Shown here: positions 1-64,000 of the stretch, piece after piece
How the letters are laid out: every line of letters starts with the position of its first letter
How positions within the stretch are numbered: position 1 is the first letter of the stretch
NCBI GenBank assembly: GCA_027475525.1
Contig: JAMWFC010000077.1
Span: 620,001 to 684,000 of the forward strand
Direction of reading: 5' to 3'
Source of the DNA: Macrolepiota albuminosa
Taxonomy: Eukaryota; Basidiomycota; Agaricomycetes; Agaricales; Agaricaceae
Length of the DNA: 64,000 nucleotides
Program-made: the position numbers and the translations under genes
The notes under the pieces: model-generated
Told to the model about the DNA's origin: nothing
Database searches by the model: none
What the model saw: only the letters and a program-made list of their open reading frames with translations

Positions 1-458
1 ACCACCCATGCCAGAGTAGTGCGTTGGAGCGGTAAACTGGGGCAAAGAATGTGCCCCCATTGCTCCCCCCACCAGTACAGAGGCAACTTGCCTCCATCCT
101 GGCACTACCTGGGGGCTGACAAACCCCTCATACTGGTGTTGCTGGGATTGGCCCTCAGCGTGATGTGGCACATAAGCGCCTGCTACTGGTTGTTGAGGCT
201 GATAGCTGCCCACAGGTGTGTTTTGGGGCATAATGTTGCCCTGTATGAGTTGGTGTGGCAGATAGCCACTGATTACCGGCTGCTGCGGCAGCTAGCCTGC
301 TGCTGTGGGAAGCCCATAGCCTGTTGCGATTGTCCCCACTGGGGCACATTTTGGATCAGTGGGGGAGCCATCTGCCCCCTTCCTTCAGCTGATGGTAAGA
401 CCGATGGCACAAACTCAAATTGCTGCTGCTGTTGCTGCTCACTGAGGTCTATGGGCAT
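1..458 (-). pseudogene. C: 5' end of the extra 3' ORF (glutamine-rich)
   Basis: An ATG at 458 opens a glutamine-rich reading (six Q in a row near residues 8-13, then P/Q-rich sequence) that shifts frame several times before the window edge. It starts about 130 bp after the end of C's chromodomain. The extra 3' ORF of A also starts a short distance (about 225 bp) after its pol stop, and a purine-rich run lies upstream in both. Sequence similarity to the A protein is weak here, so the assignment rests on position and composition. Confidence 0.5.
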
Positions 459-564
459 GTTGTCTATGGTTAAAGAAAGAAAGGGAAAAAAGAAATTTCA
501 AATTTTAGACATGTCTCAGCCATAGCTGCTGACTAACTCAGCCAAGCCACAATTGGCACTGCCA

Positions 565-1885
565 ATCAAATCAAGCACTGGCATGCTTACCTAACTGATG
601 TGGGCACTTAACGCCCTTCAACTCCAAATAACGGTCAAGTGCTGCCAGCTTGGAGCAATAGGAGTATGGCTCCCATGTTGTGTCTCTGAGGAACCACTGT
701 ACCTCAAACTTGAGCGTATTATGCTCAGTCCACCAGTGCCCTATGATGCACTCAACAAATCATTTGTCATTGTCTCATGCCCCAAAGTCATAGGGGCCTG
801 GAGTTGCCCTGTTAGGGAATAGCGCATCGTCAGACACGCTATATGGTCACAACACATGGAACTTTGGAACAATTTGTCATTCCTGCAATACCTGAGGCAG
901 CTCCAGCACATAGTTGGAGATACTTGGCTCTGCATCTAGCATGCAGTATGGGCCTACCCATTTTGGTTGGGCAGAGTTTACTTGCCTATCTCTTTGGAAG
1001 TCTCAGGTTATGCGTTGACAAATAGACCAACACTCTCACTGATATTGGTGAGTCTGTTTGCCTATGGTGATTGGCGTTTTTTGCCTGAAAGACTTGCATC
1101 TCAATAATGGCATCATGCGCCGCCACAATATTCTCTAGGGCCTGCCTGGAAAACTCGACAACTCCTCAGTGGGCCACCACATCTGCATGAATTTTATGCA
1201 GCATGGAGGGCAAGTACCCTCCATTGAGCTCAAAGAGCACATACCCTGTCATATCTGAGATACTTGCATTAATTGCAAACTCAGTGAGTAGATACCAGTC
1301 CACCCAGTCATGTTGATCAGAGCAAACAACTGTCCTCAAGATCTGGCCTATACTGCAGTTGGCCTGCTCAGTCTGCCCATCCGTCTGAGAATGGAATGAT
1401 GTTGACATGAGGAGTCTAGCTCCTAACAGCTTGTGGAGTTCTCTCCACCATTGAGACGTGAACTTTGAGTCATAGTCACTCACAATAGTACTAGGCAGCC
1501 CATGCAGCCTAATGATCTCCCTGAGGTAGATCCACAACAGCTCCTTAGCTGTCAGTGTAGTTCACACTGGTATAAGGTGCACCATGCTCATCATGCAGCA
1601 GATCACCACCCAGAGGTAATTGAATCCTCTAGACTTGAGAAAGGGATCTACAAAGTCCATTCCAATGGAGTCCCAAGGTTTTACCAGCACGGGTAGCTAG
1701 TGTAACTTCCCAGCAGGAGATCCAGGGGGCAACTTTGCCCTCTGATATGCTGTGCATGATGCGCAGAACTTGGTAACCTCTTGGGCCATACATGGCCACC
1801 AATACCATCCATGGAGGTATTCCAACATCCGTGCAGCACCAAAGTGCCCCACCAGTGCATGGGCCTGGTCTAGTACTTGTGTCAC
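565..1885 (-). pseudogene. C: integrase and chromodomain remnant
   Basis: From 1885 down, a zinc-binding HHCC region (HALVGHFGAARMLEYLHGWY, then CASC) leads into the integrase core at 1537-1166 (SDYDSKFTSQWW, then TSFHSQTDGQTEQAN), aligning with A's integrase. Below 1166 the reading breaks into short pieces that still match A's chromodomain end: LAALDRYLEL near 620-590 parallels LAAMDRYLEL in A. Frameshifts and stops separate the blocks, so no working integrase can be made. Confidence 0.85.
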
Positions 1886-1897
1886 AATGGTTTGTGT

Positions 1898-2717
1898 TCA
1901 GAGAAGGCAGACCACTGCCACTCCTTGACAGTTTTCCATCGTGATCAGTCTGCTAGGCCCCTGCCTGAACCAAGGGTGGTCATCAGAATTGGTGATTATC
2001 TCAGTGAAGAGAGGATCATGACCATATTCCTGCACCACTTCTATGCAGAAGTTGTCGCTGCCCAGGCTAGGGGGCTGGGATGAAGGTGATTTGCCCTTGA
2101 GCATCTTAGCCAGAGTAACGGGTCTATTGGGGCACTTGTATTCCTCAGGTAATGCTGGATCTATGACTTCATGCTCTTTGAGCAGCTGGGCAGCTATGTC
2201 CTGCTCTTCACGCTGCTTCCTGAGGCAAGTACTTTGCCTCTGTTCATTGTCATGCATTGCACGTATGTCCAGGACATGCTCCCTGATTTTCTGGTACCGG
2301 TAAAGAGGTAGATCCTCCACATCTGGGTCTATGTGGCAGTCTGCCTGCACATACTCATAAGGTTCATGAGCCTCCCTGACTACATCACTCTCAAAGTAGT
2401 AAGACAAGCAGTCTGCCACTTTATTGAGTTCACCTTTAACATAGGTGATGTTGAACTAGTATCTCAATATGTAGTCGATCCAACCATTGCTAATGCAGCA
2501 ATAGGTTTACCTGAGTTTTGAAGAACTCAAGTGCCTTATGATCCGTTATTATATGGATGGGGTATCCCATCAGCTTATCCTCCCACTTGAGGAGGGCCTT
2601 GAGTATGGCTAGAGTCTCTAGCTCGTGCACAGCATAGTTTTGCTGGGCAGTCGTGAGCTTTTTTGACATGAACCCTGCTGAGCAGCAGGTCTGCCAGCTA
2701 CTCTCCTGGCCATACAT
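1898..2717 (-). pseudogene. C: RNase H and linker to integrase
   Basis: 2717-2490 reads as the RNase H core of a gypsy pol (MSKKLTTAQQNYAVHELE, then HIITDHKALEFF). After a short break, 2419-1898 continues with the C-terminal RNase H (MADCLSYYFESD, compare VADCLSRYFESD in A) and the linker before the integrase. The gap between blocks holds stops and indels. Confidence 0.85.
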
Positions 2718-4143
2718 GGCCCCAACGCCTGCCTGTCTTAGATGCGTTGCAAATGAGCCAAATAGGCTTGTCCCATCTAGAATTGATTGGTCAAATAACC
2801 GGGGTCTTTGTACAGATCTGTTTAACTATTTCAAAGCACTGCTGGTGCAGTGGCCACCAATTGAACGGTGACCTGTTCTGTGTCATGGCCATTAGTGGCC
2901 CAGTATAGGCAGTGACATCAGGCAGGAAGCTCGATATGTAGTTGACAAGACCAACAAATTGTTGGATATCATTGTAGTTTTGTTGTGTATGCCACTCCCA
3001 AATGCGGTCGAGCTTGTCCTGATTGGGATGTATATCCCGCTCATTGATGACATGCCCTAGGCAGTCTATACTCTGAGCATAAAGCTCATACTTTTTCCAC
3101 TTCAAGTACAACTTGTACTTGCGTAGTCGTTCAAATACAACTCTGAGGTGCTGTTCATGCTCCTCCATGGAATCTGAGTAGATGTGCATAAAGCATCCTA
3201 TCACATCCTGAAAAATAGAGGTCATTAACCTCTGAAAGGTTGCAGGAGCATTGCAGTCCCCAATCTGCATTATGTTGCTTATAAACGTGCCCATGATCAA
3301 TGCAAATATGGTCTTGGGTATGTCTTTGGTGCAAATGTGCACCTGCTTGTAGGCATCAGTAAGATCAATCTTCAAGCAAAACTTTGCCCTAGCCACGTCC
3401 TCCCAGATCACCTCCTGATCTGATAAAGGAGTTACATCCTTTATGGTATTGTCATTGCACTGACATGCATTAAGAGCTGTTTGAAGGGTTCCGTCCTTCT
3501 TTGGGATGCACAGTAATGGTGCCTGAGCAGTGGTGCATGATGACCATCACTGAGCATTCAAATAGTGATTAGTTTTATCGCATAATTGCTCCTGGAGCAC
3601 GTGTGAACAGCATGCCAAATGGTACTTGTATTGCTTGCTCTTGTCTATGAGATTGATCTCATGGTTTACTTCCTGCCAAGGTGGGAGCTCCTCCTTGGTC
3701 CCATTGACTATATTGGCAAATTCTTCTTGCCATTGCTGATGCAACTGAGGTATATCTTCCTCACAAAGGCTTGTTGCCTTTTGTTTCCCCTTCATATGCA
3801 CTGGAGGAAGTACTTCCACTGTATCTGATGATGGCCAGGGCTGCAGTGCATGTTGCTTGTGCATTGTGAGCACCTGAGTAACACTGTCATTGGGTATATA
3901 CAGTCTTAACGGGAAATCTGCTGCCTTACGGGCCACAAGACTTTTCCCCTTGTGTACAAATGAATATGCTATGGACACTTCATCCACCGCTGGCTGGCAA
4001 TATGCTGGTGTAACATTCATCCATCACTGGCATGCATTTTGCGCACATGTGGCTGCCACCAGTTTGTTCTACTCCTGCAGCATTCGAGGATCATATGCCC
4101 AGTTGTACTCAGAAAGGGAAGCTGGTCGCTCCCATAGGGATCA
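2718..4143 (-). pseudogene. C: reverse transcriptase and upstream pol, active site deleted
   Basis: 4020-3547 matches the segment of A before RT (EEDIPQLHQQWQEEFANIVN against EEDIPRLRQQWQREFADIVN). 3411-2791 is the RT core. The catalytic YLDD box is missing: A reads FMHVYLDDIFIFSDS where C reads FMHIYSDS, a clean loss of seven residues near 3175-3182. A TGA near 3548 replaces a tryptophan codon of the KWW motif of A. The stretch 4143-4021 continues the reading interrupted by A at 29123. Confidence 0.88.
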
Positions 4144-4319
4144 TGTAACCTGGGGTTACTAGTCAGAACTATCTGTGTATTTCACACAGTGCTAAATCAG
4201 ACCGCAATATCGGATTTGACTAGTACTTAGTGCGAAAACAAGATGTTAGATTACGTAATACTCTACTAATTGATTATAGCGTCGTTGACGCTGATGGTAA
4301 TCCGGATGACCCCGTTACA
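4144..4319 (-). repeat. A: 3' LTR
   Basis: 176 bp, matched over its whole length by 28947-29122. Six-base inverted ends TGTAAC/GTTACA. It is preceded by gatca at 4139-4143, which recurs immediately after the 5' LTR. Confidence 0.95.
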
Positions 4320-4782
4320 TACCCCCCAATGAGACCGAATACTCGGTCTTGAGAAAGGGTGGTAGAGCAAGATGAGAGATGCACGGCAGTGCAACAACGA
4401 TGAACGATGCACGGTAGTGCAACAACGGATGAATGCACGCGTGTTGCGTGGCAGGAAGGCGTTAGTACTCATGCGCAATGAGGATGTGTCGGCCGGACAC
4501 AAGAGACAGCAGTCCTTATCAGACACAGGCGGAAGGCGTTAGTACTCATGCGCAATGAGGATGTGTCGGCCGGACACAAGAGACAGCAGTCCTTATCAGA
4601 CACAGGCGCAGGGAACGCCAACAGTAGACAGCCAATGGTGTATATAATAAAAGTATAAAAAACAAAAAGAATGACCCCTCCTCTGGGTCCGCTGTATCTA
4701 CACGCGACTCTAAAGTGCGTATCAGCTGAAATGGCTCGAGTTAAATACTCAGAGGTACATACAAAATATTGTATACAAGGGT
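4320..4782 (-). other. A: 3' untranslated region with polypurine tract
   Basis: On the coding strand ATTGGGGGGTA (4330-4320) abuts the 3' LTR and is the likely polypurine tract priming plus-strand DNA. The same sequence follows the LTR of E at 58780. The rest of this stretch lies between the stop of the 3' ORF and the LTR, has no convincing gene, and contains a 77-bp tandem duplication. Confidence 0.7.
4454..4607. repeat. 77-bp exact tandem duplication (1 of 6)
   Basis: 4454-4530 is repeated exactly at 4531-4607, inside the 3' untranslated part of A. The homologous stretch of E near 58890-58960 appears to hold one copy. The period equals that of five other duplications in the window. Confidence 0.95.
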
Positions 4783-7719
4783 CTAGGACCCGGATGACGA
4801 TGCTCCCACGACAGCGCCCGTCTCAGTCACCATTGCCTCCTCCTCCAGTGCGACGTTAATCGCGGGAGGGGGAGGCGCCGATTCCGTCCTCGGTGGGGTT
4901 ATAGGCCCCTCGGCTGCAGGCGTGTCTACCACCATAGGCTCTGTTAGTGCGACGTTAATCGCTGAAGCGGTGGTGGTAAGCGTACCCTGCTCTGCCGTGC
5001 GTGGCAGGAGATTGACCCGGCCTGGGTCCATGTCCGCTGCGGGCAGGTCATGCGCTGCCGAGCGTTTTAGGAGGTTGACCCGATTCGGGTCCATGCCAAT
5101 CAAGTAATAGAGGCCGTTGGCCTCAGGATTTTCCGGGAGCTTGCTCTCCTCGTGGTGCTTGAACATCAGACAATAGTGATCGTCTTCAGTCATCTCCCGC
5201 CATCCATCCCATTGCGGGATTGCGGCGGGGGTGCCATACTTGGAGAGGCGCTCCATGCGCTTGTCGTCGACCTGCTTAAAGATGTCCATAGACATCGTGG
5301 GGGAATGGAACTGCTGTTCCAGGAAGACTACGCCGTACGTGTACGCGTGGTCCACCCATTCCAGCGGAATCCGGTTGTGTAAAAGGACGCGTAGCGCGTC
5401 GTCGTCGGAGAAGTTCCGTGCATGGTCGTCGGGCACGTAAACTTGGTGAATTTCGAGCTGCGGCCCACGTTGGGGCTCAAATGGCTGCTCGGGGAACATG
5501 GCGTCATACGAGGCAATCGCCTCTTGATACAGCCCTGGTCGGGCCACGACGAGGGTCATGCGCCGTACGATCACCGGCTTGGCTGCGCTGTTAGCGCACA
5601 ATGCTCGACATAAGGCGAACCCAAAGAGGGTCCGCCAGTGCATGCGGTAGGCATGATCCACGGCGATACCTTGATAGGTATTCTCCAGCCCAGGTCAGCC
5701 AAAGACCAGCGCGTACTGCGCTAGTTGGTCAAGGTCGAACGGTGTGGCTGGGTCTTGAGCGCGCATTACGCGCAACGCCGTGGTGCCATCGTCTTTCGTG
5801 CGCAAAAAGCGCCCCAGAATGTGTCGTCGCTCGACAAGAGCGAGGTCGTCAGGGCCCTGCATCGGGTTGACGAGTTCTTGATACTGAGGCTCCTTCATCA
5901 GGAGCTGCATGGTTCGATCATGCAGAGCCTCCACTGTTCGCTGCGCGAACATCTGGAGCTCTGTGATCAACATATAGGCGACGATTCTGTCGCGCCGCGG
6001 GACGTGCACATTAGCATAATACTTGTAGAGCCGGTCCAGCTCTAGAGGGGTGCGGGGAAGACCGCGTGGGGCGTGCTTGTATACAATCGTGCCCAGGATG
6101 TGGGCAGGATGGCCAGAGGAATATTCATATGACGCCGCTCTATTGGCGTCAGCTCCCATCAACACCGTATTCGTGGCATACGAATAATAGGTGCAATGGC
6201 TGAGTGCTCCTCTAAAGCACGAGTTCATTCGCTCGACATCGACCTTCACCCCCAAGCCATCGGGGATCCTCCCCGAACATTCGTCCTTGGCCCTCGACTT
6301 CTGGGCCTTTAGTTCCTTGGCGTGAATCGCCTTCTTCTTTGCAATGCGCTTATTGCACGCTACTCGTTGGAATCGGTCTGCGGCCGATTCCCCCTCCTCC
6401 CTGTCCTCCTCCTGCTCCGAGCTCGACTCTCCATAGTCGCTCTCGTCGGACAGGGATGGTACCGGGTTTTTGCCTTTATCAGGCCTAGTCTTCCCCCTCG
6501 AGGTCGCCACCAGACCATCATACTGCTCCGGCGTACGGGGGTCTGGGGTCAAGACGACCACGGGATACTTTGCTGGAGGGGCCGGTACAAACACCGGCAA
6601 CATGAACAACATCTGGACTTCTCCCGCTCGTGCGGGAATGCCAGCAGGAAAGAGTATAACCTCCAATTTGGAGGCATCGAGAGGCGGCTTGTGGCCGCGA
6701 CGCTGATGAGACGGCCCCGACTTGGTCAGGGCGGACAGTTCTGGTTGTGGCTGAGCCACCGGAGGGGCAGGCGCATTTCGCGCCAGAGTATTCCCTCCAG
6801 GCCCAGCGCGAGGAGTGACAGTAACGGGCGCTCTTGGCGCCACAGCGACGGGTTTGGACCCCCTAGGTGGGGCCCGAGATGATGCGGGTTCCCGCTGACC
6901 CAAGGACAGACCTGCCAAGGGTTCACTGACGGCAGCCAGCGACTCTGACGAGGCCTGCGGGCCCAACTCGGTTAGCCGCAATGACGAAGCCACGGGCTGA
7001 GGAGGCTGCTCCTGGCGCGCGAATTGCGCTTCCGACGACATCCTTGCCTGTGGAGGAGCGACCGGTCGACTGGGCTGATATCTCGCCCTCTTGACCTCAG
7101 CGGTCGATTCCTCACTCGTGGCGATTTTGCGCTTAGACGCGCGGTCGATCTGCTCCAGCGCTGCGACGCGCTGCCTCTTCATCAGCTCGATCTGGTCGAG
7201 CAGTCCCTCCATTACCATTACAGCCAAGCTGTCCTGCAGAAAGGACGCAGTTGCAGGGACTGGCTGTCCCGCTGCTTCCAGTCTGCCCAACAACACATCT
7301 GACCCAGCTACACTCTGCGCTTGTGGCGCAGGCTCCTCATACGATTCTGCTGCGGGCCGATGAGCCCATGGAACTGACGGCGGCCCCGTCACCACACCCG
7401 CATACGTCGGATACGACGCAGACGAGCGTGAGGACGGTTCCTGATAGTACCGTTCTCGACGCAAGCTATCCTCCGGGCGCCCATAGCGCCCATCATCATC
7501 GATCTCCATCTCTTGCGAGTGGAGGGGTGTTTGGTAGGGGAGCGGCTCCTCGCGGCCCAGATAGGCCACGCCCGCTGACTGCAACTGACTCGCCGCCGGA
7601 TATGGCGGCTGCCTCTGAAACTGGGGAAACTGGGATGACGTCTGTATATTCGGGGGTCTCCCCCCTCCACTAGAGCCTTGCCGGCTCTGATCACCCTTTT
7701 GCGGCCCCCAATAGGCCAT
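4783..7719 (-). pseudogene. A: extra 3' ORF (unknown, about 978 codons, one TGA)
   Basis: I do not recognise this protein. It starts at an ATG 226 bp after the pol stop and runs to TAG at 4783, interrupted in frame only by TGA at 5695-5697. E has a sense codon there, and its reading continues across the homologous position. The N-terminal half is low-complexity, rich in Q, P, S, A and R. A basic stretch (NKRIAKKKAIHAKELKAQKS) is followed by a more ordered, conserved half that contains MNSCFRGALSHCTYYSY. No signal peptide, membrane segment or protease site is visible, so it does not look like an envelope. The gene lies where env lies in retroviruses, is present in E, and by position in C, so it belongs to this lineage. 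A nucleic-acid-binding or gag-like role is a guess. Confidence 0.75.
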
Positions 7720-7944
7720 TCTAAAGCGACACGTAGACTACGTGTATTGGGACTGAGGAAAGAAAGAAAAAAACAATCTCCCAACTCCGCCAGTGGTGTA
7801 AACAACCACAAACACACGCCACCCGGTGCCGCGTCGGCGATCATAATCGCGTAACAGTTACAATCACAGCCACAATTAGTGGCCACCCGGTTAGTTACCG
7901 GCAATCAAAGTGGACTTCGTCCACATTCCACCACCACACGCGCA

Positions 7945-9666
7945 TTACGCGCGTTTTGCTAGCTGCTGAGGGTGTTTCACGCCCTGCAGCTCTAGATACC
8001 TATCCATCGCTGCAAGGTCTTTGCAGTTTACTAGCGGTTCCCAGGTAGTATCACCTAAGCTCCACCTCACCTCGAATTCGAGGCTTCCCCTTGTCCAACG
8101 ATGACCTATCAGGTCATCTACGAACCACTCCTGGTCATTACCAGTTCCAAAATCATACGGCTCCGGAGTTGCTCGATTAGGAAAGAGCGCATCACTACTG
8201 GCCATATACGGTCGCAATAGCGACACATGAAATTTGGGGACTATCCTGCGCGCTTGCAGCGCATGGGGTAGTTCCAGCACGTAGTTAGACATGCTCGGCT
8301 CCGCTTCAAGGACCTTATACGGTCCAATCCACTTTGGACACAACTTACTCGCTCTGCCTTTCGGCAGGTTTAGGTTCTTCGTAGAAAGGTACACTAGGTT
8401 CCCTTTCTCGATTTCTGGTTCCTCGCGTCTGCGATTATTCGCATGTTTGGTTTGCCAGACGTGCGATTCTATAATCGCATCATGGGCATCTGCCAGATTC
8501 CTTAGCGCGTTGCGCGCAAACTGCTTGACCCCCACATGAATAACTTTGTCTGTACGAAGTTCACGAATCATGGATGGCATGTAGCCATTGTTGAGTTCAA
8601 AGGGTGAGTACCCTGTGGTTTCCGATATACTCGCGTTTATCGCAAATTCCACGAGTGGACATCTATCCACCCAGTCCTTCTGATCAGGACGTACAAACGC
8701 TCGCAAGATTTGCGCGATATTTCTATTCGCACGTTCCGTTTGACCATCCGTTTGCGGATGAAACGATGTCGACATGAGCAACTTTGCTCCTAGCAGCTTG
8801 TGCAACTCCTTCCACCATTTGGAAGTAAACTTAGCATCTCGATCGCTCACGATCGAACTGGGCAGTCCATGGAGACGTACTATCTCCTTGAGATAGATCC
8901 ACGACAAGTCTGACGCGGTCATGGTGGTTCTCACCGGAATGAGATGGACCATACTGGTCATTCTGCAGATCACTACCCACAGGTAGTTAAAGCCTTTCGA
9001 CTCGGGGAACAGACCTATAAAGTCCATCCCAATCGAATCCCAAGGTTTGACCGGGATGGGTAGCGAATGCAGCTTTCCCGGTGGCTTCAAAGTCGACACT
9101 TTCGACTGTTGACATAGCTCGCATGTCGAGCAGAATTGGCTCGTCTCTTTGGCCATTTGCGGCCACCAGTACCAGCGTCGCACATAGTCCAGCGTTTTCT
9201 GAGTTCTGAAGTGGCCCACTACTCTATGGGCCTGGTCCAGGATAGTCGTAATCAACGACCTCTCCCGGGGAATGCAGATGACTTTGGACCCCGTGGGTCT
9301 GGTAAGGTAGACAAGCTGCTGCTCCGTCCTGAAGCGCGGATGCGCTTGGATATTGTTCAGAATCTCTACGAAGAGATTATCATCCTTGTATCCTTGCTGG
9401 ATACGTGTGCGGAATTGCGCATTGCCTAAGTCGGCCGGTGCAGGCATATGGTCCTGTGACTCCAGCGCTTGCTGGAGCGTCATATCAGTACCTCTCATAG
9501 GCGCCTCTTGCCTCGTCTCTTCCCTTGGCTGAGGGGCCTCATGGTCCACTAGCACCTGAGCTTCGATATCGCGAGTCTCTCGCTGCTCCTGCAGTCGCTT
9601 ACTGCGACGTGTTTCCTGCGCTCGCATGGCGTGCAACTCGACCCTATGTTCCCTGATTTCATGGAA
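7945..9666 (-). CDS. A: integrase with chromodomain (C-terminal part of pol)
   Basis: After a TGA at 9667-9669 the frame runs to TAA at 7945. In order: the linker, the HHCC zinc region (AHRVVGHF, then CSTCELC), then a DDE core with all three acidic residues in place (GMDFIGLF, IVSDRDAKFTSKWW, QTDGQTERANRN). It ends in a chromodomain (EWFVDDLIGHRW, EVRWSLGDTTWEP). A chromodomain of this kind directs insertion to marked chromatin in chromoviruses. This domain block looks intact on its own but depends on upstream translation of a pol that carries three stops. The first ATG in this stretch is 9636. Confidence 0.93.
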   Translation of the reverse strand, partial: FHEIREHRVELHAMRAQETRRSKRLQEQRETRDIEAQVLVDHEAPQPREETRQEAPMRGTDMTLQQALESQDHMPAPADLGNAQFRTRIQQGYKDDNLFVEILNNIQAHPRFRTEQQLVYLTRPTGSKVICIPRERSLITTILDQAHRVVGHFRTQKTLDYVRRWYWWPQMAKETSQFCSTCELCQQSKVSTLKPPGKLHSLPIPVKPWDSIGMDFIGLFPESKGFNYLWVVICRMTSMVHLIPVRTTMTASDLSWIYLKEIVRLHGLPSSIVSDRDAKFTSKWWKELHKLLGAKLLMSTSFHPQTDGQTERANRNIAQILRAFVRPDQKDWVDRCPLVEFAINASISETTGYSPFELNNGYMPSMIRELRTDKVIHVGVKQFARNALRNLADAHDAIIESHVWQTKHANNRRREEPEIEKGNLVYLSTKNLNLPKGRASKLCPKWIGPYKVLEAEPSMSNYVLELPHALQARRIVPKFHVSLLRPYMASSDALFPNRATPEPYDFGTGNDQEWFVDDLIGHRWTRGSLEFEVRWSLGDTTWEPLVNCKDLAAMDRYLELQGVKHPQQLAKRA

Positions 9667-9669
9667 TCA

Positions 9670-10923
9670 ATGCAGAGGCAAATCCTCGCCCTCTGGGTCA
9701 ATACGTTTGTCCGCCTGGACATAGTCATGCGCGTCATGGACGTCATCTCGAGTATCACTCTCGAAATATCGAGATAGGCAATCCGCCACTTTGTTCAATT
9801 CACCTTTTACATAGGTGATGTCAAACTGGTACCGCGACATGTAGTCGATCCAGCGACGTTGTCGCAGAGACAGGTGCACCTGAGTCTTGAAGAACTCTAG
9901 TGCTTTGTGATCCGTGATAATATGGATCGTATATCCCATCAGTTTATCCTCCCACTTTAGGAGGGCTTCCAGTATTGCGAGTGTTTCTAACTCGTGCACA
10001 GCATAATTCTGCTGAGCAGCAGTGAATTTACGGGACATAAATCCCGCTGGTCGGCAAGTCTGCCATGTTTTACCCTGGCCAAACATGGCCCCAACCCCAG
10101 TCTTCGACGCATTGCAAATGAGCCAGATGGGCTCGTCGATGCGTGGGTCAATTGGCCGGATGACCGGCGTTTTCGCGCATATGCGCTTAATCATCTCAAA
10201 ACACCGCTGATGCAGCGGTCTCCAATGAAACGGTGACCCATTCTGGGTCATGGCCATAAGTGGCCCAGTGTATGCAGTGATGTCTGGCAAGAAATTGCCA
10301 ATATAGTTCACCAGTCCGACAAATCGTTGGATATCATTATATGTGCGTGGAGTACGCCACTCTCGGATTTGGTCGAGCTTATCCGTATCAGGATGAATGC
10401 CCTTCTCGTCAATGACGTGACCGAGACAATCTATACTCGTTGCGTACAACTCGCACTTCTTCCATTTGAGATAGAGGCTGGCCTTCCGTAGTCGTTCAAA
10501 TACGACTCGTAGGTGCTGCTCATGCTCCTCAATGGAGTCAGAAAATATGAATATATCGTCTAAATAGACGTGCATAAACTTCCCGATTACATCTCGGAAG
10601 ATTGAGGTCATTAACCTCTGAAATGTCGCCGGTGCATTACAATCACCAATCTGCATGATGTTACTCACGAACGTCCCCATCAGGGACGAGAACAGTGTCT
10701 TCGGTATGTCCTCTTCGCGGATGCGAACCTGCTCGTACGCGTCTGTGAGGTCGATTTTCGACCAATACTTCGCTGTCGCAACATCTTCTCGTATCACTTC
10801 CTGATCTGGAAGAGGTGTTACATCCTTGACGGTATTATCATTGCGCTGTCGCGCATCCAATGCCGTCCACAACGTTCCATCCTTCTTGGGGATACAAAGC
10901 AATGGTGCAGCTTGCACCGCTGG
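9670..10923 (-). CDS. A: reverse transcriptase and RNase H (middle part of pol)
   Basis: Bounded by TGA codons at 10924-10926 and 9667-9669, both in frame with the rest of pol. The RT shows KIDLTDAYEQVRI, the catalytic YLDD box within FMHVYLDDIFIF, and LGHVIDEKGIHP. The RNase H follows (WLICNASKTGVGAMFGQG, HELETLAILEAL, ITDHKALEFF, VADCLSRYF). The expected first RNase H aspartate reads N in NAS where E has DAS, so RNase H may be impaired. At the 9667 stop C has CGG and E has TGG; at 10924 E has CAA. Confidence 0.93.
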
Positions 10924-10926
10924 TCA

Positions 10927-11847
10927 TGGTTCCCACCACTTCGCGTTTATGTATCTATTCGTCTTTTCACGAAGTTGATCCTGAAGTGCTCGTGGGCAGC
11001 GAGGCAAATGATACTTGTACTGCTTGTTATCGTCAATGAGGTTGATCTCATGATTAACCTCCCGCCATGGAGGAAGCTCCTCCTTCGTTCCATTGACGAT
11101 ATCAGCGAACTCCCGTTGCCATTGCTGGCGCAATCGAGGAATATCCTCCTCTGTAAGGCTCAAAGCCTTGCCTTTTCCTTTGGCTACGCGTGCTATACGC
11201 GGTTGAACCTTTGGTTCAAATCGCTCCCGTAAGGCACGTACGTGCTCCTCTGTGAGGTCTCCCGGATTCAACCTTACAACCGGTTGTTTCCTCGTCGTAC
11301 TCGCCGACGACTGCACACTTCTCGCTGTCAGCGAGAATCCGTCAAATACGATATCCAATGTTTCGGATATCTCGTCCTCTCGTGCGTAACAGTACACTTC
11401 TCCCATCTGGGTCGCTTGCCCACTTCCCATAGCCTGCGTCACCATTGACGCTACCAACTCGTTCCACTCCCATGGCATTCGTGGGTCATACGCCCATTGC
11501 ACTCCTGGCCGAGGCACTGGTCGATCCATTAGCGACCTAGTGCTACCCACAGTTCCCATTGTACTGTATCCCTCGTCCTTGACGAGATCCTCCACCTTTA
11601 CTCGAGAGCTAGTCGGCTGGCATTCCAGCGACTCCACCACGCGTTTACTACACTCATTCTTGCACTGCACAGCCTGTTTAGGCTTTCCATTGGTACACCC
11701 AGTCACATCCGGGTGCTTCCCCTTCTTCAGAGTTCCTTGAAACTCTTCCTCAGTCATCAGTATAGCCGGTGAATCAGCCGGCAGGCTTTTCGGTGGGGCC
11801 TGTTCGTCCTCCACCTCCTGAACAGTCGCTCTCCTGCAACCATCTAG
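10927..11847 (-). CDS. A: pol segment between protease and RT
   Basis: A stretch open between TGA at 11848-11850 and TGA at 10924-10926. It has acidic and low-complexity parts, then the conserved approach to RT (EEDIPRLRQQWQREFADIVN, EELPPWREVNHEINL) shared with C and E. It contains no catalytic motif and probably forms the protease-RT connector. The first ATG is at 11814. Confidence 0.85.
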
Positions 11848-11850
11848 TCA

Positions 11851-12344
11851 GTTGCGCTCATCACGCCGCTTCTCAGTTGCGCGATAGCGCCTCAAACGAC
11901 CATCTGTATCGTTCAACACCACTTTCTCCGCCTTCAGCAGCGTACCATTCACAACGACCATGTCGTTCACGAAATCCAGCGACACCTTGTTCTTACGCAT
12001 GAACGGCGTACCGATAATCATGTCATAGCGATCAAAATTTGCTATATCCACGTATTCCTTCGTCGACGTTCCTGACGTCTTTATTCTCACCTCCGCGCCA
12101 AACTGCACCATAGCGCGACTCCCCACAGTCCCCAGCTGGAGCATCAAGGGCTCCTCCAGTTCATGAATGCGAATCGCGTTGACGTGAGCAAACTGGGGCG
12201 TAATGCCCGTAGTGGTACTCCCGGAGTCCCACAACGTCCATGCTGGATGTCCGTTGACATCAACATACGTGACCAGGCACTCCTTCTCTTCAGGAGTATA
12301 GTGTGGCCGCTGCAACTTATTAGTTGCCTTCTGCAGGGTTACGC
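11851..12344 (-). CDS. A: aspartic protease, upstream end cut by B
   Basis: The retropepsin-type motif is TLWDSGSTTTG, followed by MIIGTPFMRKNKVSLDFVND. Element B interrupts the reading at 12344. Taking out B plus one copy of acgc joins the gag tail (ending MRRV) to TLQKATNKLQRP in frame. C, which lacks B, reads MKKVTLH at the same place, which confirms the empty-site reading. It ends at a TGA (11848-11850) that C shares at the same position. Confidence 0.92.
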
Positions 12345-13388
12345 TGATAGGCTTCTACTCGGACTGAGCGCATCAAGGGACATTATAGGCCGACCAACAC
12401 TTGACACACTAAAGGCTCTAGCGACCAGCCTTGGGTACAGAGCAGCCCTAGCGCGGGCGCTCTATGGCAAGACTTGTCCATTCATCTCAACCACCAGTAT
12501 CAGCCCCTCAGCGCACTCCACTCAGTTACTTTGAAGACCAAGAAGACTCAGGACTCATAGCGCTAGCATAACGGCGGGAGGGGACTCTGACCAAACCCCG
12601 ATCAGTACTGGAAGGAGTTAGCAATTGGCGCTGTCAATCACCGAGGCACCTCAATCAGAAGTCTAAAAGAATCAATGACGACGAGACAGGATACACGCAG
12701 ACCCGACATTTAAATCTATCAAAAGATGGTACAATGTTTAGCGCCGGAATTAGCGCTCACGGCGTCTGTCGAGGATTCCCCGACCATACCCCGGGATGGC
12801 ATGGCCAATCAAATTACATCAAAAAGTGAGCAAACTCGTACCACTTCTAAGTAGTTTTAGAGTCGCCGTTGGTCGCCGTCACCCATGTGCTGCAGGTCGC
12901 CGTTGACAGGTGGCCGTTAGCTACAGTCACGAAGGGAGGCGCTAAGCGGTAGCGCCGTCAATGGACTTATTTTGGAAATAATGTAGCGCATAGTATAAAA
13001 ACTAGCTACTGGCCATGTATATAACAACGAATCGTAACCTCTGGAGCACCCAAGTTACACTTAGCGTTCAAATCGCGCTAGCATTGCCTGACTTTGCCAC
13101 CAAGTTCGGCGCTAGCTTCGTCTATCTCGTCTTCGTCGTTTACGGTGCCACCTACGGGCACACTACGCTGCGCTATTCGTTTCTTTCTCTATAACTTCTC
13201 CTAAACTACGACGCTTACCACTTGCTAGGTAGCACCCGAGGCGCTATCGTCTAGCGCACCGCCCTATCACCTCTGCTCGAGCACACCGGGACCCTGCCGG
13301 GACTCCTCACAAACCCGTACGCCAGGCGCTGGAGACGGCGTTGTACTGCGTATACGTCCAGCGCACCCAACCACAGTTGGCGTCATCA
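12345..13388 (+). repeat. B: 5' LTR
   Basis: 1044 bp starting TGATAGG and ending GTCATCA, matched along its length by 24630-25673. It carries a TATA-like box at 12994-13000 and short repeats of a GTCGCCGTTG type near 12848-12905. Confidence 0.96.
12994..13000 (+). promoter_or_regulatory. B: probable TATA box in the LTR
   Basis: TATAAAA about 390 bp before the LTR end, within AGTATAAAAACTAGC. It would place the RNA start near 13025-13035. The copy in the 3' LTR is at the same offset. Confidence 0.6.
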
Positions 13389-13391
13389 TTT

Positions 13392-13409
13392 TGGAGCCCA
13401 CCGCGAGGG
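13392..13409 (+). other. B: probable primer-binding site
   Basis: TGGAGCCCACCGCGAGGG starts three bases after the LTR and begins with the TGG expected to pair with a tRNA 3' CCA end. The implied tRNA would begin GCCCACC. I could not identify the amino acid. Confidence 0.65.
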
Positions 13410-13779
13410 GTTCTATTGAGGCAGAATTCCGCCGGAAACTCGAGCCCAGCGACAGCGCCGCCTCCTGTTGGAGAGCGCGTTTGAGCAAACCTTAACTGAG
13501 TCACCACACTTACCAGGCGCGCTACCGAGGCAGACTTTAGATCAGGAGCTTGAAGCCGCTCCAGATAGCTTGGCTGAAAGCTTCTTCCCATTTTCCCGAC
13601 CGTTTGAATACTTAGCAGGTGAAAACCATACACCGCTTACTCCTTTGGAAGAGCTGTCTAGGTCATTATCGCCAGAACCTAGCGACTCAGAATTACCCGA
13701 GCCAGTACCAACTACAACTACGCCAAGCGAAACTACCACTAACACTACTATTCCCACCACGGCGTCGACGCCAGCTAGT

Positions 13780-16065
13780 ATGGAGCAAGCAAACACACCG
13801 CGTATGCCGCCAAGAAACCACTTCTCGTCGCCAAAATGGGACGAGACGAAACCTCGCGAGCTAACACAGTATTTTCGAGAATTGGAATATTTATTACGCG
13901 ACTGCCGAGTCACCGACAACACACAAATGAAAGAATACGCCGCCAGATACGTTTCCTACGATACCGCGGAATCCTGGACGGGACTGGATGAGTTTCAAGG
14001 ATTAACACGAGAAGCGGTGCCAAGGTCGTTTACCTACGAGGAATGGAAAAAGGCGATCATTAAACTGTACCCTGGCGCTGAGGAATCCACGCGCTATACC
14101 GTCCTTGAAATCCAGAAACTGGTACAGGATACCTTCGCTACGGGCATTTATACACTAGGCACGCTATCTACTTATTATCGAGATTTCCAGCGAATTGCAA
14201 GATGGCTAGTACAGAATGGCAAACTCTACCGGAACGAGGAACGGCGCTTATTTCAACAAGGCATTCCAACATCACTTTGGACTCGTATAGCTCGCCGCTT
14301 AGAAATTCTTAAGTCCGACCACCATCCTGAGGAACCCTACGATATAGAAGACGTTTTTGAGGCAGGTAAATGGATACTAAAAGGAACGGATACTGGCATC
14401 CCCTTCCAGCGACCTTCTAGCACTGATAACGGAGGAAAAGCGCCACCTGTTGCGGCGCCAGCACCTAGCGCGACTAACAATCAGGGAGGTTTTGTCAAGA
14501 AGGAGGATCTGGAAAACGCAGTCAACACGGCCGTCGCAAACGTTATGAGCAAATTGGAAACGTTAATCTCGACCAGCCTTAATGCGCCACGAGGTAATAT
14601 GCAATCCGGTCCTTGTCACTTCTGTGGTGAGGCAGGACATACGATGACTCGCGGACGCTGCGCTATCCTCGAACAATATCTACGCCAAGGAAGAGCACGT
14701 CGAGGCGCCGACGGGAAAATAGTCCTACCTTCCGGCGCTAACATCCCTCTATATCCTGAGCACCGAACCTTCCAGGGGCGAATTGATGAATGGCACCGAC
14801 GTAACCCTGGGAACTTAGCGACGGGCAATCTCAATAGTACGGCCGCGGCGGAGGCAGAAACAACTCCACAACAGGCGCTAATTCATGAAGTACTCCAGCT
14901 TAACGCTGTTAGCGAGCGACCGACGTTGTCACGGGAGGAGAGGATCGAGACGTTGGAAAGGGAGCTAAAGTCGCTAAAGAATCAGGTTTTCGATGGTGTC
15001 GAGATTAAAAAGAGCAAGCAACCGTTAAAAGACTATAGACCTTCAGGCGCTACGACCGATCCAGCACCGGCAAAGCCTTCGAATTCCAGTATCAACGACG
15101 ACACACCTGATACGGCCAAAGCACCAGCTAGCACGGAACCGCCACTTCACCCGTATTCAGGACTTGCCGGTAACTATGCTCCGCCTATCAACCGAAACTT
15201 TGGGGCGCCAGACAAGCCAGCAGGAGGCTACCGACCAACGGCACCAATCTACGACATAGAAAAATCTAAGCAAGTATTCGATCGTATTATGAAAAGTCAA
15301 GTCACGATGTCGGTAGGGGAGCTATGCAGTGTGGCGCCAGACGTCAGGAATCAGATGCGTACAGCGGTAACCCCTCGACGGAACGTAGCTAACAATGTAA
15401 CGGCGGTGGACGAATGCGACGACGCGCTACCTGGATTCGCGTACATAACCAAGACGGTCGCGTCGGAAATCAAAGAAGAGGCCGCGCCACCTAAAGAAGC
15501 TACGTCCATTGACCCGGTCGAAACTTACCTTAAATCGCTAAGATCTAGCGACGATCCCGCCGTCCTCACTGTAGCCCAAGACTCTCACGCGATTCGCTCG
15601 ATCATGTTGACAGTTGATGGAAAAAGCGAGATAGAGTCTATAGTGGACAGCGGATCACAGATTATTTCAATGGCTGCCGACGTCGCTAACGAGCTTGGCA
15701 TCATTTACGACCCGACCATCATTCTTAATATGCAAAGCGCTAACGGCACGATTGATCGATCCTTGGGAATGGCTCGTAACGTGCCATGCGCTGTTGGCGA
15801 TCTTACGTTTTATCTTCAAATACACATTCTTAGATCGCCTGCGTACGACTTATTATTAGGGAGGCCCTTTGACGTCTTAGCCCGATCAGTAGTCAAGACG
15901 ACGTCTGAAGACGAAACGACGCTAACTATTAGCGACCCTAACTCAGGCGTCAGAAGAACGGTACCAACATTTCCACGGGGGAAATTCCAGAAACCGGGAC
16001 CGAGAAAGCGACCTTATGTTAGCGACGACCCTTGCGAGTGTTTTCCGGCGCCATCGAGGAGATGA
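13780..16065 (+). CDS. B: ORF1, gag and protease
   Basis: The first in-frame ATG is 13780, giving 761 residues to TGA at 16063-16065. The frame is open back to 13468 without an ATG, so a longer start by splicing or a non-ATG codon is possible. The capsid-like region is helical and charged (TQYFRELEYLLRDCRV onward). A knuckle-like motif CHFCGEAGHTMTRGRC (CX2CX4HX6C) occurs near 14613, followed by a coiled-coil-like stretch near 14930-14980. A retropepsin motif (SIVDSGSQIISM, later LLLGRPFDVL) lies near 15640-15870. So protease is fused to gag and not to pol. The stop overlaps the start of ORF2. Confidence 0.93.
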   Translation: MEQANTPRMPPRNHFSSPKWDETKPRELTQYFRELEYLLRDCRVTDNTQMKEYAARYVSYDTAESWTGLDEFQGLTREAVPRSFTYEEWKKAIIKLYPGAEESTRYTVLEIQKLVQDTFATGIYTLGTLSTYYRDFQRIARWLVQNGKLYRNEERRLFQQGIPTSLWTRIARRLEILKSDHHPEEPYDIEDVFEAGKWILKGTDTGIPFQRPSSTDNGGKAPPVAAPAPSATNNQGGFVKKEDLENAVNTAVANVMSKLETLISTSLNAPRGNMQSGPCHFCGEAGHTMTRGRCAILEQYLRQGRARRGADGKIVLPSGANIPLYPEHRTFQGRIDEWHRRNPGNLATGNLNSTAAAEAETTPQQALIHEVLQLNAVSERPTLSREERIETLERELKSLKNQVFDGVEIKKSKQPLKDYRPSGATTDPAPAKPSNSSINDDTPDTAKAPASTEPPLHPYSGLAGNYAPPINRNFGAPDKPAGGYRPTAPIYDIEKSKQVFDRIMKSQVTMSVGELCSVAPDVRNQMRTAVTPRRNVANNVTAVDECDDALPGFAYITKTVASEIKEEAAPPKEATSIDPVETYLKSLRSSDDPAVLTVAQDSHAIRSIMLTVDGKSEIESIVDSGSQIISMAADVANELGIIYDPTIILNMQSANGTIDRSLGMARNVPCAVGDLTFYLQIHILRSPAYDLLLGRPFDVLARSVVKTTSEDETTLTISDPNSGVRRTVPTFPRGKFQKPGPRKRPYVSDDPCECFPAPSRR

Positions 16066-19000
16066 GTGATGGGGATCATGGAGATGAAGCGCTTATCTTG
16101 GACTATAACCATCGGACTGGGCAAGTAAATTTTATATCATATACCCCTTTAGCCCATGAAGTCTTGAATTCTTCTTCGTCGCTTACTAGCGAAGCGTTAT
16201 CCTACTTATACCTCACTGCGTCAGATATTACTGAAAACCTTTCAACAGACACTTATTTCGTTTCTACTCCCAACTCTAAAGAATCTTTGATATCAGGTTT
16301 CGCTAGAAACCGTGACTCTATTTATAATATGTTTGCTAACAATAGTACCCCTAAGCGCAAAGGGGTTCAGGTCAAGAAGAAATATAAACCCGTAGCGCTT
16401 AAAACGAAGCCGGTAGCGAGCGCCGTACCCGAGGAATTTCGCATCGAAAGAAAAATAATAGGCGACCCTTTGGCTACCCTGCCAAAACTCGATCCGAATC
16501 CACCACCCTTTGAACCAACAGGACGATTTACAGAAGAACGAAAGGCGCTATTTCTTAGCGCCCACGATACCGGCTTCCTCTCGACGGAGGAGATGAACGT
16601 ACTAGTCGACATCATGCAAAAACAGAATGAGGCTTTTGCATGGGAGGACTCAGAACGCGGTAAACTTAGAACTGACTTCTTTCCACCAGTGGTCATCCCA
16701 ACCATACCGCACGTACCCTGGACTGAACATAACCGACCCATACCCCCGGGCATCGAAGCCGAAGTCTGCCAAATTATTCGCTCCAAGATAGCGGCAGGTG
16801 TATACGAGCCTTCTAATTCGGCCTACCGCTCGAGGTGGTTCTGCGTACTAAAGAAAAACGGGAAGCTACGTATAGTTCACAGCCTAGAACCGCTAAACAA
16901 AGTCACCATTCGTCATTCAGGGGTACCGCCATTTCCCGATCACGTCGCTGAATCTTTCGCGGGACGAATATGTGGCGCTACCCTGGATTTGTACGTAGGC
17001 TACGACGAGCGCTTAATCCATCCTTCCTCTCGCGACTTGACGACATTCCAAACACCGTTTGGGGCGCTACGACTAGTCACACTTCCTATGGGATGGACAA
17101 ACTCGGTACCGATATTTCACGACGATATTACGTTTATCCTACAGCCCGAAATACCCCACCATGTGCTCAGTTTCATAGACGACGTAGGAGTTAAAGGCCC
17201 GAAGGATTGGCGATTGGTGGATGGCAAGCCCGAAGTTCACCCGGATAACCCTAATATTCGCATGGCGCTATGGGAATTCTTTCAACTGGTTAACCGAGTA
17301 CTTCAGCGCATGAAGTATAGTGGCGGGACGTTTTCAGGGCACAAGCTCGTTCTTTGCGCACCGCAGTTTAAAATTTTGGGGCACGTTTGCACGCCAGAAG
17401 GCAGGATTCCAGAAAAGAGCCGATTAGCGCTGTTGGAGAAATGGGGGGTCTGTCATAACCTCTCGGAAGTTCGCGCGTTCTTGGGCACTGTAGGGGTGCT
17501 GCGCATGTTCATACACCATTTTTCTCATCGCGCAAACGCCCTTAATCGCCTAACCCGTTCAGGGGTCCCCTTCGAATTCGGACCCGATCAAATCAATGCC
17601 CAGAAGGACTTAGTAAAGGCGCTACAGGAAGCGAAACCATTGGTACCCATTGACTATACTACCGCCGATCCCGTTATACTTGCTGTTGACACATCATATA
17701 TCGCCGTTGGCTTCTTCTTATGCCAGTGTGATAGCGCGAACCGGAAAATCAGGCGCTACAATCGTTTCGGATCGATTACCCTTAACGACCGAGAATCGCG
17801 CTACAGTCAGCCCAAGCTAGAGTTATATGGCTTGTTTCGATCGTTTCAGGCGCTGCGCATGTACCTCATTGGGGTACGAAATCTCATTGTCGAGGTCGAC
17901 GCACGATACATCAAAGGAATGCTTCAGAACCCTGATATTCAACCGTCGGCCAGTATGAACCGCTGGGTAGTAGCGATATTAATGTTTCACTTCGAGTTAG
18001 TACACGTCAAAAGTGCATTCCACGGGCCGGACGGATTATCTAGGCGACCCAGACAACCGGAAGATGAAGCGCTAGACGATAGCGACAATGATGTATTTGA
18101 CGACTGGATTGATCGATTGCATGGTTTCGTGCATATCATTCAGCTGCCTATTCCGGCGCTTCGCGAAGACCAGCCAGTTTCAAATTGGCTCCACCCTATT
18201 GTTCCGTACCAGCCCCGACCATATCAGGCATCATCAACTTTTTACACGGCCAGTATCTATAACGTCGCTAAGCCATCTAACGATCTAAAGATAGTTGAGG
18301 AACCAAGACCCTTGCGGGAAGACAGTCATAACTTACCATATTCGGCGGTACCTCGAAGCGCCAAAGCTAAGTCAGAAGATCAGCGGGTGGACCAGGTTAG
18401 GAAGTGGCTACAGGATTTGCGACGACCATCAGACCTTACGGATACGGAATACGCCACCTTCATTCGATACGCGACGACCTTCTTTATAGTGGAAAACCGA
18501 CTTTGGCGACGAAATAGAGATGGCGCCCACAAGCTAGTAATTAAACCGGACAATCGAATTAGAATTCTACGCGCTATGCACGATGACTTGGGACACCGTG
18601 GACTCTACGCAACAAGAGCGAACCTTTTGGAGCGCTTTTGGTGGCCTCAAGTTAGCGCCGATATTGCGTGGTATATTCGCACTTGTCATCTCTGTCAAAT
18701 CCAGCAGACACGTCAGGTTCTTATTCCCCCAACAGTAGCGACCCCAGCGCCGCTATTTGGAAAAATATATATCGACACCATGCACATGCCCAAGTCAGGG
18801 CGCTACAAGTATATCATTCAAGGAAGGTGTTCCTTGGTACATTGGCCGGAGTTCCGTATGCTCCAACGAGAAAATACAGACGCTATAGCTAAGTGGCTCT
18901 TTGAGGACGTTATCTGCAGATGGGGAGCCCTTCACGAGATCGTCACAGACAATGGAGCGCCAATAGTTAAGGCGCTCACTTATCTAGCAAAGAAGTACAA

Positions 19001-19742
19001 CATTCAACACATACGGGTTTCTGGTTACAATAAGCGCGCCAACGGAATCGTAGAAAGGCCTCATTTCGACGTTCGACAGGCGCTATTTAAGGCGGTCGAT
19101 GGTGACGAAAGTCGCTGGAGCGAAGCGACTTATTCGGTCTTCTGGTCAGAGAGGGTTACCGTACGAAAAAGGATGGGTTGTTCACCCTACTACGCGGCGA
19201 CAGGCACCCATCCACTCCTCCCGGCCGACATAGTGGAAGCTACTTACTTACAGCCACCCCCGAATTCGATACTATCTTCCACCGACATGATTGCTAGGCG
19301 CGCTATAGACTTACAGCGACGCATGGAGGATCTCGAGCGCTTACACGAAGTAGTATTTCAAACTAGACGACAAGCTGCGCTACGATTTGAAAGCGAGCAC
19401 AGCGCCACGATTAGAGACTACAACTTCACCTCTGGCGCCCTCGTACTAATGCGCAACTCAAAGATCGAAGTTACCCATAACAAAAAGATGCGACCTCGGT
19501 ATCTGGGACCCCTAATAGTGGTTTCCCGCAATAGGGGAGGTGCCTATGTACTCTGCGAGTTGGACGGCTCAGTTTTGCATCGACCAGTAGCGGCGTTTCG
19601 ACTCATCCCCTACTTAGCGCGGGAACACATTCCCTTACCTTCGTCAGCGCTGGACATTGACACGGCTAAACTACGAGAACTGGAAGAAACGGAGTTAGTG
19701 GATGATGACGACACCCCTGTTGACGACGACGAAGAACAGTAA
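16062..19742 (+). CDS. B: ORF2, pol (RT, RNase H, integrase)
   Basis: The ATG at 16062 overlaps the ORF1 stop as ATGA; the frame is also open back to 16032. It encodes 1226 residues. RT shows VHSLEPLNKVTIR, LPMGWTNS and FIDDV as the YxDD box. RNase H follows (ILAVDTSYIAVGFFL, KLELYGLFRSF, VEVDARYIKGML). The integrase has its zinc region (HDDLGHRG, CHLCQIQQ) and D, D and E at IDTMHMP, VTDNGAP and NGIVERPHF. The end carries a GPY/F-like segment (RYLGPLIVVSR) but no chromodomain, and a short acidic tail. All catalytic positions look intact, so B may be active. Confidence 0.95.
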   Translation: MSDGDHGDEALILDYNHRTGQVNFISYTPLAHEVLNSSSSLTSEALSYLYLTASDITENLSTDTYFVSTPNSKESLISGFARNRDSIYNMFANNSTPKRKGVQVKKKYKPVALKTKPVASAVPEEFRIERKIIGDPLATLPKLDPNPPPFEPTGRFTEERKALFLSAHDTGFLSTEEMNVLVDIMQKQNEAFAWEDSERGKLRTDFFPPVVIPTIPHVPWTEHNRPIPPGIEAEVCQIIRSKIAAGVYEPSNSAYRSRWFCVLKKNGKLRIVHSLEPLNKVTIRHSGVPPFPDHVAESFAGRICGATLDLYVGYDERLIHPSSRDLTTFQTPFGALRLVTLPMGWTNSVPIFHDDITFILQPEIPHHVLSFIDDVGVKGPKDWRLVDGKPEVHPDNPNIRMALWEFFQLVNRVLQRMKYSGGTFSGHKLVLCAPQFKILGHVCTPEGRIPEKSRLALLEKWGVCHNLSEVRAFLGTVGVLRMFIHHFSHRANALNRLTRSGVPFEFGPDQINAQKDLVKALQEAKPLVPIDYTTADPVILAVDTSYIAVGFFLCQCDSANRKIRRYNRFGSITLNDRESRYSQPKLELYGLFRSFQALRMYLIGVRNLIVEVDARYIKGMLQNPDIQPSASMNRWVVAILMFHFELVHVKSAFHGPDGLSRRPRQPEDEALDDSDNDVFDDWIDRLHGFVHIIQLPIPALREDQPVSNWLHPIVPYQPRPYQASSTFYTASIYNVAKPSNDLKIVEEPRPLREDSHNLPYSAVPRSAKAKSEDQRVDQVRKWLQDLRRPSDLTDTEYATFIRYATTFFIVENRLWRRNRDGAHKLVIKPDNRIRILRAMHDDLGHRGLYATRANLLERFWWPQVSADIAWYIRTCHLCQIQQTRQVLIPPTVATPAPLFGKIYIDTMHMPKSGRYKYIIQGRCSLVHWPEFRMLQRENTDAIAKWLFEDVICRWGALHEIVTDNGAPIVKALTYLAKKYNIQHIRVSGYNKRANGIVERPHFDVRQALFKAVDGDESRWSEATYSVFWSERVTVRKRMGCSPYYAATGTHPLLPADIVEATYLQPPPNSILSSTDMIARRAIDLQRRMEDLERLHEVVFQTRRQAALRFESEHSATIRDYNFTSGALVLMRNSKIEVTHNKKMRPRYLGPLIVVSRNRGGAYVLCELDGSVLHRPVAAFRLIPYLAREHIPLPSSALDIDTAKLRELEETELVDDDDTPVDDDEEQ

Positions 19743-19889
19743 AGGAAGGCGAAGGACGAGGCGCTAGGTGTTAGCGCCCCCGTTAAGTAAACTTAGGTCA
19801 TGTCTCCCTTTCGGAAGGCATGTTGGATGACATAAATAGCTATGGTACAGGCGAGAACACAAAATCAACTACGGTTACTACGTTACGAG

Positions 19890-20608
19890 CTACGCTGAAG
19901 AAGACCGGCGACGAGAACCTCGGACTCGCTCCCTGGGCCGCCTAAAGGAGGGAGGACCGCCTGGAGGAGGAAGAGGGGCGCCTGGTGAAGGCACCGGAGT
20001 GTTCGAAGGCGGCGCGTTGTGAGATACGGCGGGAGGAACGCAGGATGAAGGAACTGGAGCGCTAGGAGTTGGCGCAGGAGGAGCGCCTGGAGGAGGGGCA
20101 GCGAGTTCGGGGGAAAGGTCCCACTCCTCGAAGGAAGGCTGAAGCGAAGGCGGGAAAGGAAAGATCACGCGGTCGAGAACTGCCCTACGGGCGCGGGACT
20201 CAACCAGGAGCGGAAGGGGAAGCCACGAGAGGCTCTTGGCAACGGCATGGAATTAGCAACCCAAGGTCAGAAGGAAAGAGCTATTGACTAACCAAACTAC
20301 CAGTTTCCCGAAGAAGGCTCGCCAAACTTGCTGCGCTAGGCGTAATAGTCGACTGCGAACACATGAGCAACAAACAAGATACGCGCTAGCAGGAGGCGAA
20401 CCGTGACCAGAGACTCATCCTGGTCTATCATCCATTCGGTGGAGACGTCCAACAGGATGCGATATCGGCGCACCAGGGTCATGGTATTTCCGTTTTCATG
20501 AGGGAAGCCCCCCGTAGGCATAATAGCCAGGAAATGTTCAATACGATCCAAGATCGCGGGGCGGTAAGGAAGTTCCGGATCTGGGAGAAGTATGGAGGGT
20601 GCTTGCAT
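19890..20608 (-). CDS. B cargo: antisense gene 3 (unknown, three exons proposed)
   Basis: Proposed exons 20608-20372, 20330-20301 and 20234-19890 join in phase 0 to give about 203 residues; introns are 41 and 66 bp. The first exon is homologous by eye to the first exon of antisense gene 2: both show a FL(x)3PTG motif, an RRY/RRC(x)LL core and an ARI/SRI end. The last exon is proline-rich (PPPGAPPAPTPSAPVPSS) and ends in a basic tail (RRPRERVRGSRRRSSSA). Function unknown. The first and third exons are firm reading frames; the 30-nt middle exon is the weakest part. Confidence 0.5.
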
Positions 20609-20818
20609 GATAAAATACTAACGAACTTAAGGGCGGCAGAGCCCATAAAATATCTCTAGCTACTTGCAGGGTCGCAGCGACTTAGGAACTTTTACATGGG
20701 CGAAACAATCACGAGGGGAGGGGGCGACAACAACGATGCAATTAATATACGACGACATTGGAAATCAAGAATCTAAAATCTGTCAGTTCTGTGGCGCTAC
20801 GGAGAAGGGAAGATCACC

Positions 20819-21362
20819 TTACATAAACGACATGGGAGGCGGAAGCAAATCAAGGAGCGGGCAACAGGAGGAGACGCGCCCCGTCAGAGGGGCCACGAAA
20901 GAGGCGACCACCGGTAGAAGAACGAGGAGACTGGTGAAGAAGGCGCGGTTAGACAGGAAAAGAAAGGAGTAACGGGGTAAGGACAGACGGACCAGATAGT
21001 GGCTTTCTTCCAGCAGCAGCTCAAGACGCTCTCGCGTGGAGGTGGGAGGAATTTGCTTTAATTAGCGACTGTCAGCAAAGAAGAGGGCGAAAAAGGCAGG
21101 AGCGCACCTGAAAAATGCGACTCCAGGCCTTCTCCATACCGAACTGCATCAGAGGTTTGCTATCCGACCAGATCTCACAGGCCGCACGCAGCAACTGGCA
21201 GCGACGACTTAATTCGAGGACGCCATCGTCCAGTTCTGGCACGCTGCCAGTAGGATAGTGGTGAAGGAAAGAGGTGACACGCTCTAGGAAAGTGGGAGGG
21301 TCCATCATGACGTGAGCACGATCACAGCGGGGAGTCCACACCAGGCCGGTCGGGCTGGTCAT
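20819..21362 (-). CDS. B cargo: antisense gene 2 (unknown, two exons proposed)
   Basis: Exon 1 is 21362-21108 and exon 2 is 21055-20819, joined across a 52-bp GT-AG intron in phase 0, giving about 163 residues. A TATA-like box (minus-strand TATAAAT at 21405-21399) lies about 40 bp before the ATG. Exon 1 resembles exon 1 of antisense gene 3, so the pair probably arose by duplication. The 3' end is uncertain, because further splicing within exon 2 is possible. Function unknown. Confidence 0.5.
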
Positions 21363-21960
21363 CGCGAAGACTGATGAGATCCAGTTGATGCATATGCAAT
21401 TTATAGGACACGGCTAGAGTTAGAACGGCGACAGCGTGGGAGGACGTTTCACAAAGAACGAGGACCCTGACGAAGATACTAGCCAATGAGAGGCGCTTGA
21501 CTCATGGTTGGAGTGGGAGGACGTTTCACAAAGAACGAGGACCCTGACGAAGATACTAGCCAATGAGAGGCGCTTGACTCATGGTTGGATCGCGCAGAAA
21601 GGAAATCGCCATTCTAGACTAGCGCTTATGCTCACCATCACCGAATAGCCACAAAGCGATCACTGGTTTTCTATTTCTTTATACGCGTTACTTCTTACAT
21701 GGATCCGCTTATTTATTTACAGACAGTTCCTATTTTCTACTTAGGCTGGCGCGGTAATGGCTATTGGGCCGCGCCGGCAACAGGGGTTTTTGCGCCATGA
21801 TGATCTACTGAGCGTTTCCCCTTTTTACTTATTTTCTTTTGATTACTTACAAACTGACGATTTGAAGCCAAGGGAAGCGTTTATTATAGGATCACATACT
21901 ACAAAGTTCGTATCAAAAAGACTAAGTCCATAAAAGTTTAAAAGCGCTAAGGGTCGGCAA
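21363..21960. other. B cargo: spacer with TATA-like box and 77-bp duplication
   Basis: About 600 bp between antisense genes 2 and 1 with no convincing reading frame on either strand. It holds the TATA-like box of gene 2 and the tandem duplication at 21436-21589. The rest is AT-richer than the genes around it. Confidence 0.6.
21436..21589. repeat. 77-bp exact tandem duplication (2 of 6)
   Basis: 21436-21512 is repeated exactly at 21513-21589 in non-coding sequence inside B. Confidence 0.95.
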
Positions 21961-24483
21961 CTACGGATCATACTCGGGAAGGGCGGGATCGCCCAAAGGA
22001 AGCAAGTCCCCGTCCTGGATCGAGTTACTCGCTTGCCACTCAAGCGCAGCTGTAATATCGTCATGGAGCTCGAGAAGGAGGCGCTCGCGGCGAGCTAAGG
22101 TAGAAACGCGAGGACGCAGGTTTGCAAGTTCGCGACCAACGGCTTCGGTCGCATCCTCGATATGGCGGAGTTGCTGGCGAAGGTCGGCAGAAGGGCGGAG
22201 AGGGGTAACAGGATAGGAGAACTCGTCCCCGAGCCAAGGGAAGGCGTCACCAGAAACTCGCATGGCGGGAGGGGGAGTCCAAAAGGGATCGAACTTATGG
22301 AAGGTTAGAAAAGGGGAGAAATGGGGGAACAAACAAAAACGGACGTACCCGGACAGTTACAGGCGCACGGGGTGTCCACTCATGGCGCTCGTCGCCGGGG
22401 GACATAGCTCGGGCGGAAGAAAGATGGATGCCGTAGGGAGGCAAGTATCTCCAGCGGCGACGACGCTCACCTTCCGGCACCAGGGTTCCTTCGGATTCCG
22501 GCGCCGCAGAAGTCTCGCGACTACTAGGAAAAGAAGAGGAGCTGTGGGGAGGAGTAAGGGACGGAGTAATAGGGAGAGCCACCGGAGTGTCGCTAGCCGC
22601 AACCGACTCGGGGGCAGGGGTAGCGCCAGCGTCAGACATAACGACATCTTCGGCAGCAGGGATAGCCACGACGACGGGAACCGGAGTGGGGGACCTATCA
22701 GTCAAGAAGTTAGCACGCGGAGAGAAGAGGAGTTAGGGAAATGCGTACTGGTTACCACTGGGGTCACTCTGACGAGGGTTAGCGGCGATAGGGGGAGTAA
22801 GGCGAAGCAGGAGAGCGCGTACCGCCAACAGCGCATCGGCATCAACAACGGGCTCAGCTTCATCATCATCCTCTCCCTCGGCATCCCTCTCAGTACCTTC
22901 CCCCTCATCCGTAGAAGACTCGGTCGAAGACAAAACCACAGGCGTAGCAGGCGCTAGCTCGCGGCGCTTACCAGGGCTCTTGCCAGGAGACGCGACAACA
23001 GGCTTACGCTTCGAAAGGACGGGACGACGAGGAGAGCGAGCAAAAGGTGCCGCTACGGTAGTACCATCCTGGGTAGTCGGCAGCGCCAGGCTGGCTGCGC
23101 TGATTACTGTGGGTTGGTGAGTAGCCGCCAAATCACGTTGCTGCAGCACGAAGTCCCGGGCGTTACGAACCAACACTGCGCGCTCATAGTTCCTTTGCAT
23201 AATGGCGTCCCTACCACGTTCACGAGTACGAATCCCGTTGAAGGCGCAGCCTCGTTTCAACGCATCGCACCGATAGCAAGGCAGAGACGCGGTAGGAAAC
23301 CAGCAGCCCTCAGGGTCGTTCTCAGACCAACACTTGTCACACTAAGAAAGAAGTCAGCGACGGCATGAACCTCCAAAGGGGCAAAACAGTGCTTACCGCG
23401 CCAATCTTTGCCCTAAACGCGCGACGCTCCAAGGGCGCAACGGTAACCTTCTTCTTGCCGCCCAGCACTTGGACACCAGCCGGAACGCCGGTATCAATGA
23501 CGGTAGTATCACGGCGAAGGCGCAAAAGGTCGCGAAGCTCCGCGTCGGTGAACATGGTCTGGTTAGGCGCCTATCGACATTAACATTTAGGCGCTAAAGT
23601 CAAGCGACAACAAGCAAAGCACTTACGACATACAAAGGGGGAACACGAGCAGGGAGATTGATCTGGAAGGGGGAGAAGTCAGAAAAATGGAGTAAGGAAG
23701 ATAGGAAAAGAACGCACGGTACGTTTGGGAGGAGAACTAGCACGAGCAGGAGGCGCTCGTTCAATAACAATGGCGAAATTACGCGGAGGACCGTGAGAAG
23801 TTGGGCGCGTCGGGCCGGGTCGTGGCTCGCTACGAGAAACGGCAATACGTTTGATGGCCGAATGGGGAGGGGCAGTACGGACGGGAGAAGCAGCGCTTGG
23901 GGCAGGGCGAGTGGAAGAAGCAGCGCCACGAAAAGGGCTGCCAAGAACAGAAGGAGGCGGAACAGAAGTCGAAGAAGGAGGGGCGGTAGGAACAGAAGGG
24001 ACAGTAGAGGCCGAGGGGGCAGTAGGAAGACTGGCGACGGTGGGAGACGTAGCAACCGACTATTCAAGGATTAACAGTGGAAAAAGGGGAGAGGAGAAGG
24101 AAGGACTTACTTCGCTAACCTCGGTGCTAGCCAACAACGCGTCGATCTCGTCAGATAGGGAAGGAGCCTAGTATGGGCGCTGAACCTTAGCGCCACAACG
24201 CCAAAATCAAACTTAGAAAACTTACGAAAAGGTCCGCGAAAGGGCGCAACCAATCGGCACCCTCATACTCATGGTACCGGGCCACGCACCACTCGCGAAC
24301 CTCGTCACCCCGCTCCCAGGAACTGTCGGAGCCGCGGACCACGAGCCAGCGCCGATAGAGTTGCATAATACCAGGGACGGTTTGTGGCGCATCGGCGGGA
24401 CCGACAGACTTAGCGCGATCAAATAAATAGGAGGCCTTAGCCAGGAAATTGCGGAGAGCAGAGGCGTCGAAAGAAGTGGACAT
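21961..24483 (-). CDS. B cargo: antisense gene 1, eight-exon zinc-cluster-like protein
   Basis: Exons 24483-24226, 24167-24111, 24059-23718, 23662-23627, 23570-23397, 23341-22749, 22694-22349 and 22293-21961 join across seven GT-AG introns of 51-58 bp, all phase 0 except one phase 2, to a 712-residue protein ending in TAG. A TATA box (minus-strand TATAAAA at 24540-24534) lies about 50 bp before the ATG. Exon 6 opens with CX2CX8CX8CX2CX6C (residues about 290-321), close to the fungal Zn2Cys6 pattern except for X8 in the first loop. It is followed by a basic stretch (KSPGKRR) and an acidic run. Other exons are P/S/T-rich. I infer a nuclear, possibly DNA-binding protein. It lies antisense between pol and the 3' LTR, which is unusual. 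Confidence 0.8.
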
Positions 24484-24533
24484 ACTGGAAAGATGGGAAG
24501 GAAAACACGGGGAGGTGAAGTACGGAAAACGAC

Positions 24534-24540
24534 TTTTATA
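24534..24540 (-). promoter_or_regulatory. TATA box of antisense gene 1
   Basis: Minus-strand TATAAAA in CTTATAAAAGTCG, 51-57 bp upstream of the ATG at 24483 and about 90 bp inside the 3' LTR boundary. It suggests the antisense gene has its own promoter and argues against the upstream ATG at 24555. Confidence 0.6.
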
Positions 24541-24620
24541 AGGCGCCGGCGGCATTATACGGACCGTAGCGCAGTCAAATTAACGACGGCGTTTGACTGA
24601 GGACAGTCAATTTTTCAGTT

Positions 24621-24629
24621 GGGGGGAGA
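24621..24629 (+). other. B: polypurine tract
   Basis: GGGGGGAGA immediately before the 3' LTR, the expected plus-strand primer position. Confidence 0.8.
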
Positions 24630-25673
24630 TGATAGGCTTCTACTCGGACTGAGCGCATCAAGGGACATTATAGGCCGACCAACACTTGACACACTAAAGG
24701 CTCTAGCGACCAGCCTTGGGTACAGAGCAGCCCTAGCGCGGGCGCTCTATGGCAAGACTTGTCCATTCATCTCAACCACCAGTATCAGCCCCTCAGCGCA
24801 CTCCACTCAGTTACTTTGAAGACCAAGAAGACTCAGGACTCATAGCGCTAGCATAACGGCGGGAGGGGACTCTGACCAAACCCCGATCAGTACTGGAAGG
24901 AGTTAGCAATTGGCGCTGTCAATCACCGAGGCACCTCAATCAGAAGTCTAAAAGAATCAATGACGACGAGACAGGATACACGCAGACCCGACATTTAAAT
25001 CTATCAAAAGATGGTACAATGTTTAGCGCCGGAATTAGCGCTCACGGCGTCTGTCGAGGATTCCCCGACCATACCCCGGGATGGCATGGCCAATCAAATT
25101 ACATCAAAAAGTGAGCAAACTCGTACCACTTCTAAGTAGTTTTAGAGTCGCCGTTGGTCGCCGTCACCCATGTGCTGCAGGTCGCCGTTGACAGGTGGCC
25201 GTTAGCTACAGTCACGAAGGGAGGCGCTAAGCGGTAGCGCCGTCAATGGACTTATTTTGGAAATAATGTAGCGCATAGTATAAAAACTAGCTACTGGCCA
25301 TGTATATAACAACGAATCGTAACCTCTGGAGCACCCAAGTTACACTTAGCGTTCAAATCGCGCTAGCATTGCCTGACTTTGCCACCAAGTTCGGCGCTAG
25401 CTTCGTCTATCTCGTCTTCGTCGTTTACGGTGCCACCTACGGGCACACTACGCTGCGCTATTCGTTTCTTTCTCTATAACTTCTCCTAAACTACGACGCT
25501 TACCACTTGCTAGGTAGCACCCGAGGCGCTATCGTCTAGCGCACCGCCCTATCACCTCTGCTCGAGCACACCGGGACCCTGCCGGGACTCCTCACAAACC
25601 CGTACGCCAGGCGCTGGAGACGGCGTTGTACTGCGTATACGTCCAGCGCACCCAACCACAGTTGGCGTCATCA
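24630..25673 (+). repeat. B: 3' LTR
   Basis: 1044 bp, same ends and length as the 5' LTR with no difference seen by eye. It is followed by acgc at 25674-25677, the second copy of the target duplication. Confidence 0.96.
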
Positions 25674-27525
25674 ACGCGTCTCATTCGGACGCGCTGATCT
25701 CCACGGCACTCCGTCAGTGCAAACAGGTGTTCCTCCTTGTCATCACAAGCATAGTAGTCGCTGTCGTACACATCCACTGCAACGTATTCATCGCCATCAA
25801 TCTGGACGCTTTCAGCGTCATCCACTTCCGACCCGTCAGCCTCTGCTTGCGGCTCCTCCTTGGTTTCCTCGACGATTTCATTGTCCTCGTCGTCACTGAC
25901 GACATCGCTCGGTGCCGCAGCCGTATGGGCCGCTCGGATGTGTGCCTTAGGAGGGGCGGGACACTCCTTAGCAAAGTGCCCGCTCCTGCCACAATTGTAG
26001 CACGCTGAGGGGTCCCCGGCAGGCCTTCTCTGGCCCACTCCTGGAACTCCAGCAGTTTTACCCACCATACGCGCTGCAGGCGCCACTACTCCTCTTGGTG
26101 CTACTTGATTCTGACCCAAAACAGGTCGACTGTCCTTCGCTGGCAATTGTCCAGCAGGTTTCGATCGAGGCCGTTGGCCTCCAGGAATTGTCTTGCGAAC
26201 CACAAATCGCGGATTGCGATTGTTCTCCATCTCCGTCCGCTTGGCTAGGAAGGTTCCCACCTTCACTGCCTGACAGTTCACTGGTCCTCGGCGTGAACTA
26301 CGCTGCTCATAATGGTTTGCAGTCCGTGTCGACTGCTCATAACGGATGGCATACGCCAAAAATTCAGTCACAGTATTGACCTCCGGAGACAAGTTATCGT
26401 CGCGTATCAACGCTCTCCTCATGTCTGCGGGTATTCCGTCCAGGAATGTCTCGCGGATAGTGTATTCGTCTGGATAGACGGCCATATTCTGTGCATGACC
26501 CACCAGGTCATCATAAAAGGTCTGGACGCCAGTCTTAGCGTCATACACTGCCTTTCTAAAGGCATCGTGAGCTTCCTGCATCGTAGCAGCGTTAACGAAC
26601 CGATTATACAGTCCTATCAGGACCTCTTTAAATGTCCAGTGCGATTTGTCGCGATTAATGTGGAGAACATGGCGACGGAACCAATTCCGAGCCTCTCCTT
26701 CCATAAATTCGTGTAGCACGAATATCCTTTCCTGGTCCATGTCGTCTCCACCATAGCAGCAGGCTGCGAGGTGGTAGCACACGTCCATGGCCCAGTCCTC
26801 CAGTTGCGAGAACCTATGTCCTCCAGCATACGCACGTATGTGCTTACCATCGGATTTACGGGGGCTTACCCCAGCAGGGAACTTAAATCTGACTCCAAGG
26901 GAGTCATCCACCAGACGAGTGAGGCGGTCATGCATATGATCCATATGGATCCTGACCGCTTCATTCATTCCCGGCGTAGTTTCACGCAAATCATGAGGTG
27001 CGGGCATTGAAAATGCCCGAGGACTGCGAAACAGGTGCTCATTGACCACTCTTTCCGGCCGTGCGGTGGGCTGTTGCCTCACTTGTTGCTCTGCTGGTAA
27101 TCCACCAGCCTGCCTGCCCCTGTCACAACGATTATTATCGTCCTGATCGTCATTCCTACGATCACCTCTGCTGGTAATCCACCAGCCTGCCTGCCCCTGT
27201 CACAACGATTATTATCGTCCTGATCGTCATTCCTACGATCACAATCTCCACCGTTGTGATTGCGACGATTTGGCTCCCTCCGTTCGTAGTGACCACTACT
27301 GTCGTCACTACCACCCAGATCTCTGTCCGGTTCAGCAGTCCGAGCCGCGAATTGTCGCCGCATGTCATCGACAGGCGTTACGCCCTCACGCCCTTCAAAG
27401 ACTACCCCCTGGTCGTCAATGAACGACTCACCATGATCGCGCAAGTCCTGGTTGCGTATCCTTTGGTAATTGACGCGTTCATTCCAGTTGTCCACTAGGT
27501 GGACGCGTCGCACTACGCGTCGTGG
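25674..27525 (-). pseudogene. A: gag, C-terminal part with zinc knuckle
   Basis: Read on the minus strand from the TGA at 27526-27528 to the point where B enters. A charged start is followed by the capsid-like region (WAMDVCYHLAACCYGGDDMD, FMEGEARNWFRRHV, GLYNRFVNAATMQEAHDAFR) and a CCHC knuckle CYNCGRSGHFAKEC near 26010-25970. An acidic tail leads into the protease. The 77-bp duplication at 27089-27242 shifts the frame; taking one copy out restores a single open frame. C has the same gag order. Confidence 0.9.
27089..27242. repeat. 77-bp exact tandem duplication (3 of 6), breaks gag of A
   Basis: 27089-27165 is repeated exactly at 27166-27242. Because 77 is not a multiple of three, it puts the two halves of gag in different frames. 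Confidence 0.95.
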
Positions 27526-27528
27526 TCA

Positions 27529-28835
27529 CGTTCGCTCCTCAAGAATGTGGACTTCGTCCACCTCTTCCTTGATTGTAACTTGCTTACGAGGTGTCTTAAC
27601 CTCCTGCACTGCAAGTGCTGCCTCTGGCTCTGCCGGAGTCGTCGTTACAGTCTCCACCTCAGACAATGCCTGCTGAGGCACTCCGCTAACAATGCGTTGA
27701 CGGTTTGCGGCGTTCTGGCGCCGAATGTAGTCTTGCTGAGACTCATCAGCCTGACAAGGCGCATTGAGCAATTCCATCGCGTCCGCGATTAGTGGCGCTC
27801 GTCTGCGCACACTCATCTCACATTCTACGGAGTCGGCTGGAGTAGCCGTTGAGACTGCTGACCCTCGCGCCACTTTGCGCTTAAGGTATTCCACTACTTT
27901 GAGTTCGAAGATGCGCACAAACAATTCGATATATTCACTCGAATCTGCACGGGGTACATCGTGGCTCCTAGCCGCCAGCAACTGTAAGTGCTTCACTACA
28001 TAAAGCTGAAGACGCTTTCGCGTCGATTCCTTCACGACCGCCGGATATCGGTCCAATACTAGCTGCAACTGGATAGATAAGGTCAAATGCGACCTTTTGC
28101 TTTCCTCATCATCTGAGGACTCCAACTCGGACTCTAAGTCCATAACTCTCCTGAGGCCGTCATGCCTCACTTGCGGCTGTTTGCCGGCTCGTCGGTGCAA
28201 CTCTGGACTTCCAGGCGTTGTTAACGCCTTGTCCAACCTTACGACATTGTCGTCTTCCCTACTGACCACTATTGCTGGTCCTTGCTTCTGTACTTGTGTC
28301 GTCAACGACGACGGTCCCGGTTCAGTGGCAGCATTGGCCACATATTCCAAATGCCGTTCCGTAGGTGCAGTCCGGAATGGGGTGCTATGCGCAAACGCGC
28401 TGCCTTGTACCATTTCCGAGTACTGGGTAACGTCCGGTTGACCCTCCGAGGGAGCTGAAGAGCTCTCGGGCAATACCGGATACATCAGTGAGGGCATTTG
28501 GCTCGCTGGCAGCGACACTCCTGAGACCGCGGATCTATCTCCTGGTTTTCCACCAGGTCGTACAATGGACATCATCCGTGATACGGATAGCCCACCAGGC
28601 ATTCCATAGCTCGCGCTGACATCGCGAGGGGTCTTTTCGTCCCGCTTTGGATCCGTGATACGGATAGCCCACCAGGCATTCCATAGCTCGCGCTGACATC
28701 GCGAGGGGTCTTTTCGTCCCGCTTTGGTGGGGGTTGGTATGCTGACGCAGATTGCGTCTTCACAGCCTGTAGCACAGGTAAGTCACCTGCATCTGCAGCT
28801 GGGAACGGAGGATCCGGATCAAGAGAGCCAGTCAT
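27529..28835 (-). pseudogene. A: gag, N-terminal part
   Basis: The likely start is the ATG at 28835 (MTGSLDPDPPFPAADAG). The 77-bp duplication at 28574-28727 shifts the frame after GMPGGLSVSR; with one copy removed the reading runs unbroken to the TGA at 27526-27528. The protein is rich in S, P and E. A helical stretch (LQLYVVKHLQLLAARSHDV, then FELKVVEYLKRKVA) recurs in the same relative position as C's gag start. The TGA is followed by PRRVVRRVHLVDNW in the same frame, so an arginine codon is likely to have been lost. Confidence 0.85.
28574..28727. repeat. 77-bp exact tandem duplication (4 of 6), breaks start of gag of A
   Basis: 28574-28650 is repeated exactly at 28651-28727, near the N-terminus of gag. 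One copy removed restores the frame. Confidence 0.95.
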
Positions 28836-28946
28836 GGAAGCACGTTTTCAGCGTGATGCCAACAGAGAATCGAGAGGTTTTGATGAGAGTTGCCTAGTCG
28901 GTAACAAGCCTAGCGTCTAAAGCCGATAGCAGAAGATTTAAAAAAA

Positions 28947-29122
28947 TGTAACCTGGGGTTACTAGTCAGAACTATCTGTGTATTTCACACAGTGCTAAAT
29001 CAGACCGCAATATCAGATTTGACTAGTACTTAGTGCGAAAACAAGATGTTAGATTACGTAATACTCTACTAATTGATTATAGCGTCGTTGACGCTGATGG
29101 TAATCCGGATGACCCCGTTACA
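28947..29122 (-). repeat. A: 5' LTR
   Basis: 176 bp, partner of 4144-4319, followed by the target duplication gatca at 29123-29127. The sequence inside the LTR (28946 down) starts with seven T on the coding strand and shows no TGG primer-binding site next to it. Confidence 0.95.
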
Positions 29123-29176
29123 GATCATGTGTCCTCACAACATGAGGCTTCTGCCTCTCAAATGCTGTCCCTCAAG

Positions 29177-29896
29177 TCATTTAACTTGACTTGTAAGGAC
29201 GTAGGGTAGGCATACATCCACTGAGTCCTCAAGCTGTTTTGCCTTTTGCTGGCGCTTATCTGGAGACTTTGCGCCTTGATCATCAGGAGCGAGTATTTGC
29301 TTGTCTCTCCTTTTGGAGGCTTGATACTTCTCCTTGCTCATCATCACCAAATTGTGGTCTGAGCTCAGTCCAGGCATGGGCTGCACTTCCTCATCTACAT
29401 TTTCCACTGCTGGCACTTTGCGCTGGCCAAGTCATGGAGAATCCTTACACTTTTCTGTAGTGCGGTGATATTGCAGGTGATTATCAGTGTCATCTGCTGT
29501 AGCCCGTTTGGCTGGGATTACTTTCCCGTTCACTAGCACCTGACAGTGCTCAAAGTCTAGTATAACTTTGTTATGCCGCATGAATGGCGTTCCCAGTATC
29601 ATATCATAGCGATCAAAGTTTGCTACATCCATGTATTCCCAGCTATGTGAGCCCGGTGTCTGGACAATCACATTTGTCCCATACTGCACCATAGCACAAC
29701 TTTCTACGGTGCCCAGCTGCAGCACCAATGGCGTATCTAACTCCTGTACAGAAATTCCATACATGTGGGTGAACTGGGGCATTATACCCGAGGTGGTACT
29801 CCCAGAGTCCCATAAGGTCCATGCTTTGTGGCCATTTATGTCCACATACAAGACCAGGCACTCCTTGTCTGCCCGTTTCAGTGTAGGGCGCTGCAA
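29177..29896 (-). pseudogene. C: aspartic protease and following connector
   Basis: 29896-29432 holds the protease (TLWDSGSTTSGIMPQF, MILGTPFMRHNKVILDFE), nearly parallel to A. It ends in a TGA at the same position as the TGA closing A's protease block (11848). The same frame then continues at 29416-29177 as a lysine-rich connector to the breakpoint with A. Confidence 0.85.
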
Positions 29897-29908
29897 AGCA
29901 CCCTCTGC

Positions 29909-31746
29909 TCAATGAAGAGTCACCTTCTTCATCCAAACCACGTTATTTTTGTCGTGATCATTTGAGGATGGCCAATCCGTCATTGCTGCTAGGCACTCAG
30001 AGTTGCTGTTACAACTGTAGTACTTGTTGTCATAGACGTCATCAGATATGTTGATTGTGACGTACTCCTCCCCCTCCATGACCACGCTCTCAGGCTCAGT
30101 GCCCAATGCCTCCTCTGGAGGCTCTTGGTTGTTTGTGGGGTGCTCAGCCTCAGACTCAGCAGAGATGTCCCCATCACTCCCACTCATGGCTGCAGTATGT
30201 GCGGCTCAAAGGTGGGTGCAGGATATACACTCCTTTCTCGGGGCTCCCATCTTCACAGGGCAATTGGTAGCATAGTGGCCTGGCTGGCCACATGCAAAAC
30301 AGGTTCCTGTCTGACCAGATGGGTTGGACGGCTTGAATTCCGGCCTTAGTTTAGGATGTTCTCCATTTGGCACCCACTCCAGTTGTGGGCAGCTTTGCCC
30401 TTGATTTGCCACAGGAGTTCTGCGTATTACAAACTGTGTGTTGCAGTCACAATCCAAGTCAGCCTTCTTGGCCAAGAAGGTCCCCACATGCTGACCCCAT
30501 GAGGCTGCTCCAGCAGGCAGTAGTTGCCTGCTTCCCTCTTTGTGGCCACTATGATGTTTGTAGTAGTTAGCAGTCTTAAGGGACTGCTCATACCTGATGG
30601 CATACACCACAAATTCTTCCACATTGTTGACTTCTGGAGACAGCCTGTCCTTACATATCAGATAGTGGCGCATGTCCGCTGAAATACCATCCAAGAATGT
30701 TTCGAGCATCGTATACCCATCTGAGTATACTGCTATATTCTGGGCATGGTCATTAAGGGTATTGTAAAATCCTTGTACTCCCAACTTCTCAGTGTACTTG
30801 GCGGACTGGAAGTCCCACCTTGCATCCTGTAGCGTTGAGGAGTGCACAAATTGATTGTACAGTCCTGTAAGGACTCCTTTGAACATCCACTCATACTGGA
30901 CCAGGTTGACATGCAATACTGCTTGTCAAAACCACCCCATGGCCTCTCCAGCCAAGAACTTGGGCAGAACAAAGATTTGTTCTTGTTCCATATGGTCACC
31001 TCCATATAAGCATATGGTGAGGTGGGTGCATACATCCATTGCCTAGTCCTCCAAGTCACTGAACTTGGACATGCCTATGTAGGCAGCTCTAGGGGGTCAA
31101 CACTCCCAATTGCCTTGCGGCCTTCCACTGCAAATACATCTGCAGTTCAATAGTGAGCAAATCAGTATATTTAGTACTGAATACATTGGGCACTTCGTGC
31201 CCTTGTTGCTTAAGTGCTACTATATGCGCTGAGGCATAGCGCTCAAGTTGCGCTTGGATGGTGTAAATCCCAGAACACCTGCAAGCGCACAGTGTACGTG
31301 GTTTTCAACCGCTGCTCCTCTGCTCCAGTGTCGTTGTCGCTAGACAACTCAATCACCTCCTCTGGGGCTTCCTCCACTGCTGATATGCATGGGAAGCAAG
31401 TTTCCACACAGGCTACTTCAGGGCTTGCAGCCTCCTCCAGTACCTCCTCTATGCAGGCTTCTGCTATTCTGGAGGGCCTTGAGCCCACTGCAGTCCGCCT
31501 GGCCCCACTACTCTGTCCCCCAGTCTGTACCAACAACTCGGTGTCTCCTGAGACACCCTGGGTGCCTGTTGACTGCTGGCCTTCATCAGGGGGCCCTTTG
31601 GACGCTAGCCAGATGGACCATTGTGGTCCTCCTGGCAGCTGCAAAACTGAGGGAGTTAATCTCCCTGGCATCTTGTTCTGTGGCCATTGCTGGCCATCCT
31701 GTTGTGAGCTCTCATGTCTCTGGGCCTCGCCTTCATTCCTGGACAA
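29909..31746 (-). pseudogene. C: gag, decayed
   Basis: 31746-31243 is an N-terminal, Q/E/S-rich reading. 31059-30206 matches the capsid region of A (GLYNQFVHSSTLQDARWDFQ against GLYNRFVNAATMQEAHDAFR) and ends in the knuckle CFACGQPGHYATNC. 30187-29909 is the acidic tail. Several frameshifts and stops separate these blocks. Confidence 0.85.
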
Positions 31747-32024
31747 GTCGGTGCTCTGACCTCGGTTTCAAGCCTTGGGTCTTAACTGACCTGCATTGGA
31801 TGCTGGCGCATCCTGAGTGTCTGCTGGTTCTCCCTGTAGGTCATGGGCATTCCGCCCACCATCAGTAGAAACTGCAGGTATGGGATTACTCATCAATTTC
31901 CTGTTTGAAATTTGCACAGTGTGGCTGTGCAAGAAGCTCGAGAAGCTGATAGAGTTTTGTCAACAAACCCAGTGACTGATGTCGGATGCTAGGCAATAAA
32001 TCCTAGCTGGCGGATTCAAAAAAA

Positions 32025-32260
32025 TGTAATGAAGTTACAGTTGTGTGGGAGCTTAAAGTTCACACTGCACAGAATCAGACCAGTCTGGTCTATTGACTAT
32101 GTAGTATCAACACAAAATAAGCTGCTTAATAAGCAGCTGCTAAGGCTATTTATAGTAATGTAATTAATAATATTATATTATATAATAAATATAATATAAT
32201 ACTGCCTACTAAAGTAAGTACAAGCTATGTGGCCAGCGCCACATAGCGGACTATGCTACA
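32025..32260 (-). repeat. C: 5' LTR
   Basis: 236 bp with TG/CA ends (TGTAATG at 32025, GCTACA ending 32260). It sits at the position homologous to A's 5' LTR, next to the same poly-A (plus strand) boundary. It shares short blocks with the LTRs of A and E (CACAGTGCTAAATCAGACC in A and E; CACAGAATCAGACC here) but is longer and holds an AT-rich insert near 32155-32200. Its partner is outside the window. Confidence 0.8.
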
Positions 32261-32929
32261 AGGTTGGTTAAACTGGTCATTCAATGTTTTTCCACTCCTT
32301 CGACCATGCTTGTCAAATGTCTACACCTGCATTGCTGAAACATTGCATAATCCTACCGCTAGAATTTGGTGTAATATAGCCATGAGAAGTGATCTGCTCT
32401 GGGCCCTCCACCACATTGAACAAGACAGTGGAATTTGTCTTCTTGAGTTCACAGCTTGGACTCCAGAGGATGCGGACATTGTTGTCTATTCTAATGCTTG
32501 CCTTGGCTCTATGGCTTTCTGGTTCCCTTTGCTTCAGGAGGCTTTTAATTGCGACACACCTGACAACACATTCTCACACCTTATCTATTTTTTTTTGAAG
32601 CGCTTTGTATTGCTTCTGCTTTCCTTCATGCCTCACAACTCATTTCCGACAATTCCAAGGTCGTTGTTTACACTGACAATTCTAACACGGTGGGCATCTT
32701 CAATTCCCTCCATGCCAGTCCACTCTATAATCCTCTGCTCATTGCCATAGTTGATGTTATGCTTAATAAGAAACTCTGATTGAAGGTCCTTCACATTCCC
32801 AGCAAGGACAACATTGTTGCCGACGCTCTTTCTAGAGGCAATTTCATTGCCGCATTGAATCTTGAACCTGATCTCAGGATTGCTCCTTTTCAACCCCCTC
32901 AAAAACTGCTGGGGGCTGCCAAAAAATAA
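32261..32929 (+). pseudogene. DIRS-like element: RNase H domain, 5' part outside window
   Basis: The frame starts inside the domain (LNWSFNVFPLLRPCLS) directly after C's LTR. It continues with DIVVYSNACLGSMAFWFP, shifts frame at a T-run near 32588, then resumes with FFEALCIASAFL, VYTDNSNTVGIFNSL and HIPSKDNIVADALSRG. This is the RNase H-like end of the RT protein of DIRS/YR retroelements common in mushrooms. The RT itself would lie beyond the left edge, on the other side of C. Confidence 0.85.
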
Positions 32930-32943
32930 TTCCCACCTCTTCG

Positions 32944-33927
32944 TTGTCCAGACAACCCACACGGGAGGTCTGGACCCTGGAGCACTTATATCATGAACAT
33001 TCCATTTTCCTTGGTGCCGCAGTTGCAGAAGGCACTTTCAAAAACTATAGCTCCACTTTGAATTCTTACATCAACTTTACTCACAATCATAACCTCTCAA
33101 TTGACCCCACCCCAGAAACTCTATCATTATTCGTGACTTACATGGCGCATCACACCCATCCCTCCTCAGTCTCCACTTACCTCTCAGGTATATGCTCACA
33201 ACTGGAACTGTATTTTCCAGATGTGAGGCATCATCGGCATTCAAGGCTGGTCAAGAATACTTTGGCAGGTTCCATGCGCTTGCGGGGTTCTGCTCTGAAT
33301 CGGAAAGAAGCCCTTACTAGAGACGATCTATCTCTCGTAATTGATCACTATGCCACTTCCCAGTTGCATGACGACAGGCTGTTTGTGGCTATGCTGACTA
33401 CTGGTTTTTATGGGCTCCTTTGACTAGGTGAAATGACAAGGCCCGACAATGATGAGCTCTATGATGACCGAAAAATTGTCAAATTCTGGACTACAATATG
33501 CACGAACGACCACTTCAAGTTTTTACTTCCAGCCCACAAGGCAGACCCGTTCTTTCACGGTAACAAGATCTTCATTAAGCGAAACAATCACCAGACCGAC
33601 CCCTGGCAACAGTTCTCATTGTATCTCCAGTCTCAAAACTCTTTGTTCCCTATGTCACACGAACTCTGGCTTACGACTCTGGGAGAGATCCCCCGGCGCT
33701 TGTTCTCCATCAACAAACTTCGGAAATTTTTTCCTCAATCAATCGCTGGCCAATCAATGCATGCGGGCGGTGCCACTTGGTTAGCTGAACTGGGTTGGGC
33801 TCCACACATGATTCAGGCTGCAGGTCGCTGGAAGTCAGACACTTGGCAGCGTTATATCAGGGAGCACCCCATGCTCATACACGTGTTGATGTTTGGTCAA
33901 CGTTTATCACATAGCCCGGATGATTAG
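32944..33927 (+). pseudogene. DIRS-like element: tyrosine recombinase, catalytic arginines lost
   Basis: In one frame, interrupted by TGA at 33421-33423. The N-terminal SAM-like part is TFKNYSSTLNSYINF. The first catalytic arginine of the GLLRLGE motif is the TGA (GLL, stop, LGE). The second box reads GQSMHAGGATWLAELG where the family has an arginine in place of this histidine. GRWKSDTWQRYIRE holds the final W/R and the nucleophilic tyrosine. Two of the key residues are gone by CpG-type changes, so this is a dead recombinase. Confidence 0.9.
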
Positions 33928-34326
33928 TTGCGTTTCTTTTTGTTTTTCTTTCTTCCTTTTACTCTTCTTCACGGACAATTCAATACTTCCAAATGGTTTA
34001 TCTTTCCTCTTTACGGACAATTCAAGTTTTCTTTTCCCCTCTCTTTCTTTTCGTCGCTCTCAAGATGGACAATTCTTTTCCACTCGCATTCTTTTCACCT
34101 ATTGGTTTTTCCTTTCTATTCACTTTATGGACTCTTCACAGACAATTTCCTGCTCATTTCCCTTTATTTGTTTACATGCTACGTATTCATTCTCGTTATC
34201 CACGATGGTCTTTAAAAAAAAAAAGTTATAGGCCCACAATAGCGATAATATACAATCCTTCGCCCGGGCCCAAGGTCGCCTTAATAAGGCAACCACGAGC
34301 CGGCCCGGGGTCCGTTTGCCTATAAC
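33928..34326 (+). repeat. DIRS-like element: probable 3' end with nested inverted repeats
   Basis: 33928-34220 is pyrimidine-rich, repeats GACAATT several times, and has no convincing gene. At 34225-34326 GTTATAGG is mirrored by CCTATAAC, CCCGGGCC by GGCCCGGG, and between them lies the perfect palindrome GCCTTAATAAGGC. Folded end structure fits the terminal repeats of DIRS elements, but this is inference. Confidence 0.5.
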
Positions 34327-34954
34327 TTGTTTACACTTTCATACCCCAACAGTCCAAGACGGCGCTGACATTGGTCCGCTCTCCACAAGCTCTGACGTTG
34401 TCTATGACGTCATTACTATACTGGCCGTGCTGGTCGTGGTAATCGTAAGTAGGCGGGATTACAGACACTAGTTCATTCAGATTCCGATTGATGGTTGCTC
34501 AACACTTTGCTTGAGGGTGCTCAAAGAGGCATCGTTTTGAGACCTGAGTATGATGGACAGTGCGATAAGTCAGTAATTCTTCACACGAGAAGCCGCCTAC
34601 GTCGTAGCGCGCAGTTATTGCCAAGTGACAGGATATCCATACACGTATCATATTGTTCCTGAACCTGGTGGCGGGTTAACGCCGTCATGTATCCTGTATT
34701 CATATCATTCTGATGCTCGTGATCATTGTTTTACACACTTAGAATAGAAGATTTGAAGGAATCAAAAACTATCACCTGAGCCTTTTGGCCTCAGTATAGT
34801 AGCTTGCTGGCGGTTAAATTTTACATCATTCATTCAAATTTAAAAATTATCACCTGAGCAGCTCCAACCTGAGCTTTTCCTATCTTGCTTTCCCTATATT
34901 GATGCAAACAATAGTTGATCTTATCATGAAGGGAGTTTTAGCGCAGTTTCCAGC
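34327..34954. other. Intergenic, upstream of the carrier-like gene
   Basis: About 630 bp with no convincing reading frame on either strand. A short near-repeat (ATCACCTGAGC) occurs around 34770 and 34848. It should include the promoter of the following gene, but no clear TATA box was picked out. Confidence 0.5.
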
Positions 34955-36234
34955 TTGCTCTCAACACTCACAATGCACAGTATAATCCAAGGTTTTCTTC
35001 TGATTTTGGATGTGATAGCTAGCTTTGCTATTACCATACCCTTCGTTGGTGGTTTAGTACGCTACAGAGCACATTATAGTCCGAGAGCTATTCAACTCGA
35101 ATCTGAGGACTGTGTCTGCCATCAGCGGTTACTTCTCAACTCTTGACAGGGTCTACAAGTTTGAGGTTAGACCATTACAGCGTCGTATATGAAGCCTATA
35201 TCGCTTATCATTCTTAATATCTCAGGGATGGGCTGGATTCTACAAGGGCGCAAGTATGTTGGAGATGTTCACCCAAGAATATGCATGTGCTAAGCTGCTT
35301 CTCAGTGCCTGAGATCTTGACGCTACTGTTATTTGCACCCCTCACGATCATACCTATGTTTCTGTATGGATCTGACTCAGGTGAATGGCCTGACAGAGCG
35401 AATTTCGCGGCACTTGGTTTACTTGTAGGGCTAATATAGAGCTCAAGTCCAAGGTGCTGATATTATCGATCTTAGGCATTGGTTGCTCTCAGTTGTGCCT
35501 CCCTCGTTGTCTCACTCCCCATCACGGTTCTGTCATATCGGTAACTCTATACCTTTGGGAGAGAGAACAATCTGACTGATTACATTAATACAAAGTATCA
35601 TTGTAACACCATATAAGCTTCCATGGTTTGGTCTTCGGCAGAGTCTTCGTACAGTGATGACTCCCGCCGAGCGTGCTCGGCCGTGGATATTGTACTTGAC
35701 CCCTGGGTTGCTCGTCGCACAGTTGCTCAAGGTCGGAATTGTCGCACCCGCACTCACAGTACTCCAACCAATTGTTCTCCCACGTCTACCTCGTTCAGGA
35801 AGAGAAGCCGACTCTCTTTTCATTCTTCAGTTTTCAGCATACGTTATCATGGCTGTACTCGCTACTTCTATCGTCGTACCCTTGGACATAATCGCAATAC
35901 GTCTGTCACTTCAACGTAACCATGGTCCGCAAACTGGCTCTCAAGATGGTATACATGAGACAGAGCCCGTATTGTCCGTCTACTCCGCTGACGAAGAAGT
36001 TATCGGGTTCGTACAAATTCCTCTGTAAACTCGACGTATTTGTGCTAATATTGTGCATCGTTCGACAGTCTGCGCGATGAGAATGACCCATACACGAGTT
36101 TCGTTGATTGTTTAAAAAGAATGATATCTGAAGAAGGGCGCGCGACGCTGTTCCGAGCCTGGTGGATAACATTCATACCAGTGTTTGCGGCGGGGTTGCT
36201 TGGCGCAGGGAAAAAGTCCAGCTTCCGCACATAG
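34955..36234 (+). CDS. Mitochondrial-carrier-like membrane protein (one frameshift)
   Basis: Six exons: 34955-35165, 35226-35253, 35306-35424, 35476-35540, 35596-36006 and 36069-36234. The introns are GT-AG and about 50-62 bp, and all phases agree from exon 2 on. Hydrophobic segments alternate with carrier-type signatures: VYKFEGWAGFYKGA across intron 1, and MISEEGRATLFRAWW near the end, matching the EGxxGLYKG repeat of SLC25 carriers. It resembles a divergent carrier-like protein seen in mushrooms; substrate unknown. Exon 1 has one base too many (or two too few) between QLESE and VSAISGYF near 35108, so the gene is slightly broken or the assembly has an error there. Confidence 0.75.
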
Positions 36235-36370
36235 AGATATCGACTCGGACACGCATAAGGGTAGGGATGATGCTATCCCAGAGCTGTCTTACAGGTTGAT
36301 TATTGAGGTTGAAATCTACTCAGAATGTCCACTGTCGAAGACGATGTCCACCTTGTATTGTATTTACTGG

Positions 36371-37712
36371 CTAAAAATTAGCACCTGCTAGAAAAGTTCG
36401 TGAGGCTCGCTGATCTGAAATTGGAAGTGATATCTTCTGATACTGTAGAGTCGTAGGTTGTCGCAATACGATCATTGCAGACCCATTGCCGCCATCGCTC
36501 ATTTGAGTCCCGACCTCTTCACACACAGCAGTCAAGAGTGGGTCAACTGCCATATCGGGGCTGGAGTAAAGAGAGCGAACAGATACGGCTCGTAAGGTCT
36601 GTCGGTTCTGCCCTCGCAGAAACGCAGCGATTGCCTCAGGTGTCACCGAAGTGCTCGCATGAATGTGTGATGCGGGCAGAGCTGTCACTTCGAGCTTCTC
36701 AAGAGTCGGCGGGAGATAGGAAAAGATACCTCTGTCTACTGGCCGAGTCGCGTATGAGAACTCCTTTAAATTGGGACATGCCTGCAGAACGACCTTTGGG
36801 AACTCTGCAGCCTTTGCGGTCCTTGTCAAAGACAGGCGAATGCGGAGCGAACTCAATTGTGCACCCAAATCGTCAGCGATTAAGAGGTTCGTGACGACGT
36901 CGACGTCGTAGTTCGTACGGAGATCCAAAATTGACAAGCAACGCAGGGTCGTTCTTCCTCGTGCATCCTTGATGGATGCGAAGAGCTTCCGAAGCCCGTG
37001 TGGAGGAGGGTTACCATGTTGCACTGTCAAATGAACAAGGTTTGACAGAGAAAGAATGGTCGGAAAATCGGTAATGTCATCCTTCACAGGTCCGACCCAG
37101 TCAATGATCGCAAGGTGGGTAAGTGATGATCCCAAACTCAAAAGGCTCTCGTATACGCCCGCTTGCAAACGATAGCTCGGGACGATGGACAAAGACGTCA
37201 CGGTCAATGCTAGATTGGGAGTAAATGATTGAAACCAGAAGGGATCGGAAAAGGCCCCATGCTCGCCATGCAAGATTCTCAAGTCTGGTCAAAAGACCGA
37301 GTCCCTGTCCGAGTGCTTCCTTGATGGCGGTGCTGGGCCATGGAGTACGTGGACGCCGACCTTCTGTGTGGCCAAAGATGACAACTGATCTCATATAAGC
37401 GGCGCCGGATCGAAAGAACTCGGTGAGTCGCTCGGGGCAAGTGAATGGGGAGATAGTGATGATAGCTTCTTGGAAGAAAATGGGCACAATGATGTCATTA
37501 AAGGACGAGCATACGAGACGTAAATCAGCGAAGGGTTTTAGTTCAAGCAAAATGGCACGAATATTCTGGCGCCATGGAAGAGGCAGATAAGGACCGCGAG
37601 GAAGGGTGGGGCAAAGTAGGCGGAAGATAAGATCGAGGAGTTCGAAGGGAAGATCAGAGGGGCCTGCGCTTGACGAAGTTGAATTCAACCCGTAGGCGGC
37701 CAAAGCTAGCAT
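36371..37712 (-). CDS. F-box/LRR-like protein (one frameshift)
   Basis: The ATG at 37712 starts MLALAAYGLN and soon shows an F-box-like segment (DLPFELLDLIFRLLC, then LRLVCSSFNDIIVPIFF). The frame runs to about 37270 and then must shift to the frame that ends at TAG 36371, near a run of four G at about 37255. The second part has leucine-rich spacing (SLSNLVHLTVQH, TLRCLSILDLRTN, CPNLKEFSYATRP). About 440 residues in all. F-box proteins of this kind are substrate adaptors of SCF ubiquitin ligases and are expanded in mushrooms. The frameshift may be real or an assembly error. Confidence 0.7.
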
Positions 37713-38670
37713 ACGCGTTGCTGAGTACTGAGCAGTTTATAATGTTGGTCGAGATAAGCAGATTGTCTCCAGAGACTCTTCCCCAGTCACCCTTAATGAT
37801 TAAAAGTCCGATTAACATTAGGGTCGAGCGTTCTACGTTGTTCTTCTCAAAGTGGGCGTTCTTCGGTGCTTTTGATAGAAAATACGACAATAGTGTTTCC
37901 CCGAAGCTCATACGACAACGATAAGATAGCTTAGTTTCAATAGCTTGTAGTCCTTGCCACGCCTCCCAACTTGACGACTGGCCAAACAGGCAAGAAACCT
38001 TACAGTACAATCACATTCAGCGGAATATTGCGGAAACAAAAGAAATACGCGATATTGTACTGACAGGCAAGAAACCTTACAGTACAATCACATTCAGCGG
38101 AATATTGCGGAAACAAAAGAAATACGCGATATTGTACTGACATATACAGACGAATTTGATATTGATTACTTCAAAATTCACCGGTATCAGCCGTCAACAT
38201 ATATAGAAACGAATATGTCCTCTCTATCTATACAAGGATAGTGGTTAGTGTCAGCAATTGGGCTTTTCATTTCAGGATAAAGGACTTCACACGAAACGAT
38301 GGCTAATACCAGACACAAGAGGGGACTCCAAGACCGATGCAAGGCAAATGTGATAGATCATGACAATAGTACCAAAGTGTGCCAAGTGCTCACACTATTG
38401 CCACATGGGGGCCACCAGAATGTAGGACAAGACTTTCCACTTTCTCATCAAGGATCCATAGAAACAACTGGTCAACACAGGATGCACCTGATCGCCAATA
38501 GTAATGGCTCAGACGTATATGAGGTATAAAAACACGTTCGCGAATCGCAAATAAAGCAGCAACGGAGCCTCTGGTATTGGTTGGGAGACGAGATAGGTCG
38601 GTTGAATAGAGATGAAAGTTATTGACAAGGTTGAGCGGCCCAGACCGGACCGGCGTTTGGGTAACAAGGG
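37713..38670. other. Intergenic between F-box gene and Vps3-like gene, with 77-bp duplication
   Basis: No convincing gene. It holds the tandem duplication at 37986-38142. It is also where the missing N-terminal half of the Vps3-like gene would be expected, but no reading frame resembling a CNH domain was found. Confidence 0.55.
37986..38142. repeat. 77-bp tandem duplication (5 of 6)
   Basis: The period is 77 bp: 37986-38062 is repeated exactly from 38063, and the match runs three bases further, to 38142. It lies outside any transposon. Confidence 0.93.
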
Positions 38671-38677
38671 TAGTCCG

Positions 38678-41520
38678 AATTCCGACAGCTTCTGTGCAAA
38701 ACTCCCTGTGTGCTCGTTATGAGGTCGACGTTTCCGCGTTCCGGCGTTCTCGTTCTTGGCTCCAATTATGTTCATTCTCTCGTTCCTTCTACGCTTATAT
38801 CTCAGGTCGAAGCTCTGCTTGAAAGCCACAGAATCGAAGATGCAACGGACCTGGCAGAGAGTCAGCGAAAGAAACTTCAAGGGAGCATTTCTATCGATGA
38901 GGTTGGTTGGCTGTTCGGTTATTGTACAATATTCTTAATGTCACATTTAAGGCAGATGAGCTGCGATATGTTTACCAGCGCATCGGCTTCCAGTGCTTCG
39001 CAGAGACTCGTTTTGCAGAAGCCGTAAACTGTTTCTTTTACGGAGAACTGGACCCGCGTTTAGTCATAAGTTATTACCCCAACTTGCGTGGCTCAATGTT
39101 CGCCTCGGATGACTCTATGGATGTATTTGCAGGCGTAGAAGAAAACATGCCGACAGAAGCGTCTGTTGAAGACATCGGTGAGATCTTTTTCTTATGCAAT
39201 ATAACCTTTGCACTTTTTTTTCAACCACAATACCTACTTCCATTGACATATTATCTCTTTCTCTCGTCGCGCGCTCTTGATGTTCCGATTTTGGAACTGA
39301 TTCACAGTTGTGATGAACCTAGTCAGGAACTACTCTCCGCATATCTCACCGAACACGCGCACTGCGCCGCCGACAGCTGAATTGAGGAAGATCCTTGTGG
39401 AAGAGGCCAATAAGACCTTGGAATCCTTCCTCGTGAGATGGCGGGAAAGACGTAAGGCACAAAGTGTGGATGGTCATGCTGCGGGCGGCTCTGCAACACA
39501 GGTTAAGGTTGATCCTACGCTTCAGGCACGTTCACTTGATTTTTTGAAAATCCCTCAATCACTGAACTATATTGTCAGGCTGTAGACACGGTACTCGTGA
39601 AACTCTATGTAGAACTCGAGAAGCCTCAAGAGTTGTACAACGTTTTGCTTGAGCCTCACAACGTGATAATTTCTGAAGTAGAGCCAGTTCTTAAGAGTAA
39701 CCGTCATTACAATGCACTGTGCATGCTCTATCGAGAATCGGGTGATGATGGGAAACTGCTTGATGTTTGGTCAAAGTACGCGGTCCTGTCTGCTGCTCTT
39801 AGCATACCTTACGCATTCTCTTCAGACTCATTGAAGGCGAGTGGACAGACGACGATATTCCTGATCCGCTGTCAAACATGATCGCCCTACTAAACGAGAA
39901 GCGGGACCGCATGTTGATACAACATTGGGGTCTTTGGCTGACGAAGAGAGATCCTGAAAGAGGTCTACAGGTATACTTGCCTCCTCCCTGTTAATTAGCT
40001 ATCGCCAACGATATTCTTTGCAGCTTCTCATGTCTAATGACACGGGAAAGCGACGGGAAAGGCCTGACGAGGACCTTGCGCTTCTAGAGGCGATTACAGA
40101 AGTGAATCGGGAAGCCGGCATGCAGTACCTAGAATACCTAGTCATACAGCGCAAGAGCTCTGTGTGTCCTTCGCCCATAATCGTCAATCATTTTCCTTCT
40201 GACCTTATTCTTATCCAGTCGCGACAGTTGCACAACATGTATGCCGCGTCTTGTATTGAACATCTCTCCGCCGCCCTCGCACACGAATCAGTTTCAAAAC
40301 TATGGCGAGCAAAAGGTGTGTTTTATCATGCTAACTTTCTACCGGTTATATTGATAAGTGCCCCAGCCGCATCGTATGCGTCAAAACACACCGACACTTC
40401 TTTCCTCTCGTACTTTGCCTCAACAACACCAGCCTCGATACATAAACGTACTCGCCTCAAAGCTATCCTCTTTCTCGCTGGTTCTGGACTCTACGACCCT
40501 GCCGTAGTTCGACCGCTGCTCCTTGAGCAACAGAAAATTCTCAAGGTCGAGCTAGCGATCGTTGATGGCAAAGTGAGCCGTGTCTCCTCATACTACTGGA
40601 GTTTGATCTGGAATGATCCTCATTAGCTCGGGCATCACCATGAAGCCCTCTCAACACTTGTACACGGCCTCCGCGATTCGACATCCGCAGAGATATATTG
40701 CACCCTCGGCGGGGAAGTTGTCTCGCCCAAGGCAGCGCAGACGTTGATAGAGAGTAACGCGGGTCTCGAGGGATGGGCAATGGCGCTGTTTGGTACGAGA
40801 CTGAAACATGGGGCTGCAGTAGTAGGGATGACCAGGCAAAAGAAATCGGAGTTGTTGAAGGTGCTGCTGGAGGTTTATATGAGTGATAGGCAAGCATTTT
40901 TTGTGCTGTTGCCGAATTAATGGCTGATAAATGACGCTGTTTTTTTCGTGGTATGGTTTTCAGAAGCGACAATACCCAGCGTGCTGCCCATCTGATAAAC
41001 TCCCAAGCTATGAACCTCGATGTGTTAGATGTCTGTCTACTCTCTTATCTTCATTTTTATTTGAACAATAATCATGTGTATTTTATAGGTTATACCTATC
41101 GTGCCTCCAGATTGGCCACTTGATCTGATGTCGTCCTTTCTCGCGCGCTCGTTCCGACGCACAGTACACGCACGTCATGAAGGCAAGATAATCAAGACAA
41201 TTAGTTCAGGACAGAACCTCGAGGTACCTTCCATTCCTGCTTTCCATCGACCTGTGATCTAATCCCTTATGGTTTAGGTCAAAGATCGGACATGGCTTAT
41301 ACTGAGAGAAGAGGGTGGCATTATTGAAGAGCCTTTGGAGCAAGACGGTGATGGTGGAGAAGTGGCTGAGCCGGAGAGTTTTGATGAGAAGCAAGGGCTC
41401 ATCAACGGCGAGAAAATTCCATTGCATCTGACAAGCGTTCATGCTGTTAATCATGAGGACGTGCATGTGGAGAAGGCTGAATGGGGTAGAGAAGGAGATG
41501 GGGAGCCAAACATTGTTTAG
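38678..41520 (+). pseudogene. Vps3/TGFBRAP1-type vacuolar sorting protein, N-terminal half missing
   Basis: Twelve exons can be joined in frame: about 38678-38905, 38956-39177, 39308-39525, 39579-39775, 39826-39970, 40024-40161, 40219-40319, 40359-40572, 40627-40889, 40964-41030, 41089-41223 and 41278-41520. The protein starts at CKTPCVLVMRSTFPRSG and goes through the helical repeats (STLISQVEALLESHRIEDA, YQRIGFQCFAETRF) to the conserved C-terminus (VPPDWPLDLMSSFLARSFRR, SGQNLEV). Such proteins act in CORVET/HOPS-type tethering of endosomes and vacuoles. The CNH domain that should come first is absent, and the frame has a stop just upstream of 38678. Two introns (from 39526 and 40890) start with GC. 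The intron at 40320-40358 is only 39 bp and tentative. Confidence 0.8.
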
Positions 41521-41825
41521 ACCTGTTCTACCGCTTGGTAAGTTATTTTGACGGTGTTTGCAGCCCTAGCTGCGGTTTGGGTATGTGCAATAGGCCTGGA
41601 TTGTCGCCGTTCACTGACCTTGTTACATGTGTAGTTTTGCGGTTGTTATAGACTGATTCTCTGTCTGATTGTCAAAGCATGTTCAAATTCCCGTCTCACG
41701 AAATGGAGGAACCTTCGTGGTTCGTGGCAGATTTTCCAGTTGGTTTAGCTCTATGTCTTTCAATTGTCTTCTTTAATATGCAGTTTTACCTGCCACTTCT
41801 TTCACATGTCTCTTCTACCTTGAAA
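41521..41825. other. Intergenic
   Basis: About 300 bp of T-rich sequence after the Vps3-like stop. It probably contains the terminator of that gene; nothing else was seen. Confidence 0.5.
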
Positions 41826-42265
41826 CTACATGCTCAGCAGACACCGAAGCCTAGCCTGTGCAATTAAAGCAGCAACATCAAACCCATCCGTAGAAACTTC
41901 GTCCTGAGGGATGTACTCCAGTTTTGGAAACTTCTGACAACGTTCTTCGTAGCGCAAGGTGCTGTTGGTAAGATGGAAAATCGGTAGTTCATTGACTGCA
42001 GATGCTAGGATGAATGGAGAACTGAAGCGTTCGCCATTGACCGTGAGCGAGTGAGCACCGCTATTTATGACAGACATCTGTCGGTTATCGCCAATATTTG
42101 CATAACAAAGGCAATTAGTTCGAATAACTCAGTGAATAATTCACGTTCAGTGTCCATGTCGCAATTCGTGATCTGCAGTCCTTTCATCGTGTCCCTGACC
42201 TCACATTCCAACAACATCGTTGCCACGGCCTCGTAGTAGGTGCATGGCAAGGGATCTTCGTTCAC
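41826..42265 (-). pseudogene. Tandem family, copy 1 (truncated)
   Basis: Two overlapping frames (42265-42065 and 42077-41826) together match the middle of copy 2: ELPIFHLTNS, LRYEER, YIPQDEVSTD and DVAALIAQA are shared. The N-terminal block and the whole second exon are missing, and a frameshift lies near 42070. A fragment of the family described under copy 2. Confidence 0.75.
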
Positions 42266-42618
42266 TTGTTTTATTTGTATTTTTATTCACTTGTAGATAA
42301 CTTTTTACTCAGTTTCAGACTACTTTCACTAATCGCCTTTGCTACTTTCCCGTGTATTCCTGTCGTTCTTCCAGATATATTCATCCAAACAAGTGAAAAG
42401 ACTAGTATTTCAACGTATTATGGAGGATTCGTACGTTTGAACCACGGGGTGACCTGATACAGGGATCTACGAAGACAAAAATTGACCGGTGTCAAGTAGA
42501 GTATAGAGTGAATACAAAATTACAGAGTCACTCAGACATGAACACGATGATCACTTGTAAAACAGTAAACGTAACAGAGACTTCTTCAACAAGAAAAGTA
42601 ATCGCAACACCTCTGCAA
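42266..42618. other. Spacer repeated within the tandem family
   Basis: No gene. The sequence from about 42240 (CAAGGGATCTTCGTTCACTT) to 42530 recurs with changes at about 47045-47330 and 48535-48810, so the duplicated unit includes spacer as well as gene. Confidence 0.75.
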
Positions 42619-43461
42619 CTATACGGCCGAATGCATAGCAGCTTCGTCAATAAGGCCTGCAAGGACTTGGAAGAGATCAATTTTTTTCCAGTCGCAGTTA
42701 GGATTGGTAGGGATGTCGATGACTTCGCGGCAAAGTTTAATAGGCTCCAGCATCTCGCGACCTTCCTGAAGAGCGATAACTGTAGCAGACGGAACCCAGC
42801 CAGTTAATAGCACCAATCTCCTATAGGTGGCGGTGGGGTACATAACATGGGCCTACAAAGGCAATGAGGATTGATATCGTGCAAAAAATTGAAGAAAACC
42901 TTCATATACCTTGTAGATTCCATCCGGTCCATCAGAAAACCTCTTCTGATCGCCAGCTTGTGCTATCAGAGCAGCAACATCAAGCGCATCCGTGGAAACT
43001 TCATCCTGCGGGATATACCCCAAATCCGGAATCAGCTCCCGACGCTCTTCGTAGCGCAAGAGGCTGTTAGTAAGATGAAATATAGGTAACTCGTTGTCAG
43101 TGACTGAGCAGCCTAGATTGAATGGAACACCAAAGTATCGTCCATTAACCATAATCATGTCAGAGCCGCAATTTATGACAGGAGTCTGCCTGTCAACACC
43201 GATCATGGACATGGTATAGTGAATTGTGTCGAATAACTGTGAGAATATCTGGCGTTCGCTATACTTCTCACGAATCATCGTCTCCAGGTAACGCATATAG
43301 TCATCGAGTGGTTGATGATAAGGGAAAACTGGAACACGTCCTCTTGGAGAACGATAAGAAGCAGGTCCAGGGATAATGAGGGCTTTGATGTCTGTTGGCG
43401 ACCATAGAGCTGGGTCGGATTTATCCAACGAGCGGTTATAAATGGGATTACGAAGAGGCAT
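42619..43461 (-). CDS. Tandem family, copy 2 (unknown, two exons)
   Basis: I do not recognise the family. Exon 1 runs from the ATG at 43461 to 42910 (frame open back to 43623). A 57-bp GT-AG intron follows, and exon 2 is 42852-42619. The two-exon protein is about 261 residues. Conserved blocks are RSLDKSDPALWSP, ALIIPGPASYRSPRGRVP, ELPIFHLTNS, YIPQDEVSTDA, GPDGIYK (across the intron) and AHVMYPTATYRRLVLLTGW. No signal peptide or membrane segment. It is the least damaged copy along with copy 3. The four copies suggest a lineage-specific expansion. Confidence 0.75.
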
Positions 43462-43623
43462 GGTAGGCTTTAAACAAGGCGTTGGATTCTCACATATTTG
43501 AACCAAATGATGACTCAGCAAGGCGTCTGTCAGTCCTTTGTTTTGGAGTCCGAGTATTGTTCTGCTTGAATGGCGACGCTCGTTTGCTGGACGCACAACA
43601 AATGACTTTCTTTCGGCTAGCAT

Positions 43624-44029
43624 TGCACAATTCGATAAGTTACTCGTTCAATACTTGAAGCTTGATCCTGTATCTAAGTTACTTTATTTTTGAAATAAAC
43701 AAGCTTGCTTTTATTCTTCAGGAAGCCAATTGTAAATATCAGAACAATATGGGGTGGGTATTGTTCGATTTATCCTTTGTGTCGAAACAATCACCCCTCA
43801 ATAACTGCTTTGTTCTTCTTTCTTGTGCTCGTAAGTTTATTGTAATAGTCATTAAAGAATTTTTACAACTCTTGTACCCGAATTAGCAGCTTAGCGGTTT
43901 CTACTATGCCAGATAAATACCGTTAAAATATATTCCAATGCTCAATTTTTCATCCTCCTGCTAGTGAACCTTCGCCCTCGATCTCCTGCTAGTGAACCTT
44001 CGCCCTCAATCTCCCTGCTCTTTGACAAC
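43624..44029. other. Intergenic between family copy 2 and the 44030 gene
   Basis: Divergent spacer of about 400 bp, AT-rich, with a 28-bp period direct repeat at 43956-44006 just before the start of the next gene. The annotated start avoids an upstream GTG in the same frame. Confidence 0.5.
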
Positions 44030-45289
44030 ATGGCGCCAAACCCAGACGATGTTATCATGATACCCTTCCAGATGAAGTCAGCTCAAAGTCGTCAATCCAC
44101 TTGTAACATGGCCTATCCAGCTGGCAAGCAAAAGTTTGACAAATTCTTGCTTAATCATAGATCTACTATTGCCCTCACAAACTATGGTAAGAGGTCAGGC
44201 AGTCTATGGGATGGAAGCGATCTCCTTCAATTAGGGGCTGTTATTCAAACGTCATCATTTTGGTTTTCCCATCCAAATGGTCGAAAGGATGTTGTACCTT
44301 TTATGTCGAAAAGCCTTGATACGCTTTTGAAGGCCCTGAATGAAGAAGAGCTTCAACTTCCAGATGCGGAAATATTAAAGATTCTCAAACAGAAAGGAGC
44401 GAGCGAATCAGCGGCTTTCTACTGTGGTCTTGCTAGCATACGGCGAACGACATCCACAAAGCCTGACTATATTCAAGTCTGGCGTAACAGACTACGAATT
44501 AGGAGGGCGTCCAAGTACGAGGAAAGTTCTGCAGAAGCTACAGACTCCGCAGACCCTGACTTCAAATATGATGACGATGACAAGGTAGAGGAAGATGCAG
44601 CCCGCATCATCGATGAATCGGAAGCGAATGACGCCGCTATTGCATTCATAAGGATGGTTCTGATGGCCGTTCAGGAAGATCAAGATACTACCAATGGAAA
44701 GCCATTTCCTGCTGTCAAACGTTCTTCCGGCAAATATCAGAACATCCCGACAACCTTAGGAACCTATACCTGTTGGACAGATGGCAGTATTGTTGTCAAG
44801 GCGTTCTCCGAGTCCATCAAAGTTTGGACACCCAATGTTGTTGCCATTACCGAAGTTGAAGTCAAGCGTCGTCAAAATATCCATATCTTACCCCAACATA
44901 TATCTCAGCTCAATGCCCAGATGTATCGAATCGCACTTGCATACAAAGAATCAAGTGCTGCAAAGGATTATAAGGATATTTCCAAGAGGGATAGGACAAT
45001 ATATCTGGTCTGTATGAATGGGAAGCACTTCAGAGCGTGCTGGGTAACCTATGACGTTCAATGGCTCAACTGCCTCTTTGGTCCATTTTCCAGGCTTGGA
45101 GCCGTGACACCTACCGAGAGGAAGACAAGGCTCAAGTTACAAAATTTCTATTACACTGAAGCATTTCCTCTAGACACTTCAGTTGGCCGAGAAGAAGCAG
45201 CAAAAATTCTCCTCTACATCGCCTTTTGTGTCGTCAGAATTAATTATGAGTACAACAAGGTTGCTCGACCACCCTCAGGCTCCATGTGA
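44030..45289 (+). CDS. Single-exon gene, possible PD-(D/E)XK nuclease-like core
   Basis: ATG at 44030, 419 residues, TGA end, no introns. The middle has an acidic run (DSADPDFKYDDDDKVEEDA). Near residues 270-290 sits VVAITEVEVKRR, which fits the E-x-K part of PD-(D/E)XK folds, after predicted strands (TCWTDGSIVVKAF). IYLVCMNGKHFRACWVTY follows. Large intronless families of this kind occur in mushrooms. The nuclease assignment is only a motif guess. A 30-bp block of its 3' end (TACAACAAGGTTGCTCGACC and on) is repeated 60 bp downstream. Confidence 0.6.
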   Translation: MAPNPDDVIMIPFQMKSAQSRQSTCNMAYPAGKQKFDKFLLNHRSTIALTNYGKRSGSLWDGSDLLQLGAVIQTSSFWFSHPNGRKDVVPFMSKSLDTLLKALNEEELQLPDAEILKILKQKGASESAAFYCGLASIRRTTSTKPDYIQVWRNRLRIRRASKYEESSAEATDSADPDFKYDDDDKVEEDAARIIDESEANDAAIAFIRMVLMAVQEDQDTTNGKPFPAVKRSSGKYQNIPTTLGTYTCWTDGSIVVKAFSESIKVWTPNVVAITEVEVKRRQNIHILPQHISQLNAQMYRIALAYKESSAAKDYKDISKRDRTIYLVCMNGKHFRACWVTYDVQWLNCLFGPFSRLGAVTPTERKTRLKLQNFYYTEAFPLDTSVGREEAAKILLYIAFCVVRINYEYNKVARPPSGSM

Positions 45290-45714
45290 CCAAAGCATTC
45301 TTGCTACAAGTACGACAAGGTTGCTCGACCACCCTCAGGCCAATTGAATGTATTTCTTTTAATGTTTTACCTGTTACATTGTTCTGTGTATTTTAGGCCG
45401 TTTCTATAACAATATAGATGCGTCTCTATTACGTCCTGAATGCAAATGAATCTTCCCTACCCTGACAAATCGTTGTCTCCAGTAGCGCTCAAGTGGCTGG
45501 CATGGGAAAGCGGAACATGTCCTCTTGGGGAGCAATAAGGAGCAGGCTGTGCTATATATGTGAATGTCAACAAGACTCAGGCTTGCCTAGGGCTTTCCCT
45601 GGTGCCCAAGAGACTGACGATAAACTCAGTCTGAGTTGTTCATCAATTCATTCTGTGGATCACATAGAATTGAATTGTGTCCGACCACAACTTCTGTTTT
45701 GCGTTTCCTTCACG
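45290..45714. other. Intergenic
   Basis: Begins with the repeated 3' end of the previous gene, then spacer. A fragment near 45490-45540 (GCTCAAGTGGCTGGCATGGG) resembles a piece of the tandem family near 48070-48120. Confidence 0.45.
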
Positions 45715-46860
45715 ATGGACTATGTCCAGGTCGAGACTGATGACGTGAGTTTCTCCTTTGCTGACCTGACTCCGTCGTTAAACGGTCTTTGTAGAGGCTT
45801 GAGGAAGGCCCTGAGGGCTTGCAATTCAAATGCAAGGCATTCTCAATATGACTTTGTGCAACCATTCATCGCATTTATCTTAGCTTCCCTCGGTGCAGAT
45901 GGAGGTGCTGGAGATAGAAACACACGCTCACAAGGGAGGTCTCCCGGTCTGGGCAACACAGACAGAGATACGGTTTGTCACGTTTACACCATTCGAACAG
46001 CATAGGCTGACGATCGAGCAGGATACCTTCCGGAACAGCGCAAAGCCATGGGAGGCTTTTGGACAGTCGAGTACTACCAACTATATTAATTTTTATCTTG
46101 ACACACAGACAGTACGTTTCCAGGCATCTCGTAGTGGATAATGTGATATTTACTCAAACCAGGTATCAAAAAGGTGTGATGCTACCCTCATCCCAACGTC
46201 CGCGAAATACCTCTCTATGCACCTTAATCTTCCTGATCTTTACGGTCCTTTCTGGACTCTAACAGCTTTTATTTGTACCCTCTTCTTGTCATCAAGTCTC
46301 GCAGCTTCAATATCAACATACCTTTCCGTTCCTCGGACGGAATACAACTATGATTTTACTCTGCTTTCCGTTGCAGTAACAATTGTGTACACATAAGGTA
46401 TCGGCCTTCCCATGCTGCCTTGGGATGGTTTACGGTATCTGAGCGTCGGGGAATGAAGCGTAGTCGATGGCGGTTGCAATGTAGGGTTATTCCCAATTTG
46501 TCTGGATCCCTGTTTCTGTGCGTTTCCTATGTCCTTACAGTCCGTTCAACATTTGGGCTAACACGGTTCTCCAGCTTATGACACATCTCGCCCATATTCC
46601 CAGTACAAGTGCCTCATCATCTGCTCTGAGCGGAAAGTCAGCTCCGACGTCCTGCATCGTTTCGACCTCATCCTGCCTTCGGCATCATCACGATCCATGC
46701 CATTGCCGTCGTGCTCCAACTCTTCCCAAGCCTCTACCTCATCAATAATATCAACTCCTGGCCCGTAGAGCTGACCACAAGAAGCAGGGACAGCTCTAAC
46801 GCGCAAGCAATACGCAAGCAATACAGGTATCTTTGCTGGACTTGGGATCAAGGCTCTGCA
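45715..46860 (+). pseudogene. YIPF1/2-like (Yip1 family) gene, decayed
   Basis: Exon 1 (45715-45744, MDYVQVETDD) joins across a GT-AG intron to 45795 (RLEEGPEGLQFK). Farther on, the Yip1 core reads DLYGPFWTLTAFICTLFLSS then LLSVAVTIVYT, followed by GLRYLSVGE. Yip1-family proteins are multi-span Golgi/endosome membrane proteins that act with Rab GTPases. Broken points: a frameshift near 46090, TAA after IVYT, TGA for tryptophan after SVGE, and loss of frame from about 46500. Confidence 0.7.
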
Positions 46861-47375
46861 TGGGTGTGAGCATCGGTATGGGCATTCGTGTGGGTGTTAG
46901 TGGGACGCAGCGGAGCGGATGAGGGCAATAGGGCGGAGAAGGAGGATGCGAGTACTAGTGTCGAGGCGTGGTCGAGGAGAGCGGCCAAAGGATCATCGAG
47001 GCCTACCGATTACATTGTTAGCACAGCCTCGTAGTAGGTGCGTTCAAGAGATCTTCGTTCACTTGTTTTGAATGTATTTTTACTCATAGTGAGGATAACT
47101 GTTTACTCAGTTTCAGACTACTTTCACGCATCGCCTTTTTTTACTTCCCTGTACATTCCTGTCATTCTTCCAGATACTGTCATTCTAAGAAATGAAAAGA
47201 CTAGTATTTCGATGCATTGTGGAGGATTCGTACATTTGAATCCTAGAGTATTTACGAGGACAAAAATTGACCAGTATCGAGTGAAGTATATTTAAAGTGA
47301 ATACAGGATGACAGGGTCACTCAGACATGAACACAACCTGTAAAACAGTCACAGGGCCTCCTTAAATGACAACAG
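46861..47375. other. Spacer leading into family copy 3
   Basis: First part purine-rich with no gene; from about 47020 it is a diverged copy of the family spacer seen at 42240-42530. Confidence 0.6.
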
Positions 47376-48254
47376 TTAAATGGTCGCGAGTCTACTGTAA
47401 CGAAAGCGCCGGATCTTAGCACCTTCGTCGATAAGGCCCACAAGGACCCGGAAGAGATCAACTTCGTTCCAGTCGCAGTCAGGATTGGTAGGGATGTCGA
47501 TAACTTCGCGACTAAGTTTGATAGGTTCCAGCGTCTCGCGACCTTCCCTGAGAGCAGTAACCGTATCGGACGGAACCCAGCCAGTCAATAGCACCAATTT
47601 CCGGTGGGTGGCGGTGGGATACATGACGTGGGCCTAAAAAAGCAATCAGGATGAGTATCGTGCTCAAAATTGAAGAAGACCTCGATATACCTTATAGACT
47701 CCATCTGGTCCACCAGAATAACCCTTCTGATCGTCAGCCATTGCTATCAAAGTAGCAATATCAAACGCATCTGTAGAAACTTCATCCTGTGGGATGTTCT
47801 CCAAATCTGGAATCAGCTCAAGACGCTCTTCGTAGCGTGCTTCGCTGTTAGTAAGATGAAAGATAGGTAACCCGTTGACTGAGCAGCCTAGAAGCAATGG
47901 AACATCAAAGTCTTCGCCATTGACCGCAATCGTGTGAGAACCGGAGTTTTCGACAGAAGTCTGCCTGTCAATGCCAATCATGCCCATGGTATAGTTGATT
48001 GTTTCCCGTAACTGCATGTATGGCTCGTCTACCGTACCCTGACCAATCGTTGTCTCCAGATGATGCATATAGCGCTCAAGTGGCTCGCGCGGGAGGGAAA
48101 GTGGGACACGTCCTCTCGGGGAGCGATAAGCAGCAGGTCCAGGGATAATGAGGGCTTCGATGTCTTGTGATGACCATAGGGCTGGGTCGGATTGATCCAT
48201 CGAGCGGTTATGAAGAGGATTGTGCCTAAGGGGCTTGAAGATGTTCCTACCCAT
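47376..48254 (-). CDS. Tandem family, copy 3 (unknown, two exons)
   Basis: Exon 1 is 48254-47691, followed by a 57-bp GT-AG intron at the same place as in copy 2, then exon 2 47633-47376. Shared blocks are RSMDQSDPALWS, ALIIPGPAAYRSPRGRVP, PIFHLTNS, IPQDEVSTDAFD, GPDGVYK and AHVMYPTATHRKLVLLTGW. It reads through without stops and may be functional. Its C-terminus is a few residues longer than copy 2. Confidence 0.75.
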
Positions 48255-48895
48255 CTCGTCCTTGTGTGCTCGTGTCTAGTATACAAAATGAGTTACGAAG
48301 TTGAAACGAAGTTTTCATGAAATCAGAGTCCCCGACGATCACGTGTGTCAACACCCTTTCTCACACAAAATCGCTGACGACATCAGAAATCAGACTGTTT
48401 CTACAATTTCTGGACTACCCACCACGCCTTCTGTATTATTTATGGGACAGGCTACTTCATGTATTGGGGAGATGCTGTGTGGCACAGTGTCCCTGACCTC
48501 ACATTCCAACAACATCGTTGTCATGGCCTCGTATCGCAAGGGATCTTCGTTCACTTGTTTTATATGCATTTTTAGATACTTTTTTACTCAGTTGCAGACT
48601 ACTTTCACAAATCACCTTTCTTTACTTTTCCGTGTATTCTTGCCGTTCTTCCAGATATATTCATTCTATAAAATGAAAAGACTAGTATTTCAACGTATTA
48701 TGGAGGATTCGTACGATTGAACCACGGAGTGGTCTGATACAGGGATCTACAAAGACAAAAATTGACCAGTGTCAAGTAGAGTATAGAGTGAATACAGGAT
48801 TACAGGTCAGACATGAGGACACCATGATCACTTGTAAAACAGTATACGCAACAGAGACTTCTTCAACAAGAAAAGTGATCGTAACACCTCTGCAA
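48255..48895. other. Spacer between family copies 3 and 4
   Basis: A diverged copy of the family spacer. A block with TCCCTGACCTCACATTCCAA (about 48490) is shared with 42190, inside copy 1. No gene seen. Confidence 0.6.
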
Positions 48896-49415
48896 CTATA
48901 CGGCCGAAGACATAGCAGCTTCTTCAATAAGATCTACAAGGACTTGGAAGAGATCAATTTTTTTCCAGTCGCAGTCAGGATTGGTAGGGATGTCAATGAC
49001 TTTGCGGCAAAGTTTAATAGGCTCCAGCATCTCGTGACCTTCCTTGAGAGCAGTAACTGTAGCAGACGGAACCCAGCCAGTCAATAGCACCAATTTCCGG
49101 TAGGTGGCAGTGGGATACATGACGTGGGCCTAAAAAAGCAATCAGGATGAGTATCATGCTCAAAATTGAAGAAGACCTCGACATACCTTGTAGACTCCAT
49201 CTGGTCCTTCAGAAAACTTCTTCTGGTTATCAACCTGTGCTATCAGAGCAGCAACATCAAACGCATCCGTGGAAACTTCATCCTGTGGGATATTCTCCAA
49301 ATCTGGAATCAGCTCATGACGCTCTTCATAGCGCAAGAGGCTGTGAGTAAGATGAAATATAGGTAACTCATTGTCAGTGACTGAACAGCTTAGAGTAAAT
49401 GGAATATCGAAGTAT
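48896..49415 (-). pseudogene. Tandem family, copy 4, C-terminal part
   Basis: Exon 2 (49130-48896) and the end of exon 1 (from 49187 up), with a 56-bp intron between, closely follow copy 2. The copy is split: an unclassified insertion at 49416-49713, a short stretch at 49714-49774, copia D (49775-54686), then the N-terminal part at 54687-54931. Confidence 0.8.
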
Positions 49416-49713
49416 ATTTATCAAGCCAGACTCTAGAACCCACGATACGACTAGTAAATAGTCAAAAGAATCCTCAGTGTAACGTCGTGATGACAGTAAA
49501 CAACTATATTTTTCATACCTAGTAAATAGTCAAAAGACTATTCCCTATTAGAAACAAACTGATACGTAGTAATAGAAATACTCACATCCTCAGTGTAACG
49601 TCGTGATGACAGTAAACAACTGAGGATGATGTGTCGCTCGAGCATGCTTCTAAGTTCTAATCATGTGACCACGTAGTAAAACTGACCCAAACAGGATAGT
49701 ATCTGTAACAATA
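49416..49713. mobile_element. Unclassified insertion of about 298 bp in family copy 4
   Basis: Aligning copy 4 with copy 2 by eye, the family sequence stops after AAGTAT (to 49415) and resumes at TCCATTAAC (49714). The inserted DNA is AT-rich and non-coding. It has two internal direct repeats: AGTAAATAGTCAAAAGA at two places 68 bp apart, and TCCTCAGTGTAACGTCGTGA at two places 116 bp apart. It may be a small non-autonomous element. Exact ends and target duplication are unclear. Confidence 0.55.
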
Positions 49714-49774
49714 TTCCATTAACTACGATCTTGTCAGAGCCGCAATTTATGACAGGAATCTGCCTGTCACGGCC

Positions 49775-50148
49775 TGTTGAGGATAAGGGACTTCTGCGAC
49801 TGTACGTCATATCTTGGATATAAAGTGACGCTTTTCCTTTTATAGATACTTCTCAATCATTATTGCACGTGCCGGTCCTGGAGACCAGAGCGATCGGTAT
49901 TTGCTAGTCTTTGGAAAAACCTTAAAATATTTTACTACTTATTTTACAATACCCACAGAAAGCCACCCTCAGTCGTACTACGCATATACTTGTGTGCTGA
50001 GGGTGAGCAGACCTTACTTATCTTATCACAATTATTCGTACTCATTATATCTGTAGACTAAGACATCTGTATTTGTCTACAGGTAATATCAGTCGTACTA
50101 CACATATACTTGTGTGACTGAGGACTAAGACATCTGTATTTGTCTACA
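49775..50148 (+). repeat. D: 5' LTR
   Basis: 374 bp from TGTTGAGG to TCTACA. The second half contains two copies of a block with AGTCGTACTACNCATATACT and of GACTAAGACATCTGTATTTG. The interior starts GGTTATAGGCCCC. Confidence 0.95.
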
Positions 50149-50263
50149 GGTTATAGGCCCCGTTTTGCACTCCCACTTCGCGATATTTTTTTTCGTCGAG
50201 CCACTGCTCCGATACTACGACTCAACACCACTACCACACGCTCCCACACCACGTTCCACATAA

Positions 50264-51475
50264 ATGGCAGACATGGCGACAAACTCATCCAACCCACCGA
50301 ACTTCCCTGAAGAGGCACACTTCGACGGCACCAATTACGCCACATTCAAAAATCGAGTCATGATAGCCACGAGAGCACGAGGCGCTTGTGGTTATCTAGA
50401 AGGCACGATAACAAAACCATCAGTCACATCCGACACAAAAGATATTGAGGCAAAATCCACCGAGTGGTCATCGAGGTATCCGTCACTTGAGGAATGGGAA
50501 GAGAGGGACGCCTGGACCCTAGGACTCATCATATACAATACCAAAAATCCTGTGGGTCTGGGAATCAAAATGGATGGGTCAGTGGCAGATGCCTGGAAAA
50601 CCTTAAAAGAAAATTACGGGGTATTCTCCGAGATTGCCGCCATGAACGCCGAAAAACGCCTACGCGCCACCGAGTTCTCAGATGGTATGGACTTCCTAAA
50701 GCATGTGGAAGACCTCAGAGTAAAATGGGAGGCTGCGACTGAAAGAGGAGCTAAGATAGACGACGGTACCTTCTGTACTATCTTGATAGCTTCCCTACTG
50801 GAATCCTGGAATGCAGTCATCGCAGGACTGTACTCAATGACTCAGTCAAAAGACGTCATTGCAGCACTCACCACGCACTGGGACCGTGTCATACTTCAAA
50901 AGCAAAAGGCAGGTATCTCAGCTACAGCTATGCAGGCACAATCAAAACAGAGACTCGTGTGTATAAACCCCAATTGTCGTAGAAACGGCCACGCAATTGA
51001 GAACTGCTACTGGAAAAGAGGAGGCAAGGAAGGTCAATTCCCGCCGAACTTCAGGAACAGGAGCAAGATCTCCCGAACCCCATTGAGCAACTCACTGGCT
51101 ACATTTCAGACCACTGCCCCAGCTGCAAATGTCGCCAACTCCAGCCAAACACAGACTCCCATGGAACCCCACGTCACTTATGCATTGTCTGCAACCACCC
51201 AAGTGCCCGCAGGCACACCGATCCCTACCTATGCTGATTCAGGGGTGACCAATCATTTCTTCGTGGAAAGAGATATGTTTTCTGACTACGAGGAACTCCC
51301 TACTCCTATTGAGGGCCGTGCCGCACTAAAAGGGGCATCTTTTTGCGTCGTAGGACGAGGAACAGTGAGGAGGGTCTGTACAACAGCCCAAGGGTTGTCA
51401 GCACTTGTGTTTAGGAACGCATTACATGCACCAGGACTTACCTCCAATTTGATCTCGATCAACAAATTTGACTAG
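50264..51475 (+). CDS. D: gag and protease
   Basis: ATG at 50264, 403 residues to TAG at 51473-51475. Gag shows the copia-type WSSRYPSLEEWEERDAWTLG region and a CX4CX4HX4C knuckle (CINPNCRRNGHAIENC). Protease motif YADSGVTNHFF. The TAG interrupts a reading that goes on in the same frame (AGFNVVFGGGYV), so gag-pol was originally one ORF. Confidence 0.88.
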   Translation: MADMATNSSNPPNFPEEAHFDGTNYATFKNRVMIATRARGACGYLEGTITKPSVTSDTKDIEAKSTEWSSRYPSLEEWEERDAWTLGLIIYNTKNPVGLGIKMDGSVADAWKTLKENYGVFSEIAAMNAEKRLRATEFSDGMDFLKHVEDLRVKWEAATERGAKIDDGTFCTILIASLLESWNAVIAGLYSMTQSKDVIAALTTHWDRVILQKQKAGISATAMQAQSKQRLVCINPNCRRNGHAIENCYWKRGGKEGQFPPNFRNRSKISRTPLSNSLATFQTTAPAANVANSSQTQTPMEPHVTYALSATTQVPAGTPIPTYADSGVTNHFFVERDMFSDYEELPTPIEGRAALKGASFCVVGRGTVRRVCTTAQGLSALVFRNALHAPGLTSNLISINKFD

Positions 51476-52700
51476 GCCGGGTTCAACGTAGTGTTTGGAG
51501 GGGGATACGTCCGCTTCCAGGACCCAGCTGGGAAGGAAATCCTGCGTGGAAAAGGCATGGGGGGGATGTACCTGCTTAGCGAGTTGGGAGGGCCAGACTC
51601 ACCCAGGGCCATGGTAGCTAGGTCACAAGTCAAACCTGCGAATCTGGAGATCTGGCACAGGAGATTCGGTCATGCGAGCATGGCAACCATCAAAAGCGCA
51701 CTAGCATGAAACTTGTTAGACGGGCTAGTGGTCAGGGGTGAACTGACCATGCCAGGTATATGCAAAGACTGCATATACGGCAAGCATGCCACATGCCTGT
51801 ACAATGCTACCGTGGAACCCGAGGGTGCTCCGAATGACTGCGTGCATATCAATCTGTGGGGACCAGCCAGTGTGACGTCAATGGGAGGAGCTATGTATAT
51901 GATGGTGGCTGTGGATGGAGGGTCCTCACACTTATCAGTATTCTTCCTGACCAGAAAGGACTCAAACACCACACTTACGGCTCTTACCTTCCAAAGGAAT
52001 TATGGGCTGAGGCAGCAGTGGCACAGGTCCACACCCGGAACCTACTCCCATTGTCACGACACCCTAACACCATCCCGAAGGAGGTCTGGACTGGCCGACA
52101 TCAGCACGTGGATCACCTTTGCCCCTGGGGATGTCTAGCCTGGGCAAAGGTCCCAGAGGAACTCATACGCTCGAAGCTGGATCCTAGGTCAGTTAAGGCA
52201 AGACTTGTGGGCTATGCTAACAGTGGTTACCGGCTGTATGATCCAAGGTCAAGGACCATCGTGACATCGCGTGATGTAATCTTCGAAGAAGGCATTGGGC
52301 ACCGCCCGCTGATGGTACTGGATGAGATGAGGGACGACGAGACACCGCACGAGACAACCTTGCCAGCACCCTCTGCCCCAGGCCTTCTACTCCCACACCA
52401 ACCTGTAGCGCTGAGAATCAGGCAAGGTGATGGCCCCCTTTACCCCGACGACACACTCGACCATGTGGCGTCTGATAACCGGGCACTTATCCCGGCCCCT
52501 CCAGCCCGCACCATACCTGATGCCCCACCACCACCACCGCGACGTTCTACACGCCTGGCCAGACCAACACCTGCCTTAGTTGCTGCGAAGGAGACCCTGC
52601 AGAGGGAGCAGGATGCACGTGAAAATGGCGAGGAATGGGCAACAGATCGAATGCCTGGTGCCCTGCTAGCCGAAGGACCCTTCAGCTACTTATCGACCCT
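51476..52700 (+). pseudogene. D: integrase with internal deletion
   Basis: A gag-pre-integrase segment (LEIWHRRFGHASMATIKSAL) runs into TGA at 51707-51709 where arginine is likely. Then CKDCIYGKHA and the first part of the core (HINLWGPASVTSMGGAMYMM). Near 51990 the reading jumps to LPKELWAEAAVAQVHTRNLL in another frame: the part that should hold the second D and the E of the core is gone. A linker with RARLVGYAN-like sequence (KARLVGYANSGYRLYD) follows. Confidence 0.85.
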
Positions 52701-54317
52701 GAGTCCCGATGATGAGATGGGAGTACCGAAGACCCACAAGGAAGCAATGCAACGACCCAACCTGTGGCAACCCGCCATGGACGAGGAGCTGAAGGTTATG
52801 GCAGACCGGGGAGTCTTTGAGCTGGTAGATGAGTCAATGGTACCATTGGGGAAGAATGTGGTTGGTTGTGCCGCTGGGTGTACACGAACAAATTTAATGC
52901 GGATGGGGAGATCATGAGGCACAAGGCAAGGCTGGTTGCGAAGGGGTTCTCTCAGGTAGCTGGTGAGGACTTTGACGAAACTTATGCGGCAGTTGTGCGG
53001 CTCAAATCTCTTCGTATGTTGGCAGCAATTGCGGCGCAGGAAGGGTTTGAGATATGGCAGATTGACTTCATATCAGCTTACCTCAACAGTATTCTGGAAC
53101 ATGAAATATACATGTGGCTACCCCCAGGCTTTCCGAGAGGGGAGGGGAAATTGGCTAGGCTCCAGAAAACCCTTTATGTGCTGATGCAGGGCGGATACGA
53201 CTGGTACTGGACACTAGATGGTACCTATTCGGATCTGGGTTACACAAGATCTTGAGCGGACCCTTGCATTAGGTCGAGGAAGGTCGGGGATGAAGTCACA
53301 ATCACAAACACCTTCAATAACGACACGTTCAGACTATCTTCGACAAAAAAGGGAGCACAACTCGCAAAGAAAGAACTGGCTAGGGCGTACGAAACAAAGG
53401 ACTTGGGTCAACCCACACTCATCCTCGGGATGGCAATCTACCAAGACCCTCACACCCGATCAATCTCCCTATCCCAGAAAGCTTACCTTGCAAGAGTTCT
53501 AGAACGTTTCGGCATGGCAAACTGCAATCTGAGATACACGCCACTGCCATCAGGAACAATACTCACGAATGACTTGTCTCCCAAAAACAAAGCCGAACAA
53601 GCCTTTATGTGTGACAAACTGTACCGACAACTGCTGGGGGCCCTGATGTGGGCACAAGCGGCAACTTGACCCGACCTATCATTTGCTATGACCATCCTCG
53701 CTAGATTCCAAGCTGACACTGGCCCGGCACACTGGAAAGCCCTCCTGCATGTGCTTGCATACGTGAAAGGAACCCTGGATCATCGTATTGTGTACTCAAA
53801 AGATCTGGGAGGGACAACTAAGCCTACAGGGTACGTAGATGCAGACTACGAAGGTGATCTAGACACATGACGGTTGACATCGGGGTACATCTTCATGATG
53901 GCCGGCGGACCAGTATCCTGGAGCTCAAAGCACCAGCAGACAGTTGCCCTCTCCACAACCGAAGCCGAGTATATGGCTATGATGCACGGATCCCAGCAGG
54001 CCTTATGGATGCACAATTTTCTTGCTGAGATCGGCCTTGGGCAACCTCTCCCTGCCAAGCTGTTTGTCGACAACAATTCATCCATCGCTTTAGCTCAATC
54101 CACCAAGGGACATGCATGTGCAAAACACATCGATATAAGGCATCACTACATCCGTGAGCGCGTACAAGAAGGCGATATTGAAGTCAACCACATTTCCTCA
54201 TCCAAAAACTTAGCCAACATCTGTACCAAGGCTCTCCCTCGGGCACTCCATGAACATCTTGTAGGACTCATAGGATTGAAGAACCACGACAGTCACATAA
54301 GTCAGGGGGAGTGTTGA
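52701..54317 (+). pseudogene. D: reverse transcriptase and RNase H
   Basis: RT starts around EEL/VFELVDE, shifts frame near 52870 (WVYTNKFNADGEIMRHKARL), and has IDFISAYLNSILEHEIYMWL. A further shift near 53240 precedes ITNTFNDDTF (the xxDD box) and KDLGQPTLILGMAIYQDP (one base off frame near 53400). TGA codons at 53667-53669 and 53868-53870 fall where arginine is expected (T-R-PDLSF and DT-R-R). RNase H: ALSTTEAEYMAMMHGSQQAL, LFVDNNSSIALAQ, HIDIRHHYIRERV. Confidence 0.88.
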
Positions 54318-54686
54318 GGATAAGGGACTTCTGCGACCGTATGTCATATCTTGGATATAAAGTGACGCTTTTCCTTTTATAGATACTTCTCGATTGTTAT
54401 TGCACATGCTGGTCCTGGAGACCAGAGTGATCGGTATTTGCTAGTCTTTGGAAAAACCTTAAAATATTTTACTACTTATTTTACAATACCCACAGAAAGC
54501 CACCCTCAGTCGTACTACACATATACTTGTGTGACTGAGGGTGAGCAGACCTTACTTATCTTATCACAATTACTCGTACTCATTATATCTGTAGACTAAG
54601 ACATCTGTATTTGTCTACAGGTAATATCAGTCATACTACACATATACTTGTGTGACTGAGGACTAAGACATCTGTATTCGTCTACA
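54312..54686 (+). repeat. D: 3' LTR
   Basis: 375 bp partner of 49775-50148; the first difference noticed is CGACTG against CGACCG near the start. It is preceded by the purine tract CAGGGGGAG and followed by cggcc. Confidence 0.95.
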
Positions 54687-54931
54687 CGGCCAATCATAGA
54701 CATGGTGTAGTCGATTATGTCAAATAACTCCATGATTATCTCATCGTCGCTGTACTTCTGACAAATTATTGTCTCCAGGTGATGCATATAGTTCTTGACT
54801 GGTTGATGGTAGGGGAAAACTGGAACACGTCCTCTTGGACAATGATAAGAAGCAGGTCCAGGGATAATGAGGGCTTCAATGTCTTGTGGTGACCATAAAG
54901 CTGGGTCGGATTTATCCAATGAGCGGGGCAT
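54687..54931 (-). pseudogene. Tandem family, copy 4, N-terminal part
   Basis: From ATG at 54931: RSLDKSDPALWSPQDIEALI, the RGRVPVFPYHQP block and TMSMIG, running into the copia LTR. It matches copy 2 and continues at 49774-48896. The upstream part (to about 54990) still matches copy 2 until the Helitron boundary. Confidence 0.85.
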
Positions 54932-54991
54932 AAAAGGGATTGCAAAGAGGCATGGTAGGCCTTAAATTAAGGTGTTGGAATATTTCTCACA

Positions 54992-55558
54992 CAAGCTATG
55001 ATTCGTGCCTTCAGCACGAGTTTCGTAGCTTGTTGGGAGCTTCACCCCCAAAACCCCCCCAACTAAGCCTCCACTCTAACCTCACTTTATTTGGTTAAGG
55101 CCTCTGCATTTCACAACTCAGTGCTTATTCCCAGCCTCAACCTCAGTTTGTTTGGTTAAGGCCTCCGCATTTCACAACTCAGTCCTCTTTCCACAACTCT
55201 CAAAGCATTATTGTAAGTTAAATTGAATTTTTCTTGAATGTTTTCAATTTTATTCAGCCTTTATAAATCTTTAAAAAACTAAAAATCAGTATATTAGTAG
55301 CCTTTGAATTGTTCCTGATTTTCTGGTGATTTTCTTGGAATTATTTGAGCATTTTCCACTAACATCTTCTGAAAAACAGCAATTGAATTTTTCTTGAAAT
55401 TTTCAGATTTCTTTAAGCATTTATAAATCTCAAAAAATTCACAATCAGTGTATCAGTAGCCTTTAAATTTTCCCTGATTTTTTTTGGTGATTTTCCTTGA
55501 ACTTTCAAGCATTTTATACACACATCTACCAAAAAACAAACAAAAAAGGCAATCACAC
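54992..55558. repeat. Helitron: 3' non-coding region with direct repeats
   Basis: After the terminal stem-loop, a block with TTTGGTTAAGGCCTC and GCATTTCACAACTCAGT occurs twice at 55065-55200. An AT-rich block of about 140 bp (TTGAATTTTTCTTGAA and on) occurs twice at about 55225-55370 and 55380-55515. No gene. Confidence 0.75.
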
Positions 55559-56977
55559 TTACATTTGTAAACCATTGAGAACTTCTTGATACACAATATT
55601 TGCAGTCATTTTTGATGTATTTTTTTCTGACAAAATCACCTTGATACGATCTTCTGATGTGCATCGAGAAAGTGCAACATAAAGTTGGCCATGTGTAAAA
55701 ACTGGTGATCAAAGGTCCAATCCAACATGCTTGACTGATTGCCCTTGAGACTTGTTGATAGTCATAGCAAAGGCCAATCAAATTGGAAACTGTCTCCTGC
55801 GTAATGGTATCAGCAAATCCTCTTCAGAAGCATCTAGATTGATCCTTGGAATTAAAACAGTTGAACCTGCAAACTTGGCATCTCCACTGATAATACGACA
55901 TCTGAGGACTCTGGTGCTGATATGAGTGACAATCATTCTTGTTCCATTGCAAAGTCCTTTGGTTGTGTCCAGATTCCTGAGGAGCATGACAGGAACTCCA
56001 ATCTTCAAAGCCAGTTTAGCCAAAGGCAAACTACTGGCTTTCAAAGAGTTGAGATATTCCACAGGATATAATGCAAGGCCATCAGGATTCCTGTTATCAG
56101 AGAGAACAGAATCTGCACTCTGTAAAATTCTTTCTTCCCCTGGATACCTCTCTAGAACTTCTGCATTGATCTCCCTTATATCAGAGTTCTTGCCAGAGAG
56201 AATAGTCTGGTCCAGGTAATACTGATCATGTTGAGGATGACCAATATCAGGATATGTGGAAGAAATCAATCCAGTGATAGAATTGTCATCACAGATCATT
56301 CTTTCAGGCAGTTTGACTGTTTCTCCAGGTCCTAGATTTTTCCCTGCACCAACATCCAACAACCAAGCTGCATGAGCAATATTCTCTGCAGTCTGATCCA
56401 ATCTCATATTTTGGACCAAGTAGTGGACTTGAACATGATCCCAAAGTCGGCCCCTTTTGAGTGAAGCAGCAATCATCTGCTGCCTAAGTCCATGTGGAAC
56501 CACTGGAAGAGTTTGCCTAAAGTCCCCTCCAAAAACCACAGTGACTCCACCAAAGGAAATGTCATTATCGAAGATGTCTCTGAAGCCACGATCGACAGAG
56601 TCAATGGCATTTTTGTGTTGCATTGGAACTTCATCTCAAATAACAACTTTGGTGTGAAGTATGAGCTGTGATAACTGGGTTCCTCTCTTGATATTGGCAA
56701 TGGATGTGTCAAGAGCAGGAATAGGAATTTTGAATCTTGAATAAGCTGTCCTACCCCCTTCCAACAATAAGGCAGCAATCCCAGATGATGCCACACATAA
56801 TGCCACATCTCCATTGGAACAAACTGCAGCAGCCAGAGTATTGCAGACAAAGGTTTTGCCACATCCTCCAGCACTGTGAATGAATAGCATCCTGCCCAAA
56901 TTGTTGTTGACTGAGTTCATGACAGCATTGAAAGTCTCCAGTTGTTCCACATTGAACTTGGCCTTGTTTCCCTCCAC
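55559..56977 (-). pseudogene. Helitron: Pif1-type helicase
   Basis: Walker A at HSAGGCGKTFVCNTLAAA (near 56880), Walker B at DEVPMQHK, then VTVVFGGDFRQTLPVVP, LLRNLDTTKGLCNGTRMIV and the last motifs ([23 protein letters not shown]). It ends at TAA 55559-55561. It would unwind DNA during rolling-circle transposition. Stops in frame: TGA at 56636-56638 (before DEVPMQ, where tryptophan is usual), TGA at 55778-55780 (in PI-R-LAFAM) and TGA at 55709-55711 (in DL-R-SPVF). Confidence 0.9.
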
Positions 56978-57394
56978 TCTTTGCTTTAACTCCTCAACAT
57001 CATAATTGGTTTCATCTTCTAAAAGCCTGTTGCCTAGAAGAATGATCAGTATTCAAGTCAATCTTTTATGCAAATGCCAATTACCTGGAACTATGTTCCA
57101 ATTCTGTTGAGCCTCTGGCATGTTGGGAAAGTCTTTCAGAGTTTTCCCAAAATTCATCAAAGTGTCATTGATGAGATAAAGGCCATAGTCATAAATATCC
57201 TCATTGGTAAAGATCCAGTCCCTGTACTGCCTAGTATGTTCCAATCTGTGTTGAAGATCATCACAGATAGAATGCTTGAATTCATTCCATAGAGCCTCAG
57301 GAGTGGCAGGAGCACAGTGGAATAGAATAGTGCAAAACAGCTGTCTGAGAGCTGATCCTAGTTGGATTGGAGCAGCTTCAGTGAGACACTGCCT
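56978..57394 (-). pseudogene. Helitron: linker between Rep and helicase, decayed
   Basis: 57244-57053 keeps a Helitron-type linker reading (YRDWIFTNEDIYDYGLYLIN, LKDFPNMPE). Stops and shifts separate it from the blocks on each side. Confidence 0.75.
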
Positions 57395-58596
57395 CTATTC
57401 TGCATCATCCTCCAAAAGACCTAGAGCCTTGCATGCTTCCTGATAAGTTGGATAGGTATAGCCATTGACTGTCCTGAGATCAGCCCATGAAGTTTCATTG
57501 GTCACAACAGTCAAGAGCATCCTGAGATAGAACCTTTCTCCCTGTCTTGGTGAAGCAAAATACATTCTCCTAATTGCTGTACCTCTCTGCCTCTCCTTCC
57601 AACTCCGTTTAGATGCCTCATAAACAAACTTAGTTGGAAAGTTCTGATAAGTGGTGTTATTATTGGGAAACCTAGTATTGGCTTCAAACCAAGCTGTGAG
57701 TGCAGTCTTGTCTGCATTAGGTCTAGCAGCCACCACCTGTATTGGTTCATTATCTGGGAAATAGACTTCATGCTGGTTTTCCAAGTGCACAGACAATCTG
57801 TATACTGAAGGATATTCAGCATGCATGTTGAATTCAAAGATGTGCCAGCAAGCCTCAGGGGCAGAAATGTATCTGGCATCCAAATGTTCCTTGATTTCAT
57901 CCCTCTCCTCCCTAGCAATCTCCAAAGTTGTCCTATCATGGCCCTTGTAGATGTACTTGTGAATGTATTTGATTGCATCCACTGAAGCACAGACTTCCAC
58001 ATTGATATGACATTGGAATTTGGCTGAGAGATATGGATTGTATGGGACAACATTATGATTGTCATAACGGCAACCATGCTTTTCAAAAAAGCAGCCATTG
58101 TTAGGTCTGGCATATTGGGGATAGCCATCATCACCATACTGTGTAGCCTCCTGAAATTCTTTGGGATATCTCTTGGAACATTTGCCATCTACCATGCACT
58201 TGGCATTGGAAAAATCTGCTCCACATGGACCATGAACCATATTGGTAGTAACAACCTAATAACAAAGGTCAGTCACTGCATTGATAATTCAAGCAAAGCC
58301 AATACCTGATACAATTGAGGCTGAGTCACTGGATCAGGAATTTGAGCAGAAACAATAGTGTCCACATGAGCTGCATCTTTGATCTTGTCATGATGATGGA
58401 AAAAGATCAAGATATATATATGTGGAAGTCCCCTCTTTTGAAATTCAATGGTATGGACAGATGCCACACATTTTCCAAATAGACCATCTTTTATGTCCTT
58501 CAAAAGAGCATTCTTCTTGAGTTCAAATACTCTGGCAACAATATCTGGATGGTCAGAAGCTGTTTGCCTCTTTCCATTAACCATAGGTTCTTTCAA
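57395..58596 (-). pseudogene. Helitron: Rep (HUH) region, 5' end missing
   Basis: 58596-58273 has the Rep core (VHTIEFQKRGLPHIYILIFF). The HUH motif reads H-I-Y in place of H-hydrophobic-H, so the metal site is damaged. 58240-57395 follows with typical Helitron sequence (MVHGPCG, CSKRYPKEF, VVPYNPYLSAKFQCHINVEV, IKYIHKYIYKGHDRTT). The two catalytic tyrosines (YIHKYIYKG) are present. The N-terminal part is cut by the LTR of E at 58616. Confidence 0.88.
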
Positions 58597-58615
58597 CAGA
58601 GCCTCTGTAACCTGT

Positions 58616-58779
58616 GGTTACAGGCTAGAACTGTCTTGTGTGGATCACACAGTGCTAAATCAGACCGCAGTATTGGATTTGACTAGAACTAGAGTGAATA
58701 CAAGATGTTGATCTTATGTAATACTCTACTGAATGATTATAGCATTGTTGACACTGGTAATAAGTGTGACTCTGTTACA
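58616..58779 (-). repeat. E: 3' LTR
   Basis: 164 bp with TGTAAC/GTTACA ends like A. It shares long blocks with A's LTR (CACACAGTGCTAAATCAGAC, GTAATACTCTACT) and carries many CG to CA/TG changes. TACCCCCCAATGAGACCGAA after it equals the tract region of A. Confidence 0.92.
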
Positions 58780-59129
58780 TACCCCCCAATGAGACCGAAT
58801 ACTCGGTCTTAGGAAGGGAGTTGGAGCAAAATGGAAGATGCACAATAGTGCAAACAACAGAATAACATGCGTATCGCGTTGCTGCAAAACATTAGCATTA
58901 TTCATGGCATAGGTGTGTCATCTGGACACAATGGAGGGCAGTCCTTATCAGACGGGTGCGCATGTTGTGCCAGCAGTGAAAAAGATATGAATATATAAAA
59001 TAAAGAAAACAAAATAGAGTGACCCCTCCTCTGAGTCTGCTGTATCTACACGTGACTCTGGAGTGCGTATCAGCTTGAACAGTTTGAGTAGATTACTCAG
59101 GAGTACCTACACAACAAAATATCATAGGT
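58780..59129. other. E: 3' untranslated region
   Basis: Starts with the polypurine tract (coding-strand TTGGGGGGTA). It is homologous to A's 4320-4782 but has a single copy of the block duplicated in A. No gene. Confidence 0.7.
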
Positions 59130-61630
59130 CTAGGACCCGGATGTTGAAGCTCCTGCAACTGCGCCCATCTCAGTCACCATTGACTTCTCCTCCAGTGCGA
59201 TGTTAATTGTGGGAGGGGGAGGCACCGATTCTGTCCTCGGTGGGGTTATAGGCCTCTCAACTGCAGGTGTGTCTACCACCATAGACTCTGTTAGTGCAAC
59301 ATTAATTGCTGAAGCGATGGTGGGTAGCGTACCATGCGCTGCTGTGCGTTTTAGGAGACTGACCTGGTTTGGGTCCATGCCAATAAAATAGTTGAGGCCA
59401 TTGGCCTCAGGGGTTTCTGGAAGACAACTCTCTTCATTGTGCTTGAACATAAGATGATAATGATTGTCTTTGGTCATCTCCCACCATCCATCCCATTGTG
59501 GGATTGCAGGAGAGGTGCTGTATTTGTTCAAGCGCTCCATGTGCTCGTCATCAATTTGTCAAAAGATGTCCATAGACATCGTGGGTGCATGGAACTGCTG
59601 TTCCAGGAAGACCATGCCATATGTATACGCATGGTCCACCCAGTCAGGCGGTATCTAGTTGTGTAATAAGACGCGTAACGCATCGTCATCAGAGAAGTTC
59701 AGTGCAAAGTCGTCCGGCACGTGAACAGGGTGGAGTTCCAGCTGTGGCCCTCTCTGGGGCTCAAATGGCTAGTCAGGAAACATTGCGTTATATGAGGCAA
59801 CTGCCTCACGGTAGAGACCCGGGTGGGCCATGACAAGGGTCATGCGCCACACCATCACGGGCTTGGCTGCGCTGTTTGTGCAGAGAGCTTGATATAATAC
59901 AAACCCAAAGATGGTTTGCCAGTGCATGCGGTATGCGTGATCAACCGCAATGCCCTGATAGGTGTTCTCCAAGCCAGGATGGCCAAAGACCAGCACGTAC
60001 TGTGCAAGCTGCTCCAGGTCAAACAGTGTGGCTGGGTCTTGAGTGCGCATTATGCACAGCATAAGGGAGCCATCCTCTTTTGTGCGCAGATAGTGCCCCG
60101 GAATGTGTTGGCGCTCAATGAGCGCTAGGTCATCAGCCCCCTGGATTGGGCTGACAAGGTTCTGGTAACAAGGGTCCTCTATCAGGAGCCTCATTGTTTG
60201 GTCATGCAGAGACTCGTCAGTTTGCTGGGCGAACATCTGGAGCTCTGTAATGAGAAGGTATACAGTGATTCAGTTGCATTGAGGGGCATGTGGGTTCGAG
60301 TAATATTTGAAGAGCCGGTCGAGCTCTAAGGGACTGTGGGGGAGGCCACAAGGGGAAAACTTGTAAATGACGCTGGCCAGTAGGCCAGCACGGCGCCCTG
60401 ACAAGAACTCATAAGCCGCTGCCCAATTGGCATCGGCTTCCAACAGCACAGCATTTGAATAATATGAATAATATGTGCAGTGGCTGAGTGCTCCTTGGAA
60501 GCACGAGTTCATCTGCTCAATGTTGAGCGGGCCCCACACCTTCACCCCCAGTCTGTCGGGAATCTTCCCAAAAAACTCATCTTGGGCCCAATATTTTAGG
60601 GCCTGCAGCTCCTTGGCATGATTTGCCTTCTTCTTTGCAATGCGCTTATTGCACAATACTTGTTGGAATCGTTCTGCTGCCAATTCCTCTTCCTCTGCCT
60701 CCTCCTCATGCTCTGAGCTCGACTCTCCATAGTCGCTCTTGTCAGATAAGGAAGCAACGGGTGCTTTGCCTTTTCCAGGCATGGGCAGATTCCTTGAGGT
60801 CGCCACCAGACCATCATATTGCTCTGGGGAGCGAGGGTCGGTGGTCAAGATGACTATGGGAAAGTGTGCCTGTAGTGCAGGCACGGTAACAGGCAACAGA
60901 AACAACATTGAGACTTTCCCAGCCTGTGTGGGAATGCCAGCTGGAAACTCTATCATCTCCAGCTTGGAGGCATCAAGAGAAGGCTTATGGCCTCGACATT
61001 GACGTGACGGCCCCAACTTGGCTGGGGCAGGTGGTTCAAATGGTGACTGAGCCACTGGAGGGGCAGGCGCATTTCGTGCCAGAGTTCTCCCTCCAGGCTC
61101 AGCGCAAGGGACAACGGTAATGGGCGCTCTTGGCGCCACAGCAACAGGTTTGGGCCCCATAGGTGGAGCCCAAGACAATGCAGGTTTCCGCTGACCCAGA
61201 AACAGCCCTGCTAAGGGCTCACTGACTGCAGTCAGTGACTCTGAGGGGGCCTGAAGGGCCGGAGCAGGCAACCACAATGACGATGCAATGGGCTAAGCAG
61301 GCAGCTCAGGGCATGCAGATTGTGCAGCCAGTGGCATGCCCATGGAGGGTTGACTGCTTGAGTGGGCTGATACTTGGCCCTCTTGACCTCAGCGGTTGGT
61401 TCCTCAAAGATAGACACTTTGCGCTTAGACGCACATTCAATCTGCTCCAGCGCTGCCTCTTCATCAGCTCAATCTGATTGAGCAAGCCCTCCATCACCAT
61501 CATGGCCAAACTGTCCTGTAGGAAGGATGCAGTTGCAGGGACTGGCTGTCCTGCTGCTTCCAACTTACTCAGGAGTGCGTCTGGCACTGATAACTCCTGT
61601 GCTTGTGGCGCAGGTTCAACATACGATTTG
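59130..61630 (-). pseudogene. E: extra 3' ORF, N-terminal part lost
   Basis: Reads 61671-61306, 61277-60270, 60236-59769 and 59540-59130, matching the A protein through most of its length: KVWGPLNIEQMNSCFQGALS, YQGIAVDHAYRMHWQ, PQWDGWWEMTKDNHY. At the position of A's TGA the frame is open here (LVFGHPGLENTYQG). Several frameshifts or stops interrupt it. Its first residues (about 130 of A's numbering) were removed by the deletion that joins it to pol. Confidence 0.85.
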
Positions 61631-63643
61631 ACCATATGTTCCTTGATTTCATGGAACCAATGCAGAGGCAAGTCTTTGCCCTCTGGGTCAATATGTTTGT
61701 CTGCCTGGACATAGTCATGCGTGTCATGGACGTCATCTCAAGTATCACTCTTGAAATATCGAGACAGGCAATCTGCGACTTTGTTCAATTCACCTTTTAC
61801 ATAGGTGATGTTGAACTGGTACCGCGACATGTAGTCAATCCAGCGACATTGTTGTGGAGATAGGTGCATCTGAGTCTTGAAAAACTCTAGTGCCTTGTGA
61901 TCCGTAATGATATGGATCTTGTATCCCATCAGTTTATCCTCCTATTTTAGGAGGGCTTCCAGGATAGCGAGTGTTTCTAACTCATGTACAGCATAATTCT
62001 GCTGGGCAGCAGTGAATTTATGGGACATAAATCCCGCTGGTTGGCAAGTCTGCCACGTTTTACCTTGGCCAAACATGGCCCCAACCCCAGTCTTTGATGC
62101 GTCACATACAAGCCATATGGGCTTGTTGATGCGTGGATCAATTGGCCGGATGACTGGCATCTTTGCGCAAATATGCTTAATCATCTCAAAACACCACTGA
62201 TGCAGCAGTCTCCAGTGAAAAGGGGACCCATTCTGGGTCATGGCCATAAGTAGCCCTGTGTATGCAGTGATGTCTGGCAAAAAGTTGCCAATATAGTTTA
62301 CAAGTCCAACAAATCGTTGGATATCATTATATGTGCATGGAGTACGCCACTCTTAAATTTGGTTGAGCTTATCCATGTCCAGGTGAATACCCTTCTTGTC
62401 AATGACATGACTGAGACAATCTATACTCGTTGTGTACAACTCGCACTTTTTCCATTTGAGATAAAGGCTAGCCTTACATAGTCATTCAAATACAACTCGT
62501 AGGTGCTGCTCATGCTCCTCAATGGAGTCAGAAAAGATGAATATATTGTCTAAATAGACGTGCATAAACTTACTTGTAGGTGCTGCTCATGCTCCTCAAT
62601 GGAGTCAGAAAAGATGAATATATTGTCTAAATAGACGTGCATAAACTTCCCAATTACATCTCGGAAGATTGAGGTCATTAACCTCTGAAATGTTGCTGGT
62701 GCATTGCAATCACCAATCTGCATGATGTTACTCACAAACGTCCCCGTCAGGGACAAGAACAGCATCTTTGGTATATCCTCTTCACGTATGCGAACCTGTT
62801 CATATGCATCTGTTAGGTCAATTTTTGACCTATACTTTGCTGTCACAACATCTTCGCATATTACTTCCTGATCTGGAAGAGATGTTACATTCTTGATTGT
62901 ATTATCATTGCGCTGTCGTGCATCCAATGCAGTCCTTAACGTCCCATCCTTCTTGGAAATACAAAGTAAGGATGCAGCTTGCACTGCTGGTTGTGGTTCC
63001 CACCACTTTGCGTTTATGTATCTATTTGTCTTTTCACAAAGTTGATCCTGTAGTGCTCATGGGCAGCGATGCAAATGATATTTGTACTGCTTGTTATTGT
63101 CAATGAGGTTAATCTCATGATTAACCTCCCACTACAGAGGAAGCTCTTCCTTTGTTCCGTTAACAATATCAGCAAACTCCTGTTGCCATTGCTGGCACAA
63201 TCGAGAAATATCCTCCTCTGTAAGGCTCACAGCCTTACCCTTCCCTTTTATTATGCGTGCTATACGTGGCTGAACCTTTGGTTCAAATTGCTCCCATAAG
63301 GCACGTACATGCTCCTCTGTGAGGTCTCCCGGGTTCAACCTTATGACAGGTTGTTTCTCCAACACTCTTGTCATACTCAACGACAACTGCACGCTTCTTG
63401 CTTTCAGCGAGAGTCCATCAAATACAATATCCAATGTTTTGGAAATCTTGTCCTCTCATGTGTGATGGTACACTTCTCCCGTCTGGGTCACCTGCACCCT
63501 TCCCATAGTCTGCATCACCATTGACGCCACCAACTCATTCCACTCCCATGGCATTTGTGAGTCATATGCCCATTGCACTCCTGGCTGAGGCACTGGTCAA
63601 TCCATTAGCGACCTTGTGCTATCCATAGTTCCCATTGTACTGT
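61631..63643 (-). pseudogene. E: pol remnant (pre-RT, RT, RNase H)
   Basis: 63434-63132 is the pre-RT connector, ending at TAG in EELPL. 62984-62550 is RT with the active site changed to YLDN (YLDD in A). The 77-bp duplication at 62495-62648 breaks the frame next. 62280-61942 and 61929-61738 are RNase H (WLVCDASKTGVGAMFGQG, ITDHKALEFF). The reading PLHWFHEIKEHM near 61640 then runs into the 3' ORF (VKSYVEPAPQAQ). Confidence 0.88.
62495..62648. repeat. 77-bp tandem duplication (6 of 6), one mismatch
   Basis: 62495-62571 is repeated at 62572-62648 with one difference (C at 62498, T at 62575). It covers the RT active-site region of E and breaks the frame. Confidence 0.93.
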
Positions 63644-64000
63644 TGATAGGACCCCATACAGGATCAGTGCATCAACAGCAGGCTACGGCAGTGTGGCACC
63701 AGCTCAGGATACCTTAGCGCATGCTAATTATCCAATTTTGGTGATATTTGACAGCCAGGTACAGCAAGAAGCAGATCTGATCAATAATAGCACCGACAGC
63801 AGTAAAAATGACAACTGACAGATGGCATCAGTCACTGACAACAGCGCTTAGCAAGAAGATTGATGATCTATCAAAAACTGACAGACAGCTTGGCGTTTGA
63901 CCTTGGCGGCTGACATTGCTTAGTGTTCCGATTTGGCGCCTGACATTGCTTAGGTACTTTGACAGACAGAAGGGTGATGGATTGATGGTTTAGCATTGCG
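63644..64000 (+). repeat. Probable LTR of a B-related element, runs off window
   Basis: The pol sequence of E stops at ACTGT (63643), where A continues. New sequence begins TGATAGG like B's LTR, soon followed by CAGTGCATCAA (GAGCGCATCAA in B), later GATCTATCAAAAACTG and GGCGTTTGACC/GGCGCCTGAC repeats recalling the GTCGCCGTTG repeats in B. No coding sequence. Overall similarity is modest and CG-poor, so this would be an older cousin of B. Confidence 0.5.

Follow-up and report, generated by a model that had tools for sequence, protein, structure and literature searches.

Conserved antisense genes with predicted introns in a Ty3/gypsy retrotransposon family of Macrolepiota albuminosa

A family of Ty3/gypsy LTR retrotransposons in the fungus Macrolepiota albuminosa probably carries, in the 3' part of its internal region, an antisense block of three protein genes with 8, 3, and 3 exons (11 introns; 712, 131, and 203 codons) that serves the element in an accessory role. 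Judged from reading frames and splice sites, these are almost certainly conserved antisense protein genes whose messages would be spliced. The analysis started from a 64,000-nt stretch of DNA, here called the window, and drew on the M. albuminosa genome (100.1 Mb in 129 contigs) for further copies.

The carrier is a 13.3-kb Ty3/gypsy element whose 5' and 3' LTRs (12345..13388 and 24630..25673, plus strand) are both 1044 bp long, start with TG, end with CA, and show no difference from each other, in keeping with its first description as a young LTR retrotransposon. A 4-bp target repeat, ACGC, lies outside both LTRs, and a polypurine tract, GGGGGGAGA, occupies 24621..24629 on the plus strand before the 3' LTR; together with the LTR pair and its TG...CA ends, these are hallmarks of the Ty3/gypsy type. 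Both plus-strand ORFs are uninterrupted. The gag ORF (13420..16065; 881 codons from stop to stop) encodes a CX2CX4HX6C motif and, close to its end, an aspartic protease domain, and the pol ORF (16023..19742; 1239 codons) encodes a FIDD motif, RNase H, and an integrase H2C2 motif of Ty3/gypsy type. In Pfam the RNase H domain (PF17917/PF17919) comes before the integrase zinc domain (PF17921), which is the gypsy-type order; the reverse transcriptase model PF00078 had no match in the window's pol, where the FIDD motif precedes RNase H, and is present in some of the listed pol relatives. A search with a piece of pol found 1533 relatives at E ≤ 0.001 among 6273 candidates, with one named organism, Mycena chlorophos (58% identity), among the 120 relatives listed. 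This search also served as a control, indicating that fungal elements are present in the protein collection used for the antisense genes.

Gene 1 is read from the minus strand in eight exons that join into 712 codons followed by TAG. Exon 1 (24226..24483) holds the ATG and encodes 86 residues, exon 3 (23718..24059) is rich in proline, serine, and threonine, and exon 6 (22749..23341) contains a cysteine domain followed by a basic stretch. Exons 2 (24111..24167), 4 (23627..23662), 5 (23397..23570), 7 (22349..22694), and 8 (21961..22293, with the TAG) are supported by the spliced model together with copy comparison. When recomputed, the model of the earlier note, with eight exons, 712 codons, and seven GT-AG introns of 51 to 58 bp in consistent phases, proved exact in its coordinates: introns 1 to 7 measure 58, 51, 55, 56, 55, 54, and 55 bp, all are GT-AG, six are in phase 0 and one in phase 2, and retention of any single intron leads to a stop. 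For intron 3, the phase-consistent choice is 23717-23663, which yields the 712 codons. A candidate TATA box, TTATAAAA (24534..24541, minus strand), begins 58 bp before the ATG, close to the position of about 50 bp first given for it, and its core is unchanged in 39 of 39 copies.

Chance formation of such a gene was assessed with 150 dinucleotide shuffles of the region and a spliced-ORF search using generic donor, branch, and acceptor rules. No shuffle exceeded 303 codons (mean, 105); the real antisense strand reached 476 and the sense strand 231. These generic rules did not rebuild the full 712-codon path of gene 1 (best, 476 codons), and comparison with 39 other copies is a stronger test of the gene than the shuffles.

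Exon 6 starts with the arrangement CX2CX8CX8CX2CX6C, and all six cysteines are shared without change by the window and three hypothetical proteins of Termitomyces sp. T32_za158 (C0992_006397, _010394, and _011879). These relatives are 54 to 64% identical over the 37 to 49% of exon 6 that holds the cysteine domain, and two partial Termitomyces records start exactly at the exon-6 boundary, CDKC. A search with all 712 residues, as originally suggested, found no relative in the protein collection, perhaps because the collection consists of exon-sized predictions; exon 6 alone matched Termitomyces, and no relatives of it were found in viral contigs. The domain had been called zinc-cluster-like, a description based on the six spaced cysteines; the fungal Zn2Cys6 family (PF00172) matched neither gene 1 at E ≤ 1 nor exon 6 at E ≤ 10, and the cysteine piece had no good match in the PDB (best E, 0.43). 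Zn2Cys6 clusters follow the spacing CX2CX6CX5-12CX2CX6-9C; the second spacing of exon 6 (CX8C) is longer than this rule allows. No Pfam family matched gene 1 at E ≤ 1, and nothing rose above the cut-off for exons 1 and 6 of gene 1 or for exon 1 of genes 2 and 3, the sole weak match of exon 6 being to DUF5568 (E 0.57, below its cut-off). Structure prediction gave four helices for exon 1 (pLDDT 75), with no PDB match at E ≤ 0.001, and, for exon 6 (pLDDT 52), a low-confidence helix after the cysteines.

We propose that the antisense proteins would be accessory factors acting on the element. The gene 1 product, with its cysteine cluster and basic stretches, would most likely be a nuclear nucleic-acid-binding regulator of the element's transcription or integration, and a regulatory role for the antisense proteins in general is a tentative assignment that we regard as having a real chance of being correct. 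Alternatively, the proteins may act at a step other than transcription, such as nuclear entry, integration targeting, packaging, or defense against host silencing. This is an unlikely, though serious, option. The cysteine cluster and basic stretches fit nucleic-acid contact, and nuclear import and retroviral accessory roles are discussed in the text of PMC7264820.

The antisense frame of gene 1 is under protein-level purifying selection. A nucleotide search with gene 1 gave at least 58 matching pieces (40 of 464 candidates scored), of which 27 among those listed, the window's own included, span the full 2523 bp; 39 other copies were compared with the window as the reference. In 39 of 39 copies the start codon ATG, the stop codon TAG, and every acceptor AG are intact; a donor GT is missing in one copy at intron 3 and in one copy at intron 4. 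Summed over the 39 copies, exon substitutions relative to the window number 354, 212, and 946 at codon positions 1, 2, and 3, respectively, with a mean difference of about 3% at third positions. Recurrent small indels are seen in introns 1, 2, 3, and 7 and in the flanks; most measure 1 bp, with 4 bp in intron 2. Within exons, the frame is broken by indels in 5 of 39 copies and cut short by early stops in 3 of 39; exon 3 carries frame-breaking indels in 2 of 39 copies and also shows in-frame indels, of 3, 9, and 30 bp. Tandem duplications with a period of 77 bp were seen 57 times in the 39 copies, against once each for three other periods (50 to 120), and for this reason look like assembly overlaps (unmerged contig overlaps). 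With the 77-bp duplications set aside, 30 of 39 copies retain an open frame and all splice dinucleotides and 9 have a broken frame or splice site; with the duplications counted as real, the same tally gives 21 of 39.

Variants were then judged against 2000 permutations in which the same base changes were dealt at random. Those shared by at least two copies comprise 105 nonsynonymous, 120 synonymous, and 0 stop changes (expected, 148.8, 70.2, and 6.0), a synonymous count reached by 0 of 2000 permutations, with the bias reversed in the two shifted frames. Private variants are less strongly biased (109 nonsynonymous, 83 synonymous, and 3 stop; expected, 128.7, 60.7, and 5.5); their N/S ratio, at 0.62 of expectation, likewise lies below neutrality, a stronger bias than a simple live-or-die picture would give. 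A majority-state version of the test gave identical counts; in it, one of the three opposite-strand frames also fell below 1 (0.63; 0.55 for shared variants), as mirrored third positions may give. The earlier note had tied its model to conservation of exon frames between copies and had proposed comparing their dN/dS; the frames are kept, and the synonymous excess belongs to the gene 1 frame and not to the two shifted frames.

This selection bears on the possibility that the antisense RNA, rather than its protein, matters by forming double-stranded RNA with the genomic RNA and thereby controlling copy number or silencing. In yeast, a retroelement is known to be controlled by antisense RNA. For plant elements, the text of PMC7264820 puts the idea forward as a possibility. 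It does not, however, predict a synonymous bias in one frame, avoidance of stops, or kept splice sites, and on these grounds antisense RNA alone was rejected; we consider it very unlikely as the explanation, and an effect of the RNA could exist in addition to that of the protein.

The introns of gene 1 are retained across copies, with all seven kept in 39 copies apart from indels of 1 to 4 bp. Retrotransposition via RNA is expected to strip introns, and their survival had been attributed to the genomic RNA being made from the other strand. That account fits the uninterrupted gag and pol, the retention in 39 copies, and the outcome of a junction search: the spliced junctions of introns 4 and 5 (two of the seven junctions searched) had 0 genome matches at ≤3 mismatches, against 113 matches for the unspliced donor side of intron 4 (the intron for which the control was run), as predicted by replication through opposite-strand RNA. 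In the mechanism that we propose for the antisense protein genes, an internal promoter of its own would drive each gene, the introns would be spliced out of the message, and the element would replicate through the opposite, sense RNA, in which the antisense introns read CT...AC and would not be removed, so that every new copy would keep them. With its three antisense genes and 11 modelled introns, this LTR element amounts to a natural experiment on strand choice, since splicing of such genes can persist only because replication runs through RNA of the other strand.

The antisense locus as first delimited is correct for gene 1 and too short at its end, which had been placed at 21961: two further antisense genes, absent from the earlier note and with three modelled exons each, lie between gene 1 and pol and reach 19890. 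They were exposed by comparing two types of element, A and B; 11 of the 39 copies are type B, in which the stretch beyond gene 1 is divergent from the window. Gene 2 has minus-strand exons at 21108..21359, 20993..21055, and 20850..20930, the last with the stop, and a candidate TATA box, CCTATAAATT (21398..21407, minus strand), that is conserved in both lineages and lies 48 bp before the ATG. Its start at 21359 (131 codons) is read from an upstream in-frame ATG common to both lineages and from conserved codons in the alignment; an alternative model begins at the ATG at 21305 (113 codons). Gene 3 (20608-19890, minus strand; 203 codons) has exons at 20402..20608, 20293..20352, and 19890..20234, the last encoding a proline-rich tail and ending in a stop 148 bp from the convergent stop of pol. 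Exons 2 and 3 of gene 2 and exon 2 of gene 3 were modelled from the alignment, and the later exons of both genes, being comparison-based models, are less certain than gene 1.

By the substitution pattern between types, taken from 6 of the 11 type-B copies against the window, protein-level selection acts on exon 1 of genes 2 and 3, with pS of 0.76 to 0.83 and pN of 0.22 to 0.25 for gene 2 and pS of 0.70 to 0.75 and pN of 0.34 to 0.38 for gene 3. Shifted-frame dN/dS is 1.05 to 1.49 for gene 2 and, for gene 3, 2.03 to 2.70 in frame +2 and 0.39 to 0.69 in frame +1. In gene 2, intron 1 starts with GT and ends with AG in the window as in all six type-B copies, and intron 2 has the donor GTCCGT in the window, where type B has GTTAGT lying four columns further on; the gene 3 introns are GT-AG in the window and the six copies except for one copy that is rearranged there. 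Among 27 type-A copies there are few variants in genes 2 and 3. In the last exon of gene 3, the majority-state test on these 27 copies counted 17 nonsynonymous and 14 synonymous changes when read in the model frame, compared with 22 and 8 in either shifted frame. On alignment scores, genes 2 and 3 are paralogues, including their first exons: their local score is 64, where 2000 shuffles give no more than 50, and the type-B pair scores 62, where shuffles give no more than 45.

Across the genome, the antisense genes are linked to pol on the opposite strand. Each genome search comprised the roughly 150 best-scoring places, and absence from such a list is not absence from the genome. Exon 1 of gene 1 was found at 85 to 100% protein identity in the best 150 places, with an in-frame stop in 6 of them; stops interrupt the cysteine exon (exon 6) in 7 of its best 150 places, exon 1 of gene 2 in 2 of 150 (65 to 100% identity), and exon 1 of gene 3 in 18 of 150. 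A listed pol end lies 1 to 9 kb downstream of 111 of the 150 listed cysteine exons, on the opposite strand each time, and none of the 150 has a pol end on the same strand only; where both strands occurred, the expected one was taken. Likewise, a listed pol end is in range for 99 of 150 listed gene 2 places and 90 of 150 listed gene 3 places, all on the opposite strand. On the same strand each time, gene 2 lies downstream of 106 of the 150 listed cysteine exons and gene 3 downstream of 110 of the 150 listed gene 2 places. Counted from the other side, with the opposite strand as the criterion, a cysteine exon, gene 2, or gene 3 is listed as a partner no more than 9 kb from 128 of the 150 listed pol ends. 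Eleven of the 22 pol ends without a listed partner form a pol subfamily 86% identical to the query, in which the antisense block may be absent or too divergent to be listed; at least one of the other partnerless pol ends (C113) does have gene 1, outside the lists. With more than 100 copies in one genome, the family offers ample material for comparative tests.

The distribution also speaks to whether the block is merely a host gene that was picked up in antisense orientation and rides along without benefit to the element. Introns and promoters of their own do make the antisense genes look host-like, and LTR elements are known to capture host genes, according to the text of PMC7264820. Against a recent capture stand the purifying selection on the gene 1 frame, the occurrence of exon 1 at 150 listed places, the same place and orientation relative to pol wherever both are listed, the two adjoining antisense genes, and the relatives in another fungus, Termitomyces. 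Recent capture was rejected on selection, copy number, fixed place, and neighboring antisense genes, and we regard passive carriage as highly improbable; the genes may have come from a host long ago. The idea of an artefact, in which overly permissive splicing strings together chance ORFs of GC-rich DNA or the assembly is wrong in the way suggested by the 77-bp tandem duplications, is next to negligible and was rejected for gene 1 and the first exons of genes 2 and 3 in view of the copy comparison, the codon-position bias, the linkage to pol, the Termitomyces relatives from another genome, and shuffles that reach no more than 303 codons.

The present element differs from known carriers of antisense accessory genes in its many introns, its three genes, and the exchanged block, and would extend such genes from single ones to a spliced multigene block in a fungus. 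The antisense gene brtn of the Botrytis element Boty was reportedly described by Zhao et al. in Virology in 2011. As cited in PMC7264820, Boty/BcGypsy1 resembles the present element in being a fungal LTR retrotransposon with an extra antisense gene; by its description in citing papers, it differs in the chromodomain of the element and in having one extra gene, brtn. The earlier remark that a multi-intron antisense gene with such a domain is not known from fungi needs Boty as an exception for antisense genes in fungal LTR elements. Among the titles and abstract openings listed by a full-text literature search, with most subscription journals outside it, none concerned a multi-intron antisense gene in an LTR retrotransposon.

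Antisense ORFs between pol and the 3' LTR are, as first stated, known from some plant elements. Maize Grande (gene23), rice RIRE2, and Silene Retand are, in the texts of PMC7264820 and PMC11963269, Ty3/gypsy elements with a gene at that place antisense to gag-pol, and the gene is found in most copies. For Grande a promoter of its own and a nuclear protein are reported (PMC7264820, PMC11963269), and a regulatory role has been proposed for the Grande and Retand antisense proteins. Their hosts are plants rather than a fungus, and introns are unmentioned in the main texts of these two papers, whereas the present element has 11 modelled introns in three genes. Pfam scans of gene 1, of exons 1 and 6 separately, and of exon 1 of genes 2 and 3 gave no match to PF04195, the TRP28 domain of the Retand lineage.

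Further afield, the HTLV antisense proteins HBZ and APH-2 to -4 are regulatory proteins made from spliced mRNA of an antisense gene at the 3' end (PMC3185765), features that our element would share if its splicing and role are as proposed. HTLV-1 and -2 are retroviruses with start sites in the 3' LTR, where the first exon of HTLV-1 with its ATG also lies (PMC3185765); the fungal element has candidate internal TATA boxes and up to eight exons, and the likeness is an analogy only. Bdelloid rotifer LTR elements have a captured ORF3 and are alike in carrying extra genes downstream of pol with spliced messages, as would be predicted here (PMC5408684). In that text, the extra genes are not described as antisense, a word used there once, for small RNAs, and the word "opposite" is absent.

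The gene 2-3 block has a history of its own. Past gene 1, the aligned pieces from 9 of the 11 type-B copies are about 66 to 73% identical to the window, and those from the other two are merged with gene 1 in one piece. Comparing modules in all 11 type-B copies and 6 of the 28 type-A copies, we found type-B identity to the window to be 94 to 100% from the 3' LTR through gene 1 and 92 to 96% at 21960-21760, falling to 84 to 88% at 21760-21600 and 58% at 21600-21500 (two dozen bases compared), and to be 63 to 78% in gene 2, after which the alignment is lost. Three of the six type-A copies also dip to 82 to 84% at 21760-21600, and the border is not equally sharp in all. At the end of pol identity is high again: its last 64 residues match at 94 to 97% in those type-B elements, 9 of 11, for which a pol end is listed where the distance predicts it. 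Between the types, exon 1 of gene 2 and exon 1 of gene 3 have nearly saturated synonymous sites, against a mean difference of about 3% at gene 1 third positions over the 39 copies, indicating a different history for the block. By these identities, the gene 2-3 block is one exchanged by recombination, rather than a product of fast change alone, and this exchange makes the role of such antisense genes directly testable.

More speculatively, the family could be seen as an ambisense retrotransposon, with an intronless replicating sense half and an intron-rich antisense regulatory locus of three genes. The gene 2-3 pair would then be a type-defining cassette swapped between elements that are about 94 to 99% identical on both sides, perhaps for recognition or copy-number control that spares the types mutual repression; we consider this full picture distinctly unlikely. 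In this picture the introns themselves might even be useful, marking antisense messages for export and keeping them from packaging. As a separate observation, the type-A copy L021 has a different LTR (76 to 84%), again pointing to modular exchange on sequence comparison.

Beyond gene 1, the eight-exon antisense gene of the element, a divergent block spanning genes 2 and 3, antisense genes paralogous to each other, was present between near-identical flanks in 11 of the 39 gene 1 copies compared with the window (L022, L025, L028, L029, L031, L032, L033, L034, L039, L041, and L044), with a border corresponding to approximately 21500-21760 of the window. Another single copy among the 39, L021, encoded gene 1 of the usual type, yet its LTR side was only 76-84% similar, again pointing to an exchange of modules.

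Perfect or near-perfect 77-bp tandem duplications were observed at several places in the window (21436-21589, 27089-27242, 28574-28727, and 62495-62648, as well as near 4454 and near 37986). Across the 39 copies and periods of 50 to 120, 57 exact duplications had a period of 77, versus one at each of three other periods. These duplications look like unmerged contig overlaps of the assembly, for which we infer a k-mer origin (k=77).

One subfamily of pol shares 86% identity with the query at its C-terminal end and has ORFs of at most 1264 codons (contig positions C1:1205176, C5:90216, C14:487959, C26:1229588, and seven others). This subfamily had no antisense partner among the matches listed and is possibly a sister family lacking the antisense block. 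Elsewhere in the window, a 375-bp direct repeat pair (49775-50148 and 54312-54686; 96.5% identical, spaced 4.5 kb) may represent a second, older LTR pair. The regions 2276-11567 and 59333-63643 are related repeats (about 69-90% identical) that contain long minus-strand frames and show weak similarity (20-21%) to the element's pol; they probably belong to other retroelement families.
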